From: a virus
DNA: 58,003 nucleotides
Reading direction: 5' to 3' (one strand)
IMG/VR virus record: IMGVR_UViG_3300005293_000003
Location: 1-58,003 of that record
The notes beneath the pieces were generated by a model. That model searched no databases. It saw only the letters and a program-made list of their open reading frames with translations, and was not told the origin of the DNA. Both the position numbers and the translations under genes were made by a program. Shown here in pieces: positions 1-58,003 of this stretch. Each line of letters opens with the position of its first letter. Position 1 is the first letter of the stretch.

Positions 1-70
1 CAGCGAACCCGGCTGTTACGCTCTTGTTTCAGTTGTGGCCCTCACTCAGCCGGGTCGCTGAGCTTGGGTC
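1..70. repeat. 70-bp direct terminal repeat, left copy
   Basis: The first 70 bases are identical to bases 57934-58003. An exact overlap of this size at both contig ends is what an assembler leaves when a circular or circularly permuted molecule is cut at an arbitrary point. The junction lies inside a leftward gene series (57595-57927 follows 42-269), so gene order also supports joining the ends. A true short terminal repeat cannot be excluded from sequence alone. Confidence 0.9.
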
Positions 71-269
71 GTTGGACGGCATAGAGACCGCGCTTGATTT
101 TCCGCCATCGTCTTCCAGCGTACTGCGGCAACAGACTGCCGATGTTACGGAGCAGCCGATCCTCGGTCCAGTTGACCGGCGGTTCGATCTTTGCAGCCAA
201 CGTCTTCGCACCGCTAGGGCCGTCAGAAGCGAGCAGTTCCGAGATTCGATTTACAATTCCGTGGTTCAT
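42..269 (-). CDS. hypothetical protein, 75 aa, basic
   Basis: ATG start at 267-269. The product is rich in Arg and Lys in its second half (around residues 48-65), with a motif RRWRKIKRG, and has an N-terminal helix-like stretch. No domain is recognised. It lies downstream of the 298-705 gene in the leftward series and upstream of 57595-57927 once the circle is closed. The second half of its coding sequence overlaps the terminal repeat. A small DNA- or RNA-binding role is possible but is only a guess from charge. Confidence 0.55.
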   Translation of the reverse strand: MNHGIVNRISELLASDGPSGAKTLAAKIEPPVNWTEDRLLRNIGSLLPQYAGRRWRKIKRGLYAVQRPKLSDPAE

Positions 270-297
270 GCCGTCTAACCAGTCGATGCAGCGTCAG

Positions 298-705
298 TCA
301 TTTTGCTTCCTTCCTCATCTCAGCCAAAAGCTTCGCCATAACATCTCCTGCCAGCTTGCAACTGTCAGGCGAATGTTCCGGTTCAGCCTCGGGCATGAAC
401 ATCTTGATGACGGCTTGTCGGTTTGTCTTGGGTTGGTTATTGCACACGTAGGCCCGGGCTAAGGCCAAGTCTTCTTCAAAGTAATCCAAATTCTGAACCA
501 CATTCGAGAATTTCACGCAACCAGGATTTCTTTTGCCAGTCGCTATTCCCCGACTCAGATAGATCAGAACTAGCCGCAAATCTTCCTCATCAAACCCGGC
601 TTTGATAAACATCTGCCAGTCTCGCTCACGGCCAAACCCCATAGAGATGTCACAGCCGGAGAACTGACAGTAGATCTTGTGAAGGATTTGGATGGTTTCG
701 TTCAT
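298..705 (-). CDS. conserved phage protein, 135 aa (paralogue A)
   Basis: The product shares a clear pattern with the rightward gene at 5918-6370. Both have an LHK-YCQ-SG start, a W--FI--G pattern, a DLRLVL block, an F-L-A-A block and a P-KTNRQ-VIK motif. Similar proteins occur near recombination genes in many phages, but no function is known to me. Its ATG (703-705) overlaps the stop of the 702-881 gene as ATGA, pointing to translational coupling. It ends 28 bp before the next leftward gene. Confidence 0.8.
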   Translation of the reverse strand: MNETIQILHKIYCQFSGCDISMGFGRERDWQMFIKAGFDEEDLRLVLIYLSRGIATGKRNPGCVKFSNVVQNLDYFEEDLALARAYVCNNQPKTNRQAVIKMFMPEAEPEHSPDSCKLAGDVMAKLLAEMRKEAK

Positions 706-881
706 TGGTACTTGGTAAACTTCCTGCGTATGATGCTCAAAGTGTGAGCCAGCGTTAGATAGTTTGCCCGCACTCTCTTGGGTATTAGCCCATAGGTCTT
801 GGCCATCTCAGCCGCTAGCGCATCGGTTGCAGCCACAATGACCGCACAATCATGCTTGGAGATGCGGGTGAAGATCTTCAT
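702..881 (-). CDS. hypothetical protein, 59 aa
   Basis: ATG at 879-881 and TGA at 702-704. The product is MKIFTRISKHD followed by a helical Ala-rich segment and a basic C-terminus (IIRRKFTKYQ). Both ends overlap neighbours by four bases in the ATGA manner (stop of 878-1213 upstream, start of 298-705 downstream), which is good support for a real coupled gene despite its size. No domain is recognised. Confidence 0.7.
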   Translation of the reverse strand: MKIFTRISKHDCAVIVAATDALAAEMAKTYGLIPKRVRANYLTLAHTLSIIRRKFTKYQ

Positions 882-1213
882 ATCTCTTCCAGTATCACGA
901 TTGCGCCTTCAGTTCCCTTGGCCACTATTCTGGGATGAGCGACTATTTTTATCTCGCAAATCCAGTCTAGCGAATCGTCGAATTGAGCTAACAAGGACAT
1001 CGCATATTGTTGACAGCGCTCCGTCCGCATCACGCTTCCTTCGGTCTGAGACAAAGAGCACAACTGAGAGACGAAACTTTGGATGCACCGATCCATCCAC
1101 TTTTGCTTTGCTGGATCTGTGATGAGTCTTCCCCGCGTCATCATCTTTGTGTTCTTGAATGACGGCACATGACCTAATCCTTTCACCTGAAGCACGATTT
1201 TGTCTCCGCTCAT
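878..1213 (-). CDS. conserved hypothetical protein, 111 aa (possible RusA-like resolvase, frame A)
   Basis: The product begins MSGDKIVLQVKGLGHVPSFK, has KWMDRCIQSF near residues 39-48 and a FDDSLDW block near residues 82-88. Its stop overlaps the next start (879-881) as ATGA. The PSFKN start and the DD followed by a C-terminal beta-type segment fit the layout of RusA-family Holliday junction resolvases, but the central DxDN motif is not in this frame. A motif of that kind, RKRDADG, is read from the overlapping frame (909-1247). Either two genes overlap here, or the true gene crosses frames. The function is an inference. Confidence 0.6.
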   Translation of the reverse strand: MSGDKIVLQVKGLGHVPSFKNTKMMTRGRLITDPAKQKWMDRCIQSFVSQLCSLSQTEGSVMRTERCQQYAMSLLAQFDDSLDWICEIKIVAHPRIVAKGTEGAIVILEEI

Positions 1214-1247
1214 AATCTTGAAGTTCTTCCTTGGTCCAGCGGGGCAT
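909..1247 (-). CDS. overlapping hypothetical protein, 112 aa (possible RusA-like, frame B)
   Basis: ATG at 1245-1247, three bases after the stop of the upstream gene at 1251, the tight spacing typical of this phage. The N-terminus MPRWTKEELQDYERRQNR resembles the N-terminal tails often found on phage RusA-like proteins. Further on, RLSVVLFVSDRRKRDADG followed by an ALSTICDVLV helix resembles the RusA catalytic strand and Asp-rich motif. The C-terminal 20 residues look low-complexity. It overlaps 878-1213 in another frame for almost its whole length, so at most one reading may be functional in any segment. Confidence 0.45.
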   Translation of the reverse strand: MPRWTKEELQDYERRQNRASGERIRSCAVIQEHKDDDAGKTHHRSSKAKVDGSVHPKFRLSVVLFVSDRRKRDADGALSTICDVLVSSIRRFARLDLRDKNSRSSQNSGQGN

Positions 1248-1250
1248 GGT

Positions 1251-1556
1251 TCATGGCCCTTTTATCTTCATCTGCTCACAGAGATTCCGAATCGCCACCA
1301 ACTCACTGGTCCCATACCTAAGGCGATCAGACTCCTTGTAGAGACAGAACGACTCGGCCATGATTGTTCCGATGTCTTTAAGCAAATCCTCCGGGTAGGC
1401 CATGAGCGCAATCCAGGGCAGATCCTCACGTCTGAGGTTCGGACTGCGATAGGTTTTAATGCCGTGAACAGCCTTGAACTCTCTTAATTTAAGGTTCGCC
1501 TCGGAACGCGAGCTTTTAGCTGTTGATTGGACTGAGATGAGTAATTGCTGTTTCAT
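1251..1556 (-). CDS. hypothetical protein, 101 aa
   Basis: ATG 1554-1556 overlaps the stop of the preceding 1553-1723 gene (ATGA). The product has a basic N-terminus, a central LPWIALMAYPEDLLKDIGTI segment and a mixed helical C-terminus ending EQMKIKGP. No known domain is recognised. Position within the recombination gene series is the only functional hint. Confidence 0.65.
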   Translation of the reverse strand: MKQQLLISVQSTAKSSRSEANLKLREFKAVHGIKTYRSPNLRREDLPWIALMAYPEDLLKDIGTIMAESFCLYKESDRLRYGTSELVAIRNLCEQMKIKGP

Positions 1557-1723
1557 TCAACTTCAGGCCCCATTATCCTCTCCACCATTTCCTGAGCAGC
1601 TTCCAGCGTCGGCCAGATCCCGCGCTCGCTCCACTCAGTCGTGACCTTGCCATCCTGTGTAATCCAGACGCTGCCATCGAACATATCAATGATGTAACCG
1701 GGATGGTCTGGTGTTGTGCTCAT
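1553..1723 (-). CDS. hypothetical protein, 56 aa
   Basis: ATG 1721-1723 overlaps the stop of the exonuclease gene (1720-1722), and its own TGA (1553-1555) overlaps the next ATG. The product contains a short beta-type unit (YIIDMFDGSVWITQDGKV) followed by an amphipathic helix (PTLEAAQEMVERIM). The double four-base overlap argues that it is translated. No function is known. Confidence 0.7.
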   Translation of the reverse strand: MSTTPDHPGYIIDMFDGSVWITQDGKVTTEWSERGIWPTLEAAQEMVERIMGPEVE

Positions 1724-2355
1724 ATCCCCATAGCCTGAACAATCTTTCGGAGCAGAACCACATCGTTCTTGGCGTACTCAATAGCACGGTCTCGATCAGT
1801 CTTGAGCAGTTCTGAGAACGCTTTGCCATTGCCGTTCTTCTCGCCAACGCCTAGCGCCAACGCAACCTTAGCCAAGCTCGTGCCGCGATGATCCGAGCTG
1901 TACATTGACCAGACTTGCTTGCCGTCAATCAGATTTTCGTTCCAATAGCGCCGACCCCGGAACATTGTTGTCAGCCGGTTAAAAGCCGGTATGCCATACA
2001 CAGCAGCACGTTGGCAGAGGAAAGGCAGATCAAATACCGAACCATTCCAGGTATAACAAGGTGTGATGGTTTCCAGATGAGCGAGTGCCAAGTTGATCAA
2101 GTGTAGTTCTTCCCCCACATGACAGATCGGCGGCAGGTTTTCCCCCACGCCAACAGCCACGGCGATGATCTGGCCAGTGATGGCTGAGAGAGCAGCTTGA
2201 TCAATCCATTCAGCTTTCTTTTCTTCGATGATCCTGGCCACCGTATCGGGCTTTCTGGCATTGCCCAAAGGCCATTCATCATCCTTGGGCATGAATTTCT
2301 GGAGCTGGTCCTGGGGTAGGGCTTGTGTTTCTAAGTCGAGGAATATGCGTGTCAT
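1720..2355 (-). CDS. DnaQ-like 3'-5' exonuclease, 211 aa
   Basis: This is a DEDDy-type exonuclease of the RNase H-like fold. Exo I is seen as D7-L-E9 in FLDLET, exo II as WNGSVFD with D109, and exo III as YAKND with Y194 and D198. These supply the four acidic residues and the tyrosine that bind the two metal ions. The length fits the phage and bacterial single-domain exonucleases related to the proofreading domain of B-family polymerases. No polymerase is encoded nearby, so a role in recombination or end processing with the ERF annealing protein is likely. The start overlaps the upstream HNH gene stop. Confidence 0.88.
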   Translation of the reverse strand: MTRIFLDLETQALPQDQLQKFMPKDDEWPLGNARKPDTVARIIEEKKAEWIDQAALSAITGQIIAVAVGVGENLPPICHVGEELHLINLALAHLETITPCYTWNGSVFDLPFLCQRAAVYGIPAFNRLTTMFRGRRYWNENLIDGKQVWSMYSSDHRGTSLAKVALALGVGEKNGNGKAFSELLKTDRDRAIEYAKNDVVLLRKIVQAMGI

Positions 2356-2831
2356 GGGACTGGAACGTCTTCGTAGGAACTTTTGTGTCTCGTTTTACCG
2401 TGACAAGGAACGCAAAGCCATTCGACGGCCAGGGGCTTGCTGTAATCCGCGTGGTGTTTTTCTATCTTAACCCCAATGGCCCCGCACCTATTGCAGGATT
2501 TGGATTTCCTGATAAGCCCTTTCTTCAAAGCGCGGCTTGATATTTGATGAGCTTTCACCTTTTCTTTGTTTCTAATCATCCACCGTCTTCTGGCCTCGGT
2601 GGTTGTCTTAGCAGCTATTCCAAGCTGGCGGTAACGTGCTTGTTTTTTTCTGTTTCTAGCTCGCTCTTTAGCAACCCATTTGGGATCTCCGGCAAGTTCA
2701 TGAGCCCGTACTGATGCGTCTCTGCAAGCACATGCCTTGCATTTTCCGAGATGTCCGTCTCCCATTTGTGGATGCAGGTAGAATTCATCAATGGATTTGA
2801 TCTTATTGCACTTAAAGCATTGTTTGTCCAT
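2352..2831 (-). CDS. HNH endonuclease, 159 aa, with zinc ribbon
   Basis: The N-terminus has two CxxC pairs (CFKCNKIK near residue 5, CKACAC near residue 31) of a zinc ribbon of the kind found fused to phage HNH nucleases. The middle is very basic. The C-terminus has CNRCG, then KIEKHHADY (HH dyad) and WLCVPCHGKTRH, the CxxC/HH/CxxCH arrangement of an HNH fold. The stop overlaps the exonuclease start by four bases. It could be a free-standing homing-type nuclease or a packaging-associated one. Its place far from terminase favours the former. Confidence 0.85.
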   Translation of the reverse strand: MDKQCFKCNKIKSIDEFYLHPQMGDGHLGKCKACACRDASVRAHELAGDPKWVAKERARNRKKQARYRQLGIAAKTTTEARRRWMIRNKEKVKAHQISSRALKKGLIRKSKSCNRCGAIGVKIEKHHADYSKPLAVEWLCVPCHGKTRHKSSYEDVPVP

Positions 2832-2869
2832 CCACAGAGTCTAAAATGGTATTCCAAAAAGTCAATAGT

Positions 2870-3349
2870 CTAAAAAGGAACTTGATCGTCTTCTTCCTGT
2901 GGTGGCAGTTCTGGTTCCGGTAACGGAGCCGGCCTTGGTGCCGCCGCAGCCGCTCTCAACGCGGGATTGTTGATGCCAGTAGCAGCTTGATTCACAGGTG
3001 CTGGTGCTGGCTTTGCTGCCGCGATTCCGCGTGGCGCCCTAACCCTGATACCACCAACCAGCTTACCACCAAAGGAAACAGATGGATCTGTGTACAGCAC
3101 CACTTTATGGCCGTTCCATGTGCTGGTTTCTTCGCTGCCAGTTATCTGAGCAATCAACTGGGCATTGATTGAGTTCAAAACCATCGGCTTCTCTAGGCCG
3201 TCAAAATGCAGGCAGTACTTCAGCTCCGGCGGAGCACCTTCCATCGCCACATTTTCCTGAAAAACGTCTCCCTTGATTGTGACCAGCACCCCGCCGCCAA
3301 CATCCTCCTTTTTCAGGAAGTTCGATTGTTTGATTTGATTGATATTCAT
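2870..3349 (-). CDS. SSB-like protein with acidic tail, 159 aa
   Basis: The first ~105 residues form a beta-rich domain with no clear match to classical SSB. It is followed by a Pro/Ala-rich linker (around residues 106-147) and an acidic tail that ends EEDDQVPF. Bacterial SSB proteins end in a similar acidic tip with Pro-Phe last, which docks partner proteins. It is next to the ERF annealing protein and the exonuclease. I infer a single-strand DNA binding role, but the core fold is unproven. An AGGGAG Shine-Dalgarno sequence precedes the ATG. Confidence 0.6.
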   Translation of the reverse strand: MNINQIKQSNFLKKEDVGGGVLVTIKGDVFQENVAMEGAPPELKYCLHFDGLEKPMVLNSINAQLIAQITGSEETSTWNGHKVVLYTDPSVSFGGKLVGGIRVRAPRGIAAAKPAPAPVNQAATGINNPALRAAAAAPRPAPLPEPELPPQEEDDQVPF

Positions 3350-3435
3350 TGCATCTCCCTATTGTTGACTTTCAATTTCTCCCCGGCTAACCCGAATACG
3401 GGCGCCAGGGTTTCCGCTATTCCCGTGGTCCGCAT
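3346..3435 (-). CDS. possible small ORF, 29 aa or longer
   Basis: ATG at 3433-3435 and TGA overlapping the start of the SSB-like gene as ATGA, the coupling pattern used throughout this phage. The frame stays open upstream of the ATG, with TTG codons as alternative starts. Codon choice looks normal (TLAPVFGLAGEKLKVNN). No match is recognised. It also contains the Shine-Dalgarno sequence of the next gene, so it could be only a leader. Confidence 0.3.
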   Translation of the reverse strand: MRTTGIAETLAPVFGLAGEKLKVNNREMQ

Positions 3436-3473
3436 AAGGTGCAACAAACCAAGGGCTCGAACGGGCGGAAAGT

Positions 3474-3737
3474 TTATCCAAGTACCCTCTCTCTTCGGAC
3501 CAGGGTTTGCACCTTGGTTAAATGTTCATTGGTTTCTTTGTCCAACCCAATAAAGTCATTTAGCTCTGCGGCGCGCAAGGTCAGTGCCTCGGTAAATCTC
3601 TGGATCTCGCCACACTTCATGCAGACTGAATAATCTCCAGGCCTGGGCCTGGCCTTCTCGTCGTAGTAACAACTGGCACAATCCATCTTATACCCGCAGG
3701 TTGGGCATGTGCTTACCGGAAGGAGATTGGGTCTCAT
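3474..3737 (-). CDS. zinc-ribbon protein, 87 aa
   Basis: Cysteine pairs are visible as CPTCGYKMDCASC near the N-terminus and CMKCGE near residues 39-44, suggesting one or two zinc sites. The second half is a charged helix (EALTLRAAELNDFIGLDKET). The ATG overlaps the stop of the ERF gene by four bases. Small phage zinc-ribbon proteins often bind nucleic acid or polymerase, but nothing specific can be said. Confidence 0.7.
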   Translation of the reverse strand: MRPNLLPVSTCPTCGYKMDCASCYYDEKARPRPGDYSVCMKCGEIQRFTEALTLRAAELNDFIGLDKETNEHLTKVQTLVRRERVLG

Positions 3738-4465
3738 TGCCCTTGCGCTTTTGGCTCGACCTGTACCAACTTGCGCACCCGGCGAATCCGCTGGCCGGGC
3801 TCGCCGTCTGGCTCAGTAAAAAACAGATCACCGCAGGATTTAAGCACGCCCGATATGGTCTCAGCCACGCGCCGCGCCAACTCATCGGCCTGCTCCTTTG
3901 TAATGGTTCCACCCTCTGCACGCGCATCCAATTCCTGATGTGCGATTACGATGTTAAGGGCATCACAGTAAGCGCCTCTTTTGGCGTAGGAGTGGGCCGA
4001 TCCATCAGCCTGAGACTCTGTTGCGTTTGGAGGTCCTGCACCAATTCTGCAAGTGTATTGGTTTTCCCTGCAATGCCCCCCGACATGCTGAAGCCGACAG
4101 ATCTTGGTTATCTTACCGGGTTCACTCTTGCCCTCAGCAAACGATACGGCAAATCCGTATTTCTGATAGATTGGGCGTGCTTGCGCGTCGATCTCTTCCG
4201 GTGGTGCCACCATAAACTTCACGCTCCCGTCCTTGGCCTTGACCGCCTTCGTCGCCTGCACTTGTTTCATTTCTGGCTGCATTTGCACGAACGCACGAAC
4301 GAACTCCTTCTCTGCATCCCATTCCTGCGTTTGCTTCCAAAGCTTCGTCAGTTCGGAGACAGCGCCAACCGCGTGTTCTGAATTTATGCCGCTAGACAAA
4401 ATGGCCTGAAGCATGTCCGCGACTGTAGGTGCTGGCCTGATAACATCTGGTAATTGGGTGTTCAT
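3734..4465 (-). CDS. erf: ERF-family single-strand annealing protein, 243 aa
   Basis: The product shows the hallmarks of the ERF family: an N-terminal helical segment, then FVRAFVQMQPEMKQVQATKA, a variable loop, YQKYGFAVSF, and a C-terminal core ending in KRGAYCDALNIVIA (residues about 60-180). ERF proteins form rings that anneal complementary DNA, allowing circularisation and recombination of phage genomes. It lies between the SSB-like protein and exonuclease on one side and small early genes on the other, forming a recombination module. The length suits the family (about 200-250 aa). Confidence 0.85.
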   Translation of the reverse strand: MNTQLPDVIRPAPTVADMLQAILSSGINSEHAVGAVSELTKLWKQTQEWDAEKEFVRAFVQMQPEMKQVQATKAVKAKDGSVKFMVAPPEEIDAQARPIYQKYGFAVSFAEGKSEPGKITKICRLQHVGGHCRENQYTCRIGAGPPNATESQADGSAHSYAKRGAYCDALNIVIAHQELDARAEGGTITKEQADELARRVAETISGVLKSCGDLFFTEPDGEPGQRIRRVRKLVQVEPKAQGQ

Positions 4466-4483
4466 TACATCTCCTTCTTTGGT

Positions 4484-4699
4484 TTATTGTGCTTGTGCGT
4501 TTCTCTCGGCCTTCTCGGCCAGCTCCTTCTCTCCCAAGGTCAGAACTTCTTCCGGTTTTACTATCCATTCATCGCCAATCCCGAACTTGATCCTGATGGC
4601 TGGCGGCTGTTTATACGTCGCCACAACCCTGGCTTCATGCCAGCGGGTTCTCTTCTTGGCAAAGACCACCATGCCCGGAATGATGGATCGTAGTTCCAT
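4484..4699 (-). CDS. hypothetical protein, 71 aa
   Basis: ATG at 4697-4699. The product is a compact beta-type sequence (GMVVFAKKRTRWHEARVVAT, then AIRIKFGIGDEWIV) ending in an acidic/basic helix. The pattern resembles a small SH3- or Tudor-like barrel, which is an impression and not a match. It is directly upstream of the ERF gene in the same direction with an 18-bp gap. Confidence 0.6.
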   Translation of the reverse strand: MELRSIIPGMVVFAKKRTRWHEARVVATYKQPPAIRIKFGIGDEWIVKPEEVLTLGEKELAEKAERNAQAQ

Positions 4700-4708
4700 A
4701 TCGGTATT

Positions 4709-4942
4709 TCATGATTTTTTTTGTTCTCGCTCGATTGACTCATTCAGGCAGATGTCACAGAGCAATCCATCCTGGAATTGCTCCGGTGCCTGACTGCTCC
4801 AGCAGCCAGAGGTGCTGAAATAAATTCCACATTCATCACACCGGAACCACCGGGTTTTGAAGCGCCGGATTATGTAGACCAGGGCGCTGAGTGAGGCGAG
4901 GAATAGGCCCACGGAGAGAATGATGACCTGGGTTGCGCTCAT
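4709..4942 (-). CDS. membrane-anchored zinc-finger-like protein, 77 aa
   Basis: An N-terminal hydrophobic helix (VIILSVGLFLASLSALVYII, residues about 6-25) followed by a basic patch (RRFKTRW) predicts a single N-terminal membrane span. The soluble part has CDEC near residues 35-38 and CDIC near 62-65, a typical zinc-finger spacing. Its stop is 9 bp before the next leftward gene. The function is unknown; a membrane-tethered early protein acting on a host target is possible. Confidence 0.65.
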   Translation of the reverse strand: MSATQVIILSVGLFLASLSALVYIIRRFKTRWFRCDECGIYFSTSGCWSSQAPEQFQDGLLCDICLNESIEREQKKS

Positions 4943-5142
4943 TTGGACTTCTTAGTATTTCCTGTCGGAGCAGGAATTAACTCTCTTGACTGAAGAGGGC
5001 TTAAATCAGATGCAAAATTCTCCAACTCTCGCATGACACAATTCCTAACGATGTAAGCCTTGGTCATCCCGGTATTCTTAGATAAGACGCAGACCGCGTT
5101 AAATAGATCATCCGATAATTGGACTGTAATGCTGTTGTTCAT
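4939..5142 (-). CDS. ribbon-helix-helix protein, 67 aa, first gene of the leftward series
   Basis: The N-terminus MNNSITVQLSDDLFNAV followed by GMTKAYIVRNCVMRELE is the strand-helix-helix pattern of CopG/Arc-type repressors. It is the first gene after the divergent promoter region, and the -10 element ends only about 10 bp upstream of its ATG, so it may be translated from a nearly leaderless transcript. A natural role would be control of this divergent promoter pair. The C-terminus is Pro/Lys-rich and without a match. Confidence 0.72.
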   Translation of the reverse strand: MNNSITVQLSDDLFNAVCVLSKNTGMTKAYIVRNCVMRELENFASDLSPLQSRELIPAPTGNTKKSK

Positions 5143-5152
5143 CTGTATGTAG

Positions 5153-5180
5153 ATTAAACAAAAAGATTAGATTCTGTCAA
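5153..5180 (-). promoter_or_regulatory. sigma70-type promoter for the leftward series
   Basis: On the minus strand, TTGACA (5175-5180) is followed by a 16-bp spacer and TTTAAT (5153-5158). The -35 is perfect and the -10 matches five of six. The -10 is separated from the ATG at 5142 by only 10 bases, so the transcript should have a leader of about 4 nt. No Shine-Dalgarno sequence is present, consistent with leaderless initiation. Confidence 0.65.
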
Positions 5181-5187
5181 AAAGAAT

Positions 5188-5216
5188 TTGCAATTTTATT
5201 TCTGTAGCAGTAAAAC
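5188..5216 (+). promoter_or_regulatory. candidate promoter for the rightward early genes
   Basis: TTGCAA (5188-5193), 17 bp, TAAAAC (5211-5216). Each box matches four of six consensus bases. The predicted start of transcription falls at or within a base or two of the ATG at 5223, so this too would give a leaderless message. It is divergent from the stronger leftward promoter within the same 80-bp gap. Confidence 0.4.
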
Positions 5217-5222
5217 CATCTC

Positions 5223-5408
5223 ATGAAACACCTAAAACAGTTCGCGGTAACGACCGTCATCAGCGTAAAACAATCACCTCTCAATCAGTGGCGATGGTGC
5301 TGCCAGCTCGCTTGCGGTCACGATATATGGGTCACGAGCAAACGAAAACCGACACGTAAAACTATTCAATGTCCAAAATGTGTTACGCCCCCAAAAAGAG
5401 GTGCATGA
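5223..5408 (+). CDS. small protein with Cys/His pattern, 61 aa
   Basis: ATG at 5223, seven bases after the candidate -10. CCQLACGHD near the middle and CPKC near the C-terminus could form a zinc site. The rest is basic, ending PPKRGA. The stop codon is directly adjacent to the next ATG at 5409. First gene of a short rightward run. The function is unknown; early phage host-takeover proteins are often of this size. Confidence 0.6.
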   Translation: MKHLKQFAVTTVISVKQSPLNQWRWCCQLACGHDIWVTSKRKPTRKTIQCPKCVTPPKRGA

Positions 5409-5579
5409 ATGAAAGGTAATCCGATCATCATTTGGATAGTCTGCGTTGTGGTCTACGCACTCGGCGCATTAGCCAACATGGAAAATGGTAATTGGGGAGC
5501 AGTATTTGCTTGCGTTGGTGCAACCATCAATGCGGCTGTTGTGTGCAAGCTGATAGCACTCCATAACCAAGTCAAATGA
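5409..5579 (+). CDS. small membrane protein, 56 aa
   Basis: ATG at 5409 directly follows the TGA of the preceding gene. Two hydrophobic segments are visible: IIIWIVCVVVYALGALA (residues about 6-22) and AVFACVGATINAAVVCKLIA (about 31-50), separated by a short polar turn. This predicts a two-span membrane hairpin. It is in the early region, far from the lysis-like genes, so a holin role is less likely than an early membrane function. Confidence 0.6.
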   Translation: MKGNPIIIWIVCVVVYALGALANMENGNWGAVFACVGATINAAVVCKLIALHNQVK

Positions 5580-5589
5580 ATACCATTGA

Positions 5590-5799
5590 ATGAAACCTTA
5601 CAGGGCCAAATCACTGACTGGTGCAGAAGCGATGGTGAGAAAATTGAGAAAGCAAATTGCTGAACGCAATGATTTGATTGATATATGGAATCAAGAACGC
5701 CTCATATTGGCTAAACTTGCTGCTGATACTCCGCAGTTTTACAACCCGTTTGATGTCATAGAAGCTAAACAGATCCGAGATAAAATACTGCTTAAATGA
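5590..5799 (+). CDS. hypothetical protein, 69 aa
   Basis: ATG at 5590, stop at 5797-5799 overlapping the ATG of the next small ORF at 5796. The product is a charged helical protein (KLRKQIAERNDLIDIWNQER) and could form a coiled coil. No family is recognised. Confidence 0.6.
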   Translation: MKPYRAKSLTGAEAMVRKLRKQIAERNDLIDIWNQERLILAKLAADTPQFYNPFDVIEAKQIRDKILLK

Positions 5800-5945
5800 A
5801 ACCTCACATTATCAATCCAGAACTTTGGAAAGGAACGGTGGACATGCTATCTACGTTAATCACCTATGCCGAATATATGGTCAAGCCGAGCCCAGAAAAG
5901 GAGAAGCTTCTACCTTTGTGTGGCTACGCTGCGCGAGAAAGTTAG
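5796..5945 (+). CDS. small ORF, 49 aa, upstream part of a possible split gene
   Basis: ATG 5796-5798 overlaps the preceding stop as ATGA. The translation MKPHIINPELWKGTVDMLST and onward looks like normal protein and includes a Lys/Glu/Pro-rich tail. It ends at TAG 5943-5945, inside the next gene in another frame. The N-terminal part of the following ORF (5825-5917, starting at TTG) looks like noise, so these two could be one gene broken by a frameshift near 5930-5945, or two genes with a long overlap. Confidence 0.5.
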   Translation: MKPHIINPELWKGTVDMLSTLITYAEYMVKPSPEKEKLLPLCGYAARES

Positions 5946-6370
5946 AACAAAAAGCCATTACACCATCTGACATCCCCACCCTGCACAAGCTCTACTGCCA
6001 ACTATCGGGCTTTGACCTGCGCTTCAATGAAGACCGGGAAAGGGCATGGTATGAGTTTATTAAAGAAGGCTATACCGCTGATGATCTTCGCTTAGTGCTG
6101 AACCGGCTTAGACACGAGATAAAGCATAAAGGAAGATATCCAGCTTTGATGGGATTTACCCGGCTCATCTGGGGGTTGGATGTCTTTGAACAGGAACTAG
6201 CCGAATCGAAAGCCATAGCCCGTAACAACCCACCCAAAACCAATCGCCAAAGCGTTATCAAGGTGTTCCGGCCACAGGTGGCAGATGCGACTGGGCCAAC
6301 GGTGAGCTGCAAGCCTGTTTCTGCAATTGTGCCGGAACTGATTAAGAAGTTGAGAGAGGCTGCTAAATGA
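5918..6370 (+). CDS. conserved phage protein (paralogue B), about 150 aa
   Basis: Paralogue of 298-705. It shares LHKLYCQLSGFDLRF, DDLRLVLNRL and PPKTNRQSVIKVF with it. The true start is uncertain. The frame extends to a TTG at 5825, but that stretch overlaps 5796-5945 and looks non-coding. A GTG at 5918 is used here, and an upstream AAGGAGA at about 5898-5904 is a possible but distant ribosome site. The C-terminus ends KKLREAAK, very close to the KEAK end of the paralogue. Its stop overlaps the next start at 6367. Confidence 0.7.
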   Translation: MWLRCARKLEQKAITPSDIPTLHKLYCQLSGFDLRFNEDRERAWYEFIKEGYTADDLRLVLNRLRHEIKHKGRYPALMGFTRLIWGLDVFEQELAESKAIARNNPPKTNRQSVIKVFRPQVADATGPTVSCKPVSAIVPELIKKLREAAK

Positions 6371-6627
6371 GCGAACTGGAAGGACTTGATTTATGCGGAC
6401 TGCACAAGCGCACTCCATACGGCATGACCAATATAAGCCAAACGCAATTCTCAATAGCCCGCCATTATGGAGGATTGAAGTTTCAGGGTGATTCTTACAC
6501 CTATCTGCCACAAACGGATGAGCTGATAAGGGATGATGTATGGAGATGGAAACGACGACAAGCGAGAAAGGCTAAGGCTCAAGCGCCACCGGATACAACG
6601 CCTTGTTCAGATCAATCCGAAAAGTAA
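6367..6627 (+). CDS. hypothetical protein, 86 aa
   Basis: ATG overlaps the preceding stop by four bases. The product has an aromatic middle section (YGGLKFQGDSYTYLPQTDEL) and then a basic RWKRRQARKAKAQA stretch and a Pro/Thr-rich tail. No domain is recognised. Confidence 0.6.
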   Translation: MSELEGLDLCGLHKRTPYGMTNISQTQFSIARHYGGLKFQGDSYTYLPQTDELIRDDVWRWKRRQARKAKAQAPPDTTPCSDQSEK

Positions 6628-6628
6628 G

Positions 6629-6805
6629 ATGAAACCAGAAACCAACCATACAGTGTCACCCACAGATATTCTGGAAGCTCGACTAGCTATCGAATGCGGC
6701 ATCGAATATCTCCAAATGTGCCGCCTGGATCATGAGCAAAAATTGGGTAGGACAACGCTGGCCGGGTCAATTCCCCAAGTCGGTTTGAATACTTCGATAA
6801 GATAG
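6629..6805 (+). CDS. hypothetical protein, 58 aa
   Basis: ATG at 6629, one base after the preceding stop. The first 35 residues (SPTDILEARLAIECGIEYLQ) look like genuine protein. The last 20 residues read less well, and the region from 6751 reads better in another frame (the remnant at 6751-6912). A frameshift or decay after about 6740 is therefore possible. No function is known. Confidence 0.5.
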   Translation: MKPETNHTVSPTDILEARLAIECGIEYLQMCRLDHEQKLGRTTLAGSIPQVGLNTSIR

Positions 6806-6912
6806 GGGCAGATTCGATTGATGGAACCGGGCTGTCTCGATACACGCACATGCGAGAGGCTGTGGCAATAGATCGGCACATACCAAACCTAAATCTATTC
6901 AACGGGGAGTAG
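6751..6912 (+). pseudogene. C-terminal remnant resembling phage TGT/queuine-transferase-like proteins
   Basis: This open stretch of 53 codons, bounded by TAG at 6748-6750 and TAG at 6910-6912, encodes GRVNSPSRFEYFDKIGADSI followed by DGTGLSRYTHM. That pattern resembles the C-terminal end of a family of phage and actinobacterial proteins related to tRNA-guanine transglycosylases, as I recall it. There is no start codon before an internal Met, and no upstream domain of the expected ~200 aa. I read it as a remnant or the displaced end of a frameshifted gene. The last 14 bp overlap the convergent gene at 6899. Confidence 0.35.
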
Positions 6913-7357
6913 GATTTAGGGATTTATTCAACCCCACCCAAAACGCATTAGCCACGTCATACACCACCTCGTCACTGATGGATCTGCCATTAACAAGGAT
7001 GTCTTTCTCGCTCAATTTGATCAATCCGCCATCAGGAGCTATGAAGTCGCGCACCCCCATCAATAGAAGCGCCTGGCATAGGTTCTTGCGCGAAATAGGG
7101 TCATCCAGCATCACGTCCAGGATATCCAGGCAGTTCTGGAAATCTTCGCGCTGGATTGGGCGTCGGCTGGCCTCGGCAAAGACCGCGTGCTCGCAGAGAA
7201 GGAGCAGGGTTTCGGTCTGGAGTTCGTTGGATGGGGCCGAGATTGGAGTAGTCTGACAACCGGCTACGATCAAGCTTATGAGGAAAATCAAACCGAGATG
7301 GTGGGCAATGCGATTCAAATTCGAGAACTGTTGGACTGGATTTTGCCGACACTGCAA
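6899..7357 (-). CDS. putative lipoprotein, up to 152 aa
   Basis: A hydrophobic segment (GLIFLISLIVAGC) ends in a lipobox-like AGC, predicting an exported lipoprotein cleaved before the Cys. The open frame begins at TTG 7355-7357. A better-fitting start is the in-frame TTG at 7316-7318, which places NRIAHH directly before the hydrophobic stretch. The mature part is helical and acidic (CEHAVFAEASRRPIQREDF). It is the last gene of the leftward late series, beyond the holin-like genes. A spanin-like or surface role is possible. Confidence 0.6.
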   Translation of the reverse strand: MQCRQNPVQQFSNLNRIAHHLGLIFLISLIVAGCQTTPISAPSNELQTETLLLLCEHAVFAEASRRPIQREDFQNCLDILDVMLDDPISRKNLCQALLLMGVRDFIAPDGGLIKLSEKDILVNGRSISDEVVYDVANAFWVGLNKSLNPTPR

Positions 7358-7403
7358 CTGGAAGAATCCTCCACGGTCAATTTATAGAGCCATCAAATGA
7401 TTT

Positions 7404-7525
7404 GCCACTGTTGAGCACGCGGGAAGCTCTGTAGGCCATGTTCCGAAGGGGTGTTACCGGGTTAAACCGGGGTGGAGGCATGGCTCCATTAGACCCCATG
7501 CAGGGTTCGAATCCCTGCCAGTGGC
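7404..7525 (+). ncRNA. oversized tRNA-like element
   Basis: GCCACTG (7404-7410) pairs perfectly with CAGTGGC (7519-7525). GAGC (7413-7416) and GCTC (7426-7429) form a D-arm with a 9-nt loop containing GGG, preceded by two T. GCAGGG (7500-7505), TTCGAAT and CCCTGC (7513-7518) form a T-arm with the invariant TTCGA loop. Between D- and T-arms there are 70 nt (7430-7499) in place of the usual 23-45, with a GGCCATG/CATGGCT stem (7434-7440/7479-7485) and an inner CCGG hairpin. No convincing anticodon loop or encoded CCA is seen. It may be a tRNA with an insertion, a tRNA mimic or a decayed tRNA. Confidence 0.55.
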
Positions 7526-7756
7526 TCACTTACCCACCGTCACGGTTCCATCCGGCCCCACCGTGTGAGCCAAGCTATTGGTGGTTGGGGCTGTTCGCGT
7601 GAAGTAGACAGACCCGTAAACACTGGTGACGCGCAGGTTGACCGTGGCTGGATCGGCGGCCAGTTGCTTAATAACAGCCGCGAGGTCCTTGTTCGGGGAG
7701 ATACACCCGGTTACACAAACAAGGACCAGCGCGGCCAAACAGCCAAAGGTTTTCAA
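7526..7756 (-). CDS. putative small lipoprotein, 76 aa
   Basis: Starts at TTG 7754-7756, overlapping the upstream stop as TTGA, which supports this start. The N-terminus MKTFGCLAALVLVCVTGC is a lipoprotein signal with a VTGC lipobox. The mature chain is about 58 aa and rich in Thr and Val. Its length and place after membrane and proline-rich genes resemble an outer-membrane Rz1-type spanin, but Pro content in the mature part is low, so that is uncertain. Confidence 0.6.
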   Translation of the reverse strand: MKTFGCLAALVLVCVTGCISPNKDLAAVIKQLAADPATVNLRVTSVYGSVYFTRTAPTTNSLAHTVGPDGTVTVGK

Positions 7757-8121
7757 CTTGGAGTAGTGGGGTTAGTGGGCGGACTGCCGGGCTCTGGGGC
7801 TGCATACCAGAATGGCGAGAGCACATCAGCCCATAGATCAACCTGCTCGCCCTCTCCCAGATCCTCCGTGATCTCCCACCTTTTTACGAATGGATAGTAA
7901 ACAGAGGTGGCTATAATACCCGCCAGAACTGAGCCACCCTGGCGCACCCATATCAAGTAAGTCTTCTCAACCTTTGGCGGGATAGCTACCGGAATCCAGT
8001 TGGCTACTGTCTTGGGCGTGTCCTGGATTGGAGGAGCTGGCGGCATCGGCTGTGCCGGGCCAGGATTCGGAGCTGGTGACGGCGATGGCGATGGCGATGG
8101 CGAAAATCCGCGCTTGATCAT
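7753..8121 (-). CDS. proline-rich membrane-associated protein, 122 aa
   Basis: ATG at 8119-8121. Residues about 7-36 form a Ser/Pro then Pro/Ala-rich tract (SPSPSPSPSPAPNPGPAQP), followed by GGSVLAGIIATSVYYPFVKRW, which could be a weak membrane span, and another Pro/Thr-rich end. The Ser-Pro repeat is coded by a hexanucleotide repeat (8081-8103). No family is recognised. It lies between the lipoprotein and the Ig-fold-like gene in the leftward late series. Confidence 0.55.
   Translation of the reverse strand: MIKRGFSPSPSPSPSPAPNPGPAQPMPPAPPIQDTPKTVANWIPVAIPPKVEKTYLIWVRQGGSVLAGIIATSVYYPFVKRWEITEDLGEGEQVDLWADVLSPFWYAAPEPGSPPTNPTTPS
8081..8103. repeat. hexanucleotide repeat GGCGAT, nearly four units
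   Basis: Three and five-sixths perfect units of GGCGAT, preceded by one imperfect GACGGC unit. On the minus strand it encodes the Ser-Pro repeat near the N-terminus of the 7753-8121 protein. The repeat is in-frame (6 nt), so slippage would change repeat number without breaking the gene. Confidence 0.85.
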
Positions 8122-8456
8122 GTTGGAATTGGCTCGTCAGTTCCTTCAGCGAATCCCAGCGTAGTTGCATCAGGATTGGCCACGGTGAATTCCACATCGA
8201 GCGAGACCGGCTGGTCCCCATCCCCAACATGACCATCAGCCACGAACTGAACCGCCTTGTCTCCGGTGGCGCCATCACCATTCAACCAGCCCTTAATGGA
8301 GGTTGCTGTTGAGGCGGGATCAATGGTCACAGTCGAATCACCAGCGGTGACGTTGACCTTGACGAACGTGCCCGTATCATTCACATCCACAGCTTCGTCT
8401 GGCGTGATCGTGAACGGGCGCCGGAATCCCGGCTTGAGAGGTTTTGCTAGTTTCAT
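8118..8456 (-). CDS. beta-rich hypothetical protein, 112 aa, possible Ig-like fold
   Basis: ATG 8454-8456; the stop overlaps the next start by four bases. The sequence is beta-type throughout, with Thr/Val/Asp alternation (KVNVTAGDSTVTIDPAST, VSLDVEFTVANPDATTLGF), consistent with an immunoglobulin-like domain. It could be a capsid decoration or a secreted protein, although no signal peptide is present. No direct match is recognised. Confidence 0.6.
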   Translation of the reverse strand: MKLAKPLKPGFRRPFTITPDEAVDVNDTGTFVKVNVTAGDSTVTIDPASTATSIKGWLNGDGATGDKAVQFVADGHVGDGDQPVSLDVEFTVANPDATTLGFAEGTDEPIPT

Positions 8457-8459
8457 TGT

Positions 8460-8753
8460 TTATCCTTTGGGAATCGGTTCATCTGGATCAATAGTGATCA
8501 TCCAGAAACGAACCTTTGGTTTGACCTGGGCCAGGATCTCTTCCTTAGCCATCTTGATTGCACTTTTAACCGAGCCATCCAGCTCGGAAAATCTCTTTAA
8601 CTGCTTCTCGTTGAAATCTTCGTTGCCGGAATGAGCCTTGAACCATTCCAACTGGGCTGCCGAAACCTTGCGGGCCTCTCTGATCTCATGCGCCAGCCGG
8701 TCCAGCACCTCACAGAAAATCGGGACATGGAAGGTAGCTTCGGGCTCGCTCAT
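8460..8753 (-). CDS. hypothetical protein, 97 aa
   Basis: ATG 8751-8753. A helical charged protein (LDRLAHEIREARKVSAAQLE, then QLKRFSELDGSVKSAIKMAK) ending in a short beta/Pro segment (WMITIDPDEPIPKG). It lies three bases upstream of the 8118-8456 gene. No function is recognised. Confidence 0.6.
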   Translation of the reverse strand: MSEPEATFHVPIFCEVLDRLAHEIREARKVSAAQLEWFKAHSGNEDFNEKQLKRFSELDGSVKSAIKMAKEEILAQVKPKVRFWMITIDPDEPIPKG

Positions 8754-8762
8754 GCCAGCACC

Positions 8763-8894
8763 CTAGCAGGTTTTGCGCGGGATAGCTATTAAAGGTTTGG
8801 TTACGTTCTCGCGCTTGCAGGCACAGATCTTGAACCCGATGGTCAAGCCCACCAAATACAAGATCAAGCAGGTTAAGGCGCGGGAGTTGGTCAC
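8763..8894 (-). CDS. small single-span membrane protein, 43 aa
   Basis: GTG start at 8892-8894, one base after the stop of the holin-like gene (8896-8898), and TAG at 8763-8765. Residues about 6-25 (ALTCLILYLVGLTIGFKICA) form a hydrophobic helix followed by a basic tail. The tight spacing and coherent membrane profile support a gene. It may be a small lysis accessory protein. Confidence 0.5.
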   Translation of the reverse strand: MTNSRALTCLILYLVGLTIGFKICACKRENVTKPLIAIPRKTC

Positions 8895-8895
8895 A

Positions 8896-9099
8896 TTATT
8901 TTGTAATAGATAAGATCAGTCGTATTAAGTATACGACTGCTGCCAGCGCTAGTAACACACGAAGCACCTTGTTAAACGGATCAGGGAGTTTGAGATAATC
9001 AAGCAACCACCATAAGAGCCAGAAGCACAAGGCAACACCGATAACTTGAACCAGTGCATTGACCCAAGGATCACTACTAACAGCAGCCATGAGGTTCAT
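8896..9099 (-). CDS. small two-span membrane protein, holin-like, 67 aa
   Basis: Two hydrophobic helices are visible: VIGVALCFWLLWWLLDYL (residues about 19-36) and VLRVLLALAAVVYLIRLILS (about 45-64), joined by a short KLPDPFN loop. Size and topology fit small phage holins, and similar PF-K-R-VL-type proteins are common in tailed phages. Neighbouring genes also code for membrane proteins, so this is a plausible lysis cluster, although no endolysin was recognised. Confidence 0.6.
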   Translation of the reverse strand: MNLMAAVSSDPWVNALVQVIGVALCFWLLWWLLDYLKLPDPFNKVLRVLLALAAVVYLIRLILSITK

Positions 9100-9109
9100 A
9101 TAGTTCCTT

Positions 9110-9409
9110 TCATGCTTTTGGTTTGATCTCTACGTTCGGAGGCGGGGGGATCTTGCCCTCCGACATCAGTTTTTGTTCGTTGTTTTTGATGATCTGGTCC
9201 AAAAATGCCATGCCTGTATTGGTAGCCTGAACACCCACAAATGCAACGATAACCACCCAGTCAACCCACGTCATCATGCCAAGCCTGTCAGGCGTGAGGC
9301 CCTCAAGCTTGGAAAGCAAAGCGAGTAAGGCAGATGAGGCGATCCACATGATCCCCTTGGCAATGGCCGGGGACCAGTTGGCAATGCTGAGTTTCAACTT
9401 GGCGCTCAT
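9110..9409 (-). CDS. membrane protein, 99 aa, holin-like
   Basis: Hydrophobic stretches at GIMWIASSALLALLSKL (residues about 19-35) and VDWVVIVAFVGVQATNTGMA (about 49-68) suggest two membrane spans, followed by a polar, Lys/Pro-rich tail ending PPPPNVEIKPKA. The start overlaps the stop of 9406-9876. The topology fits a class II holin or antiholin, which is an inference. Confidence 0.6.
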   Translation of the reverse strand: MSAKLKLSIANWSPAIAKGIMWIASSALLALLSKLEGLTPDRLGMMTWVDWVVIVAFVGVQATNTGMAFLDQIIKNNEQKLMSEGKIPPPPNVEIKPKA

Positions 9410-9876
9410 GCCTTTGGTTTGGCTTCCAGTTTGCGAAATTCCTCAACAGCTTGTGCGACCTGTTCCTTGTTATGCACAATCGCGGCAGCGGCAGCGGCTA
9501 TGGCAACCTTGGCCCGCTCATCCACGTCGCGTCTTTCCTCCAGCACAGCCAGTTTGTTGCTCACTTCGGTAAAGGCCCTGGTAATCGCTTTGACCTCTTC
9601 GATCATTTTGGATCGCTCTGAGTTCACGCTTTTCTCGATCTCAAGTATTGTTCCAGCAGTCTTTTCAGAGACAACCGTGTTACTTATGGTAGCAGAAGTG
9701 ACTGCTGCGAGTTTGGCATCCTGCCTCTTCTGATACCAGACCACCAGCCCAACAAGGCACGGGGTTATTATCGTGATCACATCCTTGACGGCAGTTGGCC
9801 ATATTGATGGAACAGATTTTTGGCTCTCGGCGATGACTTGTCTAACCATCTCGGCTACCAGGTTGGTGTCTACCAT
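9406..9876 (-). CDS. single-span membrane protein with coiled coil, 156 aa
   Basis: ATG at 9874-9876 (MVDTNLVAEMV) is preferred to a GTG seven codons upstream. A hydrophobic segment (VITIITPCLVGLVVWYQKR, residues about 33-51) is followed by a long helical region with heptad-like spacing (ILEIEKSVNSERSKMIEEVK, then KLAVLEERRDVDERAK) and an Ala tract. One membrane span plus coiled coil is the design of inner-membrane Rz-type spanins, but also of other lysis accessory proteins. Confidence 0.6.
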   Translation of the reverse strand: MVDTNLVAEMVRQVIAESQKSVPSIWPTAVKDVITIITPCLVGLVVWYQKRQDAKLAAVTSATISNTVVSEKTAGTILEIEKSVNSERSKMIEEVKAITRAFTEVSNKLAVLEERRDVDERAKVAIAAAAAAIVHNKEQVAQAVEEFRKLEAKPKA

Positions 9877-10011
9877 ATTGCATAACAAACCACGCACTAA
9901 CCGATCTGTATACGCGGCAGGATTTGCCTATTAGATTGACTTCTGACCGTCCATCATGATAGCTTCTAGTCCAGGGTTGATTCGCTCAACCATTCCATAA
10001 TAGGTCAGTGC

Positions 10012-10051
10012 AGACCGGCTGTTTCTGGGTGTTACAGCCGGTCTTTTGTTT
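10012..10051 (+). terminator. rho-independent terminator pointing rightward
   Basis: AGACCGGCTG (10012-10021) and CAGCCGGTCT (10035-10044) form a perfect 10-bp stem with a 13-nt loop, followed by TTTTGTTTT on the plus strand. All flanking genes are leftward, and the U-tract is on the wrong side to serve them. A short rightward transcript, perhaps a small RNA beginning in 9900-10000, would explain it. The upstream hairpin GGTTGA-TTCGC-TCAACC (9975-9991) would lie in such an RNA. Confidence 0.7.
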
Positions 10052-10054
10052 TCT

Positions 10055-10180
10055 TCATGCGTCGTACTCACGAATAATGACTTCCAGGATAGCCGACTTG
10101 CTGATTCCTCTTTTCTTGGCCAGCCTGTAAAGGATCTTGATTGCCTCGGGCGAAAGCGTTACAGAAGTTTTAAGTTTCAT
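10055..10180 (-). CDS. ribbon-helix-helix protein, 41 aa
   Basis: ATG 10178-10180 overlaps the stop of the HNH gene (ATGA). The product KLKTSVTLSPEAIKILYRLA followed by GISKSAILEVIIREY is a minimal strand-helix-helix DNA-binding domain of the CopG/Arc type. It lies directly beside the orphan terminator. It probably represses a nearby promoter; the target is unknown. Confidence 0.7.
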   Translation of the reverse strand: MKLKTSVTLSPEAIKILYRLAKKRGISKSAILEVIIREYDA

Positions 10181-10809
10181 GCCTTCTGGAGGGCGTAATG
10201 TTTGCGACGATAATCACCAAACCAAGCTGCGTGCTCTGGTTGATCTAACCAAAATGGACTTGGTTTCTTTTCTTTCCCATGAGCTTCTGAATATCTAGCT
10301 CCGTTCTTGTTCTGTTCCTCAATCATTCGCCGTCGCCACTCACGGGCTAGCCAGAAAGCCCACTGCTCGCCGTGGGTCCTGGTTGAGAAGAATCTTTGCC
10401 TCGATGCGCCACTTGGATATTCAGTCCAATGCGCCATCCAAAAGACATAAATGCGAATCACCCTTCTGCGCACACCTACAATGCCCGAGGTGTTGTCGCA
10501 TCTCATGGACGAATTGTGGCAGTTGTGAGCATGTGTTACGGCTCTGAAATTGACGATCTTGTTGTGTGTTCTGTCGCGGTCTTCATGATCAATTTCCATT
10601 CCTTTTGGGATTGGTCCGTTAAACATTTCCCAAATGATATGGTGGCAGTAATAATTGCTTCCACACACACGCACTTCCCAATATTTAGCCCCTTTCGTTC
10701 CGGCAACCTGTCCCCTTCGGGAATTATATGGCCGGTCCTGTTTCCATCGCAGCCCAGTGGGGCTCGTTTCGTCGTACTCGAAATGATCATTCCAGTTCGG
10801 TTTATTCAT
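10177..10809 (-). CDS. HNH homing endonuclease with AP2-like domain, 210 aa
   Basis: ATG at 10807-10809 (MNKPNWNDHF) is chosen. The frame extends to a TTG at 10860, but that part reads poorly. An N-terminal GLRWK motif and basic segment precede the HNH core (YCHHIIWEMFNGPIPKGMEI, then DHEDRD and the N-R-AT-HNCHN motif), followed by NTSGIVGVRRR, the start of an AP2/NUMOD-type DNA-binding unit. The combination is typical of phage free-standing homing nucleases. It is one of three HNH-type genes in this genome with related layouts (also 28939-29388 and 38779-39235). Confidence 0.85.
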   Translation of the reverse strand: MNKPNWNDHFEYDETSPTGLRWKQDRPYNSRRGQVAGTKGAKYWEVRVCGSNYYCHHIIWEMFNGPIPKGMEIDHEDRDRTHNKIVNFRAVTHAHNCHNSSMRCDNTSGIVGVRRRVIRIYVFWMAHWTEYPSGASRQRFFSTRTHGEQWAFWLAREWRRRMIEEQNKNGARYSEAHGKEKKPSPFWLDQPEHAAWFGDYRRKHYALQKA

Positions 10810-10856
10810 TAAACCGTTATACCGCCAAAACGGTATGGTGACAAGCAAAGAGTTGC

Positions 10857-13800
10857 TCAAAATGCGGGGCCGGTTAACCAGCGCGAAGGCGATTTCGATT
10901 TAATATAGTTAGCTGTGCTTTCCAGGTAAGTATAATTGCCAGGAAATCCGTCGCTCGCCGTGTTCCAGCTCGTGAATAAAATCCCAATCACAGCATTTCC
11001 TGGCAATCCCTGAGCTTCAGCCTGTGCCAACACGCTTTCCCAACCATCATAATTTTTTGAATAATCGGTGAGTGAGTCATAGTAAATCGCTAACACCTGG
11101 CGACCGAAGGGCTTCGGAAAGCTCGGGTCCATACCAGCCCAGAATTTAATTGGTGGCGTCGTCTTGCTTTCATTGTTCCAGTTGACGGCGATAGCTCCAT
11201 TTGCCCCACTGGAAAAGCCCAACCAGTCACCATGCAAATCTCCTTTGGTGCATTCATACTGTACTTTTGAGTTATGCCAAGGACTCCACATGTCTGACCA
11301 GAAATAGCGCTCGATGTTTGGGTTGATCGCGTTGATGACCCCCTCGGTTCTCACCACGAAATTGGAGAGATACTGCCCCATCGTAATGCTGCCACAAGCT
11401 GGGTCCCAATTCCCAACGCGCCATTCATTGGCCCGGACCATCCAGGCGGTCGGAGAGGTCCGCGCATTAACCCGGCTGGCATTTGTCGTGTAGACATTGA
11501 AGAAATCCGCGTTACAAATGCTGCCCGGAACAGGTCGCTGGGATGGATTTTCCGGCTCTGCCAATTCAAACCAACTAACCTTTAGGCTAGCCCCAACCGG
11601 AATGGTTGAACCCCCGGGGATGGTCAGTAATTGATTCCCAACCACATAATCTGAGCCCTCTGTATAAGTTGGAGATCCGGCATAGAGCTTAACAGTTACA
11701 GGCAGGCTGGCTCGTCTGACGGTACTGAATAGGCCAGCCTCAGTGACGGCCACATCATCAACCCAGAATGTTCCAGTAGCACTTGATCCAGACATGATCC
11801 AGATCGTGACCGAGGTGTTTTCCAAGCTGTTGAAATCGTTTACGTACTCAAGCCAGTCTTGTGTAGCTGGAGGCGAGGAAGCTCCAAGCCAGCTACTAAG
11901 CACGCGGGCATTGGAATTTCCCTGAACATAGAACCTTAGATTGGAGGGCGACAACGATTGGGTCTTGATCCATGCCGACACTTTGTAAGATCGGAAAGGC
12001 ACAACAGCAATACTCTGAGAGAGGCGGCCCTTATTGGGGGAAACGGTTGGATTAACAATCTTCATTGAAACCAATCCGCCATGTTTGATGGTTGAATCCA
12101 CGAAGGTCTTGATTCCCGGATCATCAACGCCCCAGTTGCTGGGACTGTTGCCGGTGAAGGTCTCAAATCCAGGATTAACCAGCACTGGCGATGGATCTCC
12201 TACGGGCAAGGCTGTTGAACCTGAGCGAATGAATTTGGTATCAACCACCGGAAAAGCTTCTCTCAAATCAATAAGCGAGGACGAAACCGGCTCGCTCTGG
12301 CTAAAACTGTAAGGGATGAATTTGACGCCCAGCGAATTGGCATAGCTTACGGCTGAGGACAGATTGGCAAGAGCCGTTGCACCTGGAGCCGCGCCGAACA
12401 TGGTGCTGCCATCTTGAACCACTATCCCGTTGTAACCCACACTGGCGCCCCTCTGGATGATGTTGGTGATCCTGGTGTACTGTGCGGCACTTCCAAATCC
12501 ACCACTCGGCGCTGAACCAGACATTCGGTAGAAAATATACCGTCGGCTGAATTGGTTGATGGAGTTGGTGACAGGTGGAGTTCCTGGCCCGATCGTACCA
12601 AACGGAGGCTCAGCCTGGACTGTCACCACCACATCATCGCTGACCGTGGGAGTCGCTGAGGTGACCGTTAGACGGAAAGTATGAGAGCCTACCGCTGCTG
12701 GATTGTTGAACAGAACCACGGTGTTGGGCCTGCCCGGAGTGAGGATTGTGTATCCACCAGGACCGGCTACATGGGTCCAATTAGTCCCAGTTGTGCCGGA
12801 ACCGCTCACGGTTCCTTTTAGGATCGCAAATGGGGGATACTCAAGAAGCGCCACGTCGCGGGCAATGTGCCCGCTCATCGCGGTTCGACCATAGGAGGTT
12901 CCTTGATAGGTAAGGGTGGGATTTACTACGCCGTTCTTTACGGCTAGGGCTGTGTACTTCGAGAAGTTAAGAACATTGGTATTGTACCCACCCAAGAGAT
13001 AGAAGCCATCGTAGGTCTTGCCGTTTCCGAAAGCTGGAGTTGTTCCGAACGCTCCATTACTGCCATCCATGAAGTTCCTAACCTGTGGGTTTCCAGTTGA
13101 TCCATCCCACAAGACTTTGGTCAGAAGCTCGGAGAGCCCAGTGACGTGAGCCGAGGTAAAGGTTTGGCCTTGCTCGAATCCCTGCACAACGGCAAAGGCC
13201 AGCCGATTGCCGTGATCTGTGTCAAAATCGTTGTAGGTCTGCCAGGTCTTGCCGTGACCCCAGATCAAAGCATTGGGGAATTGCCAGGGCAGAAACCTAG
13301 CCTCCTTGCCATTGTAGTCCTTCACGCCTTCGGCCAGTTCGGTCGCCTTGGTTGCCCAGCCATAGGTGGCGGTATCGGAATTGGCCAAAAGAGCGGACAT
13401 GGATTTCAGATCCAGGATCAGGCGCAAGGCAAGCAACGGTTTGTCCGAGGTCGGAGAAGCCGTGTTCTGGCTCCAATCCGCATAGGCTGGATAACTAGGC
13501 CGGGTGACGAAGTTCTTATTGACGATATGATCCCGAACGAAATTGTAGATTGCCGTGGCCCGCGCCCCGAAGACCGCGCGTAGATCAGGGTCAGCCAAGA
13601 CAAGTCGCGCTGCCCGGCTCATACTCATACCCGCTGTGAATTCCTCGATCTGGAAGGCGATGTTGGTACTAGAGTAAGGCGAGGCCCATGTTCCAGCCCA
13701 GTTCCTCAGCCCCGACGTATCAAAGACCGTTGCCCGGCTGATCATTGTCTCACACCAGATCAAGGCCCGGTTGAGGTAATTGGTTTCCCGCGTGCCCTCG

Positions 13801-15899
13801 TACATGGAAATCGTTCCATCTATGACAAGCTGCAAAGTCGAGTAATTGGCCCCGGTACCACTGGCCGCCAGAGAGTTGAAATTGGCCGACTGCGCCACGT
13901 ACTCGGTGTCGAAGTAGGTCTTGTAAGGGCTCAAAGTCGCCGTGGGGAATGGCCCGGCATCCACCACGACGGGCTGTGGCGGGGTGGCGTTGATCGTGAT
14001 ATGAATTGCTGTAGAGATAGTGGTCAACCCACTGGAGTCGTAAGCCTTAGCCACCAGCGAATAAGATCCAGCCGGAACGCCCACCCAGTTCCCGGTATAG
14101 GGAGATGAACTATCGGAAACGATGAAGACATCCGGCTGGAATTGCATGAAATCAACCTTCGTCACCGTGCCATCCTGGTCGCTCGCCGTGGCAGTCATGG
14201 CGATGGTATCGCCTTGCGTGAAGACAGCATTATTGGCTGGGCTGGTCAGTTGCACCACGGGCGGGATCGGCTGATTGACTGTGATTGTCACAGGTGGAGA
14301 ACTCGTGGATATAAGTCCAAGATTATCCCATGCCTTGGCGATCAGGATATAGGTACTGGAGGCAGGTATCCACGAGATTGAATAGGGCGCCGTTGTGTCT
14401 GATCCAATCAAGGTCTCGCCCTGTACCGTTGGCGGGAAGACCGGATCAGGATCAGAGAGGACCACTGAGTACCAGGACACATTTGTCACACTGCCATCAT
14501 CGGTGGCATTGGCCGAGAGGGTCACGGTTGAGCCGGCTGCGAATGCCTGATTATTGACTGGCGAGGTAAGAGACACCACCGGAGGCGTGCCGGGTGGTGG
14601 ATTAACTGTCACGGTGTTGGTGTTGGAATTCTTGACTCCACCTTGGTCATCCACAGCTTGAGCATAGAACGCATAGGTTCCGACCCCCAACCCGGTCACA
14701 GGAAATGAATAAGGATCAGTCGTATCTGCGCCGTACTGCACCCCATTCACGAAGAACCTCACATGAGCGATGGTACCTGGAGCTGTGTCGCTGGCATTGG
14801 CTATGAGCGAAATGGTGGCTGGCGCCGTTGCAGTCGATCCATTGACCGGAGAAACCAGGGAAACAGTTGGCAGAGCATTTGGCGGATTGGAAACTGTAAA
14901 GGTGGCACTGGCCACCGATTGGAGATTGTCATTGTCCAGGGCAGTGACTTGAATGGTGTGAAGGCCCACCGATGGAGATAAGCTCACCTCGTAAGGCGCG
15001 CATACCCCTGAGTCGGGATCACATTCCAGATCAGCCGGAGTCAATACGGCCAGCACCACTCCGTTATCGCTAAAGGTGACGGTGGCAATCAGCCCATCCA
15101 GATCCACCACGGTGGCTGTGAAATTGAATGTGACCGGGGCCGTAAAAGCCATTTGGTTGGTGGGGATCGTGATATTGACAAGGGGAGGGGTAAGGATTGG
15201 TGTGCCAGGAGGCCGAACCACGACCGAAACCGATGTGGAGATATTGGTTGCCCCGCGATTGTCCCAGACATTAGCAGCAAACACGTAGTTACCCGCCGCT
15301 GCGTTGCTGATGACCATGCTCCAGGGCGCGGAGGTGTTGGTCTTTATCGGAGTCGATCCGCTATAGAAGACCACGTTGGTTATAGTTCCATCCCGGTCCT
15401 GAGCATCGGCTACTATCAGGATATCCACGGGCGCGGTAAACTCAGATCCATTTGGAGGGCTGGTTAGAGTGATTGTGGGGATGAAATTAGTGATGTTCTG
15501 ATCGGTGATGAACACCTCAAAGGTAGATTCATTCTCGTAAGCCCCCTTCCTGGCTTTGAAGCGTAAGCTGTAGCGGCCCTGTGCCTGGAATTGGGCCAGA
15601 TTGGTTAGGCCATTCCTGCTATCAAACACCACGGTTCCGGGAGAGTTGAAGAATGACCATTCGGTCTGGATCTCGTTAGTCACACCACCCACAACCGAGA
15701 GAGTAGCCACAATCGGCAGCAATGCGCTTGGCCCCTGAACCGTTGCGGGGTTACCCGCCGTAATTACGAAGTTAGTCGTAGTGACAGGCTGGATCGACGG
15801 TGGCCTTGGGCGGTCTGGTTGGGAAGCACTAAACACGGGCAATGATACCCACAGCCAGCAGAGTATAATTTGGAACCAGCAATGTTTACTTAATTTCAA
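10857..15899 (-). CDS. secreted multidomain protein, 1680 aa: Ig-like repeats, helical-toroid domain, glycosidase-like barrel
   Basis: Starts at TTG 15897-15899, overlapping the upstream gene. Residues 1-25 are a Sec signal peptide (CWFQIILCWLWVSLPVFSAS). Then come about five bacterial Ig-like repeats (SPVNNQAF, SPANNAVF and similar; roughly residues 140-640). They are followed by a helical domain (about 650-1060) rich in W and H that resembles alpha/alpha-toroid polysaccharide lyases. A short Ig/PKD-like part comes next, then an alpha/beta-barrel glycosidase-like domain (about 1150-1680). The barrel is interrupted by a carbohydrate-binding-like insert (VNPGFETFTGNSPSNWG). Catalytic residues are not assigned. 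The domain style is typical of Verrucomicrobiota secreted enzymes. A cell-wall or polysaccharide-degrading role, either released or on the virion, is inferred. Confidence 0.75.
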   Translation of the reverse strand: MKLSKHCWFQIILCWLWVSLPVFSASQPDRPRPPSIQPVTTTNFVITAGNPATVQGPSALLPIVATLSVVGGVTNEIQTEWSFFNSPGTVVFDSRNGLTNLAQFQAQGRYSLRFKARKGAYENESTFEVFITDQNITNFIPTITLTSPPNGSEFTAPVDILIVADAQDRDGTITNVVFYSGSTPIKTNTSAPWSMVISNAAAGNYVFAANVWDNRGATNISTSVSVVVRPPGTPILTPPLVNITIPTNQMAFTAPVTFNFTATVVDLDGLIATVTFSDNGVVLAVLTPADLECDPDSGVCAPYEVSLSPSVGLHTIQVTALDNDNLQSVASATFTVSNPPNALPTVSLVSPVNGSTATAPATISLIANASDTAPGTIAHVRFFVNGVQYGADTTDPYSFPVTGLGVGTYAFYAQAVDDQGGVKNSNTNTVTVNPPPGTPPVVSLTSPVNNQAFAAGSTVTLSANATDDGSVTNVSWYSVVLSDPDPVFPPTVQGETLIGSDTTAPYSISWIPASSTYILIAKAWDNLGLISTSSPPVTITVNQPIPPVVQLTSPANNAVFTQGDTIAMTATASDQDGTVTKVDFMQFQPDVFIVSDSSSPYTGNWVGVPAGSYSLVAKAYDSSGLTTISTAIHITINATPPQPVVVDAGPFPTATLSPYKTYFDTEYVAQSANFNSLAASGTGANYSTLQLVIDGTISMYEGTRETNYLNRALIWCETMISRATVFDTSGLRNWAGTWASPYSSTNIAFQIEEFTAGMSMSRAARLVLADPDLRAVFGARATAIYNFVRDHIVNKNFVTRPSYPAYADWSQNTASPTSDKPLLALRLILDLKSMSALLANSDTATYGWATKATELAEGVKDYNGKEARFLPWQFPNALIWGHGKTWQTYNDFDTDHGNRLAFAVVQGFEQGQTFTSAHVTGLSELLTKVLWDGSTGNPQVRNFMDGSNGAFGTTPAFGNGKTYDGFYLLGGYNTNVLNFSKYTALAVKNGVVNPTLTYQGTSYGRTAMSGHIARDVALLEYPPFAILKGTVSGSGTTGTNWTHVAGPGGYTILTPGRPNTVVLFNNPAAVGSHTFRLTVTSATPTVSDDVVVTVQAEPPFGTIGPGTPPVTNSINQFSRRYIFYRMSGSAPSGGFGSAAQYTRITNIIQRGASVGYNGIVVQDGSTMFGAAPGATALANLSSAVSYANSLGVKFIPYSFSQSEPVSSSLIDLREAFPVVDTKFIRSGSTALPVGDPSPVLVNPGFETFTGNSPSNWGVDDPGIKTFVDSTIKHGGLVSMKIVNPTVSPNKGRLSQSIAVVPFRSYKVSAWIKTQSLSPSNLRFYVQGNSNARVLSSWLGASSPPATQDWLEYVNDFNSLENTSVTIWIMSGSSATGTFWVDDVAVTEAGLFSTVRRASLPVTVKLYAGSPTYTEGSDYVVGNQLLTIPGGSTIPVGASLKVSWFELAEPENPSQRPVPGSICNADFFNVYTTNASRVNARTSPTAWMVRANEWRVGNWDPACGSITMGQYLSNFVVRTEGVINAINPNIERYFWSDMWSPWHNSKVQYECTKGDLHGDWLGFSSGANGAIAVNWNNESKTTPPIKFWAGMDPSFPKPFGRQVLAIYYDSLTDYSKNYDGWESVLAQAEAQGLPGNAVIGILFTSWNTASDGFPGNYTYLESTANYIKSKSPSRWLTGPAF

Positions 15900-16371
15900 G
15901 TTGCTCCTCTTTGTATTCCGTCCACTCCAAATCGCGCTCTGCTTCCGGCCCGGTGTTAACCCGCTTCACGTAGGCTACCCCCTCAAACTTGACCAAGAGA
16001 GTAACCACGTACCCCTTGCCTTGAGGCCCATCGTAAACATCAATAGTCAACGCGCAGGGCAAAACCTCCGCCGCTATGGCAGGGACCACATCAACCCACG
16101 ATTCGGCTTGGCCGGAAGGCTTGGCGTTTGCCTTGTCTGGAATCTTGTCGTCTGTCTTGTCCTCCTTTTGGTCTGGAACCACCGCATGAGTTTTGAGGCC
16201 CTGGAAATAAACGGGGTGATCCTTCTTGTACTCGTCCTGAGCCGCACTGATGGTCTTGCCGTTCTCTTCCCACCATTTGTCGATGCGAGTCTGAAGTTCT
16301 TTTAAGTCTTCGGCGCGGGACCATGTTGCGGATATCAGCAATATGGTTGTTACTATTAGAAACGCTCTCAT
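15886..16371 (-). CDS. exported hypothetical protein, 161 aa
   Basis: The N-terminus MRAFLIVTTILLISATWSRA is a Sec signal peptide. The mature protein has a charged helical part (ELQTRIDKWWEENGKTI), a Lys/Asp-rich linker and a beta-type C-terminal half (YVVTLLVKFEGVAYVKRV). No family is recognised. It sits between two secreted proteins in the same operon, and its stop overlaps the start of the 10857-15899 gene by 14 bases. Confidence 0.65.
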   Translation of the reverse strand: MRAFLIVTTILLISATWSRAEDLKELQTRIDKWWEENGKTISAAQDEYKKDHPVYFQGLKTHAVVPDQKEDKTDDKIPDKANAKPSGQAESWVDVVPAIAAEVLPCALTIDVYDGPQGKGYVVTLLVKFEGVAYVKRVNTGPEAERDLEWTEYKEEQLEIK

Positions 16372-16376
16372 TTAAT

Positions 16377-17162
16377 TTATGGAAAAGGGCAACAGGTTGG
16401 AGGATTTGTTCCACCACCATACAGAGCTGTTATTTCCGCAGCGGTAAGAACTCTATTCCAAATTCCAATTTGATCGAGTGCGCCGTTCCAGAAATCGGCT
16501 CCGGCTGTTCCACGCGCCCCAATATCAAATGGCCCGGTTGAATCGTGAATTCCAGTGGAATAGCCCAAAGTATTTGGCGTGCCAGCATTGGTCTGAATCG
16601 AAATCTGATTGTTCACCGAATCGTGGATTATGACGTGAAAATCCCAGGTATTGGTCGAGGGTGTTCCGAAAACCGTATCCTGTAAATCAGTGCTGGCTAT
16701 CCCGTCAGGCGACACGGAGAACGTGTACTTGCCGGTTCCGCTGTTGAACCAAAGTCGCCATGATCTTTGCTGGCTTGGTGTCACAGACCATTGCGAGGCG
16801 ATGGTCTCGCTGCCGGTAAGAGTCAGAGCTTTTGACCACCCTGTAATCGTCCAATCAAAATCACCTCTGGATAACTCAGTTGAATCGGCATGGCTTAGGA
16901 ACTCACTATTAGCCGCCGTAAAGAAAGCCGCGTTGCCAACTATTCCAGCAACCTGGGTGACGGTATTGTTGTCGGTGAGGTCTTGAACTGTTGGCGTGGG
17001 CTCGCCATCAAATCTTGTGCCGGATGCTTCTTCCAAACTCCAGAACGAGACCAAGCTGATGTTCAAGCTGGACGGAGCCGAGAAAGCGTATGAGTTGATG
17101 AAGATACTTTGCCCATGAACCGAAGAGACAAAAACAAGAAATAATATAGACCAGAGCCTCAT
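16377..17162 (-). CDS. exported LamG-domain protein, 261 aa
   Basis: A Sec signal (MRLWSILFLVFVSSVHGQS) is followed by a concanavalin-like LamG domain from about residue 35 to the end. The usual marks are VSFWSLEEASG, AAFFTAANSEFLSH, DWTITGWSKA and a closing strand with FWNGALDQIGIWNRVLTAAE. LamG domains bind glycans or matrix polymers. It ends in a short Cys/Pro tail. It is part of the exported fibre-like cluster. A receptor-binding or accessory adhesin role is likely. Confidence 0.78.
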   Translation of the reverse strand: MRLWSILFLVFVSSVHGQSIFINSYAFSAPSSLNISLVSFWSLEEASGTRFDGEPTPTVQDLTDNNTVTQVAGIVGNAAFFTAANSEFLSHADSTELSRGDFDWTITGWSKALTLTGSETIASQWSVTPSQQRSWRLWFNSGTGKYTFSVSPDGIASTDLQDTVFGTPSTNTWDFHVIIHDSVNNQISIQTNAGTPNTLGYSTGIHDSTGPFDIGARGTAGADFWNGALDQIGIWNRVLTAAEITALYGGGTNPPTCCPFP

Positions 17163-17173
17163 AAAATCGTTGC

Positions 17174-20100
17174 TTAACGCAAGCCAGAAATTTCGATGAT
17201 GAGCCCTGCTGGACTTGTCCCAACCGAATCAATATCTACCGATATCTCTGCATCATCAGCAATTGACGTATCACTAATAACCGCAGGCGTAGCTGCCGTT
17301 GTGGATGTTTTTTCGGCATTATCAATAGTCAGCTTTGTGGAAAGGATCGAAACTCCTGATTCATTTATATCACAGGTGAGAATCGTTCCGCTGGTTTGAG
17401 CCGATGAAAGCGACGCTCTAACCCCGGTCACTGTGAAAGCGTAAGGTGCCCTGATATATCCTTTAAACGTGCCGGCCACCAAAGGCGTTGTTAGATCCGA
17501 GCAAGCGATGGCTATCATTGTCGGAACCGTGCCGGTTGCCCCAGACTTCATTGCGACCCAGCCAGTGTTGGATACCCCGGTTTCCTTGACATAAAATATT
17601 AGCCCAGCCGTGCCGTTGGTTCTGATCCAGATCGAACCTACCGGATCAGTTTGCACCCCTTCAGGCGAGCCGCTCCCGGATCGAATGTTGATTCCTCCAA
17701 TATTTACCCCGGTACTTTTGAGGAAAGCACTTAAGAAAGGATCGGTGCTTATGCCGACAGTCTGCGAGCCTGTCCTTGGACGAATTCCAGCTAGGCTAAA
17801 ATTGACCAGCGGAGTTGTGTTGAGCCGATATTCAAAAGTTGCCGTGTTGTCGGAGATATCAAAGGAAGCCCCACCACCATCAGCGCCCATTGTGTAAGAA
17901 CCCTCGGTGTTGGTCATCAGCATTGAGATACCCGTGCCGCTGGCGTGACTCATTCGCAGGCCACCTAGATTTGTCAGCGAGAGCTGGTTGGCATCATGGT
18001 CGATTGCCCACGGCGTATCGTTGGTAGATCCACCTCCACCACCTCCAGTCGAATTAAGCGTGCCGGCTACGAAGGTCATGTTGCCACCCATTATCACCTT
18101 GCTGACGATGCCATTGTCATCGACATATATTAGCCCGTTGGTGAAGGCCGATATCTTCATCAGGGCCGCATTGGTCTCGTCTCCAAAATAAACCCCTGGA
18201 GGCGTACCTGGAACCAACCTCAACACCGGAACCTCAGTACCATCAGCCTTTCGCACCCAGAAATTATGGCCGCCCAGATAGGAAGCGGTGTTGGTCCTGA
18301 CGTGGTACTGCGCATCGCCGTCATCCATCAAGAGAGCAAACTTATTGATGCTGCCAGAGCGTTGCAGATTCAACCCATCCCCGGCATAAGTGCCTTGATT
18401 GACATTCAAAGGATGTTCGTAGATATCGTCAGAGATGCTTCCGGTTCCGGCTGCCGTGGGATAGATAAAGCCAGCACCAATATTCCTGATGACATTGTTG
18501 TGCACGTACATCTTGCCCTTGAGGCTCATCACAATGTCGCTGCCTGAATTACCCCGCACGATGTTGTTGGCAAAGGTGGAATTGGTTGAGGAAACCTGAG
18601 CCGCCAAAGCAGATACAGAATTGGTGTGATAAATCCTATTGTTGCTGATGACGGAAAGGTCCGCATTCTGCACGTCCAGAGGGGGGTAAACATCTCCGTA
18701 CATCATGTAATTGTCCGAGACGAACAGATCCCGGGCATCTGCAATCTCGATATTGCGCAGATCGTTTCCAATGACGGTCACAGTCCGACCATTGATGACC
18801 GGCCCGCGTGGGGCTGCTGTGCTGGATAGGGGAATGAATGTGTTGCGCAGGAGATTGAAATCGCAATTGGTGCCAGTCAATGCGATCAACCGGCGCCCGG
18901 TCATGTTGTTGCTCGAATAGAAATAGTTGTTGAGCAGCGAAACATAATTAGTGGTCTGAGTGAGTTGCAACATCCCTGGTGCATCTCCAGCACCGCTGGC
19001 CCCCAGGAAGACAACATCGCACGTATCCACCGTGAAGCTGTCCACAGTTGCGCCGATTGTGCGGAACCAGAACTCATTTTGTGGTCCCACGACAAACTTG
19101 GATTTGTGGAACCGGACGTTTCTGAAATTAACTGGCGCCAGGAAGGAGTTTCCGAACACGATGCAGGAGCCCGTGGTGCTGGCCCCGGTCGTCTCAAAAT
19201 AGCTCCCGCTAACTTCTTCCCCGTCCGTGTCCCCGTAGAGAGCCAACATCTCCTGAGTGACGCGGTAATCACCGCCGTTGATTTTGGTCCCCTTGGCGTC
19301 AACCAGCTCGATGCCGCGCCCGATCCCATCCACGTGATTGTTGTTGATCGTTATGGCTGAAACCATCGTGTCAGGATCAAAGGTGGCCGGGACATAGTTG
19401 GTTGGTGTTATGAAGGTGCAGCGAATGGCAGCTCCTCCGAAACTGCCTTGGATTGTATTATCGTTGATCGTCCCCTCGTAAATCGTCACATTGGTGCCGC
19501 GCGAATCGGTGGTGCCCAGGTCGCCTGTGTAGACCAGCACCGGATTGATCGGTGTTGAGATGTCGATCATCTTATTGCGCGCAAAGGTGAAGCGGTTGGC
19601 GGCAGAGAAAAAGACGATGTTCTTGAAAGCATTGCTCCCGGTGAAATAGTTGTCCGTTACCCGGCAACCAATGGGAGAGAGATAAATCTGATCAGCCCCC
19701 AGCGGAACGGTGTTCTGGAAGTAAAGCCAGTTGTGGGGCTGGCCCACGCCAAAGGTGATTCCGCATCCGTTTAGGAAACGATTGTTCTCGAAGACCCCGT
19801 AACTGCCGCTGCTGACAATTCCCTTGCCCGTGGGAACGTCGAAGGTGCAGTTGCGGATCACGACATTGGTAGCCAGATAAATATTGATCGGGATGTAATA
19901 GCCCGTCGTGGTGCTCTCCTCTGTGATCGGATTGTAATTGGTCGAGACGTTTCTGAAGTTGAGCCCATCCACCGTGACGCCATGCGAGCCAATAATGAAG
20001 GCGGCACTCAAGCGGCTATTGGTCACGTCTCCGGGTTGGCTGTAGAAAACATCAACCTTCGAATCGTGCCCGCGAATCCTGATGGGAATTCCATTTGTCA

Positions 20101-20980
20101 CCCAGACTGTGGTTTGGAGGCAGATGTTGGTTCCGGTGGGATAGACTACCTCACCGACGTAGCGCTCGGCATAATAAACGGCATCCTGAACGGATTTAGT
20201 GTCATCGGTTAATCCATCCACCTGTGCGCCCAAGCCCTTGATGGTTCTTTCCCAATTCTCGTCGAGCAACTGGAGGTTGTAATTGCCAGAGCCCACGTCG
20301 GCGTATCTCGAGTACCAATTGCTGGCCCGCACACCTCCGATGGTGACATTGCGAGTATCCTGAATGGAAAAGATCAAACCCGTCTTGTTGGGATCACCTC
20401 CGGGAGGATTTAGGTTCCACCCCAGAAGGCGGGCAGGCCCTATCTGACAATCATGAACATCAAGCGGGAAGTCGATCAGTATCCAGTTATCCGCCGGGTT
20501 GGGCGCGCATTCGAGTTGGCTATCCTCAGCCGTGGTCAGCGTCACCCCGGTCTTGATCTGGATTCGGGTTGAATCATCGCACTTCAAGATCCAACTGCCA
20601 CCATCGCAAATCACTTTTCCCCAGCCATTGGCCGAGACCCAATCAATGGCGGCTTGCAGGACTGAGTTGGTTTTAACACCACCCCACCAGAGCGCATGAT
20701 AATCCCGGCCTTGGACAACCCGCCGCCAGCGCCCTACCCCGCTATTGGGAAGGATAACGATACCCGCATCTGTAGCCTCAGCCGAATTGGGATCAGCGTT
20801 GAACAGTCCACCACCCCCATCATTGGGAACGAGATATCCTTTAACGTTACAGCTCTTATTAACATCCAGCGTGTTGAGGGTTTTGAGTTGGGCAATGGTA
20901 TCAACCTCCTTGGTGAAACGAAGCTGGGCTTGGGCATTAAATGCCAAAATAACAATGATGACTATAATGATTCTGGTCAT
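17174..20980 (-). CDS. tail-spike-like beta-helix protein with Sec signal, 1268 aa
   Basis: An N-terminal signal (TRIIIVIIVILAFNAQAQ) leads into a head-binding-like part (QLKTLNTLDVNKSCNVKGY, then NDGGGGLF and GRWRRV) found in many phage tail spikes. Next is DGLTDDTKSVQDAV, the entry to a pectate-lyase-type right-handed beta-helix spanning roughly residues 250-880 with many N-ladder repeats. The C-terminal third has phage fibre signatures: SPEGVQTDPVGSIWIRTNG, NTGWVAM, and a final TSGTILTCDINESGVSILST domain. This strongly suggests a polysaccharide-degrading or binding tail spike. The export signal is unexpected for a virion protein. Confidence 0.85.
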   Translation of the reverse strand: MTRIIIVIIVILAFNAQAQLRFTKEVDTIAQLKTLNTLDVNKSCNVKGYLVPNDGGGGLFNADPNSAEATDAGIVILPNSGVGRWRRVVQGRDYHALWWGGVKTNSVLQAAIDWVSANGWGKVICDGGSWILKCDDSTRIQIKTGVTLTTAEDSQLECAPNPADNWILIDFPLDVHDCQIGPARLLGWNLNPPGGDPNKTGLIFSIQDTRNVTIGGVRASNWYSRYADVGSGNYNLQLLDENWERTIKGLGAQVDGLTDDTKSVQDAVYYAERYVGEVVYPTGTNICLQTTVWVTNGIPIRIRGHDSKVDVFYSQPGDVTNSRLSAAFIIGSHGVTVDGLNFRNVSTNYNPITEESTTTGYYIPINIYLATNVVIRNCTFDVPTGKGIVSSGSYGVFENNRFLNGCGITFGVGQPHNWLYFQNTVPLGADQIYLSPIGCRVTDNYFTGSNAFKNIVFFSAANRFTFARNKMIDISTPINPVLVYTGDLGTTDSRGTNVTIYEGTINDNTIQGSFGGAAIRCTFITPTNYVPATFDPDTMVSAITINNNHVDGIGRGIELVDAKGTKINGGDYRVTQEMLALYGDTDGEEVSGSYFETTGASTTGSCIVFGNSFLAPVNFRNVRFHKSKFVVGPQNEFWFRTIGATVDSFTVDTCDVVFLGASGAGDAPGMLQLTQTTNYVSLLNNYFYSSNNMTGRRLIALTGTNCDFNLLRNTFIPLSSTAAPRGPVINGRTVTVIGNDLRNIEIADARDLFVSDNYMMYGDVYPPLDVQNADLSVISNNRIYHTNSVSALAAQVSSTNSTFANNIVRGNSGSDIVMSLKGKMYVHNNVIRNIGAGFIYPTAAGTGSISDDIYEHPLNVNQGTYAGDGLNLQRSGSINKFALLMDDGDAQYHVRTNTASYLGGHNFWVRKADGTEVPVLRLVPGTPPGVYFGDETNAALMKISAFTNGLIYVDDNGIVSKVIMGGNMTFVAGTLNSTGGGGGGSTNDTPWAIDHDANQLSLTNLGGLRMSHASGTGISMLMTNTEGSYTMGADGGGASFDISDNTATFEYRLNTTPLVNFSLAGIRPRTGSQTVGISTDPFLSAFLKSTGVNIGGINIRSGSGSPEGVQTDPVGSIWIRTNGTAGLIFYVKETGVSNTGWVAMKSGATGTVPTMIAIACSDLTTPLVAGTFKGYIRAPYAFTVTGVRASLSSAQTSGTILTCDINESGVSILSTKLTIDNAEKTSTTAATPAVISDTSIADDAEISVDIDSVGTSPAGLIIEISGLR

Positions 20981-21201
20981 GGAGCAGGATCGGAACGATG
21001 TTTTTGAGATGCCCTAAGAATGAGATAGCGAAACACGAAATCGCGCAGAGTTTCATACTGACTGCGTTCCTCTCGATAAATTGACCAGAGAATTTCGTTA
21101 TCGAAAACAATTCGGCAGAAGTTGTCCAGGCGGCGAATGAAACCGCGTGCCTTCTTAAGCGTGTAAAAATTATTGAGCGTGTAAAAACTTTGAGGGCTCA
21201 T
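20977..21201 (-). CDS. hypothetical protein, 74 aa
   Basis: Both ends overlap neighbours by four bases (start on the stop of 21198-22691, stop on the start of 17174-20980). The product is basic and aromatic (FIRRLDNFCRIVFDNEILWS, then ETLRDFVFRYLIL) and helical. Unlike its neighbours it has no signal peptide. A chaperone for the adjacent spike is a possible role, by analogy with small genes beside tail fibres, but no match is recognised. Confidence 0.6.
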   Translation of the reverse strand: MSPQSFYTLNNFYTLKKARGFIRRLDNFCRIVFDNEILWSIYREERSQYETLRDFVFRYLILRASQKHRSDPAP

Positions 21202-22691
21202 TCGTTAAAAAGATTCGTCACTTCAGTAGGAGTGAGTGCGCGCGTGTAGATCCTGACATCCGAAATTGCGCCTTCAAAAGTCGGACTACCCAGCCTGCTC
21301 CCAACCCTAACTGCGTCCTGTAGTGGACGAAGGTTTCCCGTAAACGTGCTGATGGATGGCCCGGCCACGCCATCCAGATAATTGATCATCGTGGCATTGG
21401 ATAGAATCGAAACCGAATGATACCAGTGGTTCGTATCGGTCAAAGCCGTTGTGTTGGTGACAATGAACGATGTTCCGGCTTCGTTGTTGACCCGGAATGC
21501 CTGCCGGGTAGCGGTAAGATTGACTAAGAACGTCTCCCGAGCGGTGTTGTTCGTATCGTCCTTCACGATCAACGCCTCATTCGCAATGGAGTTTGTATAA
21601 GGCCGGCACCAGAGCGAAATCGTCATCTGGTTTGTCAGAGGACGGTTCAGAATCGTGCCGCTCGTGTTGAAATCCAAAATCCGGTTGCCCGAATGATAGG
21701 CTTCATGGGAGAAGGCATTGAAATCGACGTAGAGGTGAGTAGCGGTCGAGTCAACCGCAATGCCCTCGATGTAAACATAGGTCGTGGTCAGTGTGGTGAT
21801 AATTGCGCCCGTGGTTTTGTTGACCTTGTGAATCTTGGAATCCCCGGCACTGGAAACATCGCACGTCACCCACAGGCAGTCATTCACGCCGTCGTAGGCG
21901 ATGCCATCTGCTGTCTGATTTGATGGGACAGTTAAGGTGACAACTTCCTGTTCGACTCCGTTGGTATTAAAGCGATGTAGCTTTTGTGAAACTCCCGAAA
22001 CATTCTCAACCACCCAAAGCGAACTGCGCCCAGGCTCGTAGGCGCAATGGTTGATGTTGTAGGATAAGGTCCACCCATTAGCGATTGGCACACCAGCCTT
22101 GGTGCAATGCAGAACTTTCTTAGTCGTGAACCCGGCACACCAGAGCGTGTCGTCCCAGGTATCAATCGTAATCCCCTGAATCCCGTCTCCGCTTGTGAAA
22201 GGTGTCACCGTGGAGAGGGTGACAAACTCGTATTGGCTGGGCGCGTTAACCGTTGTGACATGATGAATCGAACCGTCCCAGAAATTAGCCAGCCAGAAAG
22301 TTCCATCTGAATCCAGGGCCAGCCCAGCAAGATTGTTTGTTTCTCCTGTAGCATTGGTCTCTCGCCCATCGAAATTCTCCAGGTCAACCCGTTTGGTTCC
22401 GCTGAAGACAATCGCGCTATGCGAGGCATTGTGGCCAACAATTATATCACCCGAAACGATTCCAACTCCATTTCCGTCAAGATTGTTTGTAGTCAAATCA
22501 GGCGGGCTCGTCGCGTTCATATCCCACCATCCAAGAAGATCATCAGGAATGGTTAGGGGGTTGGTCCCTCCGCTCGTGTTGGTTCCGAATGTTGCTTTCC
22601 CCGACAAGGTAATTTTGCCGTTGAAAGTCACGACGCTGCGAGCGGTGAACCCTAGAAAGACGACCAGGATCAAGATGGGAACAATCCTCAT
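21198..22691 (-). CDS. exported LamG protein split by a beta-propeller, 497 aa
   Basis: A signal-like N-terminus (MRIVPILILVVFLGFTARSV) is followed by the first part of a LamG domain (DLLGWWDMNATSPPDLT, ... HSAIVFSGTKRVDLENF). Then come NHL-type propeller repeats from about residue 120 to 330 (LAGLALDSDGTFWLANFWDG, IQGITIDTWDDTLWCAG, DGIAYDGVNDCLWV). The LamG fold resumes with LTNQMTISLWCRPY and ends EGAISDVRIYTRALTPTEV. The propeller therefore appears inserted between strands of the LamG domain. A glycan-binding adhesin role is inferred. Confidence 0.75.
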   Translation of the reverse strand: MRIVPILILVVFLGFTARSVVTFNGKITLSGKATFGTNTSGGTNPLTIPDDLLGWWDMNATSPPDLTTNNLDGNGVGIVSGDIIVGHNASHSAIVFSGTKRVDLENFDGRETNATGETNNLAGLALDSDGTFWLANFWDGSIHHVTTVNAPSQYEFVTLSTVTPFTSGDGIQGITIDTWDDTLWCAGFTTKKVLHCTKAGVPIANGWTLSYNINHCAYEPGRSSLWVVENVSGVSQKLHRFNTNGVEQEVVTLTVPSNQTADGIAYDGVNDCLWVTCDVSSAGDSKIHKVNKTTGAIITTLTTTYVYIEGIAVDSTATHLYVDFNAFSHEAYHSGNRILDFNTSGTILNRPLTNQMTISLWCRPYTNSIANEALIVKDDTNNTARETFLVNLTATRQAFRVNNEAGTSFIVTNTTALTDTNHWYHSVSILSNATMINYLDGVAGPSISTFTGNLRPLQDAVRVGSRLGSPTFEGAISDVRIYTRALTPTEVTNLFNE

Positions 22692-24337
22692 TGTGACTTT
22701 GCCATATAGCGAATTGAGAGCAGCATGGTTGAACTGGCTACGCTGGATGAATCTCCGGCCCCATCACGGGCCAGCATGATCTGAACGTATTGACCCGGAA
22801 CCATCGCCGCCGCCCAACCAGTCAAAGTAATGCCGGTAGTATATTCCACGTCTGAAGCAGCTCCAGCGGCATCGGTCGGAGAATTGAAAAGGATGTAGTT
22901 ACTGCAAGCGGTTTGAACATTGCTCCTGACCGCAGAGGCCGCAGGCGAATACATTGCGATGGAATATTTCCTTTGATTGGTGTCGGCGCCAATGCTCTCA
23001 GCAAAGTCAGCAGTCATTTCCACTGTCGTATCAATGTCTGTGGGAACCCACATGAAGTAGGCCGCATAATTTGCATTGGTGGCTGCCGATGCAGAGAAAG
23101 TTGCCTGCCCGGAAAGACCGCTTGAGGAAGTGCTGGTTGCGATGTTGAGAGTTGCCCCGGTTCCGTCGGTGAGCCTTGGAGCAAACAACTGGATGTACTT
23201 GTAGGTTCTAAGAGTATTACCCGCCGTGGTTGAGTTATAAGGACCGAACAGCCCATTAGTTCCTATCAATTGATTGGCTGATCCAACTCCAGCCAGAGTC
23301 GAGTTAGTTGTTCCAGAAGACGACCAATTGTCCGATGATCCACTACCAACTCCATTGGTCCCACTTGAAATCGTCACGGTCTGGCCAGTGCCACCCACAA
23401 TCACCGCAGAATTCCCGGAGCCTGAAGAACTGTTAGTCCAATAATAAGTTGCCAGTGGGACCAGAACCGCGGTGATGTCGTTCGTCACCTGGATAGCCAG
23501 ACCCAGAGCCGCCGTAGAGATTTCCGTTCTGGCTAGAAGAGCAAATGTGCTCCCGCCAGCTTGGTCCACCATGAGGTCTATTGCGGAGTCTCCGTTTACT
23601 GCTGCGCCGGTTAATGCTGCTGTAGCCCTAGCAAGAACTGTCTGAGTGCCGTTGGTATAGACCGTGTTGAGTACAAAGTTAGTTTGCGTAGTCGTGGTTG
23701 CTCCGCCGCTGCCTCCAGTTGGAGTTTCCCAGGTAATGGTTCCACCTGTATTCCAGGTTGGAACTTGACCATTTGCCGGAGTGTCGCTTGCGAGCACTCC
23801 AACTAAGTAAGTATTTGCTGTGCCATCATAGAATTGAACCGCTCCTCTACCTACTCCCCAGATATTGTTGTCTCCGGCTATCTCACCAAAGGCATCGGTG
23901 GTTGGAGCTGCGCCATTGGGAAGCTGTAAGGAGCCTGTGAAGATTGGATCGGCCAGTGGAGCTAGGTCGGTTATGGCCAGTGCGCTGTTCGTCAGATTCT
24001 TGAGTGCGTCATAAATCGCAATCTTGCCCGCCGTCACATTGAGCATCATCAAACTATTCGTTAGCACGAGCGCATCCATTGCATTTGCTCCGCTGCCATT
24101 CACTGAGAGTCCGGCTAGGTTTGTGATGGAGAAATTGTTTCCATCAGCATTGGCAACTAGAGGGAAAGAGGCTGATCCACCACTGGAACTCAAAACATTT
24201 CCCACTGACAAGCTTAATCCAGATCCAAGAGTAACTACATTTGTGGTCAGAATATTCCTCTGCAAAGCAGGGGGAGCCGCCGCATATATTTGGAAGTGAG
24301 CCATTCCGATTGCGGCAATGACAAATAGAATTCTCAT
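22688..24337 (-). CDS. fibre-like protein with Sec signal, 549 aa
   Basis: ATG 24335-24337 overlaps the stop of 24334-24588 (ATGA), which fixes the start in preference to a longer frame. A signal (MRILFVIAAIGMAHFQIYAA) is followed by phage-fibre-like repeats rich in Ser, Thr, Gly and Asn (SFPLVANADGNNFSITNLAG, ADPIFTGSLQLPNGA). The C-terminal part (about 390-549) is a beta-rich knob-like region (YKYIQLFAPRLTDGTGA, GQYVQIMLARDG). It lies directly downstream of the small tail genes after the capsid gene. A tail fibre or fibre-tip protein is likely. Confidence 0.72.
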   Translation of the reverse strand: MRILFVIAAIGMAHFQIYAAAPPALQRNILTTNVVTLGSGLSLSVGNVLSSSGGSASFPLVANADGNNFSITNLAGLSVNGSGANAMDALVLTNSLMMLNVTAGKIAIYDALKNLTNSALAITDLAPLADPIFTGSLQLPNGAAPTTDAFGEIAGDNNIWGVGRGAVQFYDGTANTYLVGVLASDTPANGQVPTWNTGGTITWETPTGGSGGATTTTQTNFVLNTVYTNGTQTVLARATAALTGAAVNGDSAIDLMVDQAGGSTFALLARTEISTAALGLAIQVTNDITAVLVPLATYYWTNSSSGSGNSAVIVGGTGQTVTISSGTNGVGSGSSDNWSSSGTTNSTLAGVGSANQLIGTNGLFGPYNSTTAGNTLRTYKYIQLFAPRLTDGTGATLNIATSTSSSGLSGQATFSASAATNANYAAYFMWVPTDIDTTVEMTADFAESIGADTNQRKYSIAMYSPAASAVRSNVQTACSNYILFNSPTDAAGAASDVEYTTGITLTGWAAAMVPGQYVQIMLARDGAGDSSSVASSTMLLSIRYMAKSQ

Positions 24338-24588
24338 GCGATGACCTGTTCCCAGCCGGTATTGTTTGTTCCTGAAGAAGTTTTGATCCAATAAGCCCCA
24401 GCAGCCGTGTAAAACACAGCCGGACGGGTGCCAGTGACAACTCCATTGGGGTTTCCGGAGCCAAAAAACACTTCCTGAGACCCACCGCCTCCCCCACCTC
24501 CAGGACCAAGGCTGACTAACTTTTGGAGAGAGCGTTGCTCGGAATCAAACGGCATCGCATCGTTATCTTCTGGGAAAAAACTTGGCAC
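24334..24588 (-). CDS. small tail-fibre-type protein, 84 aa
   Basis: The N-terminal PSFFPEDNDAMPFDSEQRSL is a copy of a motif also found twice in the upstream gene. A poly-Gly run (GPGGGGGGGSQ) is followed by FFGSGNPNGVVTG and a C-terminal YWIKTSSGTNNTGW, which is the common phage fibre ending. The N-terminal motif may attach to the virion while the C-terminus is the short display part. Confidence 0.7.
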   Translation of the reverse strand: MPSFFPEDNDAMPFDSEQRSLQKLVSLGPGGGGGGGSQEVFFGSGNPNGVVTGTRPAVFYTAAGAYWIKTSSGTNNTGWEQVIA

Positions 24589-24606
24589 AGGATTTTGACT
24601 TTCTCT

Positions 24607-24801
24607 TTAGGACCTCAAGGCATTTATCTTGATGTATAATCGCTCCTCGTCATCTCCGGGCATCGGTTCAGATCCTTCGGGATAGAAGGATGGCCCCATA
24701 TCACCATTGGCAATGAAAAGAAGCGAGCAGAGCTTATGCAGAGAACGAAGCTCGCTATCCATTGGCGTAGCATCGTCGCCCTCTGGAAAGTACGCGGGCA
24801 T
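24607..24801 (-). CDS. small structural protein with two copies of a P-FYPEG motif, 64 aa
   Basis: Two tandem copies of one unit are visible: PAYFPEGDDATPMDSELRSL (residues 2-21) and PSFYPEGSEPMPGDDEERLY (about 37-56), each followed by a K-x-L helix. The same unit begins the next gene, giving three copies in all. Such units occur at the N-termini of phage fibre-type proteins and could be virion docking elements. Confidence 0.65.
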   Translation of the reverse strand: MPAYFPEGDDATPMDSELRSLHKLCSLLFIANGDMGPSFYPEGSEPMPGDDEERLYIKINALRS

Positions 24802-24839
24802 AAGAGCAAAACCGGCTTAGTAACCCTGCCGGATTATGC

Positions 24840-25223
24840 CTAAGTATTGTATGCGTCAAGTCCCACTACTACAGTATCAACATTGGCTCGCCAATTGATC
24901 AAGGTAGCAGCCTCGCCCGTGACTCTGATTCTAATCGTGGTTCCGCTGGGTTCCATGATACAGGCCCAGTTGCTATCGGTTTCATTGGAACTGACTGATG
25001 TGGTAGTGCTAACCTGCGCCAACACTCCAGCAGCCGTGGTGAAAAATGTACCGCTGAGCTGATAGCTCGCAGCCTGAAGAAGTGGCACATCCAAGGCAAT
25101 AATATTTGCCCTCACAAAGTAAGCTTTTCCGGGTCTGGTCTGTATATCAGCCAGTGTCGTAACGGTCGCATCAGTGGTTTGAATACTTGGACCCATCGGA
25201 TTGCGAGAATTTAGAGTAGCCAT
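24840..25223 (-). CDS. putative structural protein downstream of capsid, 127 aa
   Basis: A beta-type protein without signal peptide (LADIQTRPGKAYFVRANIIA, SGTTIRIRVTGEAATLINWR). It is the first gene after the major capsid gene in the leftward direction and is followed by the fibre genes. Position suggests a head decoration, head-tail or fibre-adaptor protein. No specific family is recognised. Confidence 0.6.
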   Translation of the reverse strand: MATLNSRNPMGPSIQTTDATVTTLADIQTRPGKAYFVRANIIALDVPLLQAASYQLSGTFFTTAAGVLAQVSTTTSVSSNETDSNWACIMEPSGTTIRIRVTGEAATLINWRANVDTVVVGLDAYNT

Positions 25224-25251
25224 AAAAAGAGTTCCTTTATCTGGTTAATGG

Positions 25252-26433
25252 TTAGCTCGGGCAGCTCGTCACGCCAGCGCAAGCCGGGTCGCAACGGAGA
25301 TGAACGAAAGCAATGCCGCGTTCGGGATGAATCGGCATCGAAGCCGCCGCCAGAATCCCTCGATGATAGAGAATGTTGCCATCCGGGTTACAGATACGGT
25401 CCTGGATGTTCTGCACCTTCCAGGAACCCGTATAGGTGACAGGATCAAACCGGAAGTTAGGGGCCGGATTGGTGATCGGCTCGGGAATCAACTGCTTCAT
25501 CACCATCGGGTCTTTGACGACCGTTTCCTCGTAAGGAGCACTTTCATAGGCCGTATTGACTTCAGCCTTGTTGCCCTTGCTGGCTGATGCCGTCATGAAA
25601 GCAGGGACTTCGGTGTAAACCCCGCCCGCGCATGTAAATCGGCGAGGATAAGGATCAATGATGTGAACAAACCCACGGTAGACCCGGTTATTGGTCAACA
25701 ATGGTTTGAGAAGTTCATTTGGCTCTGCCCAGCGCAGATCCTGGCGCATATCGGCATTGAGCGTGATGAGGTTTTGGCTGGTCTCCCAACTCGTGATCAG
25801 GGTCAGCACTGGCCGGCCATTGTCCCGCGCCATCGCAGACTGCATGGCGCCATCCCGGAATAACTTGGCTGCATAACGGTCCAGGATGCCCTGAGTCAGG
25901 ATTGAAGTGGCACAGACAGCCGGATAAGTGGCTGCACTGGTATTGCTTTCAGTCGGAGGACAACCCATCACGACTTTGCGCTTCACCAGCCTGAAATATT
26001 CCTGCCGATCATGGATCTCCCATTCCAGCCTTGAATACTCAGCCAGAATATCGCTGATCGAATTGAGCTGTTGGGCCAGCTCAAAAGGAGTGCGAAGATC
26101 CTCCGCGCAGAAGTCAGGGCCTTCCAAGGCTCGGCGCTGGAGGTTAAAATTGCGCGTGGTTGATCCAATCCCAACCTTGGTAACTGGAGGTAAACAGGCG
26201 CCACCCTCGGCTCCGTCTACGGTTACAACATCAGTCCAGGCTGGGGCGGCTTCCAGAGGAGCTGAACGCTCGTAGGTTAAAATATTGAGTATGTCCCCCA
26301 TTCCCTTAGGAAATGTGCCACGGGGCATGAGTTGAATCTGGGGTGAGGTGGCGAAATTACGCTGATAAATTGATTCGGCGAGGTATCTACCTGATTCCCG
26401 CACTACTATGTCTGTTACTGCCGTGCAAGCCAT
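25252..26433 (-). CDS. major capsid protein, 393 aa
   Basis: The ATG at 26431-26433 (MACTAVTDIV) is chosen over one two codons upstream. The length and features fit an HK97-fold capsid protein of podoviruses: an N-terminal segment, LAEYSRLEWEIHDRQEYF (a long helix), TLITSWETSQNLI, and a C-terminal HRGILAAASMPIHPERGIAF region. It is unusually Cys-rich at both ends (CDPACAGVTSC). It is preceded by a structured leader and lies in the late operon with portal, scaffold and terminase. The scaffold gene is separated from it by a 4.9-kb insertion. Confidence 0.8.
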   Translation of the reverse strand: MACTAVTDIVVRESGRYLAESIYQRNFATSPQIQLMPRGTFPKGMGDILNILTYERSAPLEAAPAWTDVVTVDGAEGGACLPPVTKVGIGSTTRNFNLQRRALEGPDFCAEDLRTPFELAQQLNSISDILAEYSRLEWEIHDRQEYFRLVKRKVVMGCPPTESNTSAATYPAVCATSILTQGILDRYAAKLFRDGAMQSAMARDNGRPVLTLITSWETSQNLITLNADMRQDLRWAEPNELLKPLLTNNRVYRGFVHIIDPYPRRFTCAGGVYTEVPAFMTASASKGNKAEVNTAYESAPYEETVVKDPMVMKQLIPEPITNPAPNFRFDPVTYTGSWKVQNIQDRICNPDGNILYHRGILAAASMPIHPERGIAFVHLRCDPACAGVTSCPS

Positions 26434-26468
26434 AAACAATCAAGAGTTTCTGAATGAAACTAGGTGAG

Positions 26469-26505
26469 AAAAAACTCAAGACCGCTACACCGTAGCGAGA
26501 GTCTT
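26469..26505 (-). terminator. candidate attenuator hairpin before the capsid gene
   Basis: On the minus strand AAGAC-TCT-CGCTAC, GGT, GTAGCG-GTCTT forms an 11-bp stem with a 3-nt bulge and a tight loop (26478-26505), followed by GAG and six T (26469-26474). It is 36 bp upstream of the capsid start. It could be a terminator of upstream transcription or a leaky attenuator setting capsid levels. Confidence 0.45.
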
Positions 26506-26652
26506 TCCGATGATTTGTTCTGGCCGGGAACTATGAAGGCCGAAAGGTCGTTAAGACGATTGGCTGCCCAAAGCCAGGCAAGCGATAGCCAACTATCCTT
26601 ACTACCGAGAAGATGAGTGGACTACTTTACGAAGACTGTCAACTGATTAAAG

Positions 26653-26666
26653 TAACGTTAACGTTA
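26653..26666. promoter_or_regulatory. palindromic operator-like site TAACGTTAACGTTA
   Basis: A perfect 14-bp palindrome. A second site with the same core, CGTTAACG, is at 26706-26713, about 50 bp (five helical turns) away. The pair lies in the divergent region between the capsid operon and the zinc-ribbon/HTH regulator gene at 26884, and could be the binding site for that regulator. Confidence 0.5.
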
Positions 26667-26883
26667 AAGTAAGGGGTTATCAGGCATTACAAAAATAGTT
26701 TTGGGCGTTAACGATAAAGCTCCTTGACTCAGTTCATAAAAATCCCCCTTACTATCCCCCTTCTTTTTTGGTTATTTTTCTTCAGGATGTTTGGTTGGTT
26801 AAGCGCGGGCTTATGTGTGCTCTGTATCCTGATGATGTTAGGAGCGTTTCGAGGCGATGTGATATGCTAACCATTAACAGATC

Positions 26884-27420
26884 ATGCCAGCCCCTGCTTA
26901 TCTTACCGGCCAGCGATTCGGAAAATTAACCGTGACCTCAGAGCACGGCAAAGACAACTGGGGAAAGAGCCTATGGCTATGCCGGTGCGATTGTGGTCGC
27001 GAGACGATCACAACCTGTACCCGGTTGACTCAAGGCAAAACCAGATCCTGTGGGTGTTTGTTGGGCGAGGTTAATTCAAAGATGGAACGAGTTGTGCCAC
27101 ATGGAACATCGCATGTGCTGACGGTCCTTGGCCGACTCCATAGGATCGCCAAACGGCTTGAAGATGGCAAGTGGATCATTGCCCAGGATTTGGCCGGGGA
27201 AGAAGAGGTCTCAATCAAGACCATCTACAGGATGCTGGACTTCCTACGGGACCAACTATGCTGGGACCTGGAAGTGAGTCGGATCGGGTTCAGGCTCAGA
27301 GAAAAAGGACAACAACCGGTTTGCTTAAACACAAACTCCGACATAAGGTCGGACCATAATGTTGCAAAGAACATCCGGCAGACTCATAAGCCTGGAAAAA
27401 TTCCAGTCTCCCTCCATTGA
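26884..27420 (+). CDS. putative transcription regulator: zinc ribbon plus HTH, 178 aa
   Basis: The N-terminus has GQRFGKLTVTSE, then WLCRCDCGRET and TRSCGCLLGE, the CxCDCG...SCGC zinc-ribbon pattern common in small phage DNA-binding proteins. The middle (GRLHRIAKRLEDGKWIIAQD, then SIKTIYRMLDFLRD) resembles a winged-helix or HTH_11 domain. It is on the opposite strand to the late operon and its last 96 bp overlap the 3' end of the FkbM gene. An extended -10-like TGATATGCT lies at 26860-26868. A repressor or late-switch role is inferred. Confidence 0.62.
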   Translation: MPAPAYLTGQRFGKLTVTSEHGKDNWGKSLWLCRCDCGRETITTCTRLTQGKTRSCGCLLGEVNSKMERVVPHGTSHVLTVLGRLHRIAKRLEDGKWIIAQDLAGEEEVSIKTIYRMLDFLRDQLCWDLEVSRIGFRLREKGQQPVCLNTNSDIRSDHNVAKNIRQTHKPGKIPVSLH

Positions 27421-28038
27421 CGGAATACCGTAAGTGTCTATCGCTTTCCAAAGTTGCTTGACTTGGCACTCGTTCAAATGAGGAAAACGCTCGACCTGAA
27501 CCACAGGCTTGCGCAGCGATAGCCAGTTATTAAATTCTGCCAGCAGGACCCCATCCTCGCCTTCAGTATCGAATTTGACGAACGAAATCCTGCCGGTGAT
27601 ATCACACTCATCGAGCCTGACTCTTTTTACCGGGACAGGAGCGCCTTCGGTTAAAAAGCCCCCATTGATTTGCTCGGCGTGATATCGAAATACAGCATCT
27701 CCCCTTGTGGTTCCGATAGCGTATGGATAGACGATGATTGAAGCAATATCCGGGTTAAGGGTAGCGTTCTGCATCAGGACTTCCAGGGCGGCTGGATTGG
27801 GCTCAAAGGCATGAACGGTTCCAGTCTTGCCGGCAGCAACCGCCATTGGGATGGCGGTATCTCCCGTATAGGCTCCAATGTCAATTACCGTGTCTCCCGC
27901 ATTTATGAAATTAGCCAGCCAGTCAATTGTGCCTTGGGTGAAATTCTGGCCTCGCTCATTGGGATTAAGCCACTGGTAGAACTGAATCCTGCCCCATTTT
28001 CCCAACCAGAATTCATCGAGCCGAGCGCCGTATTTCAT
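27325..28038 (-). CDS. FkbM-family methyltransferase, 237 aa
   Basis: SAM-binding motif VIDIGAYTGDTAIPMA at about residues 52-67, an acidic motif II with HAFEPNPAALEVL (about 76-88), and the family's C-terminal SFVKFDTEGED followed by a VQVERF strand. FkbM-type enzymes methylate sugars or small molecules. It forms a three-gene glyco cassette with the two glycosyltransferase genes upstream, with start overlapping the GT2 stop by four bases. A role in decorating the virion or the host envelope is inferred. Confidence 0.88.
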   Translation of the reverse strand: MKYGARLDEFWLGKWGRIQFYQWLNPNERGQNFTQGTIDWLANFINAGDTVIDIGAYTGDTAIPMAVAAGKTGTVHAFEPNPAALEVLMQNATLNPDIASIIVYPYAIGTTRGDAVFRYHAEQINGGFLTEGAPVPVKRVRLDECDITGRISFVKFDTEGEDGVLLAEFNNWLSLRKPVVQVERFPHLNECQVKQLWKAIDTYGIPSMEGDWNFSRLMSLPDVLCNIMVRPYVGVCV

Positions 28039-28745
28039 AAAGGCTTGTTCCCAAGAAATCTAACTTTCCCATATCCCAAAGACCAAGACTCCGGCAGTGC
28101 TGTTCCGGGTGGTAATTCATTCAACGGAGCAAGTCCTCCTGCCAGCCTGTCATAGGTGTTATGTTTCAGCCAAACATCTGAAGAAGGCTTGCTCTTTCCA
28201 TAGTGGAAAACGGGGCACATGGCAGCCTTAACGGAGTTGGGAACATCCTTGGCATGAACTTGACTGGGGCCACGAACCAAAGTCTCGTGAACTTTTCCAA
28301 CATAATGATAGCCCGCGTTCAATTTGAAAACTCGTGCGTGCCAATCAGGATAAAACCAAGGACAGTAATGATCGAAGTCATCTACAAATTCGTAACGCGG
28401 CACAATAATGTTATCACAAGCTCCAAGTTCCACATATTTACGCAGGGTTATTAGATCGTCAGGAAGCATAGATTCATCAGCGTCTAGTGTCATCATCCAG
28501 TCATATCCCAAACTCTCTGCACGTCCAATCAAAGCATTGCGGGCATCTGCGTAGTCATGTTTCCATTCATACAATTGCAGCGTGAACCATCTGGGTGGAT
28601 GAACAAGTGGCGAGACATCTCCCACCCATTTTGGGTCAGGTCCTGTAAAGATAATCAAACCGTCAAAGTGAGATATAACGGGTCCTAAACAAACAGATAG
28701 CAGGCTCTCAACTGGACGAGCAATCATGCCAAGACAGATTTTCAT
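28035..28745 (-). CDS. family 2-type glycosyltransferase, 236 aa
   Basis: The N-terminus MKICLGMIARPVESLLSVCL and YADARNALIGRAESLGYDWM followed by TLDADE carry the DxD-like nucleotide-sugar motif of GT-A fold enzymes. The central WHARVFKLNAGYHYVGKVHE (with VHE) is typical of the family of inverting GT2 enzymes used in glycan or peptide glycosylation. It is coupled by four-base overlaps to both neighbours. The donor and acceptor are unknown. Confidence 0.85.
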   Translation of the reverse strand: MKICLGMIARPVESLLSVCLGPVISHFDGLIIFTGPDPKWVGDVSPLVHPPRWFTLQLYEWKHDYADARNALIGRAESLGYDWMMTLDADESMLPDDLITLRKYVELGACDNIIVPRYEFVDDFDHYCPWFYPDWHARVFKLNAGYHYVGKVHETLVRGPSQVHAKDVPNSVKAAMCPVFHYGKSKPSSDVWLKHNTYDRLAGGLAPLNELPPGTALPESWSLGYGKVRFLGNKPL

Positions 28746-28942
28746 TTAAGCCACTCATCTATCCGGTCATTGGCGTAGGAGATAGCTGATCCTCCCACTT
28801 CGTCATTGACCCTACTCCAAATCTCCCGAGCTGTATCATTTTTACGGTGCATTCGTAGCTCATAGTATGCTTGAACGAATGCCCTAAAAGCCAGAGCTGC
28901 TTCTGCACCGTGCTCTTTCTGGATCTTTTCTATCATTCTCAT
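28742..28942 (-). CDS. hypothetical protein, 66 aa
   Basis: A small helical protein (EKIQKEHGAEAALAFRAFVQ, then REIWSRVNDE) with stop and start overlapping its neighbours (28742-28745 and 28939-28942). No family is recognised. It lies between the homing nuclease and the glycosyltransferase gene. Confidence 0.55.
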   Translation of the reverse strand: MRMIEKIQKEHGAEAALAFRAFVQAYYELRMHRKNDTAREIWSRVNDEVGGSAISYANDRIDEWLK

Positions 28943-29388
28943 AGGCGATTTGGTGCGAACTCTCCGTAGGCAGCAATCTCAGCCATGCGACGCGCCACTT
29001 TTGCAGCCGCCAAGGTATTGAAATTTCCAACGTGCCTGTATTGCAATGTAACCCTCCATCGTTTGTCTCTATCTCTCCATGTTACGCCTTTTACTCCAGA
29101 GGTGTTGTCTTTCCTGATTTTAGAATTGGCACAATTTTGCTTATGGGTTGCCAGCCTCAAATTAAAACGCTGATTATTCAACCCATCTCCGTCGATATGG
29201 TCAGGCTCAAATCCCGGAGGCGGATTTAGGATAAACTGGTGCATCCCCACAGTTTTATTGTTAATCTTTCTATAAGCATAAACAGTATTTGGGGAAACAC
29301 AGGTGGTCCATTTGAATTGATTCAACCACTCAAAGTCGGCGTCATCAACCTGAGCCACGTAGCCCTTTGTGAGTGCAATGGTTTTCAT
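28939..29388 (-). CDS. HNH endonuclease with AP2 domain, 149 aa
   Basis: ATG 29386-29388 (MKTIALTKGYVAQVDDADFE) overlaps the stop of the zinc-ribbon ORF; the frame extends seven codons further but this start fits the family. It has a VDDADFEWLNQFKW N-terminal motif, then HQFILNPPPGFEPDHIDGDG (HNH core), NLRLATHKQNCANSK, and NTSGVKGVTWRDRDKRWRV, a DNA-binding AP2 unit. A complete free-standing homing endonuclease, likely the agent that carried part of the glyco cassette into this site or a passenger within it. Confidence 0.88.
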   Translation of the reverse strand: MKTIALTKGYVAQVDDADFEWLNQFKWTTCVSPNTVYAYRKINNKTVGMHQFILNPPPGFEPDHIDGDGLNNQRFNLRLATHKQNCANSKIRKDNTSGVKGVTWRDRDKRWRVTLQYRHVGNFNTLAAAKVARRMAEIAAYGEFAPNRL

Positions 29389-29498
29389 TTCCACCTCCGA
29401 GACTTGCATTCTGGACAGGCTTTAGGAGTCGATACCCTGGAGGTCCATTTATAACCGCACTTCTTGCATTTGCATTCTGACTTCGTAATAGGTTTCAT
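29385..29498 (-). CDS. zinc-ribbon microprotein, 37 aa
   Basis: ATG 29496-29498 and TGA overlapping the HNH start. Four cysteines are paired as CKCKKCGYKW and CPECKSRRWK, a complete zinc-ribbon in a 37-residue protein. The ATGA overlap with the nuclease suggests co-translation. It may bind nucleic acid. Confidence 0.6.
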   Translation of the reverse strand: MKPITKSECKCKKCGYKWTSRVSTPKACPECKSRRWK

Positions 29499-29529
29499 GC
29501 GACGACTATTACGATTATTAGGAATGATG

Positions 29530-31305
29530 TCAAACCGGAAAGCCAAATTCCTTTAAGTATTCTACCGTTTGTTTGGCGCATCGTTCGAGTGTAAATCTGC
29601 GAGCCGAAGCTGCTGCCATCTCTGACTTTTTGGACAACTCATCTCTATTTTCATAAGCTCTACGCATTTGAGTAGCCATGCTGGACATAAGAGGTTTTGG
29701 ATATTGACCCATTGAGGTGTAGATGCCCTCTGCCGGAACCATTCGGAAATCGACCACGTATCCATTCTCATGGCTGAAGAATTCGCACACGCCTCCAAAA
29801 TCCACGCCAATGACTGGCCTTCCCATGCACTGCGCTTCGTGTTGGTGCCTTCCCCATCCCTCGGCTGAAGATCCAGAAACAAACACATTGATTGTTTTGT
29901 ACCACTCCACGAGCTGGGCTTGCTCGACATAGGTTTGAAGAACCTCAATGCGACTGTCCCCGCCTGTGTCTATAGGCGGGTCTTCCGCAAATGCCTTTAC
30001 CTTCAAACGCACGTCTGTCTCCTTTGGAAACGCCACTCGGAAAGCCTCTACAACAATACTGAAACCCTTCCTGATTCCGCCGCCTGCCGTCTTAGCCGCT
30101 GTACCAAACACGAGTGGCCCAATGACAACGTTCTTCACCAATGGAAAAACATTCGGGTCGAATCCCATTGGACAAATTCTGATCGGAGTATCTACTCCAC
30201 ACGAAGAGAATGAGGAGGCATTCCATGAATTTGGAGTGATAACCAATTTGCACTGATTCATTACTTCAACCGCCTTGGTTCTTCTTGGATCAACTGTCGA
30301 AACCAAACGAGGGGCTTCCCACATTGTTGACATAACATGCGCCTGTGTACCCAGCACCAAATTAGCCGGCTGGATCACGCAGGGGAAAATGACCAAATCC
30401 CAATCGTGCGGGTTCTGGTGTTTGCGAATGCAGGCTTTTAGCTCTGGCGCCAAAGCTCCGTGAATCTCATTCCAGGAAGGCGGGAAGATCTCCACCGCGT
30501 AATCCATCTTGAGAAGTTCCAAGGCCATCTGCGAAGAAAAGATCCCGTAGCCACTGGAGGAATCCAGGTGGGCTATGATCGGGATTAACTTCCTGGATTT
30601 AGGCTTAGTCTTAAATACGGAAGGGACATACTTTAGCCAGCTCTTGCTCTCTTCCAGGCGCTTGATGAGCGAGCCATCCTTGCAACGGTGAAATAGAACA
30701 GCTTGATCACTGACCAGCCGGCTGACGCTTTCGATGGTTGGGAAAGAGCAACCCTCAGAGGAAATGACATGCTGGATTAACGGAGTATGCGCAGCGTGGT
30801 GGCGCACATCATTGCACATGACCACATCAAAGGGGTGGGAGCGGCAGAGAAGGCCGTTGATTGTGTAATTGTGAACGTCTGGAGGATAAATCGCTACCCC
30901 GTTTAAGTGCCCGTCCCATTCGGACATGACGCAACCCATGAAGGGTTTGGCGCAGTCTTCTTTAGCCTCTTGCAGCGTTTGTAACCACCCTTTACGAAGC
31001 GGAACCGAATCGGCTTCCCACCAGAGCCAGTCAGAGTTTTGTTTGGCCAGATAGCGGGCGGTCGATTGCCAGGCCCAGTTTTGCGGGTAGGGCCAGTTCG
31101 GATCACCAGACCATTTATCATAGCAGAAAGGTAGGACATTGGAGAAACAACTTCGCGCCAGAGACAGGATATGAGCCGGGTTGAAAGATGTATCATGGGT
31201 CAGTAAGCAGGTAAATTCCACAGGACCGTCCAGCTTCAGGCACCATTCCAGGTTAGCAATAGCCAAGTGCTCATCCTTGGCACAGACGGGAAGTGCAACA
31301 ATCAT
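29530..31305 (-). CDS. two-domain glycosyltransferase (GT-A plus GT-B/GT4), 591 aa
   Basis: Residues about 1-225 look like a GT-A domain (MIVALPVCAKDEHLAIANLE, WLWWEADSVPL with an acidic motif). From about 235 a GT-B domain starts (IIAHLDSSSGYGIFSSQMAL) and ends with the GT4 hallmark region EVLQTYVEQAQLVEWY, VFVSGSSAEGWG and HEAQCMGRPVIGVDFGG. Such bifunctional enzymes can add two sugars in turn. The start overlaps the scaffold stop by four bases, so it is part of the late operon. The substrate is unknown. Confidence 0.85.
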   Translation of the reverse strand: MIVALPVCAKDEHLAIANLEWCLKLDGPVEFTCLLTHDTSFNPAHILSLARSCFSNVLPFCYDKWSGDPNWPYPQNWAWQSTARYLAKQNSDWLWWEADSVPLRKGWLQTLQEAKEDCAKPFMGCVMSEWDGHLNGVAIYPPDVHNYTINGLLCRSHPFDVVMCNDVRHHAAHTPLIQHVISSEGCSFPTIESVSRLVSDQAVLFHRCKDGSLIKRLEESKSWLKYVPSVFKTKPKSRKLIPIIAHLDSSSGYGIFSSQMALELLKMDYAVEIFPPSWNEIHGALAPELKACIRKHQNPHDWDLVIFPCVIQPANLVLGTQAHVMSTMWEAPRLVSTVDPRRTKAVEVMNQCKLVITPNSWNASSFSSCGVDTPIRICPMGFDPNVFPLVKNVVIGPLVFGTAAKTAGGGIRKGFSIVVEAFRVAFPKETDVRLKVKAFAEDPPIDTGGDSRIEVLQTYVEQAQLVEWYKTINVFVSGSSAEGWGRHQHEAQCMGRPVIGVDFGGVCEFFSHENGYVVDFRMVPAEGIYTSMGQYPKPLMSSMATQMRRAYENRDELSKKSEMAAASARRFTLERCAKQTVEYLKEFGFPV

Positions 31306-32438
31306 CGGCCAGCAAATCCACCGGCCTTCTCGATCATCTTAGCTAGAGCCTCGCCGTGGCCCAACCCTTCGTACTCCTTCTCTCCGGTTGTCTGCCGCTG
31401 GCCTTGTTCCAGGCCCGGTTCAGCCGAGCGCAGCTTGCCCAGTTCTTCTTTGAGTTGGGCGTTCTCCTTCATGGTCTCGGAAAAGGCCCTCTCAAACTCA
31501 GGCAGGGCCGAAGAAAAAGCAGCATAGCGGGCCTTCTCTTCAGCCGGGATATCGCCGGCATAGATGGTCCTGGCTTTCTCGATCCGATCCTTGACCGATT
31601 TATTCCAAGCTGCATCACCATCCTTGGTCTGGAATGGCGCAATCCCTTTCTCGGGATCGGACATGGATCTTATCTCACGGTCAAAAAGATTATTCATGTG
31701 CTCCTGCTGGCTGGCTCTCTCCCGGGCTTCGGCCTCCTGAAGCTTCTTCCAGTTGGAGGACGAATTCTCAATAACCTTGTTTCGTTCGATATTGAGTTTG
31801 TCCATGTCGGCAAAAGCTTTCACAATTCCCCCTGTCTCAAATGGGCTCATCTCTTCGGTCAAGGCTTTCAACTGCTCCTTGCGCCATTTGCTGTTGGGCA
31901 ACTCCAGCAATTCCAACACCTGGTCGGCCTTGTCCTCGACTGAGATCTTGATCAGGTTCTTGATGTCTTCCTTCTGGCTATTAAAGTACTCCTGAAATTT
32001 GTCGGATCTTTCAAGCGCGATAGCTTCCAATTTCTCGGAGAGCTTCTGGCGCTCAGTCTTGATGTCCTCATATTCCTTGGGGTCAAACCCGTTGAATTTG
32101 TCCAGGCGGGACTTTAACTCATCACGTTCCTTTTCCACCTTGGTCTTGGCAGCATGGAATTCCGCCCACTCCGCAGCCTTGCGCGGCACCGGAGGACGGT
32201 CTATCTTTGGAGCTTCCAAGGTAGACTTATCCGGCGTCTCTTCAGGTTGGGGTGCCGGATCTGTTTGGACTGGCTCTGATGGCTTGGCCCGCTGCACCTT
32301 GGCCTCGGCAAAAGCTTTCTCGGCGGCTTGCAGAAACACCGGATCATCAAAACCTTTGGCGATTATAGGATCTCCTTGGCTGGGATTGGTCGTGGCAACG
32401 GTGACGGGGGCTGATGGTGTGATGGTTGGTTCTGCCAT
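31302..32438 (-). CDS. scaffolding protein, 378 aa
   Basis: A Pro/Glu-rich N-terminus is followed by a highly charged helical and coiled-coil body (KTKVEKERDELKSRLDKF, ERQKLSEKLEAIALERSDKF) and a C-terminal helix. There are no enzyme motifs. The composition, length and position after the portal gene are those of a podovirus scaffold. Normally the capsid gene follows directly; here the glyco cassette intervenes. Confidence 0.75.
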   Translation of the reverse strand: MAEPTITPSAPVTVATTNPSQGDPIIAKGFDDPVFLQAAEKAFAEAKVQRAKPSEPVQTDPAPQPEETPDKSTLEAPKIDRPPVPRKAAEWAEFHAAKTKVEKERDELKSRLDKFNGFDPKEYEDIKTERQKLSEKLEAIALERSDKFQEYFNSQKEDIKNLIKISVEDKADQVLELLELPNSKWRKEQLKALTEEMSPFETGGIVKAFADMDKLNIERNKVIENSSSNWKKLQEAEARERASQQEHMNNLFDREIRSMSDPEKGIAPFQTKDGDAAWNKSVKDRIEKARTIYAGDIPAEEKARYAAFSSALPEFERAFSETMKENAQLKEELGKLRSAEPGLEQGQRQTTGEKEYEGLGHGEALAKMIEKAGGFAGR

Positions 32439-32440
32439 AA

Positions 32441-32821
32441 TTACTGCATTTCAATTTCTGAAGTTGGATAAACTCGTGGATCAAAATCCGCCTCAACTTC
32501 TACTTGGGCTGCCGGGGCTCTAATCGCTAGACTAAACACCGCATTCAAACAATCCTGATAGCCTTCCTTGCGGCCCAGTTCAATAGCGGCCTCGATATCG
32601 CTGATCGGTCTCTCAGCCCTGCCGCCGCGTAATGGGTATCCTGACGGCGCCGCGTTGCGCAGGGCTGAGAGGGCATGTTGCCATTGTGGTTTGGACCAGA
32701 GATCCCTGGCGAAGGACAGGAACTCGGGGGTCTCACGCCAAGTCTTCAGGTCCATGCCTGTAAAGACCATCTTGATGATCGTGAGCTTCTTGCTCTTAAA
32801 CCAATCCAGGGGATTCTTCAT
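32441..32821 (-). CDS. hypothetical virion-module protein, 126 aa
   Basis: ATG 32819-32821 overlaps the portal stop. The sequence has a WKPQWQHALSAL-like stretch, an acidic Ser/Pro tail and a helix (EAAIELGRKEGYQDCLNAVF). Similar small genes lie between portal and scaffold in other podoviruses, but the function is unknown to me. Confidence 0.6.
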   Translation of the reverse strand: MKNPLDWFKSKKLTIIKMVFTGMDLKTWRETPEFLSFARDLWSKPQWQHALSALRNAAPSGYPLRGGRAERPISDIEAAIELGRKEGYQDCLNAVFSLAIRAPAAQVEVEADFDPRVYPTSEIEMQ

Positions 32822-35133
32822 TCACCATTGGTTTTGGCATCGGCTGTTTCCTTCTGGATGCGAAGTTTTGCAGCGGCAGACATATCGTTGATTGTAAGCT
32901 TCTGTACCGCCAGGGCCGCACTCTGCTGGGCCTTGGCATCTTTATGCTGCAATCCAGCTCGAGTCTTGATCGTATCCAGCTTGATCTTGTTCTCTAACTC
33001 GGCCTGTTTGATGACCGTATCCGGGTCAGTTCCATTTCGGATCGCTCCGGCTCGTTGCTGGGCCATCATCATTTCCTGTTGCTGTTTCTGTTGCTGCTCG
33101 GCTTGCTGTTCCATCAGCTTGCGCAGCTTGTCTGTTCCTTGAGCCAGTTGCTTCCATTGGTCTTCCAAGGTATTCAGGATGTCCTTCCGGCTGGGGTCCT
33201 GAGCCATGCGTTGCAGGTGCGCGGCGATGGCTGGACCAATCAATTCCAGGAAAGCCAGAATCTCATGCGGATCACCGCCCTGCTGCACACTGTCCAGGGC
33301 CTGAGAGCCAGCTTGCAAGAAAGTCTGGGCGAAGATAACCGGGTTCTGTGTGGCTGTGACCACCGGCGCAATCCCATCGTGCATCGAGGAGACCTGCAAC
33401 ATGGCAAAAGCTTGCTGGTCACTACCTAAATCGCTCGGGGTTGGCTTGGGGTTGTAGCGCTGGACCTTGGCCTCATTGGTATAGACCGAGATGGCGTCGT
33501 CAATAAAGTTGGCACGGCCTGTCTCATTGAGCATGGGAAAGAATGGCATGAGAGCCCCCAGAGCCTGCTGGCGCATCGTGGCCGATCCATTGCCCATGTT
33601 CCTATCTGATTTGATGCTCTCGATCATGCGCAGGGCTTCCTTGGGCACACCGCGACGGATGCAGCGGGCCTGGAATTCCAGGGCCATCCTTGCACCCTTT
33701 CCCATCGAAGCGTTTAGTCCTGGATTGGAAATCCTGTAGTAGAGTTGTTTGTAAGCGGCGTCCAGATAGGAATAGAAACGGTTCACGGCGGAGTTTCCCA
33801 GCACACTAGCCATGCTCATGCGCTGCTGAAATTCACCCAGGGTCATCGGGTTTCCTGGCTTGGGGTCCAGGCGAGGACGATAGATTCCGGTATTGGCTTC
33901 GAGCATCGCATCCAGGTCACGGTTCATGCCTACGGCTGTTTCGATGTCGCCCAGGATCGTTGATTGCTGGATATCAAAATCAGGTCCTACGACATTACAT
34001 CCCCCGCCTATGTGCACTATGGCGGCCTTTTGAAGGGCAGCGGCAGTCTTGGCCTGAAAGGTGATTCCCAGTTTAAGAAAGGTGGCATCCAGCATGGAAC
34101 AGCGTAGCCGTGATTTCTGAATCATGGGCACGTAGATGTCTTTTCCTAGTCCTGTAGCGCCATGCCAGGAACCTGACTTCACCTCGAAGAAGAACGGAGC
34201 AATCACCTCGGAAGCATCGGTGAACTTGTTTACCTTCTTGTAGAGGAATTTCTTGTCCTTGTTCTGGCCGGTGCGCTCGATAATGAAATGGCTCCACTTA
34301 CCGTTAAACTCTCGCACGTAGACATGGGCTACTTGCACCGATGGCATCCTCATCGAAGTGGACAGGTCATGATCCCGGAGCTGGTTCTGGATCTCGATAG
34401 CATCCTGTTCTCCATTGACCTGCTTGGGAGTGGCCCTACGAATGGCCTCCTTGCACTCGGATACATCCCAGCCCAACTCCCTGGCCGAACTCTCATTTCG
34501 GATTCGATTGTAAAGCTTATGCGCAGCCATATCCTGGATCACTACGAATAGCTCAAACTCATCTTCGATATCACATTCCGTAGCATCGGGCACCAGCACC
34601 CTCCAATGGGCGATGCGTTTGAATCGCCAGTCCAGCGTATCCTCCCACATGAGGAACCCTTTCCCAAATCCCAGGAAATCATTGATCATGCTCCAGACAC
34701 TGAAATCAAAGCTGCCATAGTTCTCTAGTAGTCTATCCATCTCCTCGGTGATGACATTCGAGCAATGCTCGGTCAACTCCGGGTTGTAGTCCTCGCACTG
34801 GATAACGGCATAGTGCTTGCCGGAAGCAAAGAGGTCGTAGTAGGGGGCGCAGCCGGCTGAGAGCTGGGCTGGCCCTTCCAGGGTGTTGAAGTTGGCGCGG
34901 CGGGACTGGCCGGCATTCTTTAGCTTGGAAGAGTTGTAGGGCGGGTTGCCGTCGAACATGGACTGAACTCGGGCATCGGCCTCCTCTCGTCCCTTGTTGG
35001 CATCAAGCAGGGTGGAGACGATTTGAAAAGTCTGATTGGCGTCATCGCATCTGGACTTGGGCGGCTTGCCGTTATCGGATAGGGTCTTTAGTCCGAAGCC
35101 ATCCTGGGGCCAGTTGGGAGTGTTGGTGTCCAT
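32818..35133 (-). CDS. portal (head-to-tail connector) protein, 771 aa
   Basis: ATG at 35131-35133 (MDTNTPNWPQDGF) is chosen since the frame further upstream overlaps another gene. The product has portal-like features: NFNTLEGPAQLSAGCAPYYD, DFLGFGKGFLMWEDTLDWRF, RPRLDPKPGNPMTLGEFQQR, and a C-terminal Gln-rich coiled coil (LRKLMEQQAEQQQKQQQEMM). It sits directly after terminase and two small genes and before the scaffold. Size agrees with the large portal of P22-like and related podoviruses. Confidence 0.8.
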   Translation of the reverse strand: MDTNTPNWPQDGFGLKTLSDNGKPPKSRCDDANQTFQIVSTLLDANKGREEADARVQSMFDGNPPYNSSKLKNAGQSRRANFNTLEGPAQLSAGCAPYYDLFASGKHYAVIQCEDYNPELTEHCSNVITEEMDRLLENYGSFDFSVWSMINDFLGFGKGFLMWEDTLDWRFKRIAHWRVLVPDATECDIEDEFELFVVIQDMAAHKLYNRIRNESSARELGWDVSECKEAIRRATPKQVNGEQDAIEIQNQLRDHDLSTSMRMPSVQVAHVYVREFNGKWSHFIIERTGQNKDKKFLYKKVNKFTDASEVIAPFFFEVKSGSWHGATGLGKDIYVPMIQKSRLRCSMLDATFLKLGITFQAKTAAALQKAAIVHIGGGCNVVGPDFDIQQSTILGDIETAVGMNRDLDAMLEANTGIYRPRLDPKPGNPMTLGEFQQRMSMASVLGNSAVNRFYSYLDAAYKQLYYRISNPGLNASMGKGARMALEFQARCIRRGVPKEALRMIESIKSDRNMGNGSATMRQQALGALMPFFPMLNETGRANFIDDAISVYTNEAKVQRYNPKPTPSDLGSDQQAFAMLQVSSMHDGIAPVVTATQNPVIFAQTFLQAGSQALDSVQQGGDPHEILAFLELIGPAIAAHLQRMAQDPSRKDILNTLEDQWKQLAQGTDKLRKLMEQQAEQQQKQQQEMMMAQQRAGAIRNGTDPDTVIKQAELENKIKLDTIKTRAGLQHKDAKAQQSAALAVQKLTINDMSAAAKLRIQKETADAKTNGE

Positions 35134-35134
35134 A

Positions 35135-35761
35135 TTATTTCTGCCAGCAGTAATCAGGCAGCGCTGCTTCCTGTTCCGGGGACAACTTTTCCCTGACGAC
35201 TTCCTGAGGCATCTGAACAAGAGCTTTCAAGCTGCACCCGCATATTGCGCAGGCATACAAAGAAGAGTCATACGCCCCTTGCCTTGATCCGACAAATGAA
35301 TTCACAATCGCGTGCAGCGGGGAATTGCAGGTGGCACACCCAGCCGGATGGACATTAAGGGGGCATCGGACACAAACAGCCGAGCGTTCGTTGGAGGTTT
35401 CCAGAGTTACCTTGGGTCGTCCATTAAGTTGCCATGACACTAGCGATTTAGTTCCGGTTATGACTTGTTCACCCGTGATGTGGAAGGTGGGAACGGGCTT
35501 GTCTCCAGGTGAATCATAGTGGCATTTATCCGGGGGCAACAGCCGGCAGAGCTGGTCTTGGACAAGTGCGGACAGGTTGCCTGGAACTGGGATTCCGTTA
35601 GCCTGGTAGTGCCGGGTCAGGTCGTTGATCAGATCGGGAAGCGAGAGATAGTGTTTACCCCGGTCCTTCTCAGGGTCAGGGAACCGCCGCCCGGTTTCTG
35701 GCACCATATAGCGGAAATATCCAGGGGGACATTCTCTAGTATTGTGCAGAACCAGGCTCAT
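35135..35761 (-). CDS. conserved phage protein with zinc-binding Cys, 208 aa
   Basis: Ends one base before the portal ATG. The first half has PPGYFRYMVPETGRRF and a helical stretch, and the second half has CVRCPLNVHPAGCATC, then YACAICGCSLKALVQMP and a C-terminal LPDYCW. The Cys pairs suggest two zinc sites. Similar proteins occur in the packaging modules of environmental phages as I recall, of unknown role. It may be a packaging accessory factor. Confidence 0.7.
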   Translation of the reverse strand: MSLVLHNTRECPPGYFRYMVPETGRRFPDPEKDRGKHYLSLPDLINDLTRHYQANGIPVPGNLSALVQDQLCRLLPPDKCHYDSPGDKPVPTFHITGEQVITGTKSLVSWQLNGRPKVTLETSNERSAVCVRCPLNVHPAGCATCNSPLHAIVNSFVGSRQGAYDSSLYACAICGCSLKALVQMPQEVVREKLSPEQEAALPDYCWQK

Positions 35762-35979
35762 TTAATCTCAACCGAGTTTAACCGGCAGAAATCCCATGCT
35801 TCATCTACGGCCTGCTTCTCCAGGGGAAATAATTTCTGGCCGAAATAGATCCGGCCATCCACGCACAAATCCACCCGCCAGTTAAGGGCTTTGTCGCAAG
35901 GGACCGGGACCGTGAACAACCTAGCCTGACAAGGTGTTTTCAGGTCCTCGCGTAAATCCGAATAGGGATGCTCGAACAT
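35758..35979 (-). CDS. hypothetical protein, 73 aa
   Basis: ATG 35977-35979. A beta-rich centre (RVDLCVDGRIYFGQKLFPLE) is followed by a helix (KQAVDEAWDFCRL). The stop overlaps the next start by four bases. It lies between terminase and portal. No family is recognised. Confidence 0.6.
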   Translation of the reverse strand: MFEHPYSDLREDLKTPCQARLFTVPVPCDKALNWRVDLCVDGRIYFGQKLFPLEKQAVDEAWDFCRLNSVEIK

Positions 35980-35982
35980 AAA

Positions 35983-37800
35983 TCACCAGTCAGAAAAGAT
36001 TTCTTCTTGCAACTCAAATTGATTATTGAAGCGCGTGTCCTCATCATAGACCTCATCCTGCGCTTTGACGAAGTTATTATTGGCCTCGGGCTCAAAGGCC
36101 AGCTTCCTGGCCGGGGCCAAGCCTCGCTGCCGGGCCACCTCGCAGAGGATCGAAACCGCATCGGCATGGTCGGGAGACCTTCCAAACTTCAACTTCATCT
36201 CATCCTTGGTCTGAATCTCGGTCTTGCGATTCTTGAGCGTATAGGTTCTGAAGCAAAAACCTCTCACAGCTTCGGTATAAAGCCCCTTTAACTGACCGGC
36301 TTTGAGTAATTCCTTGCAGGAATACCAAAGTTCAGTAACACGCCGGTCATATACCTCAAAAGAGGGCCGGGGGTCTTCCTCGCTGGCTGGTTTGTCACTC
36401 GCCATGCCGCCAAACTCAACCTTGATGCACTCGCCCCAGTCCTCGCGCAGGTGGGAATAGACCCCTTTTCCAATGCCTGTGCCATCCGAGCCAAAGAATT
36501 GCGGGGCAACACCTCTCTTTTTACACTCGGCAATCACCCATTGGGCAATCTGCCAATCAATTTCATGCTCGGTCGTAGCCAGAGGCTTAAACTCCAGCAT
36601 TTCGGTGCATTGCACGGCCAATTTGGTCATGGTGAGATCTCCAAGGAGCCCAAACTGCAACACGCAGCCATCGCCGCCAAACGCCGGGTCCAGCGCAGCT
36701 ATCGGGGTGGCCCGGGAAAGAAAGGTGTGTTTGCCTCTGCCGTCGTACTTCCTGATCATCACCTCATCCATGACCGTGTTGGATATTCCAGCCGGTGGGG
36801 GGCGCCCACGAGTCCATTTCCAATACTCGATGGTGTCTTCCTTGCCCCGGTCCATCAGATGATTCTCGTAGGAGTAGAGAAAGCTGAAGATCGTCTTGCC
36901 TGCTTTCACATTGGGGGAATCCCAACCCTGGAAATTCACAGTCAGGCCCGGCTTTAAGCACAGGTCCTTCTCCTCGCCTTTGGCGGGCCATTCCAGGGCA
37001 TCTATGGAAATCGAGTCCCAGCCACCCACAGGTTGGCAAGCCCGGTCAAACGGGTCCAACTCTCGGGAAATTGGATTGCCGATGAGCAGTACTGTCAGAT
37101 CCGAGCAACCGCCTTCCATGTTGGGGATGGCTTTGAAGATGGCCTCGGGGGTGTCGGTGGCTTCATCTACAATCAGCATGATCCGCTTGGCATGTTGGCC
37201 CTGAATCTTGGCCACGGTCTTGCCCAGTTCGCCCTGTTCGACCGAAAGAGCGCTGATCGCGCGCTTAAAATCACCTTTCTCCCTCTGAAGGATCGTCTGG
37301 GAATCCAGGAGATTTCCGCAATTGACCCGCGCCTCATCAATCTTGAACTTCTCAGCCGCCGACTGCTTGGCCATGTGGTAGAGATCCTGAATTACCGGCC
37401 AGATCCGGCGTTTGACCATCACCCCGCTAGTGCTGGTAAGCATCACCGCCGAATTCTCCATGTCACAGAGCCACCAAAGAAAGGCATAATGGCCGGCGGT
37501 AAAGGTTTTGCCCGCTGACTTGCACCCGGGCCAGTAGACAAAGCGCTGAATCACGTTCCCGATCTTGATGGCATGCTCGGTCTGGCAGAGAGACCTGATC
37601 TGGGTCCGACTCCACTCATGAAATTTCACCTCCGGCAGCACCATCCTGGAGATATTCATGAAATGCCGGTACTTGCCCAGGCCCCCTTTCTCTGACGGAT
37701 GATCCACCTTGAAACAGTACATCTCCAATTGGAGATCGTTTAACTGGAATGGGAACTTAAGCCCGTATTTGTGCGGGATAGCCTGAACCTGGGTCGTCAC
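35983..37800 (-). CDS. terL: terminase large subunit, 605 aa
   Basis: The GTG start (37798-37800) overlaps the previous stop as GTGA. Walker A is GCKSAGKT at residues 92-99, and Walker B is MLIVDEAT ending near residue 215 (with a following DTPEA). The C-terminal nuclease domain starts near AALDPAFGGDGC and has DGTGIGKGVYSHL and SPDHADAVS, providing Asp residues for metal binding. The enzyme cuts and pumps the genome into the capsid. The length is typical, and the portal follows two genes later. Confidence 0.93.
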   Translation of the reverse strand: MTTQVQAIPHKYGLKFPFQLNDLQLEMYCFKVDHPSEKGGLGKYRHFMNISRMVLPEVKFHEWSRTQIRSLCQTEHAIKIGNVIQRFVYWPGCKSAGKTFTAGHYAFLWWLCDMENSAVMLTSTSGVMVKRRIWPVIQDLYHMAKQSAAEKFKIDEARVNCGNLLDSQTILQREKGDFKRAISALSVEQGELGKTVAKIQGQHAKRIMLIVDEATDTPEAIFKAIPNMEGGCSDLTVLLIGNPISRELDPFDRACQPVGGWDSISIDALEWPAKGEEKDLCLKPGLTVNFQGWDSPNVKAGKTIFSFLYSYENHLMDRGKEDTIEYWKWTRGRPPPAGISNTVMDEVMIRKYDGRGKHTFLSRATPIAALDPAFGGDGCVLQFGLLGDLTMTKLAVQCTEMLEFKPLATTEHEIDWQIAQWVIAECKKRGVAPQFFGSDGTGIGKGVYSHLREDWGECIKVEFGGMASDKPASEEDPRPSFEVYDRRVTELWYSCKELLKAGQLKGLYTEAVRGFCFRTYTLKNRKTEIQTKDEMKLKFGRSPDHADAVSILCEVARQRGLAPARKLAFEPEANNNFVKAQDEVYDEDTRFNNQFELQEEIFSDW

Positions 37801-38057
37801 GACCCGTGCGGATGCAGGTTATTGGCAAAACAGAAACACTCCGCGTAGTTCATGAAGGTTTTTGGATCTATATCCCAGTCTTGGAATTTCTCACAGAGCC
37901 AGAAACCAAATGTCTCATGAATCTGACCGGAAACAGGATGATCCATGAAACTTTTCAGAGCCGATTCAACTTCCTGTTCCTGGAATTCTGTCAGCTCTGT
38001 AGTCATTGGATGGGAAATTTGAGATTGTACTTGTGGGGGATGGCGGTCACTGTTCAT
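37797..38057 (-). CDS. hypothetical protein, 86 aa
   Basis: Acidic helical protein (ELTEFQEQEVESALKSFMDH, ETFGFWLCEKFQDWDID). An internal Met (MTTELTEF, near 38006) could also be the start. The stop overlaps the terminase GTG. No family is recognised. Confidence 0.6.
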   Translation of the reverse strand: MNSDRHPPQVQSQISHPMTTELTEFQEQEVESALKSFMDHPVSGQIHETFGFWLCEKFQDWDIDPKTFMNYAECFCFANNLHPHGS

Positions 38058-38289
38058 CTTTTCGGACGGCCCAATTCTTCTGGTATTGCTTCTGGATAGT
38101 CAGCCACTCCTCGATTTGTCCTTGCTGTGCGTAGAAATTACCTTTCCCAGAATCATAACCCCCGGTATTGGATTGACCATCATCAGTATCCCAGGTGACA
38201 AATATACGAACCGAATCCACATGCTCCCGGATTTGGGCAACATGATCATCAACCATTTTGCAAAGAGCTTCTTTTTCTTCCTTGGTCAT
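38047..38289 (-). CDS. hypothetical protein, 80 aa
   Basis: The product has a charged N-terminal helix (KEEKEALCKMVDDHVAQIRE) and a central beta segment (VRIFVTWDTDDG) with a Gly-rich loop. It is a small leftward gene just upstream of the terminase, overlapping both neighbours. No function is recognised. Confidence 0.6.
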   Translation of the reverse strand: MTKEEKEALCKMVDDHVAQIREHVDSVRIFVTWDTDDGQSNTGGYDSGKGNFYAQQGQIEEWLTIQKQYQKNWAVRKDEQ

Positions 38290-38555
38290 GGCTGCCTCAC
38301 CCTCAACACCCAGTTGGTAAAAAAGCGGTTGGTGTACTCACGGCTGATGTACTCAACATTTCCCGGCAGTCGCTCGTACATGAACTTCCCGTTATTGACC
38401 CATTGGTTTGAATTGTCCGTCACAGCCGATTGCAATTGTCCGACTACATCGGCCCGGCCAGCGTCAAAGCCATCGGCAAAGGATCTATGCTTAACAATGC
38501 TGGCAAAGACGCAAGTTAGACCGGCGAAGAATGCAAAGGCAAGGAGGGTTTTCAT
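38286..38555 (-). CDS. signal-anchored hypothetical protein, 89 aa
   Basis: ATG 38553-38555 (MKTLLAFAFFAGLTCVFASI) chosen over a longer frame. The first 20 residues are a membrane anchor or signal. The rest is polar (SNQWVNNGKFMYERLPGNVE). First gene of the leftward packaging operon after the divergent island at 38693. It may be anchored in the inner membrane. Confidence 0.6.
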   Translation of the reverse strand: MKTLLAFAFFAGLTCVFASIVKHRSFADGFDAGRADVVGQLQSAVTDNSNQWVNNGKFMYERLPGNVEYISREYTNRFFTNWVLRVRQP

Positions 38556-38692
38556 TGGGGTATGGATTTCCAGAGAAGATTCATGCTTGACAAATAGCTC
38601 TAAAAATAGGATTTGAACAGCATTGTTGTTGTATGGCCCGGTCGGATGGACCATGACACAACACAAGCCGGAGTGAAAACCGGATAGGACCA

Positions 38693-38782
38693 ATGAAAAA
38701 TAACTCTTTAGTTTGCCCGGTGCCGCAAGGCAGCTTCAACGGGTCCATCCACGAAGATTTTCACCCGGGCAAACTTCTATGA
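38693..38782 (+). CDS. microprotein, 29 aa
   Basis: ATG 38693-38695 preceded by GGATAGGACCA, which contains AGGA five bases upstream, and the TGA overlaps the ATG of the HNH gene as ATGA. The product is MKNNSLVCPVPQGSFNGS and a short polar end. The Shine-Dalgarno sequence and the overlap support translation; it may be a leader for the nuclease. Confidence 0.45.
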   Translation: MKNNSLVCPVPQGSFNGSIHEDFHPGKLL

Positions 38783-39235
38783 CAACAAGCCAATTCAAGT
38801 CGCTCATTATCTCGTTAAAACCAAATGCACTTGGTTGCAAATTGTGGCCCCTGTCAAAGAACAAGGGCTATGGATTCGTCTGGTTTGAAGGAAAATGGCA
38901 GGCTGCACACCGTCTTTCCTACAAGCTTTTCAATGGAGACCTACCGCCAGGCAGATGCGCTCTTCACACATGCGGTGTTCCTGATTGTGTCGCCCCGGAA
39001 CACCTCTTCATTTGGGACAATGAAAGACAATACCAAAGACATGCTGCTGAAGAATCGTCACAACTGCGAAAAGTTGAGCATTGATCAGGTGGAAGAAATC
39101 AGAAAGCGAGAGGCTGGTCCATCGTTTTTAGCTCGCAAGTTCAATGTGTGCAGAGATACCGTAAGCGCAGCATTGAATAATCGAACCTATTGCCATATCA
39201 CCACTGACGAGCTGAGGACACCAATCCACAGTTGA
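38779..39235 (+). pseudogene. frameshifted HNH homing endonuclease
   Basis: The first part (from ATG 38779) encodes AAHRLSYKLFNGDLPPG and CGVPDCVAPEHLFI, which is a zinc-binding loop HNH core. In this frame it then drifts to a stop at 39084. In the next frame, from about 39010, FGTMKDNTKDMLLKNRHN and KLSIDQVEEIRKREAG with a helix-turn-helix continue the expected family C-terminus. Removing one T from ATTTGG (39010-39015) gives an unbroken LFIGTMKDNTKDM. The gene is therefore broken by a one-base insertion, or the assembly has an error there. Confidence 0.75.
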
Positions 39236-39256
39236 CAACAATCGGGCCTCCTTTTT

Positions 39257-39583
39257 ATGCACGAAGAAACAAATTTCTTCTCGAATGACTCCTACGTCAT
39301 CAGCGACGAGGAGATCAGGGAATCCAATCTTCGCCACGACCTCCAAATGGGGCCACCCGCAGAAGTCCTGCAAACCCATATCCGTTCCGGGTGGAATGAA
39401 GCACGGGTCCTACAGCGCGGCACCCTGACAGATCGCAAGATCACCAAATACGTGGAAAGCGGCTGGTACTCAGCCGAGCTAAAAGAAGCCCGCAAGACCC
39501 TGGCCCAGATGCGGGCAGCCAAAAGATCCAAACGCATCGGTAATTTCGATCAAGTGGACGGCAGGATGATCTACCGGCCATAG
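39257..39583 (+). CDS. hypothetical protein, 108 aa
   Basis: ATG at 39257. Polar and helical (AELKEARKTLAQMRAAKRSK), with an acidic N-terminus (EETNFFSNDSYVISDEEIRE). It is the last gene of the small rightward island before a terminator at 39621. No function is recognised. Confidence 0.6.
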   Translation: MHEETNFFSNDSYVISDEEIRESNLRHDLQMGPPAEVLQTHIRSGWNEARVLQRGTLTDRKITKYVESGWYSAELKEARKTLAQMRAAKRSKRIGNFDQVDGRMIYRP

Positions 39584-39620
39584 AAAACACTCCCCTCGAT
39601 ATTCTACAGGAGAAAAGTGT

Positions 39621-39648
39621 CCCAATAATGGGATTCATTGGGGTTTTT
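39621..39648 (+). terminator. candidate rho-independent terminator
   Basis: CCCAAT (39621-39626) and ATTGGG (39637-39642) form a 6-bp stem with a 10-nt loop, followed by G and five T. It lies 38 bp past the stop of the 39257-39583 gene, the natural end of the small rightward island. A second inverted element, TCCCATTAGCGGGA, follows at 39651-39664. Confidence 0.55.
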
Positions 39649-40176
39649 CGTCCCATTAGCGGGATTTGCTTGACAAGGTTTCTCAAATACCCCCGACTAA
39701 TGACCAGAGCTACCGCACAATCCAGTTTCTTACTGTACCTGTACCAGGTCATGTCCTGATCGTTCATCCACTACCAATCCAGTTCCACATAGAACATGAC
39801 TTAATGGTGAGCGGGCACTTATTTGTTATGCTTACACCATGTCCTGTAATCCCAAATCGAGCCAGACATGAACCTCAAATATGCCTTTGGATATTGAGTT
39901 GGAAATCGTGGATTCCATCCACCAGCATAACTTCGGCTCTGTACTGCAAAAAATCTGTGCATTTCTACCAGGTACCTTAGGAACTTCTTCATATCGTATA
40001 AAAGTCGTTTTTGAACCAAAAAGTTTGAGCACAGACTCTCATTAGCGAGACCTGGGCCGAAAGGGGGTCCACCCCGTCGATTCTGGACTTGGCCTGGCCC
40101 TAGGAAAGAATGCTTTTGTGTGGAACTGTGTGGAATCTGGCCACGTACAGTACCAAGGCCCTGCAATCATTGGGGT
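39649..40176. other. 528-bp region with no convincing gene
   Basis: No frame in either direction looks like a protein. The longer open frames lack family resemblance and one starts with TTG. It contains a GTAC-type element (TACTGTACCTGTACCAGG near 39734) and GTACAGTACC near 40145, both like elements in 40938-40962. CATGTCCTG occurs twice. It may be regulatory. Confidence 0.5.
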
Positions 40177-40689
40177 TTATGATGCAGGAGGGGTGGGTAT
40201 AGAACCCACCTCAGGCTCCACATCTATGACAGGCTCAACTGAACTGAGCTGGCCCGACATGCCGATGTTGACCTGGATATTGGTTCCAGCCTGGTCAAGG
40301 CCGAAGGTACTGCGACCTCGCTTGACGTGCATACCCCAAACCTCCTCGTGTTTGCGCAGGCCATCAAGACTTGCTGGCACAGGCAAGCTTTCCAGGACAT
40401 TTGCTGTCCTTTCTATGTCATGTATTGTCCTATCTATCCACTTTTCGGCACGTTGTTGTACCGTCTTTGGCCTATCCTGGACAATGCTATGGACAACCTC
40501 GGATATAGCTTGGGTGGCCTTGATTTTCCTTTGTGCCCAGTTATGACGTTTAGCATGTGCCTGGATTGTGTTGCACTTGGCGCCCATGATCTCAGCTATC
40601 TTGGGGAACTTAACGCCCTGATTGTAGAGCTGGTGGGCATGATCCCAGTCGATATCTAGTGTTACTGGCATTCTGAGCTGACTATCCAT
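40177..40689 (-). CDS. DNA-binding protein, candidate terminase small subunit, 170 aa
   Basis: ATG at 40687-40689. Residues about 13-51 (WDHAHQLYNQGVKFPKIAEI, then NTIQAHAKRHNW) form a helix-turn-helix like those in phage terminase small subunits that bind packaging sites. A helical middle (EKWIDRTIHDIERTANVLES) could oligomerise, and the C-terminus is acidic/Pro-rich. It is separated from the large subunit gene by the divergent island, which is unusual. It could alternatively be a regulator of the adjacent control region. Confidence 0.6.
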   Translation of the reverse strand: MDSQLRMPVTLDIDWDHAHQLYNQGVKFPKIAEIMGAKCNTIQAHAKRHNWAQRKIKATQAISEVVHSIVQDRPKTVQQRAEKWIDRTIHDIERTANVLESLPVPASLDGLRKHEEVWGMHVKRGRSTFGLDQAGTNIQVNIGMSGQLSSVEPVIDVEPEVGSIPTPPAS

Positions 40690-41038
40690 GTCAGAGTAGC
40701 GGAAGGCAAATCAAAACCCTGTACAGGCCAATCTGTAACGATAACGTGGGTTGAGCCTGCCCTGCATAGCATCAGATGCGAAGGAGTGAGCCAAATATGT
40801 CTCACAATAACGACCAGATTAGTGTGTAGAGACAGTGTCGCAGATGGGACTGGCGCTAAGTGAGACATGTCTCTGACGACCTGATTAGTCGTTGTTATGT
40901 GACGTACTGGCACATAACCCAAGCTAAACCTAAGCTGGTACAGTACTTGTACTGTACAGTACATAGGCAATGGTGTGCTTTGGTTTGATTAGTTGTTGGG
41001 TGTTAGTGTGTGGCATAACCTAAGCTTTAGGTTATGGC
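40690..41038. promoter_or_regulatory. palindrome-rich divergent control region
   Basis: Between divergent genes at 40689 and 41039. It has inverted repeats ATGTCTCAC/GTGAGACAT (40797-40805/40860-40868) and GTTATGTG/CACATAAC (40894-40901/40911-40918). A GTAC cluster lies at 40938-40962, where GTACAGTAC-TT-GTACTGTAC is followed by the overlapping 14-bp palindrome GTACTGTACAGTAC. The inverted repeat CATAACCTAA/TTAGGTTATG (41014-41036) abuts the ATG at 41039. TGATTAGT-type boxes recur near 40815, 40882 and 40986. These look like operator sites for one or more repressors. Confidence 0.65.
41014..41036. promoter_or_regulatory. operator-like inverted repeat next to an ATG
   Basis: Arms CATAACCTAA and TTAGGTTATG with GCT between them, ending two bases before the ATG at 41039. 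A related degenerate copy (CATAACCCAAGCTAAACCTA) is at 40912-40931. Occupation by a repressor or hairpin formation in the RNA would block the start codon directly. Confidence 0.6.
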
Positions 41039-41224
41039 ATGAGATCCAAGCATGGCACGAAGACTAAAACCTTCACTGTAGTTGAGCTCAAGCTCAATCA
41101 TGGTGAGACCAAACGAGTAACCTTAACTGAGTGGCACCTGGCTGGCCTTAGAGCAATCATCGGGTTTGCCGATATTGGGATCAGGGAGATTAAAGCCATT
41201 GATTCATTCAAGCATCTGGCCTGA
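41039..41224 (+). CDS. hypothetical protein, 61 aa
   Basis: ATG at 41039, immediately after the 41014-41036 palindrome and without a Shine-Dalgarno sequence. The product has alternating charge (KTFTVVELKLNHGETKRVTL) and then a helical/beta mix (WHLAGLRAIIGFADIGIREI). First gene of the rightward early block. No family recognised. Confidence 0.6.
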   Translation: MRSKHGTKTKTFTVVELKLNHGETKRVTLTEWHLAGLRAIIGFADIGIREIKAIDSFKHLA

Positions 41225-41311
41225 GTTTATGATTAAATACAGCAATGGCTCGCTAGCGGCCACGGTAGCTGGTAGCTGGATATACCTGACTCCGGCAAAC
41301 CAATTTCCTTT

Positions 41312-41488
41312 ATGAGCGCAACTGAACCTTCAACCTTTGAGTTAGCCAAGGCCTGCAAGTGGAAGATCGGCAAGCTTGAGGCTAAGAACACCAAGCAAGG
41401 GCGATTTTACTTCGTGGAACTAAATGGGGTGATGATGAAGGCCAGTGAAGCTAGAAAGCTGTGCCTGGCACACCTTCAGACGTTATGA
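41312..41488 (+). CDS. hypothetical protein, 58 aa
   Basis: ATG at 41312, TGA 41486-41488 overlapping the next ATG at 41485. Basic and helical (LAKACKWKIGKLEAKNTKQG, then GVMMKASEARKLCLAHLQ). The double ATGA pattern supports it. No function is recognised. Confidence 0.55.
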   Translation: MSATEPSTFELAKACKWKIGKLEAKNTKQGRFYFVELNGVMMKASEARKLCLAHLQTL

Positions 41489-41664
41489 GCGAGATCCACA
41501 GTAAGGCCGGCCGTATCGGTGGCTTGGTTAAGAGCAAAGCCAAGCGCGAGGCTGCCCGAAGAAATGGCAAGCTGGGAGGTCGGCCTAAAGCTGATTCCGT
41601 GGACAAGCTTAGAGCAATTCAGAAGCACCTAGTAACACCCTATGAAGTTCCAAACCCTGAATAA
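41485..41664 (+). CDS. small basic protein with a GRPK patch, 59 aa
   Basis: ATG 41485 overlaps the previous stop. SKAGRIGGLVKSKAKREAAR and NGKLGGRPK resemble the GRPK-type basic patches of phage small DNA-binding proteins. The C-terminal part (SVDKLRAIQKHLVTPY) is shared with the gene at 42731-43081 (see duplicated 53-bp segment). It overlaps the next gene by 23 bp. Confidence 0.55.
   Translation: MSEIHSKAGRIGGLVKSKAKREAARRNGKLGGRPKADSVDKLRAIQKHLVTPYEVPNPE
41593..41645. repeat. 53-bp duplicated segment, copy 1
   Basis: Matches 42752-42804 at 45 of 53 positions. Both copies encode nearly the same peptide (SVDKLRAIQKHLVTPY and SVEKLRAIQKHLVTPY), one at the C-terminus of the 41485 gene and the other at the N-terminus of the 42731 gene. 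Most differences are at third codon positions, so the peptide is under selection in both places. Confidence 0.8.
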
Positions 41665-41866
41665 CGGCAAGCTGGCCGTTCGTGGCAATAACAAGCTGAT
41701 CCTTCCGGGAAGGACAGTGCAAATCATGTGGCTGGATGGCAGCTATAGCGTCGAGCTGGGCAAGTGTATTCAGCAAAACATTCCGCTGGCCAACGAGGTC
41801 ATAAATATCTGCCTTGTCAAATCGAAGAATAGAATTTCAGAGTCAGTTAAACCTACAAATCAATAA
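41642..41866 (+). CDS. hypothetical protein, 74 aa
   Basis: ATG at 41642 inside the end of the preceding gene. Beta-type (KLAVRGNNKLILPGRTVQIM), then an acidic/basic end. No family is recognised. Confidence 0.5.
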   Translation: MKFQTLNNGKLAVRGNNKLILPGRTVQIMWLDGSYSVELGKCIQQNIPLANEVINICLVKSKNRISESVKPTNQ

Positions 41867-41872
41867 ACACCC

Positions 41873-42139
41873 ATGAAAGCATATCAAGTAATAGCTAGAG
41901 CTTTTGGAGATCAGTTCAGCACACCGGAAAAGCTTGTGTTCAATACAGCCTTTCACCACATGGACGAGGCTGGGGGATACGACGGATGGACAGAGCATCA
42001 GGTTATCGTCACCCCGTCTTTGGAGATGGGTTATTCCATCCGTGTTACTGGCAGAGATAAAGAAGAGATCAAGGAATACATTGCCGAGATGTTTAGTGCG
42101 GCATTGGATGAGGAGATTTTAGAATATGCCGCACTTTAA
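41873..42139 (+). CDS. hypothetical protein, 88 aa
   Basis: ATG at 41873. The product begins KAYQVIARAFGDQFS and has IVTPSLEMGYSIRVTGRDKE and a C-terminal acidic helix. No match is recognised. It lies in the rightward early block between small genes with similar spacing. Confidence 0.6.
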   Translation: MKAYQVIARAFGDQFSTPEKLVFNTAFHHMDEAGGYDGWTEHQVIVTPSLEMGYSIRVTGRDKEEIKEYIAEMFSAALDEEILEYAAL

Positions 42140-42158
42140 CTAACCCGATTCAGGATTT

Positions 42159-42458
42159 ATGACACACCGATATTTTAGCGGCGTAGTTGAGATTAAAGGC
42201 GCGTACCCACTGGCCAATGCTGTAGTACGCGCGCAATTCCCGCTAGGCAAGTTTAAGCGCTACGACAGCTTTAATTTCTTTGTCGGTACACCCGATGGGA
42301 AGTACAGCACCACGCAATTCCTGCCCGTAACCCGGATTATCCGGCATAACGAGCATGGGACATTGCACCAGTGCGGCAGTAAATGCAGGAACGCTAAAGG
42401 TGGAGATTGTGAATGTTCCTGTGGAGGCGTGTACCACGGATTAGATAGAGTCGGTTAA
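42159..42458 (+). CDS. conserved phage protein with Cys cluster, 99 aa
   Basis: The C-terminus shows CGSKCRNAKGGDCECSCGG followed by VYHG, a Cys-rich arrangement found in many phage and host small proteins of this type. The N-terminal two-thirds are beta-rich (PLANAVVRAQFPLGKFKRYD). The Cys cluster probably binds zinc. ATG at 42159. The function is unknown. Confidence 0.65.
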   Translation: MTHRYFSGVVEIKGAYPLANAVVRAQFPLGKFKRYDSFNFFVGTPDGKYSTTQFLPVTRIIRHNEHGTLHQCGSKCRNAKGGDCECSCGGVYHGLDRVG

Positions 42459-42486
42459 TGCAGTTAAACAATAAACACCTAATCAA

Positions 42487-42627
42487 ATGAAACAACCAAA
42501 GAAAAAGACTAAGAAAATTGTGCTTCGTGGCTGTGTTGTCACGTGTCCGATTGAATGGACAGCAAACCTGCTAAAGCACGAAAAGAATCAACTTTATAGA
42601 GATTGGAAGCTTAACCGCGTTGACTAA
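42487..42627 (+). CDS. small basic protein, 46 aa
   Basis: ATG 42487 and TAA 42625-42627. The N-terminus is Lys-rich (KQPKKKTKKIVLRG), followed by CVVTCPIEWTANLLKHEKN. No family is recognised. Confidence 0.45.
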   Translation: MKQPKKKTKKIVLRGCVVTCPIEWTANLLKHEKNQLYRDWKLNRVD

Positions 42628-42730
42628 ACGAATGATTTGAATGCTGGGTTGTGGGGTCGCTGCCTACGGGCTAGCTGAAAGCGCGGCACCGGGCTTCCAC
42701 AATCCGGCATTCATGGGAAAACACTTATTT

Positions 42731-43081
42731 ATGAATACTAAACCGGACACAGACTCAGTGGAAAAGCTCAGAGCAATCCAGAAGCACTTGGTAACACCTT
42801 ATGATTCAGAGTCGGTTATAATGCAGGGACACACACCGGGACCGTGGCAGGTATTGGGGTCATACGTAACAACAGCCATTGATCCAGAAGGCGAGCTGGT
42901 TATTGCTGTGACTGCCAATCACGTAAACCAAGTGGCATTTGCGGCAGGGATTGCCACGTTTGAGAATGCGGCCAATGCTCGCTTGATAGCAGCGGCGCCA
43001 GATCTCTACATTCTGCGAAAGGCTGATATTAGTGGGGCTGATGTAGGCACTGTTTATACCCGTGGCGTGGCAGTCTATTAA
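42731..43081 (+). CDS. HTPGPW-type phage protein, 116 aa
   Basis: ATG at 42731 chosen; a second Met (42821) begins QGHTPGPWQVLG. The N-terminal 30 aa hold the duplicated SVEKLRAIQKHLVTPY segment; from HTPGPW to NARLIAAAPDLYIL it matches the widespread phage family with an HTPGPW start and a NARLIAAAP middle, of unknown function. The C-terminal part is short. The fusion of the two parts is unusual. Confidence 0.65.
   Translation: MNTKPDTDSVEKLRAIQKHLVTPYDSESVIMQGHTPGPWQVLGSYVTTAIDPEGELVIAVTANHVNQVAFAAGIATFENAANARLIAAAPDLYILRKADISGADVGTVYTRGVAVY
42752..42804. repeat. 53-bp duplicated segment, copy 2
   Basis: See copy 1 at 41593-41645, 45 of 53 identical. It is in-frame in the 42731 gene. Confidence 0.8.
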
Positions 43082-43117
43082 CGCATCGGAAAGCTAAAAA
43101 GCTGTCTTTAACCCCTA
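43082..43117. repeat. 36-bp intergenic direct repeat, copy 1
   Basis: CGCATCGGAAAGCTAAAAAG continuing to CCCCTA. A second copy is at 43460-43496, differing at only a few positions plus a one-base insertion. This copy lies between 43081 and the gene start at 43117, the other overlaps the end of the 43305 gene. AGCT-AAAA-AGCT inside could form a small hairpin. Confidence 0.75.
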
Positions 43118-43308
43118 TGAAACTTACCCTTGAAATTGAGATGGATAACGATGCCTTTAGTGGGTACGGACAAGCCCATTATGAAGCTGCCAGAATATTG
43201 AGCGAGGCTGCTTACAAGATCGAACACGGAGCATGGGCCTTTCCGCTGCTGGACAGCAACGGAAACAAAGTGGGCGAGGTAAAGCTCAATGGAGCGATAC
43301 TCAAATGA
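43117..43308 (+). CDS. small conserved phage-type protein, 63 aa
   Basis: ATG at 43117. KLTLEIEMDNDAFSGYG, then YEAARILSEAAYKIEHG and a C-terminal LLDSNGNKVGEVKL, which is a pattern often seen in small phage proteins. The stop overlaps the next start at 43305. The function is unknown. Confidence 0.6.
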   Translation: MKLTLEIEMDNDAFSGYGQAHYEAARILSEAAYKIEHGAWAFPLLDSNGNKVGEVKLNGAILK

Positions 43309-43475
43309 TCACAACCCTCTGCGCCTGGTGCAAAAAGCTAATCCGTGAGACGCCCAGCTCTAGCCAGCTTGTGTCTCACGGCATCTGCGAAGATTGCCGG
43401 GAGCAGTTCTTAGAGCAAGTACCACAATGCCCTAATTTGCCCCGCGCTTGCCCCAAGGACGCATCGGAAGGCTAA
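43305..43475 (+). CDS. zinc-binding small protein, 56 aa
   Basis: ATG 43305 overlaps the preceding stop. LCAWCKKLI near residues 5-13 and HGICEDC near 30-36 form two CxxC pairs, typical of small phage zinc proteins. The C-terminus overlaps the second 36-bp repeat. No specific function. Confidence 0.6.
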   Translation: MITTLCAWCKKLIRETPSSSQLVSHGICEDCREQFLEQVPQCPNLPRACPKDASEG

Positions 43476-43496
43476 AAAGCTCTCTTTATACCCCTA
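43460..43496. repeat. 36-bp direct repeat, copy 2
   Basis: Near-identical to 43082-43117, 378 bp downstream. It overlaps the final codons of the 43305-43475 gene and runs into the following gap. Confidence 0.75.
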
Positions 43497-43577
43497 GCCC
43501 TGAAAATACCCTGAAAGATTCGACTCTCTAGAAACGTAGTGGAAACATCAACCAACACAATGAAAGGACTCAAAAAC

Positions 43578-43769
43578 ATGAATAAATCATCAAAGCAGTC
43601 ATTTGCAGACACAGATCAATCGTGTCTGCAACAAGCCGAACAAGCAATCAATCAAGGTCAATCAGTCAATGACTTTGTGGCAAACACTCACCCCGATAAC
43701 CGGGTGAAAGCACGAAAAGCATGGCATCAAATAAAGAATAAGAAGTTTACGGACCTACCCCAAAAATAA
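43578..43769 (+). CDS. hypothetical protein, 63 aa
   Basis: ATG 43578 is preferred since AAAGGA lies nine bases upstream; longer starts exist (GTG 43539, ATG 43560). The product is polar and helical (SCLQQAEQAINQGQSVNDFV, then NRVKARKAWHQIKNKK). No family is recognised. Confidence 0.55.
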   Translation: MNKSSKQSFADTDQSCLQQAEQAINQGQSVNDFVANTHPDNRVKARKAWHQIKNKKFTDLPQK

Positions 43770-43822
43770 CAAAATGGCTGATCATCAGATCATTCTGTAT
43801 TTACTCAAAAACTAACGAAAAC

Positions 43823-44692
43823 ATGAATAAAGAATTCCTATCGAGCTTTGCTCGAACTATCGGCGCTTCTGAAATTGAAGCGGATGAGCAGTGGACTGGA
43901 TACAGCCGGCAAATGAGCGACCGCGAACGCTCAATCTGTGAGAACGAAGGAGCCAAAACCGGAATCTACATGGGTAAATGCTTCCTGGAGCTTTATCCTA
44001 AGAAGATTGGATTGGTTTTAATGCTCATGGCCCTAACCCTCAGCGCAAGTGGGCGTTCACTCACCATTAGTGCTTCTCCCAACATCACCCGCAATGCGGG
44101 TCAATCCATCCCCTTGTCCTTCACAGCCTCGGGCTTTCTGGCTGGGAGTACCGCTCAGATCTGGCTCTACAATGCCAAAACTTGGGCCGGAGAGGTGGTT
44201 GAGATCGACGTTCCGGTCAAGAACGGGGTAAACAACCACCCGGTGGTTATTCCCTGGTCCTGGGACCCGGCAGGGCCGTACGTGGTCAAGGTGGTTTCAG
44301 GTTCAACCCAATGCTGGGACAGTCGGGTTGTGACAATCAGGACCGCTGTAATCTGGCCGTATGCTGGTACAGTATATCCCGCCAACTCGATCATCTCGGT
44401 ATCCTGGTACGTAGGAGGCTGGGACTTAGGCGATTTCATGGAATTCATCCTGCACAATGAAGATACCGGGGAAAGCTATCCCATTGGAGATTTCGGCGCC
44501 AATCCCTATGCAGGTTCATTCCAATTCTGGCTGCCCTGGGGGTTGCGCGGGGAACATTGGAGGATCTATATCGACGGGTTCAGGGTTAATCAGGTCCCGG
44601 ATCTGCCCGGGGACGGGGACATCTACAATGATGGGGTGGGCGAGACTGACATCACAGAAAGCACCCGTTCTGCCGTGGTAGCGATCCGCTAA
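43823..44692 (+). CDS. membrane-anchored or secreted Kre9/Ig-like protein, 289 aa
   Basis: ATG at 43823 gives 59 residues of polar sequence, then a hydrophobic segment (IGLVLMLMALTLSASGRS, about 61-78) and a secreted beta-rich remainder. A later start at an in-frame ATG near 43971 would make the hydrophobic part a signal peptide. The region after it (ITRNAGQSIPLSFTASG; then AGTVYPANSIISVSWYVGGW and GSFQFWLPWGLRGEHWRIYI) resembles Ser-Thr-rich Kre9/KNH-type Ig-like domains. Extracellular location is inferred. It is unusual in an early block. Confidence 0.6.
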   Translation: MNKEFLSSFARTIGASEIEADEQWTGYSRQMSDRERSICENEGAKTGIYMGKCFLELYPKKIGLVLMLMALTLSASGRSLTISASPNITRNAGQSIPLSFTASGFLAGSTAQIWLYNAKTWAGEVVEIDVPVKNGVNNHPVVIPWSWDPAGPYVVKVVSGSTQCWDSRVVTIRTAVIWPYAGTVYPANSIISVSWYVGGWDLGDFMEFILHNEDTGESYPIGDFGANPYAGSFQFWLPWGLRGEHWRIYIDGFRVNQVPDLPGDGDIYNDGVGETDITESTRSAVVAIR

Positions 44693-44693
44693 C

Positions 44694-44789
44694 ATGGACA
44701 CTGTTTACACTGCCAAACCAACCCGTAAAAGTACGGCCAGGATTAAGGAAGAATTGGATGAAAGGCAAATACCTGCGCAAGGACGGTGA
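44694..44789 (+). CDS. microprotein, 31 aa
   Basis: ATG 44694 just past the previous stop. The product is polar and basic (DTVYTAKPTRKSTARIKEEL). It overlaps the next ORF by 32 bp. Weak support; it could be non-coding leader. Confidence 0.3.
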   Translation: MDTVYTAKPTRKSTARIKEELDERQIPAQGR

Positions 44790-44853
44790 CAAACACCTGA
44801 TTCTTTACCCTCTCACCAAGGCTGTTAACGCAACAGGTCTGGCGGGTGAATGA
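44758..44853 (+). CDS. microprotein, 31 aa
   Basis: ATG 44758. KGKYLRKDGDKHLILYPLTK and a short tail. It lies between the previous gene and the terminator at 44899. Weak support from codon choice only. Confidence 0.35.
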   Translation: MKGKYLRKDGDKHLILYPLTKAVNATGLAGE

Positions 44854-44898
44854 TGAGAAGGTCAAGGCAGCATAAAGCAACTTTAATGGGGAGATAAA

Positions 44899-44932
44899 GC
44901 CGCTGGTTAATTCCAGCGGCCTTTTTGTTGTT
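44899..44932 (+). terminator. strong rho-independent terminator
   Basis: GCCGCTGG (44899-44906) and CCAGCGGC (44913-44920) make a perfect 8-bp G+C-rich stem with a 6-nt loop, then CTTTTTGTTGTT. It ends the early rightward transcript before the replication pair and implies that the initiator gene has its own promoter or relies on antitermination. Confidence 0.85.
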
Positions 44933-44944
44933 GACGGCAAGAGC

Positions 44945-44980
44945 GTGACTGTGATGCAATGTGACGGTGATAGCGTCACC
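44945..44980. promoter_or_regulatory. GTGAC/GTCAC cluster upstream of the initiator
   Basis: GTGAC at 44945-44949 and 44961-44965, GTCAC at 44975-44979, plus the inverted repeat GGTGA-TAGCG-TCACC (44966-44980), directly before the ATG at 44991. The same pentamer recurs with helical spacing inside the gene at 45358-45397. It may be a site for autoregulation by the initiator protein. Confidence 0.55.
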
Positions 44981-44990
44981 ATCCATCACC

Positions 44991-45824
44991 ATGTTCAACA
45001 AACTCTTCACCCGACTTCTGGATTCTTCTATCTGGCTTCAACCTAACTCAACGAGGATCGTCTGGATTACGCTCTTGGCTGCGATGGACGAGGACGGCTA
45101 CGCCCATTTTGCAGCCATCGAAAATCTTGCATCTCGCGCCCGGGTTTCGGTCAAGGCTGCAACAGAAGCAATTGAGTGTTTCCTGGCCCCTGATCCAAAC
45201 TCATCCAACCCAGACAACGAAGGAAGAAGGATTGAACGCGTTCCGGGCGGCTACATGGTTTTGAACGCTTCAGCCTTCCGCGATCTGACTAACCGAATTG
45301 TGGAAAGAGAGCAAACAAGACTCCGAACACGCAAATGGAGAGCCAAGAAAGCTACTGGTGACGCTGAGCCCGTCACTTCAATGTCACAATCTGTCACCCC
45401 TGAGTATGAGATTGAGTCTGAGATTGCTTTGGAAGGGAAGAGTGCAGAGAAGGGAAACCATGTTTACCACAAAGATTCCCGTTCGGTGCTTTTCTATCTG
45501 CGCGAGAAAACCGGAAGGCAGTTCGGCGAGAATGACACCAATCTAGGGCTCATATCACAGCGCTTGAGTGAACCAGATGTGAGCTTTGAGGGCGTCAAAA
45601 AGATGATCGACCGGCAGGTTCAGAAGTGGGATGGAACCGAGCGGGCTGACTACCTGCGCCCTGAAACACTGTTCAATAAAACCAAGTTCGATGGCTACTA
45701 CGCATCGAGAGAAGCACCTGTAATAAATGAAAGCAATAAAGGACATACTGCCCAGCGTGTTGACAAAAACAAAGGAACTCTCAACGAAGGAACAGCCAAG
45801 CTCTACAAAGGATTGGCCAAGTAG
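44991..45824 (+). CDS. phage replication initiator (lambda O / DnaD-like), 277 aa
   Basis: ATG at 44991 (MFNKLFTRLLDSSIWLQPNS) is preferred to a GTG ten codons upstream. The N-terminal ~105 aa are a winged-helix-type DNA-binding domain (RIVWITLLAAMDEDGYAHFA, LASRARVSVKAATEAIECF, DNEGRRIERVPGGYMVLN). After a Ser/Pro-rich linker the C-terminus has the conserved phage replication motif VLFYLREKTGRQFGEN and YLRPETLFNKTKFDGYYAS. It would bind origin iterons and recruit the helicase loader encoded next. Iteron-like repeats lie in the linker. Confidence 0.82.
   Translation: MFNKLFTRLLDSSIWLQPNSTRIVWITLLAAMDEDGYAHFAAIENLASRARVSVKAATEAIECFLAPDPNSSNPDNEGRRIERVPGGYMVLNASAFRDLTNRIVEREQTRLRTRKWRAKKATGDAEPVTSMSQSVTPEYEIESEIALEGKSAEKGNHVYHKDSRSVLFYLREKTGRQFGENDTNLGLISQRLSEPDVSFEGVKKMIDRQVQKWDGTERADYLRPETLFNKTKFDGYYASREAPVINESNKGHTAQRVDKNKGTLNEGTAKLYKGLAK
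45358..45397. other. candidate origin iterons (GTGAC, GTCAC x3)
   Basis: GTGAC at 45358-45362 and GTCAC at 45372-45376, 45383-45387 and 45393-45397. The three direct copies are 11 and 10 bp apart, one helical turn each. They sit in the linker-coding part of the initiator gene, the same location as the lambda origin inside gene O. The sequence downstream (45420-45480) is A+G-rich and could melt. Confidence 0.55.
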
Positions 45825-46374
45825 CCAGATCTTTAGTTTCCACACGTGGGCGGACCCAGAGCTTGAAAAAATGCTCATTGCCGCCGGGCGATTTATCGAG
45901 GGTCTAACTAGGGATATTCCAACCGAACGACGCTGGCTATCGTTCCTGGGTCCATCGGGCGTAGGCAAGACTTATTTAGCGAAGAACTTAATCAGTATAG
46001 CCAGAGCTTTGCCTCATCTGTCCACACACAAGAGCCTTATCAACCCAATTGGAATGTGGCAGTGGGGGACTCTCATGGGGTGCCTCAAAGATAAACAATA
46101 TTGGTTACTGGATGATATTCGAGACTCCAACTTGGTTTTGATTGACGACATCGGAATTGAGGAGGATAGGAGCGGATATGGACGGGAACAGCTTTACCGA
46201 ATTCTCAACAGCAGGGTTGGGAAATGGACAGTAATCACGTGCAACATGGATCTGGCCGAGATTGCTGAACGAATTGACACCCGGATTGCGTCCAGACTCA
46301 TTAGAGATCGAAATGAAGTGTTGGAAATTAAGACGCTCGATTATTGTATGAGATCCAACGCTTTTGCATCGTAG
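45727..46374 (+). CDS. DnaC-like helicase loader (AAA+ ATPase), 215 aa
   Basis: Walker A is GPSGVGKT (residues 75-82), Walker B is LVLIDD (136-141), sensor 1 is TCNMD with N173, and a final R-rich segment (IDTRIASRLIR) provides the arginine finger. The N-terminus overlaps the initiator gene by 98 bp and the start is uncertain, since the first ~30 aa are Ser/Lys-rich. Together with the initiator it loads the host DnaB helicase at the phage origin. No phage helicase is encoded. Confidence 0.86.
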   Translation: MKAIKDILPSVLTKTKELSTKEQPSSTKDWPSSQIFSFHTWADPELEKMLIAAGRFIEGLTRDIPTERRWLSFLGPSGVGKTYLAKNLISIARALPHLSTHKSLINPIGMWQWGTLMGCLKDKQYWLLDDIRDSNLVLIDDIGIEEDRSGYGREQLYRILNSRVGKWTVITCNMDLAEIAERIDTRIASRLIRDRNEVLEIKTLDYCMRSNAFAS

Positions 46375-46436
46375 CGGTAAATAAGTTAAATCGCTACCCT
46401 GCTAGAGCCCACCACCGAAGTAATGGTATGAGACCC

Positions 46437-46667
46437 ATGAAAATACAGGACGCTGGCTCAACTAAACGACCGGGGCAGGTTCCGGTCTATCACACGCATG
46501 GTCTTCGTCAGTATCTTGGTACATGCAAGATCCACAAAAGCCTAACTTGCCGTCATCTTGTAAATTGGAAACCGGGAAAGATGCTTGGGAAAACAATCAT
46601 GCGTGAATGGGAAGATTCTTACGAGAACATATCCAAGCGTAATCGTTGCCGAGCATGCTTTGGTTAA
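46437..46667 (+). CDS. small Cys/His protein, 76 aa
   Basis: ATG 46437 chosen; another ATG is three codons upstream at 46428. CKIHKSLTCRH near the middle and CRACFG at the C-terminus could coordinate zinc. Last gene of the rightward block, convergent with the leftward gene ending at 46713; the 45-bp gap holds no clear terminator. Confidence 0.55.
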   Translation: MKIQDAGSTKRPGQVPVYHTHGLRQYLGTCKIHKSLTCRHLVNWKPGKMLGKTIMREWEDSYENISKRNRCRACFG

Positions 46668-46712
46668 ACCCTAATCAGTTAATCTTCCTGAACAGAGGCG
46701 AGGCTCGGGCGC

Positions 46713-49700
46713 TTACTGCCTCAGTACCCGCCTGCGCTTAAACTCTCTCCAGGCATGAGCCTTGTCCTCCTGGGCTTCTAGCCTAGATACAGCTTCTTCC
46801 AGGAACTTCATCTTGGCCTCTGGTGCCATCTTCCGAGCCCGACCAATCACATCATCAATGTAGTCATTGGCCTGGGCCTTGCGTACGATCTCGGGGTAAT
46901 GGGCCAGCATGTCCGGTGGCTGCTTGGGCGCCAGGGTGAAGCGTGGAAATTGTTTCTGGAGGCCCGTAGCCAGAGATCCACCCGGCTCATTGGCGGCATG
47001 GATGGATGAAAGAATCGGGTTGCCCTCGATAATGGCCCCCTTCAAATCGGCTAGATGCTGGCTCTGTCCAGGTGGAACCACGGGTAGAGCCCGGCCCACA
47101 TTGACAGCCGGGGCATAGCCTGAAGCCCCCTGAATGGCCAGCCTGACGGGAGGACCGGCAATCATGGAAGCCTGACTGTTGATGATGTCCCTGACCGCTG
47201 AATCCATCGCTACTCGGCTGGGCAAGCCCTTGCGCTTGGCCTCTACGTATCCGCGCACCCCGGTTAGCCGCAAGCCACGGCCCAGTCCTAGCAAACTGGT
47301 TAAGGGGAAGACCAATGGCCTGCCGTTCTCGTCATCCTTGCCAGAATCTATGTCACCGATGGGCGTTCCTGGACGGCCCTGCATTCCACCGCCGGGCTTG
47401 TTCCTGGTCAGAAGATAGTTAAGTGTTGCGGCCAGGACTCCGGTTCCGATCCATTTAGCGGCGATGTTGGCCCGCAATGCTGCGGCTGAAGCCAGGGTAG
47501 ATGTTTTTAATCCAGGATTGAGGGTGATGTTTCTAATTCCAAGAGCTGTGAAGGTGCGCCCGGCTGTAATAAATGGGGATAGACCTGAATCCCGCGCTGC
47601 TGCTGTCCACTTGCCTTGAAGCCGCTTGTTGTACTGGCCGGTTTGGTTGACCCACTCCCGGCGATTAGTCTCGGTGTTCTCCACTGGCAAGTCTTTGACC
47701 AGCTCCTTAAAGGCGTCATCCATAACCAGCCGAGTGGTACGATCAGCAATATGGATCAGATCGGAAAGCCATCCCATCGGGTTGAACCTGGAGGTCTTGG
47801 GGTATTCCTGCCGCATGGCTCCGATCTCGGAAAGCTCAGCGATCTGTTTGGCGTTATTAGAAAAAGCCTTTTTGATAGCGCGAGCTGCAATTGGAACAAG
47901 GTCCGCCCGATATCCTAACGATAAAGCTGTGTCTTGCCACCACTTGCCGGCAATGGCTGGCCGGGTCATGAGCACCGTGGCCAGGTTGCTGGTGTGTACC
48001 GTGGCATCGGTGAATCCGGCCAGAGCCGAGCGGTTAGCCAGACCTGTAATAGCTCGCGTGATTGGCCCTCCTGTCATCCGGGTCTCAGTGTTGGAAGCCC
48101 GGCTGTATTCCTTGGCCAGGCTCTTTCGGACATAGATGCTCTGGTTCTGCGATGTAACCTTGGTCGGCCCTTCGCCCTGAGGCAGGATGAGCCGCTGGCG
48201 TACATAGGGGAATGAGACCGTGGCTTCATCCTTCAAAATTGGGTGCTGGCCGGGCTTCATGATCACGGCATCGCCCGTCTCGACCATCCTGGTCTCAAAA
48301 GCGTTCTTGTTGGCTATCTCAAGCTGGCGACCGAAGGTGTTGTTCATCATCTCGAATAGGTTCCCATTGTAGGATTGACCTGTGCCCTTGGCCCGTACCC
48401 CGAACGGAGACTTGCGTTTGAGGGTCCCCAACAGGTTGCCCCGGCCAATCCCTTGCACGATGTCAGCAGCAGCGGTGGGTTCGCCTTCCCGGATAGCCAT
48501 CAGGTTCACCCTGGCGCCAGTCTGCTCGCCCCGGCTAGGCAGAACCTCATCCGGGTCAATCATCATGGCCTTCTTGTACATGGGCTCAACCTGCGCATCC
48601 CAAAGCTGCTTGTAGCGTTCGATAGCTGCCTGCGTGGCTGGATCAGCCAGGAAAGCTTGATAGTCGGCTTCAGTAGCGAATGGCGATCCCCTGCTTCCAA
48701 TAACTGAGTGTACCCCGGCTGCTGAAGCTTCGTCGCCAGCCTCTTCAAAGCCACGGCGCACGCTGCGCAGATTGTCTTCTGTCAAAGCTGTACCGAGTTT
48801 CTTTGGATCAATCCCGCTATCAGACAGAGCTTCGGTCGCAAACACATCAGCCAATGGCTTGGCTGCGATCCTGGACGATGCCCAGCGCACTCCTAGCTCG
48901 CCCAATTCCCGGTTGGCCCGGGTGATCTTGGGCATGGACCTGCCCGCTAACCCGCCAAAGAAATCCTTCACAGCTCCAATGGCCTTGCCCACGCCCTCAG
49001 GGTTGAAGATGTCAGCAATGGCTCGGATAGCAGGGTGGGCTGTAGGTGAGATGCCCAGGGCATCGGATTGTTCCGGGGTCGGGATGGCCTCAGCGACTGA
49101 AGCTTTGGGGATCTCTGCCTGTGCCGAGAAATCCAGCTTAGCAGGTTCAACCACCTCTGGCTTGGTTATCGCTTGTGCTACAGCGCTGGTTAATGGAGCA
49201 GAAACGGCCTTTTCCAGCGTTGGAACAGGTGGAGGCTCTGAGAATGTCTCTGTGGCTCCTGTGGTCTCCTTAAAGGCTTGTGCTGTGACTGGTGCCAGCT
49301 TGGTAGCCACCACAGGAACCTCGCCTTTGGCAGCTTCTTTACCTCCCAGCGCTACCAGTGTTGTGCCAAAGATGACATTGCCAGCGGCTTCGGCTGCGCC
49401 CTGAACATCTCCTTTCTGGACTGCCTCATAGAATTGCTGGGCACCAGAGATCGTAGTTGCTGCTCCAAACCCAGCCCCGGCTGCGATAGCCAGAGGCTTG
49501 CCCACCGCTGGGATGGCGCTGACTGCGGCCAATCCTGCCGTAAGTGGGGTGGCAATGCTCTCGACAGCTCCGATCCCGGATCGGATCAGTCCTACCGCCG
49601 CCTTCTCTACCGGGTTAAAGACTCCCGGCTTAACCCCAGAGGTATCAGGTTTTGGGATATTGGGATGAGCCGTGAAGAATTCCTTGAGCGATTGGAAATT

Positions 49701-49880
49701 GGGCGGGGTGTAATCAGACTCGGGGCTGAAATCGGCGCTGGTTGCTGGCTCTTGGACTGGCGCTATTGTGGCTTCTTCCGAAACAGCTTGGCTTGAGAAG
49801 TCTAACGCAGGCTCAGCCTGCTTGGAGAAATCCAGCGGTTCCTCGGCAACAGCTTGATCGCTAAAGTCCAGGGCTGGCAC
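46713..49880 (-). CDS. large internal virion / polyvalent-type protein, 1055 aa
   Basis: GTG start (49878-49880), one base after the preceding stop. The N-terminus has three copies of a LDFS-QA unit (ALDFSDQAV, LDFSKQAE, ALDFSSQAV) and a fourth near residue 250 (LDFSAQAE). An Ala/Gly-rich region (about 90-180) is hydrophobic and may interact with membranes. The C-terminal half is helical and includes FNPMGWLSDLIHIADRTTRL. It fits a protein ejected with DNA into the host in podoviruses. No peptidoglycan-hydrolase motif was seen. Confidence 0.7.
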   Translation of the reverse strand: MPALDFSDQAVAEEPLDFSKQAEPALDFSSQAVSEEATIAPVQEPATSADFSPESDYTPPNFQSLKEFFTAHPNIPKPDTSGVKPGVFNPVEKAAVGLIRSGIGAVESIATPLTAGLAAVSAIPAVGKPLAIAAGAGFGAATTISGAQQFYEAVQKGDVQGAAEAAGNVIFGTTLVALGGKEAAKGEVPVVATKLAPVTAQAFKETTGATETFSEPPPVPTLEKAVSAPLTSAVAQAITKPEVVEPAKLDFSAQAEIPKASVAEAIPTPEQSDALGISPTAHPAIRAIADIFNPEGVGKAIGAVKDFFGGLAGRSMPKITRANRELGELGVRWASSRIAAKPLADVFATEALSDSGIDPKKLGTALTEDNLRSVRRGFEEAGDEASAAGVHSVIGSRGSPFATEADYQAFLADPATQAAIERYKQLWDAQVEPMYKKAMMIDPDEVLPSRGEQTGARVNLMAIREGEPTAAADIVQGIGRGNLLGTLKRKSPFGVRAKGTGQSYNGNLFEMMNNTFGRQLEIANKNAFETRMVETGDAVIMKPGQHPILKDEATVSFPYVRQRLILPQGEGPTKVTSQNQSIYVRKSLAKEYSRASNTETRMTGGPITRAITGLANRSALAGFTDATVHTSNLATVLMTRPAIAGKWWQDTALSLGYRADLVPIAARAIKKAFSNNAKQIAELSEIGAMRQEYPKTSRFNPMGWLSDLIHIADRTTRLVMDDAFKELVKDLPVENTETNRREWVNQTGQYNKRLQGKWTAAARDSGLSPFITAGRTFTALGIRNITLNPGLKTSTLASAAALRANIAAKWIGTGVLAATLNYLLTRNKPGGGMQGRPGTPIGDIDSGKDDENGRPLVFPLTSLLGLGRGLRLTGVRGYVEAKRKGLPSRVAMDSAVRDIINSQASMIAGPPVRLAIQGASGYAPAVNVGRALPVVPPGQSQHLADLKGAIIEGNPILSSIHAANEPGGSLATGLQKQFPRFTLAPKQPPDMLAHYPEIVRKAQANDYIDDVIGRARKMAPEAKMKFLEEAVSRLEAQEDKAHAWREFKRRRVLRQ

Positions 49881-49881
49881 A

Positions 49882-50835
49882 TTATTTCTTCCTCATCCTC
49901 TTGCCATCTGCCGGGTTGATGAACCAGGTCCCGGAAGGAATCGCGTCAAACTCAGCCTGGCTCTTGGGCATAGGATCAGCAGCAACTGCTGATGGTGCTG
50001 CCGTGGCTGCATCGGGCCGGATCTCAGAACCAGCCCGCGTTACAGGCACTGGAACAACGGCAGGAGCTGAGCCCGTGGTGTGCGTTCCTTCATCGGTTTT
50101 GTGTGTGACGTTGTACTGCTCCTCCAGGGCCTTGATCGCATCAAACTTCTTATCCAGGGACATCGTAACATCCGATACAATGGCTTGCTTGCGAGCCATG
50201 AAAGTTTGAAATTCCTTGGTGTTGAGCAGGGATCTCGCCGAAGCTTCAGCCCGGATATTGGCAGCCTCAACTTGGGCATCGGATCTGATATTAGCCACAT
50301 CCGTTCTGGATTCAGCCACAAGTTTGGCCCGTTCTGTCTGGGCCGCCTGTTGCATTTGGATCTGTTCAGCTCTTGCCGTAGCATCGGCTTCCCGTTGATC
50401 GGCTATGTCCCGGCTCTTGCGTGCCAGGAACATCTGCCCCATCAGATCCTTGGCCCCCGGGTGCATGTAGAATGTGGGATTGTTGGCCACGGCATAGCCC
50501 AGCGCCGCCTCAGATCCATCCGAACCGGCTATGCCCAAAGCCTGGTGCCTGGAGAACAGCTCACCCACCTTGGTAAAGGCCCGCTCCGAATCAATCAGGT
50601 CCTGCTGCTTCTTGACCTCATCCTTGAGCTTGATCTTACCTAACTCAAACTGTTGCTCTGCCAGTTTGGTCCGCAACGGCTGGATCTCGTTGAACTGCCT
50701 CTGTTCCTCAGCCAAAGCCGCTGCTCTAATCTGGTTTGCCTTGATTGCAGTCCCCGTCTGTGCCCCTTCCAGGAAAGCCTGAAATGGCTCTGAAGCAGGC
50801 TTGGCTTGCAGCCAGGATGGAAGGTCGTAGGGCAT
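49882..50835 (-). CDS. internal virion / coiled-coil structural protein, 317 aa
   Basis: A long helical stretch with many Glu, Gln and Lys (RTKLAEQQFELGKIKLKDEV, EADATARAEQIQMQQAAQTE) followed by a Pro/Ala/Val linker and a short C-terminal unit (AEFDAIPSGTWFINPADGKR) that is common at the ends of phage structural proteins. It probably accompanies the 1055-aa protein in the head or as an ejection protein. Confidence 0.68.
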   Translation of the reverse strand: MPYDLPSWLQAKPASEPFQAFLEGAQTGTAIKANQIRAAALAEEQRQFNEIQPLRTKLAEQQFELGKIKLKDEVKKQQDLIDSERAFTKVGELFSRHQALGIAGSDGSEAALGYAVANNPTFYMHPGAKDLMGQMFLARKSRDIADQREADATARAEQIQMQQAAQTERAKLVAESRTDVANIRSDAQVEAANIRAEASARSLLNTKEFQTFMARKQAIVSDVTMSLDKKFDAIKALEEQYNVTHKTDEGTHTTGSAPAVVPVPVTRAGSEIRPDAATAAPSAVAADPMPKSQAEFDAIPSGTWFINPADGKRMRKK

Positions 50836-50838
50836 GGA

Positions 50839-51066
50839 TTAAACCCAGCGCGAATATGATATTTGGAACCAGAGCCAGCGCACCCACCATATTGTTGCGC
50901 CATCTGCCTTTGCTACCTCGGTTAATCCAGATCTGTAATGCCAATCTGGTTTCCACCAGAACCCAAACAGATTCAGGTCTAGCGATAATTTAGTAGCTCG
51001 AACCGGATAAGGAATATACCGGGACCATCCCAGCCATCTAGGACCGTATGATTTCAGGATTTGCAT
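50839..51066 (-). CDS. Trp-rich small protein, 75 aa
   Basis: ATG 51064-51066 and stop at 50839. An unusually aromatic chain (nine Trp), with LNLFGFWWKPDWHYRSGL and ATIWWVRWLWFQISY. It lies between the cupin gene and the coiled-coil virion gene. It could be membrane-active or a structural pin. No family recognised. Confidence 0.45.
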   Translation of the reverse strand: MQILKSYGPRWLGWSRYIPYPVRATKLSLDLNLFGFWWKPDWHYRSGLTEVAKADGATIWWVRWLWFQISYSRWV

Positions 51067-51070
51067 ATTT

Positions 51071-51457
51071 TTATTCGACCAGCAAAAAATCTTTAGATGC
51101 GCTCACAGCTCCAGCATGGCATCGTTCCAGGTTGATGAATATCGCAAAGTTACCCACCACTTCTGCACAATGACGAACCCCAGCCGGAATATACCGCACA
51201 GCCCAGGTGAGCCTGCCAGTACTCTCACGTCTTCGGATTGGCCCGCATACTTCCCGCGTTTTATCCTCCACTGTTACCCGCATCCGACCGAACAGGTAAA
51301 TGATGAAGCTATCCAGGTAGCGGTGGATATGCGGCGGGATCTTGACATCTTTTGGGCAGTACCAGATCTCGGCCTGGAGTTTTGGCGCAATCTTAAACCG
51401 TAACCCGCGAGCCTGGCCGTAGCGTTCGATCATAGCAAATTGTGGCGTGTGTTCCAT
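51071..51457 (-). CDS. cupin-fold protein, 128 aa
   Basis: The central block WYCPKDVKIPPHIHRYLDSF has the H-x-H of cupin motif 1, followed by a beta segment (FGRMRVTVEDKTREVC) and RYIPAGVRHCAEV, which gives the P-G-x-x-H of motif 2. This suggests a metal site and a single-domain beta-barrel. A host-sugar, oxygenase or purely structural role is possible. It is unexpected between virion genes. Confidence 0.65.
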   Translation of the reverse strand: MEHTPQFAMIERYGQARGLRFKIAPKLQAEIWYCPKDVKIPPHIHRYLDSFIIYLFGRMRVTVEDKTREVCGPIRRRESTGRLTWAVRYIPAGVRHCAEVVGNFAIFINLERCHAGAVSASKDFLLVE

Positions 51458-51603
51458 GCCTTAATTGCTTCTTCCTCTGTTTTCTTATCCGGTCCCTGGC
51501 TGCTACAGAACGCACATATCACAATAGCGTATGCGGTTGGTGATTCTTGGTATGCTTCGGCCATCTCTTTTCCGCAGAATGGACAAGGCAATGGTTCGAT
51601 CAT
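51430..51603 (-). CDS. Lar-like restriction alleviation protein, 57 aa
   Basis: ATG 51601-51603, TGA 51430-51432. LPCPFCGKEM near residues 5-14 and CAFCSSQGP near 30-38 are the two zinc-binding CxxC pairs, and EEAIKAWNTR is the conserved C-terminal helix of Lar-type proteins. The family modulates host type I restriction in lambdoid phages. It overlaps the cupin gene start by 28 bp and the frame is too short for many gene finders. Confidence 0.75.
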   Translation of the reverse strand: MIEPLPCPFCGKEMAEAYQESPTAYAIVICAFCSSQGPDKKTEEEAIKAWNTRHNLL

Positions 51604-51606
51604 GAT

Positions 51607-51798
51607 TCAGTTATGCAATGAAAGCGGTGGAAGTTGATTCGCTATATCCCGAATACGGTCTTCTTCGGTTCCTGGCGTGATTATTTTATCCCTATTGCCA
51701 GGCATGGCAAAGTTAGCCACTTCAAGGATCTGCTCGGCTGTTTGCTTATCCAATCCAGATCTCATAAGGCCAATTATTGTAGCTTCTCCCCATGTCAT
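51607..51798 (-). CDS. hypothetical protein, 63 aa
   Basis: ATG 51796-51798 overlaps the stop of the next upstream gene. Helical (GEATIIGLMRSGLDKQTAEQ) with an acidic C-terminal half. No family is recognised. Confidence 0.55.
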   Translation of the reverse strand: MTWGEATIIGLMRSGLDKQTAEQILEVANFAMPGNRDKIITPGTEEDRIRDIANQLPPLSLHN

Positions 51799-52253
51799 AT
51801 CGGCTTTCCCTCCTCATCGTGGTGCAGATCATAAGCCAGTGTCCGAAGCTCCTGGCTAAAGCTCCTCATATGTTCATACCCGCCCACGGCTGCCGCTATG
51901 ATCATCACAATTTCGATTCCTCCATGCCTAAGCCAGTCCGCACAGACCCCTTTCCACCCGGTCTCGCCTTCCCAAGCAACCGAATCCGCATAAGCCACGA
52001 GGTTGCTGAGCATGGCGCCATGAAGAGGACCTTGATGCTGGATAAAGAAGGGATGGGTGCAGAGCTTAAGCTGCAAGGCGCCAAGCTGACAGAGCCGTTC
52101 TGTGCCACGCACTTTATGTTCAGGGGCAAGGTCTTCATCTACGATGTCATCTGATAGGTGGCAGTACGCGCGAATGAGCTGCATCCAATTCTCTGCTTGA
52201 GCATCCCCGGCACAGATTCGTTTGAGCAATTCATATTCTTGTTGGGCTGTCAT
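51795..52253 (-). CDS. conserved phage protein with a DDxxDE motif, 152 aa
   Basis: NWMQLIRAYCHLSDDIVDED (about residues 22-41) contains a DD-x-x-D-x-D run, and later GGIEIVMIIAAAVGG and helices predict an all-alpha fold. The pattern is also found in other environmental phage proteins as I recall. A terpene-synthase-like metal site is only superficial resemblance. It lies beside tail and ejection genes. Confidence 0.55.
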   Translation of the reverse strand: MTAQQEYELLKRICAGDAQAENWMQLIRAYCHLSDDIVDEDLAPEHKVRGTERLCQLGALQLKLCTHPFFIQHQGPLHGAMLSNLVAYADSVAWEGETGWKGVCADWLRHGGIEIVMIIAAAVGGYEHMRSFSQELRTLAYDLHHDEEGKPI

Positions 52254-53050
52254 CAGAAATCAAATGCTCCCAAGCCGGCACTTTCTCCGTAGGTACCACC
52301 CCATCCTGAGCCGATGTTACCCCCACCTTCGCTGGCACCGAACCCTGCTCCACCTCCAAAGCTCTGTGGTGCCATGTATTGGCCCTGACTGGCTGGATGA
52401 TAGGTGCCTTGATAGCCCGGTCCACCATAGACACCCATTGCCATCCCCATCTGGGACTGGGCTGTGTCCCATAGACCGCGTATTACTGGCTTAGGTGCGG
52501 CTCTGTTCTCGGAAACCAGCTTGTTGAAATCAAATTGCTGTTGAGGCGAGATGAAGGCTGAACCCACGTTGAACATGGCCGGCTGAGTCAGGGCTGCTGT
52601 ATTGGAAGTCCAACGCGAAGCCGAATCTACCCAACTGGAGGCTGATTGCAGAGCCCGGTTGGTAATGTCAAGGCTTGTCAGGCCAAAGTCCCGAGCTTCC
52701 AGATTGCGCGCTGCCCCACTCCCGGCATATCCACCCCTCACAGCCTTGGCCGCATCGCGGAGCTGTAATTGATCGGCTACACTCTGTGGCACCTCACCTT
52801 TCAACTGTCCCTGAATTACGCCCAATTGCTGATTCAGTAGATCATTTTGGCTGGCTAGAGTTGTATCAAAATTGGGGTTGGCCTTTCGAAGCATGGCCAA
52901 AAGCTGGTCCTGGTTGAAGGTATTGACCTTGGACCCCAGTTCCTCGGCAGCAGGCAAGTTAGCCAGATTGCCCTTCAAAGCCTCAGCAGCAGATTTGGTG
53001 GGGGTCTTATAGCTGGGCTTGGAGCCGAATATATTTTGCAGGAAACCCAT
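52253..53050 (-). CDS. internal virion protein-like, 265 aa
   Basis: MGFLQNIFGSKPSY start, a helical middle (TLASQNDLLNQQLGVIQGQL, then AVRGGYAGSGAARNLEARDF) and a long Gly/Gln/Tyr-rich C-terminus (GGGAGFGASEGGGNIGSGWG). It resembles short podovirus ejection or tail proteins in its composition. The start and stop overlap or abut neighbouring genes. Confidence 0.65.
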   Translation of the reverse strand: MGFLQNIFGSKPSYKTPTKSAAEALKGNLANLPAAEELGSKVNTFNQDQLLAMLRKANPNFDTTLASQNDLLNQQLGVIQGQLKGEVPQSVADQLQLRDAAKAVRGGYAGSGAARNLEARDFGLTSLDITNRALQSASSWVDSASRWTSNTAALTQPAMFNVGSAFISPQQQFDFNKLVSENRAAPKPVIRGLWDTAQSQMGMAMGVYGGPGYQGTYHPASQGQYMAPQSFGGGAGFGASEGGGNIGSGWGGTYGESAGLGAFDF

Positions 53051-53053
53051 AAA

Positions 53054-54034
53054 TCAAACGAGACTGCACACTCCAGCATTTTGAAATTCATCAAATATCT
53101 GAATGACCGGCTGCGGGCCATCGCCCAGGAATTGGTTTAGTTCATCGTCCAATATCTGCTTGGCCATACCCCAGTACATCACAGATTCCTGGATCAAATT
53201 GTTCTCTTCCTTCCTGATAGCTGTACATGCCATCTTGAGCGCGGAAGTGTTCCCAATGATAAGCCAGTCCTGGTCATTGATCGCCGGAATGAACCGGCGC
53301 TTGGCAATGACATCCACAACCTGGCTCTGGCAATCCGATCCAGTCTGGGCTGCAAAAGGGATGACATACCTGCGATAGTTGGGCCGCGTTTCATCCGGCT
53401 CGTACATCGCCAGGAGTCTCTGCGTCGTTGCAACAGTATCATATTCGTAGAGGAATACAGTTCCATTGGTAATGGGCTTCTGGACAGCGACTAGACCACC
53501 CGGCATGCAGAAGTTGACAGAATCGACTTGGCTGTTGGAGATCGCCACCTTCTCCCCGTCGATCAGATTGACCCCATCCAGGGTACGGACATAGAGAGCA
53601 TTTTCATTGTAGAATTGGAGCAGGATCTTAGCTCCCACAGCCTCTACTGCATCACTATAGACCCTAAGCTTCTTGCCGGTCCCTATTACATCTTCAAATG
53701 CAACCCAGCCCTCTCCGTGATCCAGAAAACTGGATACACAATTTCCATCTCTCAACCCAAACCCATCGCTGATAAACTCAAACCATTCATTCCTGATCCG
53801 CACTGGCCAGTTGCAGACAGCAGCAGTCTCGATGGTCTCTAATGACCTGGGCAGCGTCACACATCCCGATGGCGCGCAGAACCTATAATGCTGGTAAGTG
53901 CCTACCCACTTGCCCATGTACAGGAGCCGTTGCTGGGCCTCATTGATCTTGGCCGTAAGCCTTGGATCCGTCAGGCAGAATGTGCCTGCAACTGGTCCAC
54001 AGATGGGCTTGGCGTCTCCGAGGGTGGATCTCAT
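53054..54034 (-). CDS. tail adaptor / tubular protein A-like, 326 aa
   Basis: Early in the chain is DPRLTAKINEAQQRLLYMGK and a mixed alpha/beta body (FCAPSGCVTLPRSLETIETA, NCVSSFLDHGEGWVAFEDVI), then helices at the C-terminus (KQILDDELNQFLGD). The arrangement and size, and its place next to the nozzle-like gene, suggest the podovirus tail adaptor that follows the portal. Its stop is 4 bp before the next gene. Confidence 0.65.
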   Translation of the reverse strand: MRSTLGDAKPICGPVAGTFCLTDPRLTAKINEAQQRLLYMGKWVGTYQHYRFCAPSGCVTLPRSLETIETAAVCNWPVRIRNEWFEFISDGFGLRDGNCVSSFLDHGEGWVAFEDVIGTGKKLRVYSDAVEAVGAKILLQFYNENALYVRTLDGVNLIDGEKVAISNSQVDSVNFCMPGGLVAVQKPITNGTVFLYEYDTVATTQRLLAMYEPDETRPNYRRYVIPFAAQTGSDCQSQVVDVIAKRRFIPAINDQDWLIIGNTSALKMACTAIRKEENNLIQESVMYWGMAKQILDDELNQFLGDGPQPVIQIFDEFQNAGVCSLV

Positions 54035-54195
54035 TCGGCAAAGAAAAGTTCTACCGAGCTGTCGGGAAGTCTTACGAAGATTGGGATTCCCTCAATGGTT
54101 AAGCCCGCAAAATCATAACCGGGAGGAATATAAATCAAGCCTGCGGGGATATATGGCAGAGGAGCATTCGGATCTGGTATAAATTTGGCCTTCAT
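54031..54195 (-). CDS. small hypothetical protein, 54 aa
   Basis: ATG 54193-54195 overlaps the stop of the collar-like gene, and its TGA (54031-54033) overlaps the next ATG. KAKFIPDPNAPLPYIPAGLI followed by PPGYDFAGLTIEGIPIFVRL is a compact beta-type sequence. The double ATGA overlap supports expression. No function is recognised. Confidence 0.6.
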   Translation of the reverse strand: MKAKFIPDPNAPLPYIPAGLIYIPPGYDFAGLTIEGIPIFVRLPDSSVELFFAE

Positions 54196-54932
54196 AACGT
54201 AAAATAGACCCTCGCCGTTCTCTTTATCCAGTACCCACCCCTGACCGGGTGCGTGATGTTGCCCGGAACTGCTGGTGTCGCCGCAGCCATCGCCATCATG
54301 TTAGCCAGGTTCACCCCCGCTGCATCCAGCCCAATAGGTTCATCGACCGAACCATCAAATGGGTGGGCATCGCCTGTGTTCACATGGGCATAAGTCCCAC
54401 CCGGAGCAGCATCGCTAAACTCGACCTTGTGCGTGTGCTGAACGAGTTCGGTAACAAGTTGGAGATGATCACCCTCACCAGCCACACCACCAAGAGCCAT
54501 TGTCTTGCCTGGGGTTGTGCCCGGAATCGCTCCAACCCCCATCGGCGACCGGCCATCGTAGTTATGGTCAATCGCCCAGAATGGCCCGGTGATGGTCTCG
54601 GCCCCGGCGACCAGATTTATTCCCGCACCATCATTATGCAGAGCTGCAATCTGTGGCTCGGTCAGCTCAACCCATTGTTTGATTCCAGGATCAGCCGGCC
54701 AGGGATAAAGAGATCTCCAAATTCCGTCATTGAATTCATAAAGCCTGCCTCTCCCGGAATGGAACCACAGTTTGAATCCAGAGCCAGGATTGGTTGATCC
54801 ATAGACCACCCCGGTCACATTATCCGCAACATTGGCATAGCTTATGGAGAACAGATCATTGGCAAATTGCTGCGGGTTGGAAGGCCAGCAATAGGCTAGC
54901 GGGAGGCTACCAGCTACGAGTGGAGCTTGCAT
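54192..54932 (-). CDS. tail collar-like fibre protein, 246 aa
   Basis: The central segment (DGRSPMGVGAIPGTT, then GEGDHLQLVTELVQHTHKVE) resembles phage tail-collar domains, where H-x-H residues bind metal at the fibre tip. The C-terminal GGYWIKRTARVYFTL closes it. The N-terminal part is beta-rich and W/Y-rich (SGRGRLYEFNDGIWRSLYPW). No signal peptide, unlike the other fibre cluster. Confidence 0.7.
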   Translation of the reverse strand: MQAPLVAGSLPLAYCWPSNPQQFANDLFSISYANVADNVTGVVYGSTNPGSGFKLWFHSGRGRLYEFNDGIWRSLYPWPADPGIKQWVELTEPQIAALHNDGAGINLVAGAETITGPFWAIDHNYDGRSPMGVGAIPGTTPGKTMALGGVAGEGDHLQLVTELVQHTHKVEFSDAAPGGTYAHVNTGDAHPFDGSVDEPIGLDAAGVNLANMMAMAAATPAVPGNITHPVRGGYWIKRTARVYFTL

Positions 54933-56735
54933 TTAGGTCTCTGCTGAGTACGAGAATACAGGTGTCGGGCAGACATTGCTAGAAATACATGGGCTTTCTA
55001 ATCGACACTCGCCATAAGGCTCCTCATCAATCGTCCAGGTATGGGCTGCCACACCCCTGATCCGATTTGAGCCTGTCCAGGCCAGTCGCAACTGGAACAG
55101 GAACGCTTTATTAGCTGGTCTGTTGTCCTCGACCGAACACCCCTCTGGTGGCTTGGGCAATCGCATCTTGGATCGGTACTGCTTCTGAAGATTGGGAATC
55201 GGCTCACAGTTAGTCAGCGTACAACTCTGGTAGTTGGCGCATTCCGACCATGAATGCCAATCAAACCAGCCCGCGTACTGGTCTGGTCTCCACTTGAGAT
55301 CGAAATCTGTCCTGCCCGATAACTCATCAATCCAGATCTCACCCCCGAATAGCTCCCGCATATTGAGCCCATCGAACAAGGCCGGGGTTTCAATGAAAGA
55401 TTCAATTCTTCTGGACATATTATCGAACAAATCATTGGCTGTAATCTCCCATAGCTCTATCTTGTCTGATGCCGAGAGAACAAAAGCAAAAGCCCGGTCC
55501 ACGCCGCCAAAATTTCCCCCTAGCAGTTTTAGAATCCGTACACCCGTCCACAGGCCATCGTATGCTGGTGCTTGTCGCCCGGCCATCGAAGAAGCAATAT
55601 CAAAGTCTAATGCGATCAATCCCCGGTGATAAGTCCCATGTAAAAATGAATTTGCTGGGGAACAAGTCCTGAGTTGACGATTCTCAAACACAATCGCGCT
55701 GTCGTATCCAAGAAGCCGCTTGTCATCGGCCTCGATCACTCGGTTCATCTCCCGGCTCATTGGCACATTCCCAAGCTCATTGAAAGATCTCAGTCCGATT
55801 ACCAAGCTCCTGATCCCATCCTTGGCCCGATACCAGATGTCACCATTGATGCTGACCGTTCCATCCTGGGACAGAGCACCATTGCCTATCAAGCTCACCG
55901 TCTGAATCGGATAGGTGAGATCCTTCCAGATAGTACGATCAGCCGGTGCATTGACTGAGAAAGTAGCCCGATCTGTCAGCACCTGGAGCGGTCCCTGCCC
56001 CATCGAGGTATCTAAGATCGAGATGTTCCTGATGGCATTGATCCGGCCTGCGTTCATGGGGATCGTAAAATCCCCGCCTTCATTCAGGAATTCGTTCTCG
56101 GTTGTTTTGAGAATCGCGTCCCGGAAGTTGTAAGCCACGGTCCCGCTTGGCCCATAAACAATATCTCCAGCCGCGAAGCTCGTTCGATCTGGCCTGACTA
56201 CCCAGATTCGGCCATTAGAGTACTCCATCATGCAGCCAACCCGGATCTCGCCATCCCCGGCCCGGCGCGTAGATACGCCATCATAAATCAGCGGGCGTTC
56301 CAAACCATTCTGCACGATCAGGAACCCCTCGGCATCGAGCATCCAGGCTTGGCGTTCCTGGGCTGAATTGTTGTCGAAGACCGGATTTCCACCGATCAGA
56401 ACTTGAGAAGCGATGTTTGAAACGGTATTAGGGCTGCCGCCTAGGTCATAGCGGAACAGTACCCCGGAGATCAGGGCTACGATGCAGGTTTCCTGTTCCC
56501 GGCCCTTGAATGTTGAAGCCCCCTGGAACAGGCCATCCTGAAGAGATTCATTGCCGCCATAGTCTATTTCGAGCTTCTTGTATCCGGGCCGGGTTTTGAT
56601 GTACCCGCCACGGCAACTCGTATTCACAGCAAAGGCAACATACTCCCTTGAGAGTGTTGCCGGATCAGTACCTGAGTTGACACCTCTTGGAACAGCACGA
56701 ATCCCATCCTTAACCAGATTTTTGTCGATGACCAT
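54933..56735 (-). CDS. tail nozzle / tubular protein B-like, 600 aa
   Basis: Predicted beta-propeller-like blades throughout (LIYDGVSTRRAGDGEIRVGC, GRINAIRNISILDTSMGQG, LQVLTDRATFSVNAPADRTI, IWYRAKDGIRSLVIGLRSF), with a Cys-rich C-terminal part. The size and place next to the adaptor gene match podovirus nozzle proteins that close the tail tube. The first gene after it codes for a collagen-like protein. Confidence 0.7.
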   Translation of the reverse strand: MVIDKNLVKDGIRAVPRGVNSGTDPATLSREYVAFAVNTSCRGGYIKTRPGYKKLEIDYGGNESLQDGLFQGASTFKGREQETCIVALISGVLFRYDLGGSPNTVSNIASQVLIGGNPVFDNNSAQERQAWMLDAEGFLIVQNGLERPLIYDGVSTRRAGDGEIRVGCMMEYSNGRIWVVRPDRTSFAAGDIVYGPSGTVAYNFRDAILKTTENEFLNEGGDFTIPMNAGRINAIRNISILDTSMGQGPLQVLTDRATFSVNAPADRTIWKDLTYPIQTVSLIGNGALSQDGTVSINGDIWYRAKDGIRSLVIGLRSFNELGNVPMSREMNRVIEADDKRLLGYDSAIVFENRQLRTCSPANSFLHGTYHRGLIALDFDIASSMAGRQAPAYDGLWTGVRILKLLGGNFGGVDRAFAFVLSASDKIELWEITANDLFDNMSRRIESFIETPALFDGLNMRELFGGEIWIDELSGRTDFDLKWRPDQYAGWFDWHSWSECANYQSCTLTNCEPIPNLQKQYRSKMRLPKPPEGCSVEDNRPANKAFLFQLRLAWTGSNRIRGVAAHTWTIDEEPYGECRLESPCISSNVCPTPVFSYSAET

Positions 56736-56738
56736 TCA

Positions 56739-57122
56739 CTAAATTAGCCGATGCCATCGACCTGGCCCTGAATTTCCAGCCGGGTTAATTACAGACCCTC
56801 CTAGGCTGATATTTGAATGATCGTAGTTATCAATTGCAATGGACAATGGGTCATAAAAAAACTGCGCTCCAAAACCGTCTCCCGGCACAACCTGTCCCAG
56901 CATCACCATAAAAGTGTTGATGCTAGAAGCCGGAATAGCAGTAGCCGCTGCCAAGTTTGGTTTAAGAAACCACCCCGCAGTTTCACCCGATGAACTTTCC
57001 CCCTGGGGTCCCGGTGGTCCAGCCGGACCCGGTACGGAAACTATCGTTGGCGCGGAACAAAACTGGGTGACGCAGCAGTTAAGGGCAGATGGAAGAATTG
57101 CAGCCATGCTGCCCCATAGCAT
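56739..57122 (-). CDS. collagen-like tail protein, 127 aa
   Basis: ATG 57120-57122; a second Met five codons later (MAAILPS) is possible. PGPAGPPGPQGESSSGE is a short collagen triple-helix repeat (Gly-x-y), and the C-terminal 60 aa are a beta-type knob (FGAQFFYDPLSIAIDNYDHS and GGSVINPAGNSGPGRW). This is a common layout of small trimeric phage fibres. It directly precedes the nozzle-like gene. Confidence 0.7.
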   Translation of the reverse strand: MLWGSMAAILPSALNCCVTQFCSAPTIVSVPGPAGPPGPQGESSSGETAGWFLKPNLAAATAIPASSINTFMVMLGQVVPGDGFGAQFFYDPLSIAIDNYDHSNISLGGSVINPAGNSGPGRWHRLI

Positions 57123-57124
57123 AG

Positions 57125-57140
57125 AGCCAGCGCGCTGGCT
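57125..57140. promoter_or_regulatory. 16-bp perfect palindrome AGCCAGCGCGCTGGCT
   Basis: Self-complementary over 16 bases, two bases before the ATG at 57120-57122 in the leftward direction. It could be a dimer-binding operator or a hairpin that occludes the start. The strand-neutral symmetry is unlikely by chance. Confidence 0.5.
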
Positions 57141-57199
57141 TGCAAGGAGGAAGAATTAAACGAACACGTGTTAAACACTGTTCGGCGGCTCTGCGCGGT

Positions 57200-57352
57200 T
57201 TACCATGCGACCTCCGCCGTCCAAAAGAACCAGCTCAGATTGACGCGCCAGTGAGAAGCGTCACAGTCTGGATCTGAGCATTTGCCGCACGTGATGCCGA
57301 TAGCTGGTGTCAACAGGAACATCTCCCAGTGTGTTTCAAAGTTTGTATTCAT
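57200..57352 (-). CDS. small protein, 50 aa
   Basis: ATG 57350-57352, TAA 57200-57202. ITCGKCSDPDCDASHWRVNL shows closely spaced Cys residues and a following WFFWTAEVAW aromatic end. The start overlaps the previous stop by four bases. It may bind a metal. Similar small ORFs occur in environmental phages as I recall. Confidence 0.55.
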   Translation of the reverse strand: MNTNFETHWEMFLLTPAIGITCGKCSDPDCDASHWRVNLSWFFWTAEVAW

Positions 57353-57579
57353 CGCTTAGGCCGCTTAGCCCCGCAGGTCGGACACCACACGTGCCGTTGG
57401 GAATGCAGTTTGATGGCACTAAGTTTCCCATCGCGATCTCGCTTTACGCAGGCACAGGCCCAATGGGTTTTGGTCGTCGCCGCCGAACCATTCGATGGAG
57501 AACCAACAGCCTGGCCCCGCTCCTTTTGAGCGAGTGCGGCGACGATCCAGTAATTTGGGATTTTCGGGCTGTGGCTCAT
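57349..57579 (-). CDS. hypothetical zinc-ribbon protein, 76 aa
   Basis: ATG 57577-57579. WACACVKRDRDGKLSAI and HVWCPTCGAKRPKR supply two Cys pairs. The N-terminal third is Ala/Gly/Lys-rich. The stop overlaps the next start. No function is recognised. Confidence 0.6.
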   Translation of the reverse strand: MSHSPKIPNYWIVAALAQKERGQAVGSPSNGSAATTKTHWACACVKRDRDGKLSAIKLHSQRHVWCPTCGAKRPKR

Positions 57580-57594
57580 CTCACATCGTTAGAC

Positions 57595-57927
57595 CTATAC
57601 CGCGTGCGCCCTCTTTTCTTCGGTGGTTTTCCAGTCGCGTTTCGCCCATGTGCGTCCTGCGCGGGCTTTCCGTTCGGCGGCTGCGAAGCCCCACGCCTCG
57701 TCGCTTAAATGACACCAGTGAGTTCCGAACTCGTTCAGGTCCTCGCTGGCAATGCGACCGAATTTCACGAAGCCATCACGATTCCATTGCTCAGCGATCT
57801 CCATGTCGTCGGCGTTCATGTGGATCGTCTTCACCCGCCCGGCTTGGTCCACGGCACGGGACTCAAGAAATAGCAGCAGTGAGCGTTCATCTTCCGTCAT
57901 TAGCTCTAGTGTCATAGGTCTAACCAT
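57595..57927 (-). CDS. conserved phage protein, 110 aa
   Basis: ATG 57925-57927, 7 bp from the terminal repeat; an internal Met (MTLELMTEDE) is also possible. LTEDERSLLLFLE-type start, then MNADDMEIAEQWNRDGFVKF and a final HLSDEAWGFAAAERKARAG. Similar proteins occur in other environmental phages as I recall. It continues the leftward series of 42-269 across the map junction. Confidence 0.65.
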   Translation of the reverse strand: MVRPMTLELMTEDERSLLLFLESRAVDQAGRVKTIHMNADDMEIAEQWNRDGFVKFGRIASEDLNEFGTHWCHLSDEAWGFAAAERKARAGRTWAKRDWKTTEEKRAHAV

Positions 57928-57933
57928 GCGCTG

Positions 57934-58003
57934 CAGCGAACCCGGCTGTTACGCTCTTGTTTCAGTTGTGGCCCTCACTCAGCCGGGTCGCTGAGCTTGG
58001 GTC
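57934..58003. repeat. 70-bp direct terminal repeat, right copy
   Basis: Identical to positions 1-70; see the left copy. One copy must be removed to obtain the circular unit of 57,933 bp. Confidence 0.9.

Follow-up and report, generated by a model that had tools for sequence, protein, structure and literature searches.

The fibre-block late genes of the phage studied here encode proteins with Sec/signal-peptidase-I signal peptides in all six cases, whereas none of the phage's 15 core structural genes does so (Fisher p = 1.8e-5). The best explanation, to which we assign a probability of roughly 0.6, is that the fibres pass through Sec, are cleaved, fold in the periplasm and then join the particles at or after lysis. 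In textbook phage assembly both synthesis and attachment of tail fibres take place in the cytoplasm, and exported fibres on virions are not expected. The window, i.e. the whole stretch of DNA that was analysed, comprises the 58,003 nucleotides of the IMG/VR record IMGVR_UViG_3300005293_000003 and stems from a soil-type phage. Alignments of the MCP and of the spike domain were searched against genome contigs for a host and gave no match; the domain style and the partial Q-rule (see below) are not decisive for the host either.

Signal peptides and controls

The six genes are named here by their lower coordinate. A sequence-only reading had noted signal-like N-termini for all of them, and these are indeed genuine signal peptides, each composed of a charged n-region, a hydrophobic h-region and small residues at -3 and -1, without a further membrane segment in the protein. 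They were evaluated with a scorer written for the present analysis (cut-off 7.9), by which 10857 has the weakest signal of the six (7.98). Among 80 genes of E. coli K-12 the scorer called all 15 that had been marked as exported beforehand and also ldtD, which is periplasmic too, while carB was the single false call among the cytosolic proteins without further membrane segments. At the same threshold 2 of 115 shadow ORFs of the window and 0-1.4% of shuffles were called, and no internal window of the six proteins was.

The start codons are fixed by 4-base stop/start overlaps between the genes, and chance signals or wrong gene starts are ruled out by these overlaps together with the controls. Gene 22688 begins with an internal ATG (24337), which overlaps with the stop of the preceding gene (ATGA), and not with the TTG at 24391. 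The TTG start of 10857 is preceded by the Shine-Dalgarno-like aagaggagcaac.

We also looked for a lipobox cysteine at +1, which none of the six proteins carries and which is present in the neighbours 6899 and 7526. Type IX and PEP-CTERM C-terminal sorting domains gave no Pfam match in the searched signal-peptide proteins of the window and its relatives, two of which are 3'-incomplete (L006 4885 and G010_293).

The exported proteins and their relatives

The features of the locus are listed in Table 1. Contrary to the earlier description, the six genes are not strictly consecutive, since a signal-less ORF lies between 21198 and 17174. Their description as fibre or hydrolase-like suits the spike-like 17174 and does not hold for 15886, which resembles neither and remained without match in domain and family searches. 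Of the domains attributed earlier to the neighbours, LamG was recovered as Laminin_G_3 in 16377 and 21198 (PF13385, 2e-19 for the latter) and Ig as Big_7 in 10857, while the propeller of 21198 corresponds to a sub-threshold SMP-30 match.

Table 1. Features of the exported fibre block and associated proteins (a slash marks the predicted cleavage site)
Feature	Coordinates	Strand	Signal peptide	Score	Predicted signal peptide and cleavage site	Remarks
Adaptor-like protein, 84 aa	24334..24588	-	none			MPSFFPED...EQRSLQKLVSLG...NTGWEQVIA; stop overlaps start of first exported fibre gene
Exported fibre-like protein, 549 aa (22688)	22688..24337	-	24281-24337	9.3	MRILFVIAAIGMAHFQIYA/AAPP	
Exported protein, 497 aa (21198)	21198..22691	-	22635-22691	10.25	MRIVPILILVVFLGFTARS/VVTF	beta-propeller-like part and Laminin_G_3
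ORF, 74 aa	20977..21201	-	none			4-base overlap with the neighbour on each side
Exported tailspike-like protein, 1268 aa (17174)	17174..20980	-	20927-20980	12.9	MTRIIIVIIVILAFNAQA/QLRF	Beta_helix PF13229
Tailspike N-terminal domain, DGGGGLF type	20717..20926	-				directly after the 17174 signal peptide
GSPEG...NTGW module	17552..17665	-				residues 1106-1143 of 17174; 62-66% identity to Klebsiella and other phage tail proteins
C-terminal receptor-binding-type domain	17177..17518	-				residues 1155-1268 (114 residues) of 17174; virion structural protein matches
Exported LamG-domain protein, 261 aa (16377)	16377..17162	-	17112-17162	9.43	MRLWSILFLVFVSSVHG/QSIF	Laminin_G_3
Exported small protein, 161 aa (15886)	15886..16371	-	16312-16371	10.15	MRAFLIVTTILLISATWSRA/EDLK	
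Exported giant protein, 1680 aa (10857)	10857..15899	-	15822-15899	7.98	MKLSKHCWFQIILCWLWVSLPVFSAS/QPDR	five Big_7, PKD, CBM_4_9
Small structural-block protein	56739..57122	-	none			collagen-like stretch and DGGGGLF-type domain as in 17174

The tail-spike and fibre signatures first seen in 17174 were confirmed: the stretch SPEGVQTDPVG...NTGWVAM matches Klebsiella phage tail proteins and the C-terminal domain matches virion structural proteins, while a PDB sequence search with the protein gave no match. Its DGGGGLF-type domain aligns with G010 and L011 and with signal-less small structural-block proteins, which are encoded in the window at 56739-57122 and in L008, L009 and L025. Homologues of 17174 with a signal are found in L011, L032, L034-L036 and G001.

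The Big_7 part of 10857 aligns with an exported 1373-aa protein of G010. Two further regions of 10857 are possibly enzymatic; structure predictions for two regions reached a pLDDT of 30-34, which is too poor to use, and the PDB matches of the protein are limited to Ig-type modules. Homology to tail or virion proteins was found neither for 15886 nor for 22688, nor for 10857, 16377 and 21198, which show carbohydrate-binding or Ig domains only. Annotated phages contain no detected homologue of 22688, 16377 (at 1e-8), the adaptor-like protein or the portal, and one weak match for 10857. For 22688 a family search had no match and BLAST found none to the fibres of L009, L008 and L025; the likeness to these fibres consists of gene position, the overlap with the preceding gene and a short RN..TTN motif seen by eye. 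The adaptor-like gene is kept in L006, L009 and L025 directly before a signal-peptide gene, and in L027-L031 it precedes signal-less fibres.

Arrays of signal genes occur in the relatives as well, with five scored members and a sixth recognised by eye in G001, six and a lipoprotein in G010, and three on the short contig L006. The sequence-only reading had suggested a comparison with homologues in related phages, and this showed the signal to be kept in both members of five homologous pairs, 16377/L006_4112 (43%; positions 4112-4900 of L006), G001_1759/G010_398 (53%), G001_514/G010_5209 (52%), G001_837/G010_293 (42%) and G010_4349/L008_8243 (88%). Within the close L011-L036 family the signal codons differ by 2-4 synonymous and no non-synonymous changes. 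G001_1759 matches the tail spike group phrog_4636 (1.4e-19), and segments of it are bodies found elsewhere as separate signal-peptide fibres; G010_4349 matches the virion structural protein group phrog_10330. No match to the G010 giant was found among plasmids. Judged by the signal peptides, the controls and the conservation in relatives, Sec export of the fibre-like proteins is well supported and highly probable.

Proposed assembly route and its alternatives

From these data we infer cleavage, the site of folding, the joining of the proteins to the particle and its timing as follows. The fibres, the tailspike and the glycan-binding or -degrading proteins of this podovirus-like phage would be made as preproteins and exported by the Sec system of the host; after cleavage by signal peptidase I they would fold in soluble form in the periplasm. 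They would be expected to stay there until the spanin/holin step because they have neither a lipobox nor a recognised outer-membrane sorting domain. The particles would be built in the cytoplasm and bear the signal-less adaptors, and the fibres would meet them at or after lysis, which would make attachment the last assembly step. We likewise infer that the fibres of the window's phage probably attach to the virion. The unit that is swapped between unrelated bodies consists of the signal and the following ~20 residues, and in this it behaves like an attachment module. Against this reading stand the facts that the Cellulophaga proteins discussed below are not sequence homologues of those in the window, that most body sequences are without family match and that 15886 and 10857 are not fibre-like; the contact between adaptor and fibre is a proposal.

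The main alternative, unlikely on balance, is that the proteins are exported and never placed on the particle. They would then be enzymes, adhesins or receptor-masking proteins, secreted or left in the periplasm, with an effect on the infected cell, on the post-lysis matrix or against superinfection. The genuine signal peptides are in line with this, and several proteins look like ordinary bacterial secreted proteins, such as 10857 with its Big_7, PKD and CBM_4_9 domains, G010_1373 with seven BACON domains and L019 with a subtilase. For Porphyromonas phages, five proteins with signal peptides have been interpreted along these lines, namely as candidates for modifying the outer membrane of the host and not as virion parts (PMC10367356). 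For the catalytic domain expected of a free depolymerase, the searches gave the Beta_helix match of 17174, and the models of the 10857 regions were too poor to use. However, spike or virion-type domains are present in 17174, G001_1759 and G010_4349, the genes are located between capsid/adaptor and lysis genes, and, with type IX and PEP-CTERM domains missing among the Pfam matches, there is no sign of secretion to the outside before lysis. In addition, gp091-094 of Cellulophaga phage phi10:1, gp101-104 of phi19:1 and gp085-087 of phi18:3 all have a signal peptide (11/11) and the GenBank annotation "structural protein, experimental MS/MS", an annotation of a kind that can include co-purified secreted proteins. 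This precedent from cultured marine phages suggests by analogy that exported fibres can still end up on the particle. The earlier proposal of export is well supported by signals, controls and relatives. Of its two options, secretion or assembly outside the cytoplasm, both remain, and for some of the proteins at least the Cellulophaga evidence favours the latter.

It is very improbable that the N-termini serve as hydrophobic docking or membrane-insertion segments which are retained on fibres assembled in the cytoplasm. Such a segment would be swapped along with the residues that follow it, as is seen here; the complete n/h/c structure, in which -3 and -1 are occupied by small residues, argues against it, as do the homologous cores which occur without any hydrophobic segment and the proteins gp81 and gp82 of phi46:3, which have a common signal peptide and differ in most residues just after it. 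Furthermore, Gln stands at a plausible +1 position in 10 of the 11 Cellulophaga proteins; this pattern, the Q-rule, is specific to processing by signal peptidase I and in Bacteroidetes applies to about 71% of the substrates of this enzyme (PMC5837995). In the window's group about 8 of 22 proteins have it, counted by eye with partly ambiguous cleavage sites. Least probable of all are host genes for secreted proteins with signals as passive left-overs. Some of the domain architectures are indeed those usual in secreted proteins of bacteria, but in several divergent phages every member of the set has the trait, diverged homologues retain it, close relatives show only synonymous change in it, and it is found on phage-type spike proteins.

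Significance and comparison with known systems

The claim that export of such proteins would be new is too strong, because GenBank records already hold structural proteins with signal peptides, those of phi10:1, phi19:1 and phi18:3, which went unremarked, and two papers mention comparable cases (PMC8776804, PMC10367356). In the literature covered by our search, which lay mostly outside subscription journals, signal peptides on such phage proteins are mentioned in passing, and no paper was found that draws the consequence for assembly.

If the whole fibre class passes through Sec first, the timing of assembly, the dependence on host export and the disulfide and pyroglutamate chemistry of the fibres would change, and free fibres could possibly block superinfection. 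Tail fibres determine which host a phage infects. A two-compartment assembly shared by unrelated phages from two or more groups, in which heads and tails are made in the cytoplasm while the receptor-binding fibres undergo export and maturation by signal peptidase, are stored in the periplasm and are captured by adaptors at lysis, is a tentative idea for which the odds are somewhat below even.

P22 gp9, T7 gp17 and crAss001 gp22-gp25 resemble the proteins of the window in their beta-helix or fibre bodies, a modular N-terminal attachment part and a variable C-terminal part, but are made in the cytoplasm and have no signal peptide. Rhodobacteraceae phage LS06-2018-MD05 (60% identity, virion structural protein) and Sphingomonas phage Carli (56%) share the C-terminal domain of 17174 on proteins that are likewise signal-less. 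The Porphyromonas gingivalis phage proteins are of unknown function, phage-encoded and equipped with signal peptidase I signals that follow the Q-rule; unlike those of the window they are not read as virion parts (PMC10367356). The flavophages Ingeline and Nekkels encode pectin/alginate-type lyases, which are described in one sentence as "carrying signaling peptides", in a paper that places lyases on tails generally and leaves export undiscussed (PMC8776804); Ingeline genes 31-34 also pass our scorer.

A close parallel in organisation is given by phi10:1 and phi19:1 (Assiduviridae) and phi18:3 (Pachyviridae). Their genomes are of the siphovirus or myovirus type, the sequences are not detectably related to those of the window, and they combine MS/MS annotation with a nearly complete Q-rule, which the window's phage follows in part. 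The pectate-lyase core of their proteins also occurs without signal inside larger proteins of phi14:2, phi4:1 and phi17:2. As in the window, neighbouring genes for fibres or pectate lyases, three or four of them in phi10:1, phi19:1 and phi18:3, each carry a Sec signal, the signals are swapped as one unit with the beginning of the mature protein, and the gene order runs from tail genes over a small signal-less gene and the signal genes to lysis-type genes.

Gene order and signal peptides of the late block

The record is a complete IMG/VR virus entry of 58,003 bases. Its terminase matches phrog_2, and the phage appears to be podovirus-like, with a portal-size, a scaffold-like and a capsid protein as well as two short-tail-tube-like proteins, all of which except the terminase were assigned by size, order and conservation in relatives. 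Along the minus strand, the genes for terminase, portal and scaffold come first and are followed by glycosyltransferases, capsid, a decoration-like protein, an adaptor-like protein of 84 aa, the six-gene block (22688, 21198, 17174, 16377, 15886 and 10857, named by their lower coordinates), and small membrane proteins with two lipoproteins, which look like a lysis region.

The first fibre gene, 22688, starts with the ATG at 24337, giving a four-base overlap with the stop of the adaptor gene; the TTG at 24391, listed as its start, is wrong. From the coordinates, four-base overlaps are also found at 22688/21198, 21198/20977 and 20977/17174, and the TTG start of 10857 is preceded by aagaggagcaac. 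Therefore the starts of the block genes, and hence their signals, are not free choices.

Signals were scored with a simple n/h/c scheme written for this analysis and calibrated on 80 E. coli K-12 genes. The threshold of 7.9 was reached by all 15 genes marked as exported and by the periplasmic ldtD, with carB as the sole clear cytosolic false positive. The sequence-only reading had assigned Sec signals to all six block genes, and this is borne out by scores of 7.98 to 12.9, whereas none of the 15 core structural genes reached the threshold (Fisher p = 1.8e-5). It was reached by 2 of 115 shadow ORFs, by at most 7 of 500 shuffled versions of each block protein, and by none of their internal windows. 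Outside the block the threshold was reached by the two lipoproteins 6899 and 7526, by 8257, an ORF which is probably not a real gene, and, when read from a start inside it, by the early-strand gene 43823.

Coordinates of further features in the window and in related phage contigs
Feature	Contig	Coordinates	Remarks
Lipoprotein gene	window	6899-7357	probable lysis or spanin part
Lipoprotein gene	window	7526-7756	probable lysis or spanin part; similar to G010 24649-24894
HNH endonuclease gene	window	10177-10860	adjoins fibre gene
LamG homologue	window	16377-17162	C-terminal ending CCPF
LamG homologue	L006	4112-4900	C-terminal ending CCPF
Two glycosyltransferases, FkbM-like methyltransferase	window	27325-31305	between scaffold and capsid genes, position kept in L002 and L009; possibly modify particle or host surface
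HNH endonuclease gene	window	28939-29409	adjoins capsid gene; counterpart close to capsid gene in L002
Early-strand signal-peptide gene	window	43823-44692	outside late block; exported product, possibly acting on host envelope
Signal peptide with subtilase domain (PF00082)	L019	247-1101	upstream of terminase
Exported 1373-aa protein (L055/L056)	G010	17863-21984	seven BACON domains and one Big_7

Signals in related phages

Related contigs were recruited by portal, tail-tube and capsid proteins, and L032-L036 by the spike N-terminal domain. The comparison with homologues proposed in the earlier reading found the signal in both members of five homologous pairs (42-88% identity). In L009, L008, L025 and L006 the gene following the adaptor opens with a signal peptide; its start overlaps the adaptor stop in the first three and abuts the adaptor in L006. 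In L032-L036 the spike N-terminal domain is likewise preceded by a signal. Read as whole contigs, G001 (52,993 bases) holds five signal-peptide genes over threshold and a sixth (514 aa) with a signal from an internal Met, five of the six forming one run adjoining a lipoprotein gene, and G010 holds six and a lipoprotein. The 1759-aa spike of G001 contains, as segments, the bodies of separate signal-peptide fibres. Codon differences within the signal are all synonymous in the L011-L036 family, at small counts of 2-4 changes. In a second phage group, L027-L031, fibres without signal follow the same adaptor, and the adaptor and fibre genes are located ahead of the capsid gene.

Virion-type domains and a possible assembly route

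The spike signatures read in 17174 are confirmed: residues 1106-1143 match phage tail proteins and residues 1155-1268 are 56-60% identical to virion structural proteins of other phages, these relatives being without signal. Directly behind the signal of 17174 lies a DGGGGLF-type domain, which the same phages also have in small structural-block proteins that lack a signal. PHROG matches were to a tail-spike family for G001_1759 and to a virion-structural family for G010_4349. 10857, 16377 and 21198 offer as virion evidence only carbohydrate-binding, Ig or propeller-type domains, and no similarity to tail or virion proteins was found for 22688 and 15886. The main rival explanation is that some or all block proteins are secreted enzymes or adhesins which never become part of the particle. 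A mixed set, for example with 17174 as spike and 10857 as secreted enzyme, is quite possible.

The block proteins should collect in the periplasm, because their signals are of the soluble type and neither a lipobox nor a recognised outer-membrane sorting domain is present in the window's block proteins. Particles stay in the cytoplasm up to lysis, and therefore could meet the fibres only at or after lysis. Such late addition is feasible, since particles that are already complete can take up P22 tailspikes or T4 long tail fibres in vitro. The adaptor would be a candidate docking partner.

Precedent in cultured phages

'Signaling peptides' on the Ingeline and Nekkels lyases were noted by Bartlau et al. 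(PMC8776804), who do not discuss export, and Matrishin et al. (PMC10367356) suggested outer-membrane modification for five unknown Porphyromonas phage proteins obeying the Q-rule. No publication drawing the assembly consequence of signal-bearing fibres was found in a search mostly without subscription journals. The late genes of T7, P22, crAss001, B124-14, phi14:2 and phi38:1, scored as controls, showed no fibre signal; the positives there were confined to genes of lysis type and one or two small proteins of membrane type.

The closest likeness is to Cellulophaga phages, and it is one of architecture only, because their proteins are not homologous in sequence to those of the window. In phi10:1, gp091-gp094 all carry a signal peptide and the GenBank label 'structural protein, experimental MS/MS proteomics', an annotation rather than spectra; the pectate lyase gp095 scores slightly below the cut-off. 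With phi19:1 gp101-104 and phi18:3 gp085-087 the pattern extends to 11 of 11 proteins. Residues 1-42 of gp094 are 88-93% identical across proteins with unlike bodies, and phi46:3 gp81 and gp82 share a signal and diverge beyond it. The pectate-lyase core recurs signal-less within larger proteins of phi14:2, phi4:1 and phi17:2 (signal absence scored in phi14:2). In ten of the 11 proteins Gln occupies a plausible +1 position, in eight of these at the site that the scorer itself chose, which is consistent with the Bacteroidetes Q-rule, followed on average by 71% of signal peptidase I substrates (PMC5837995).
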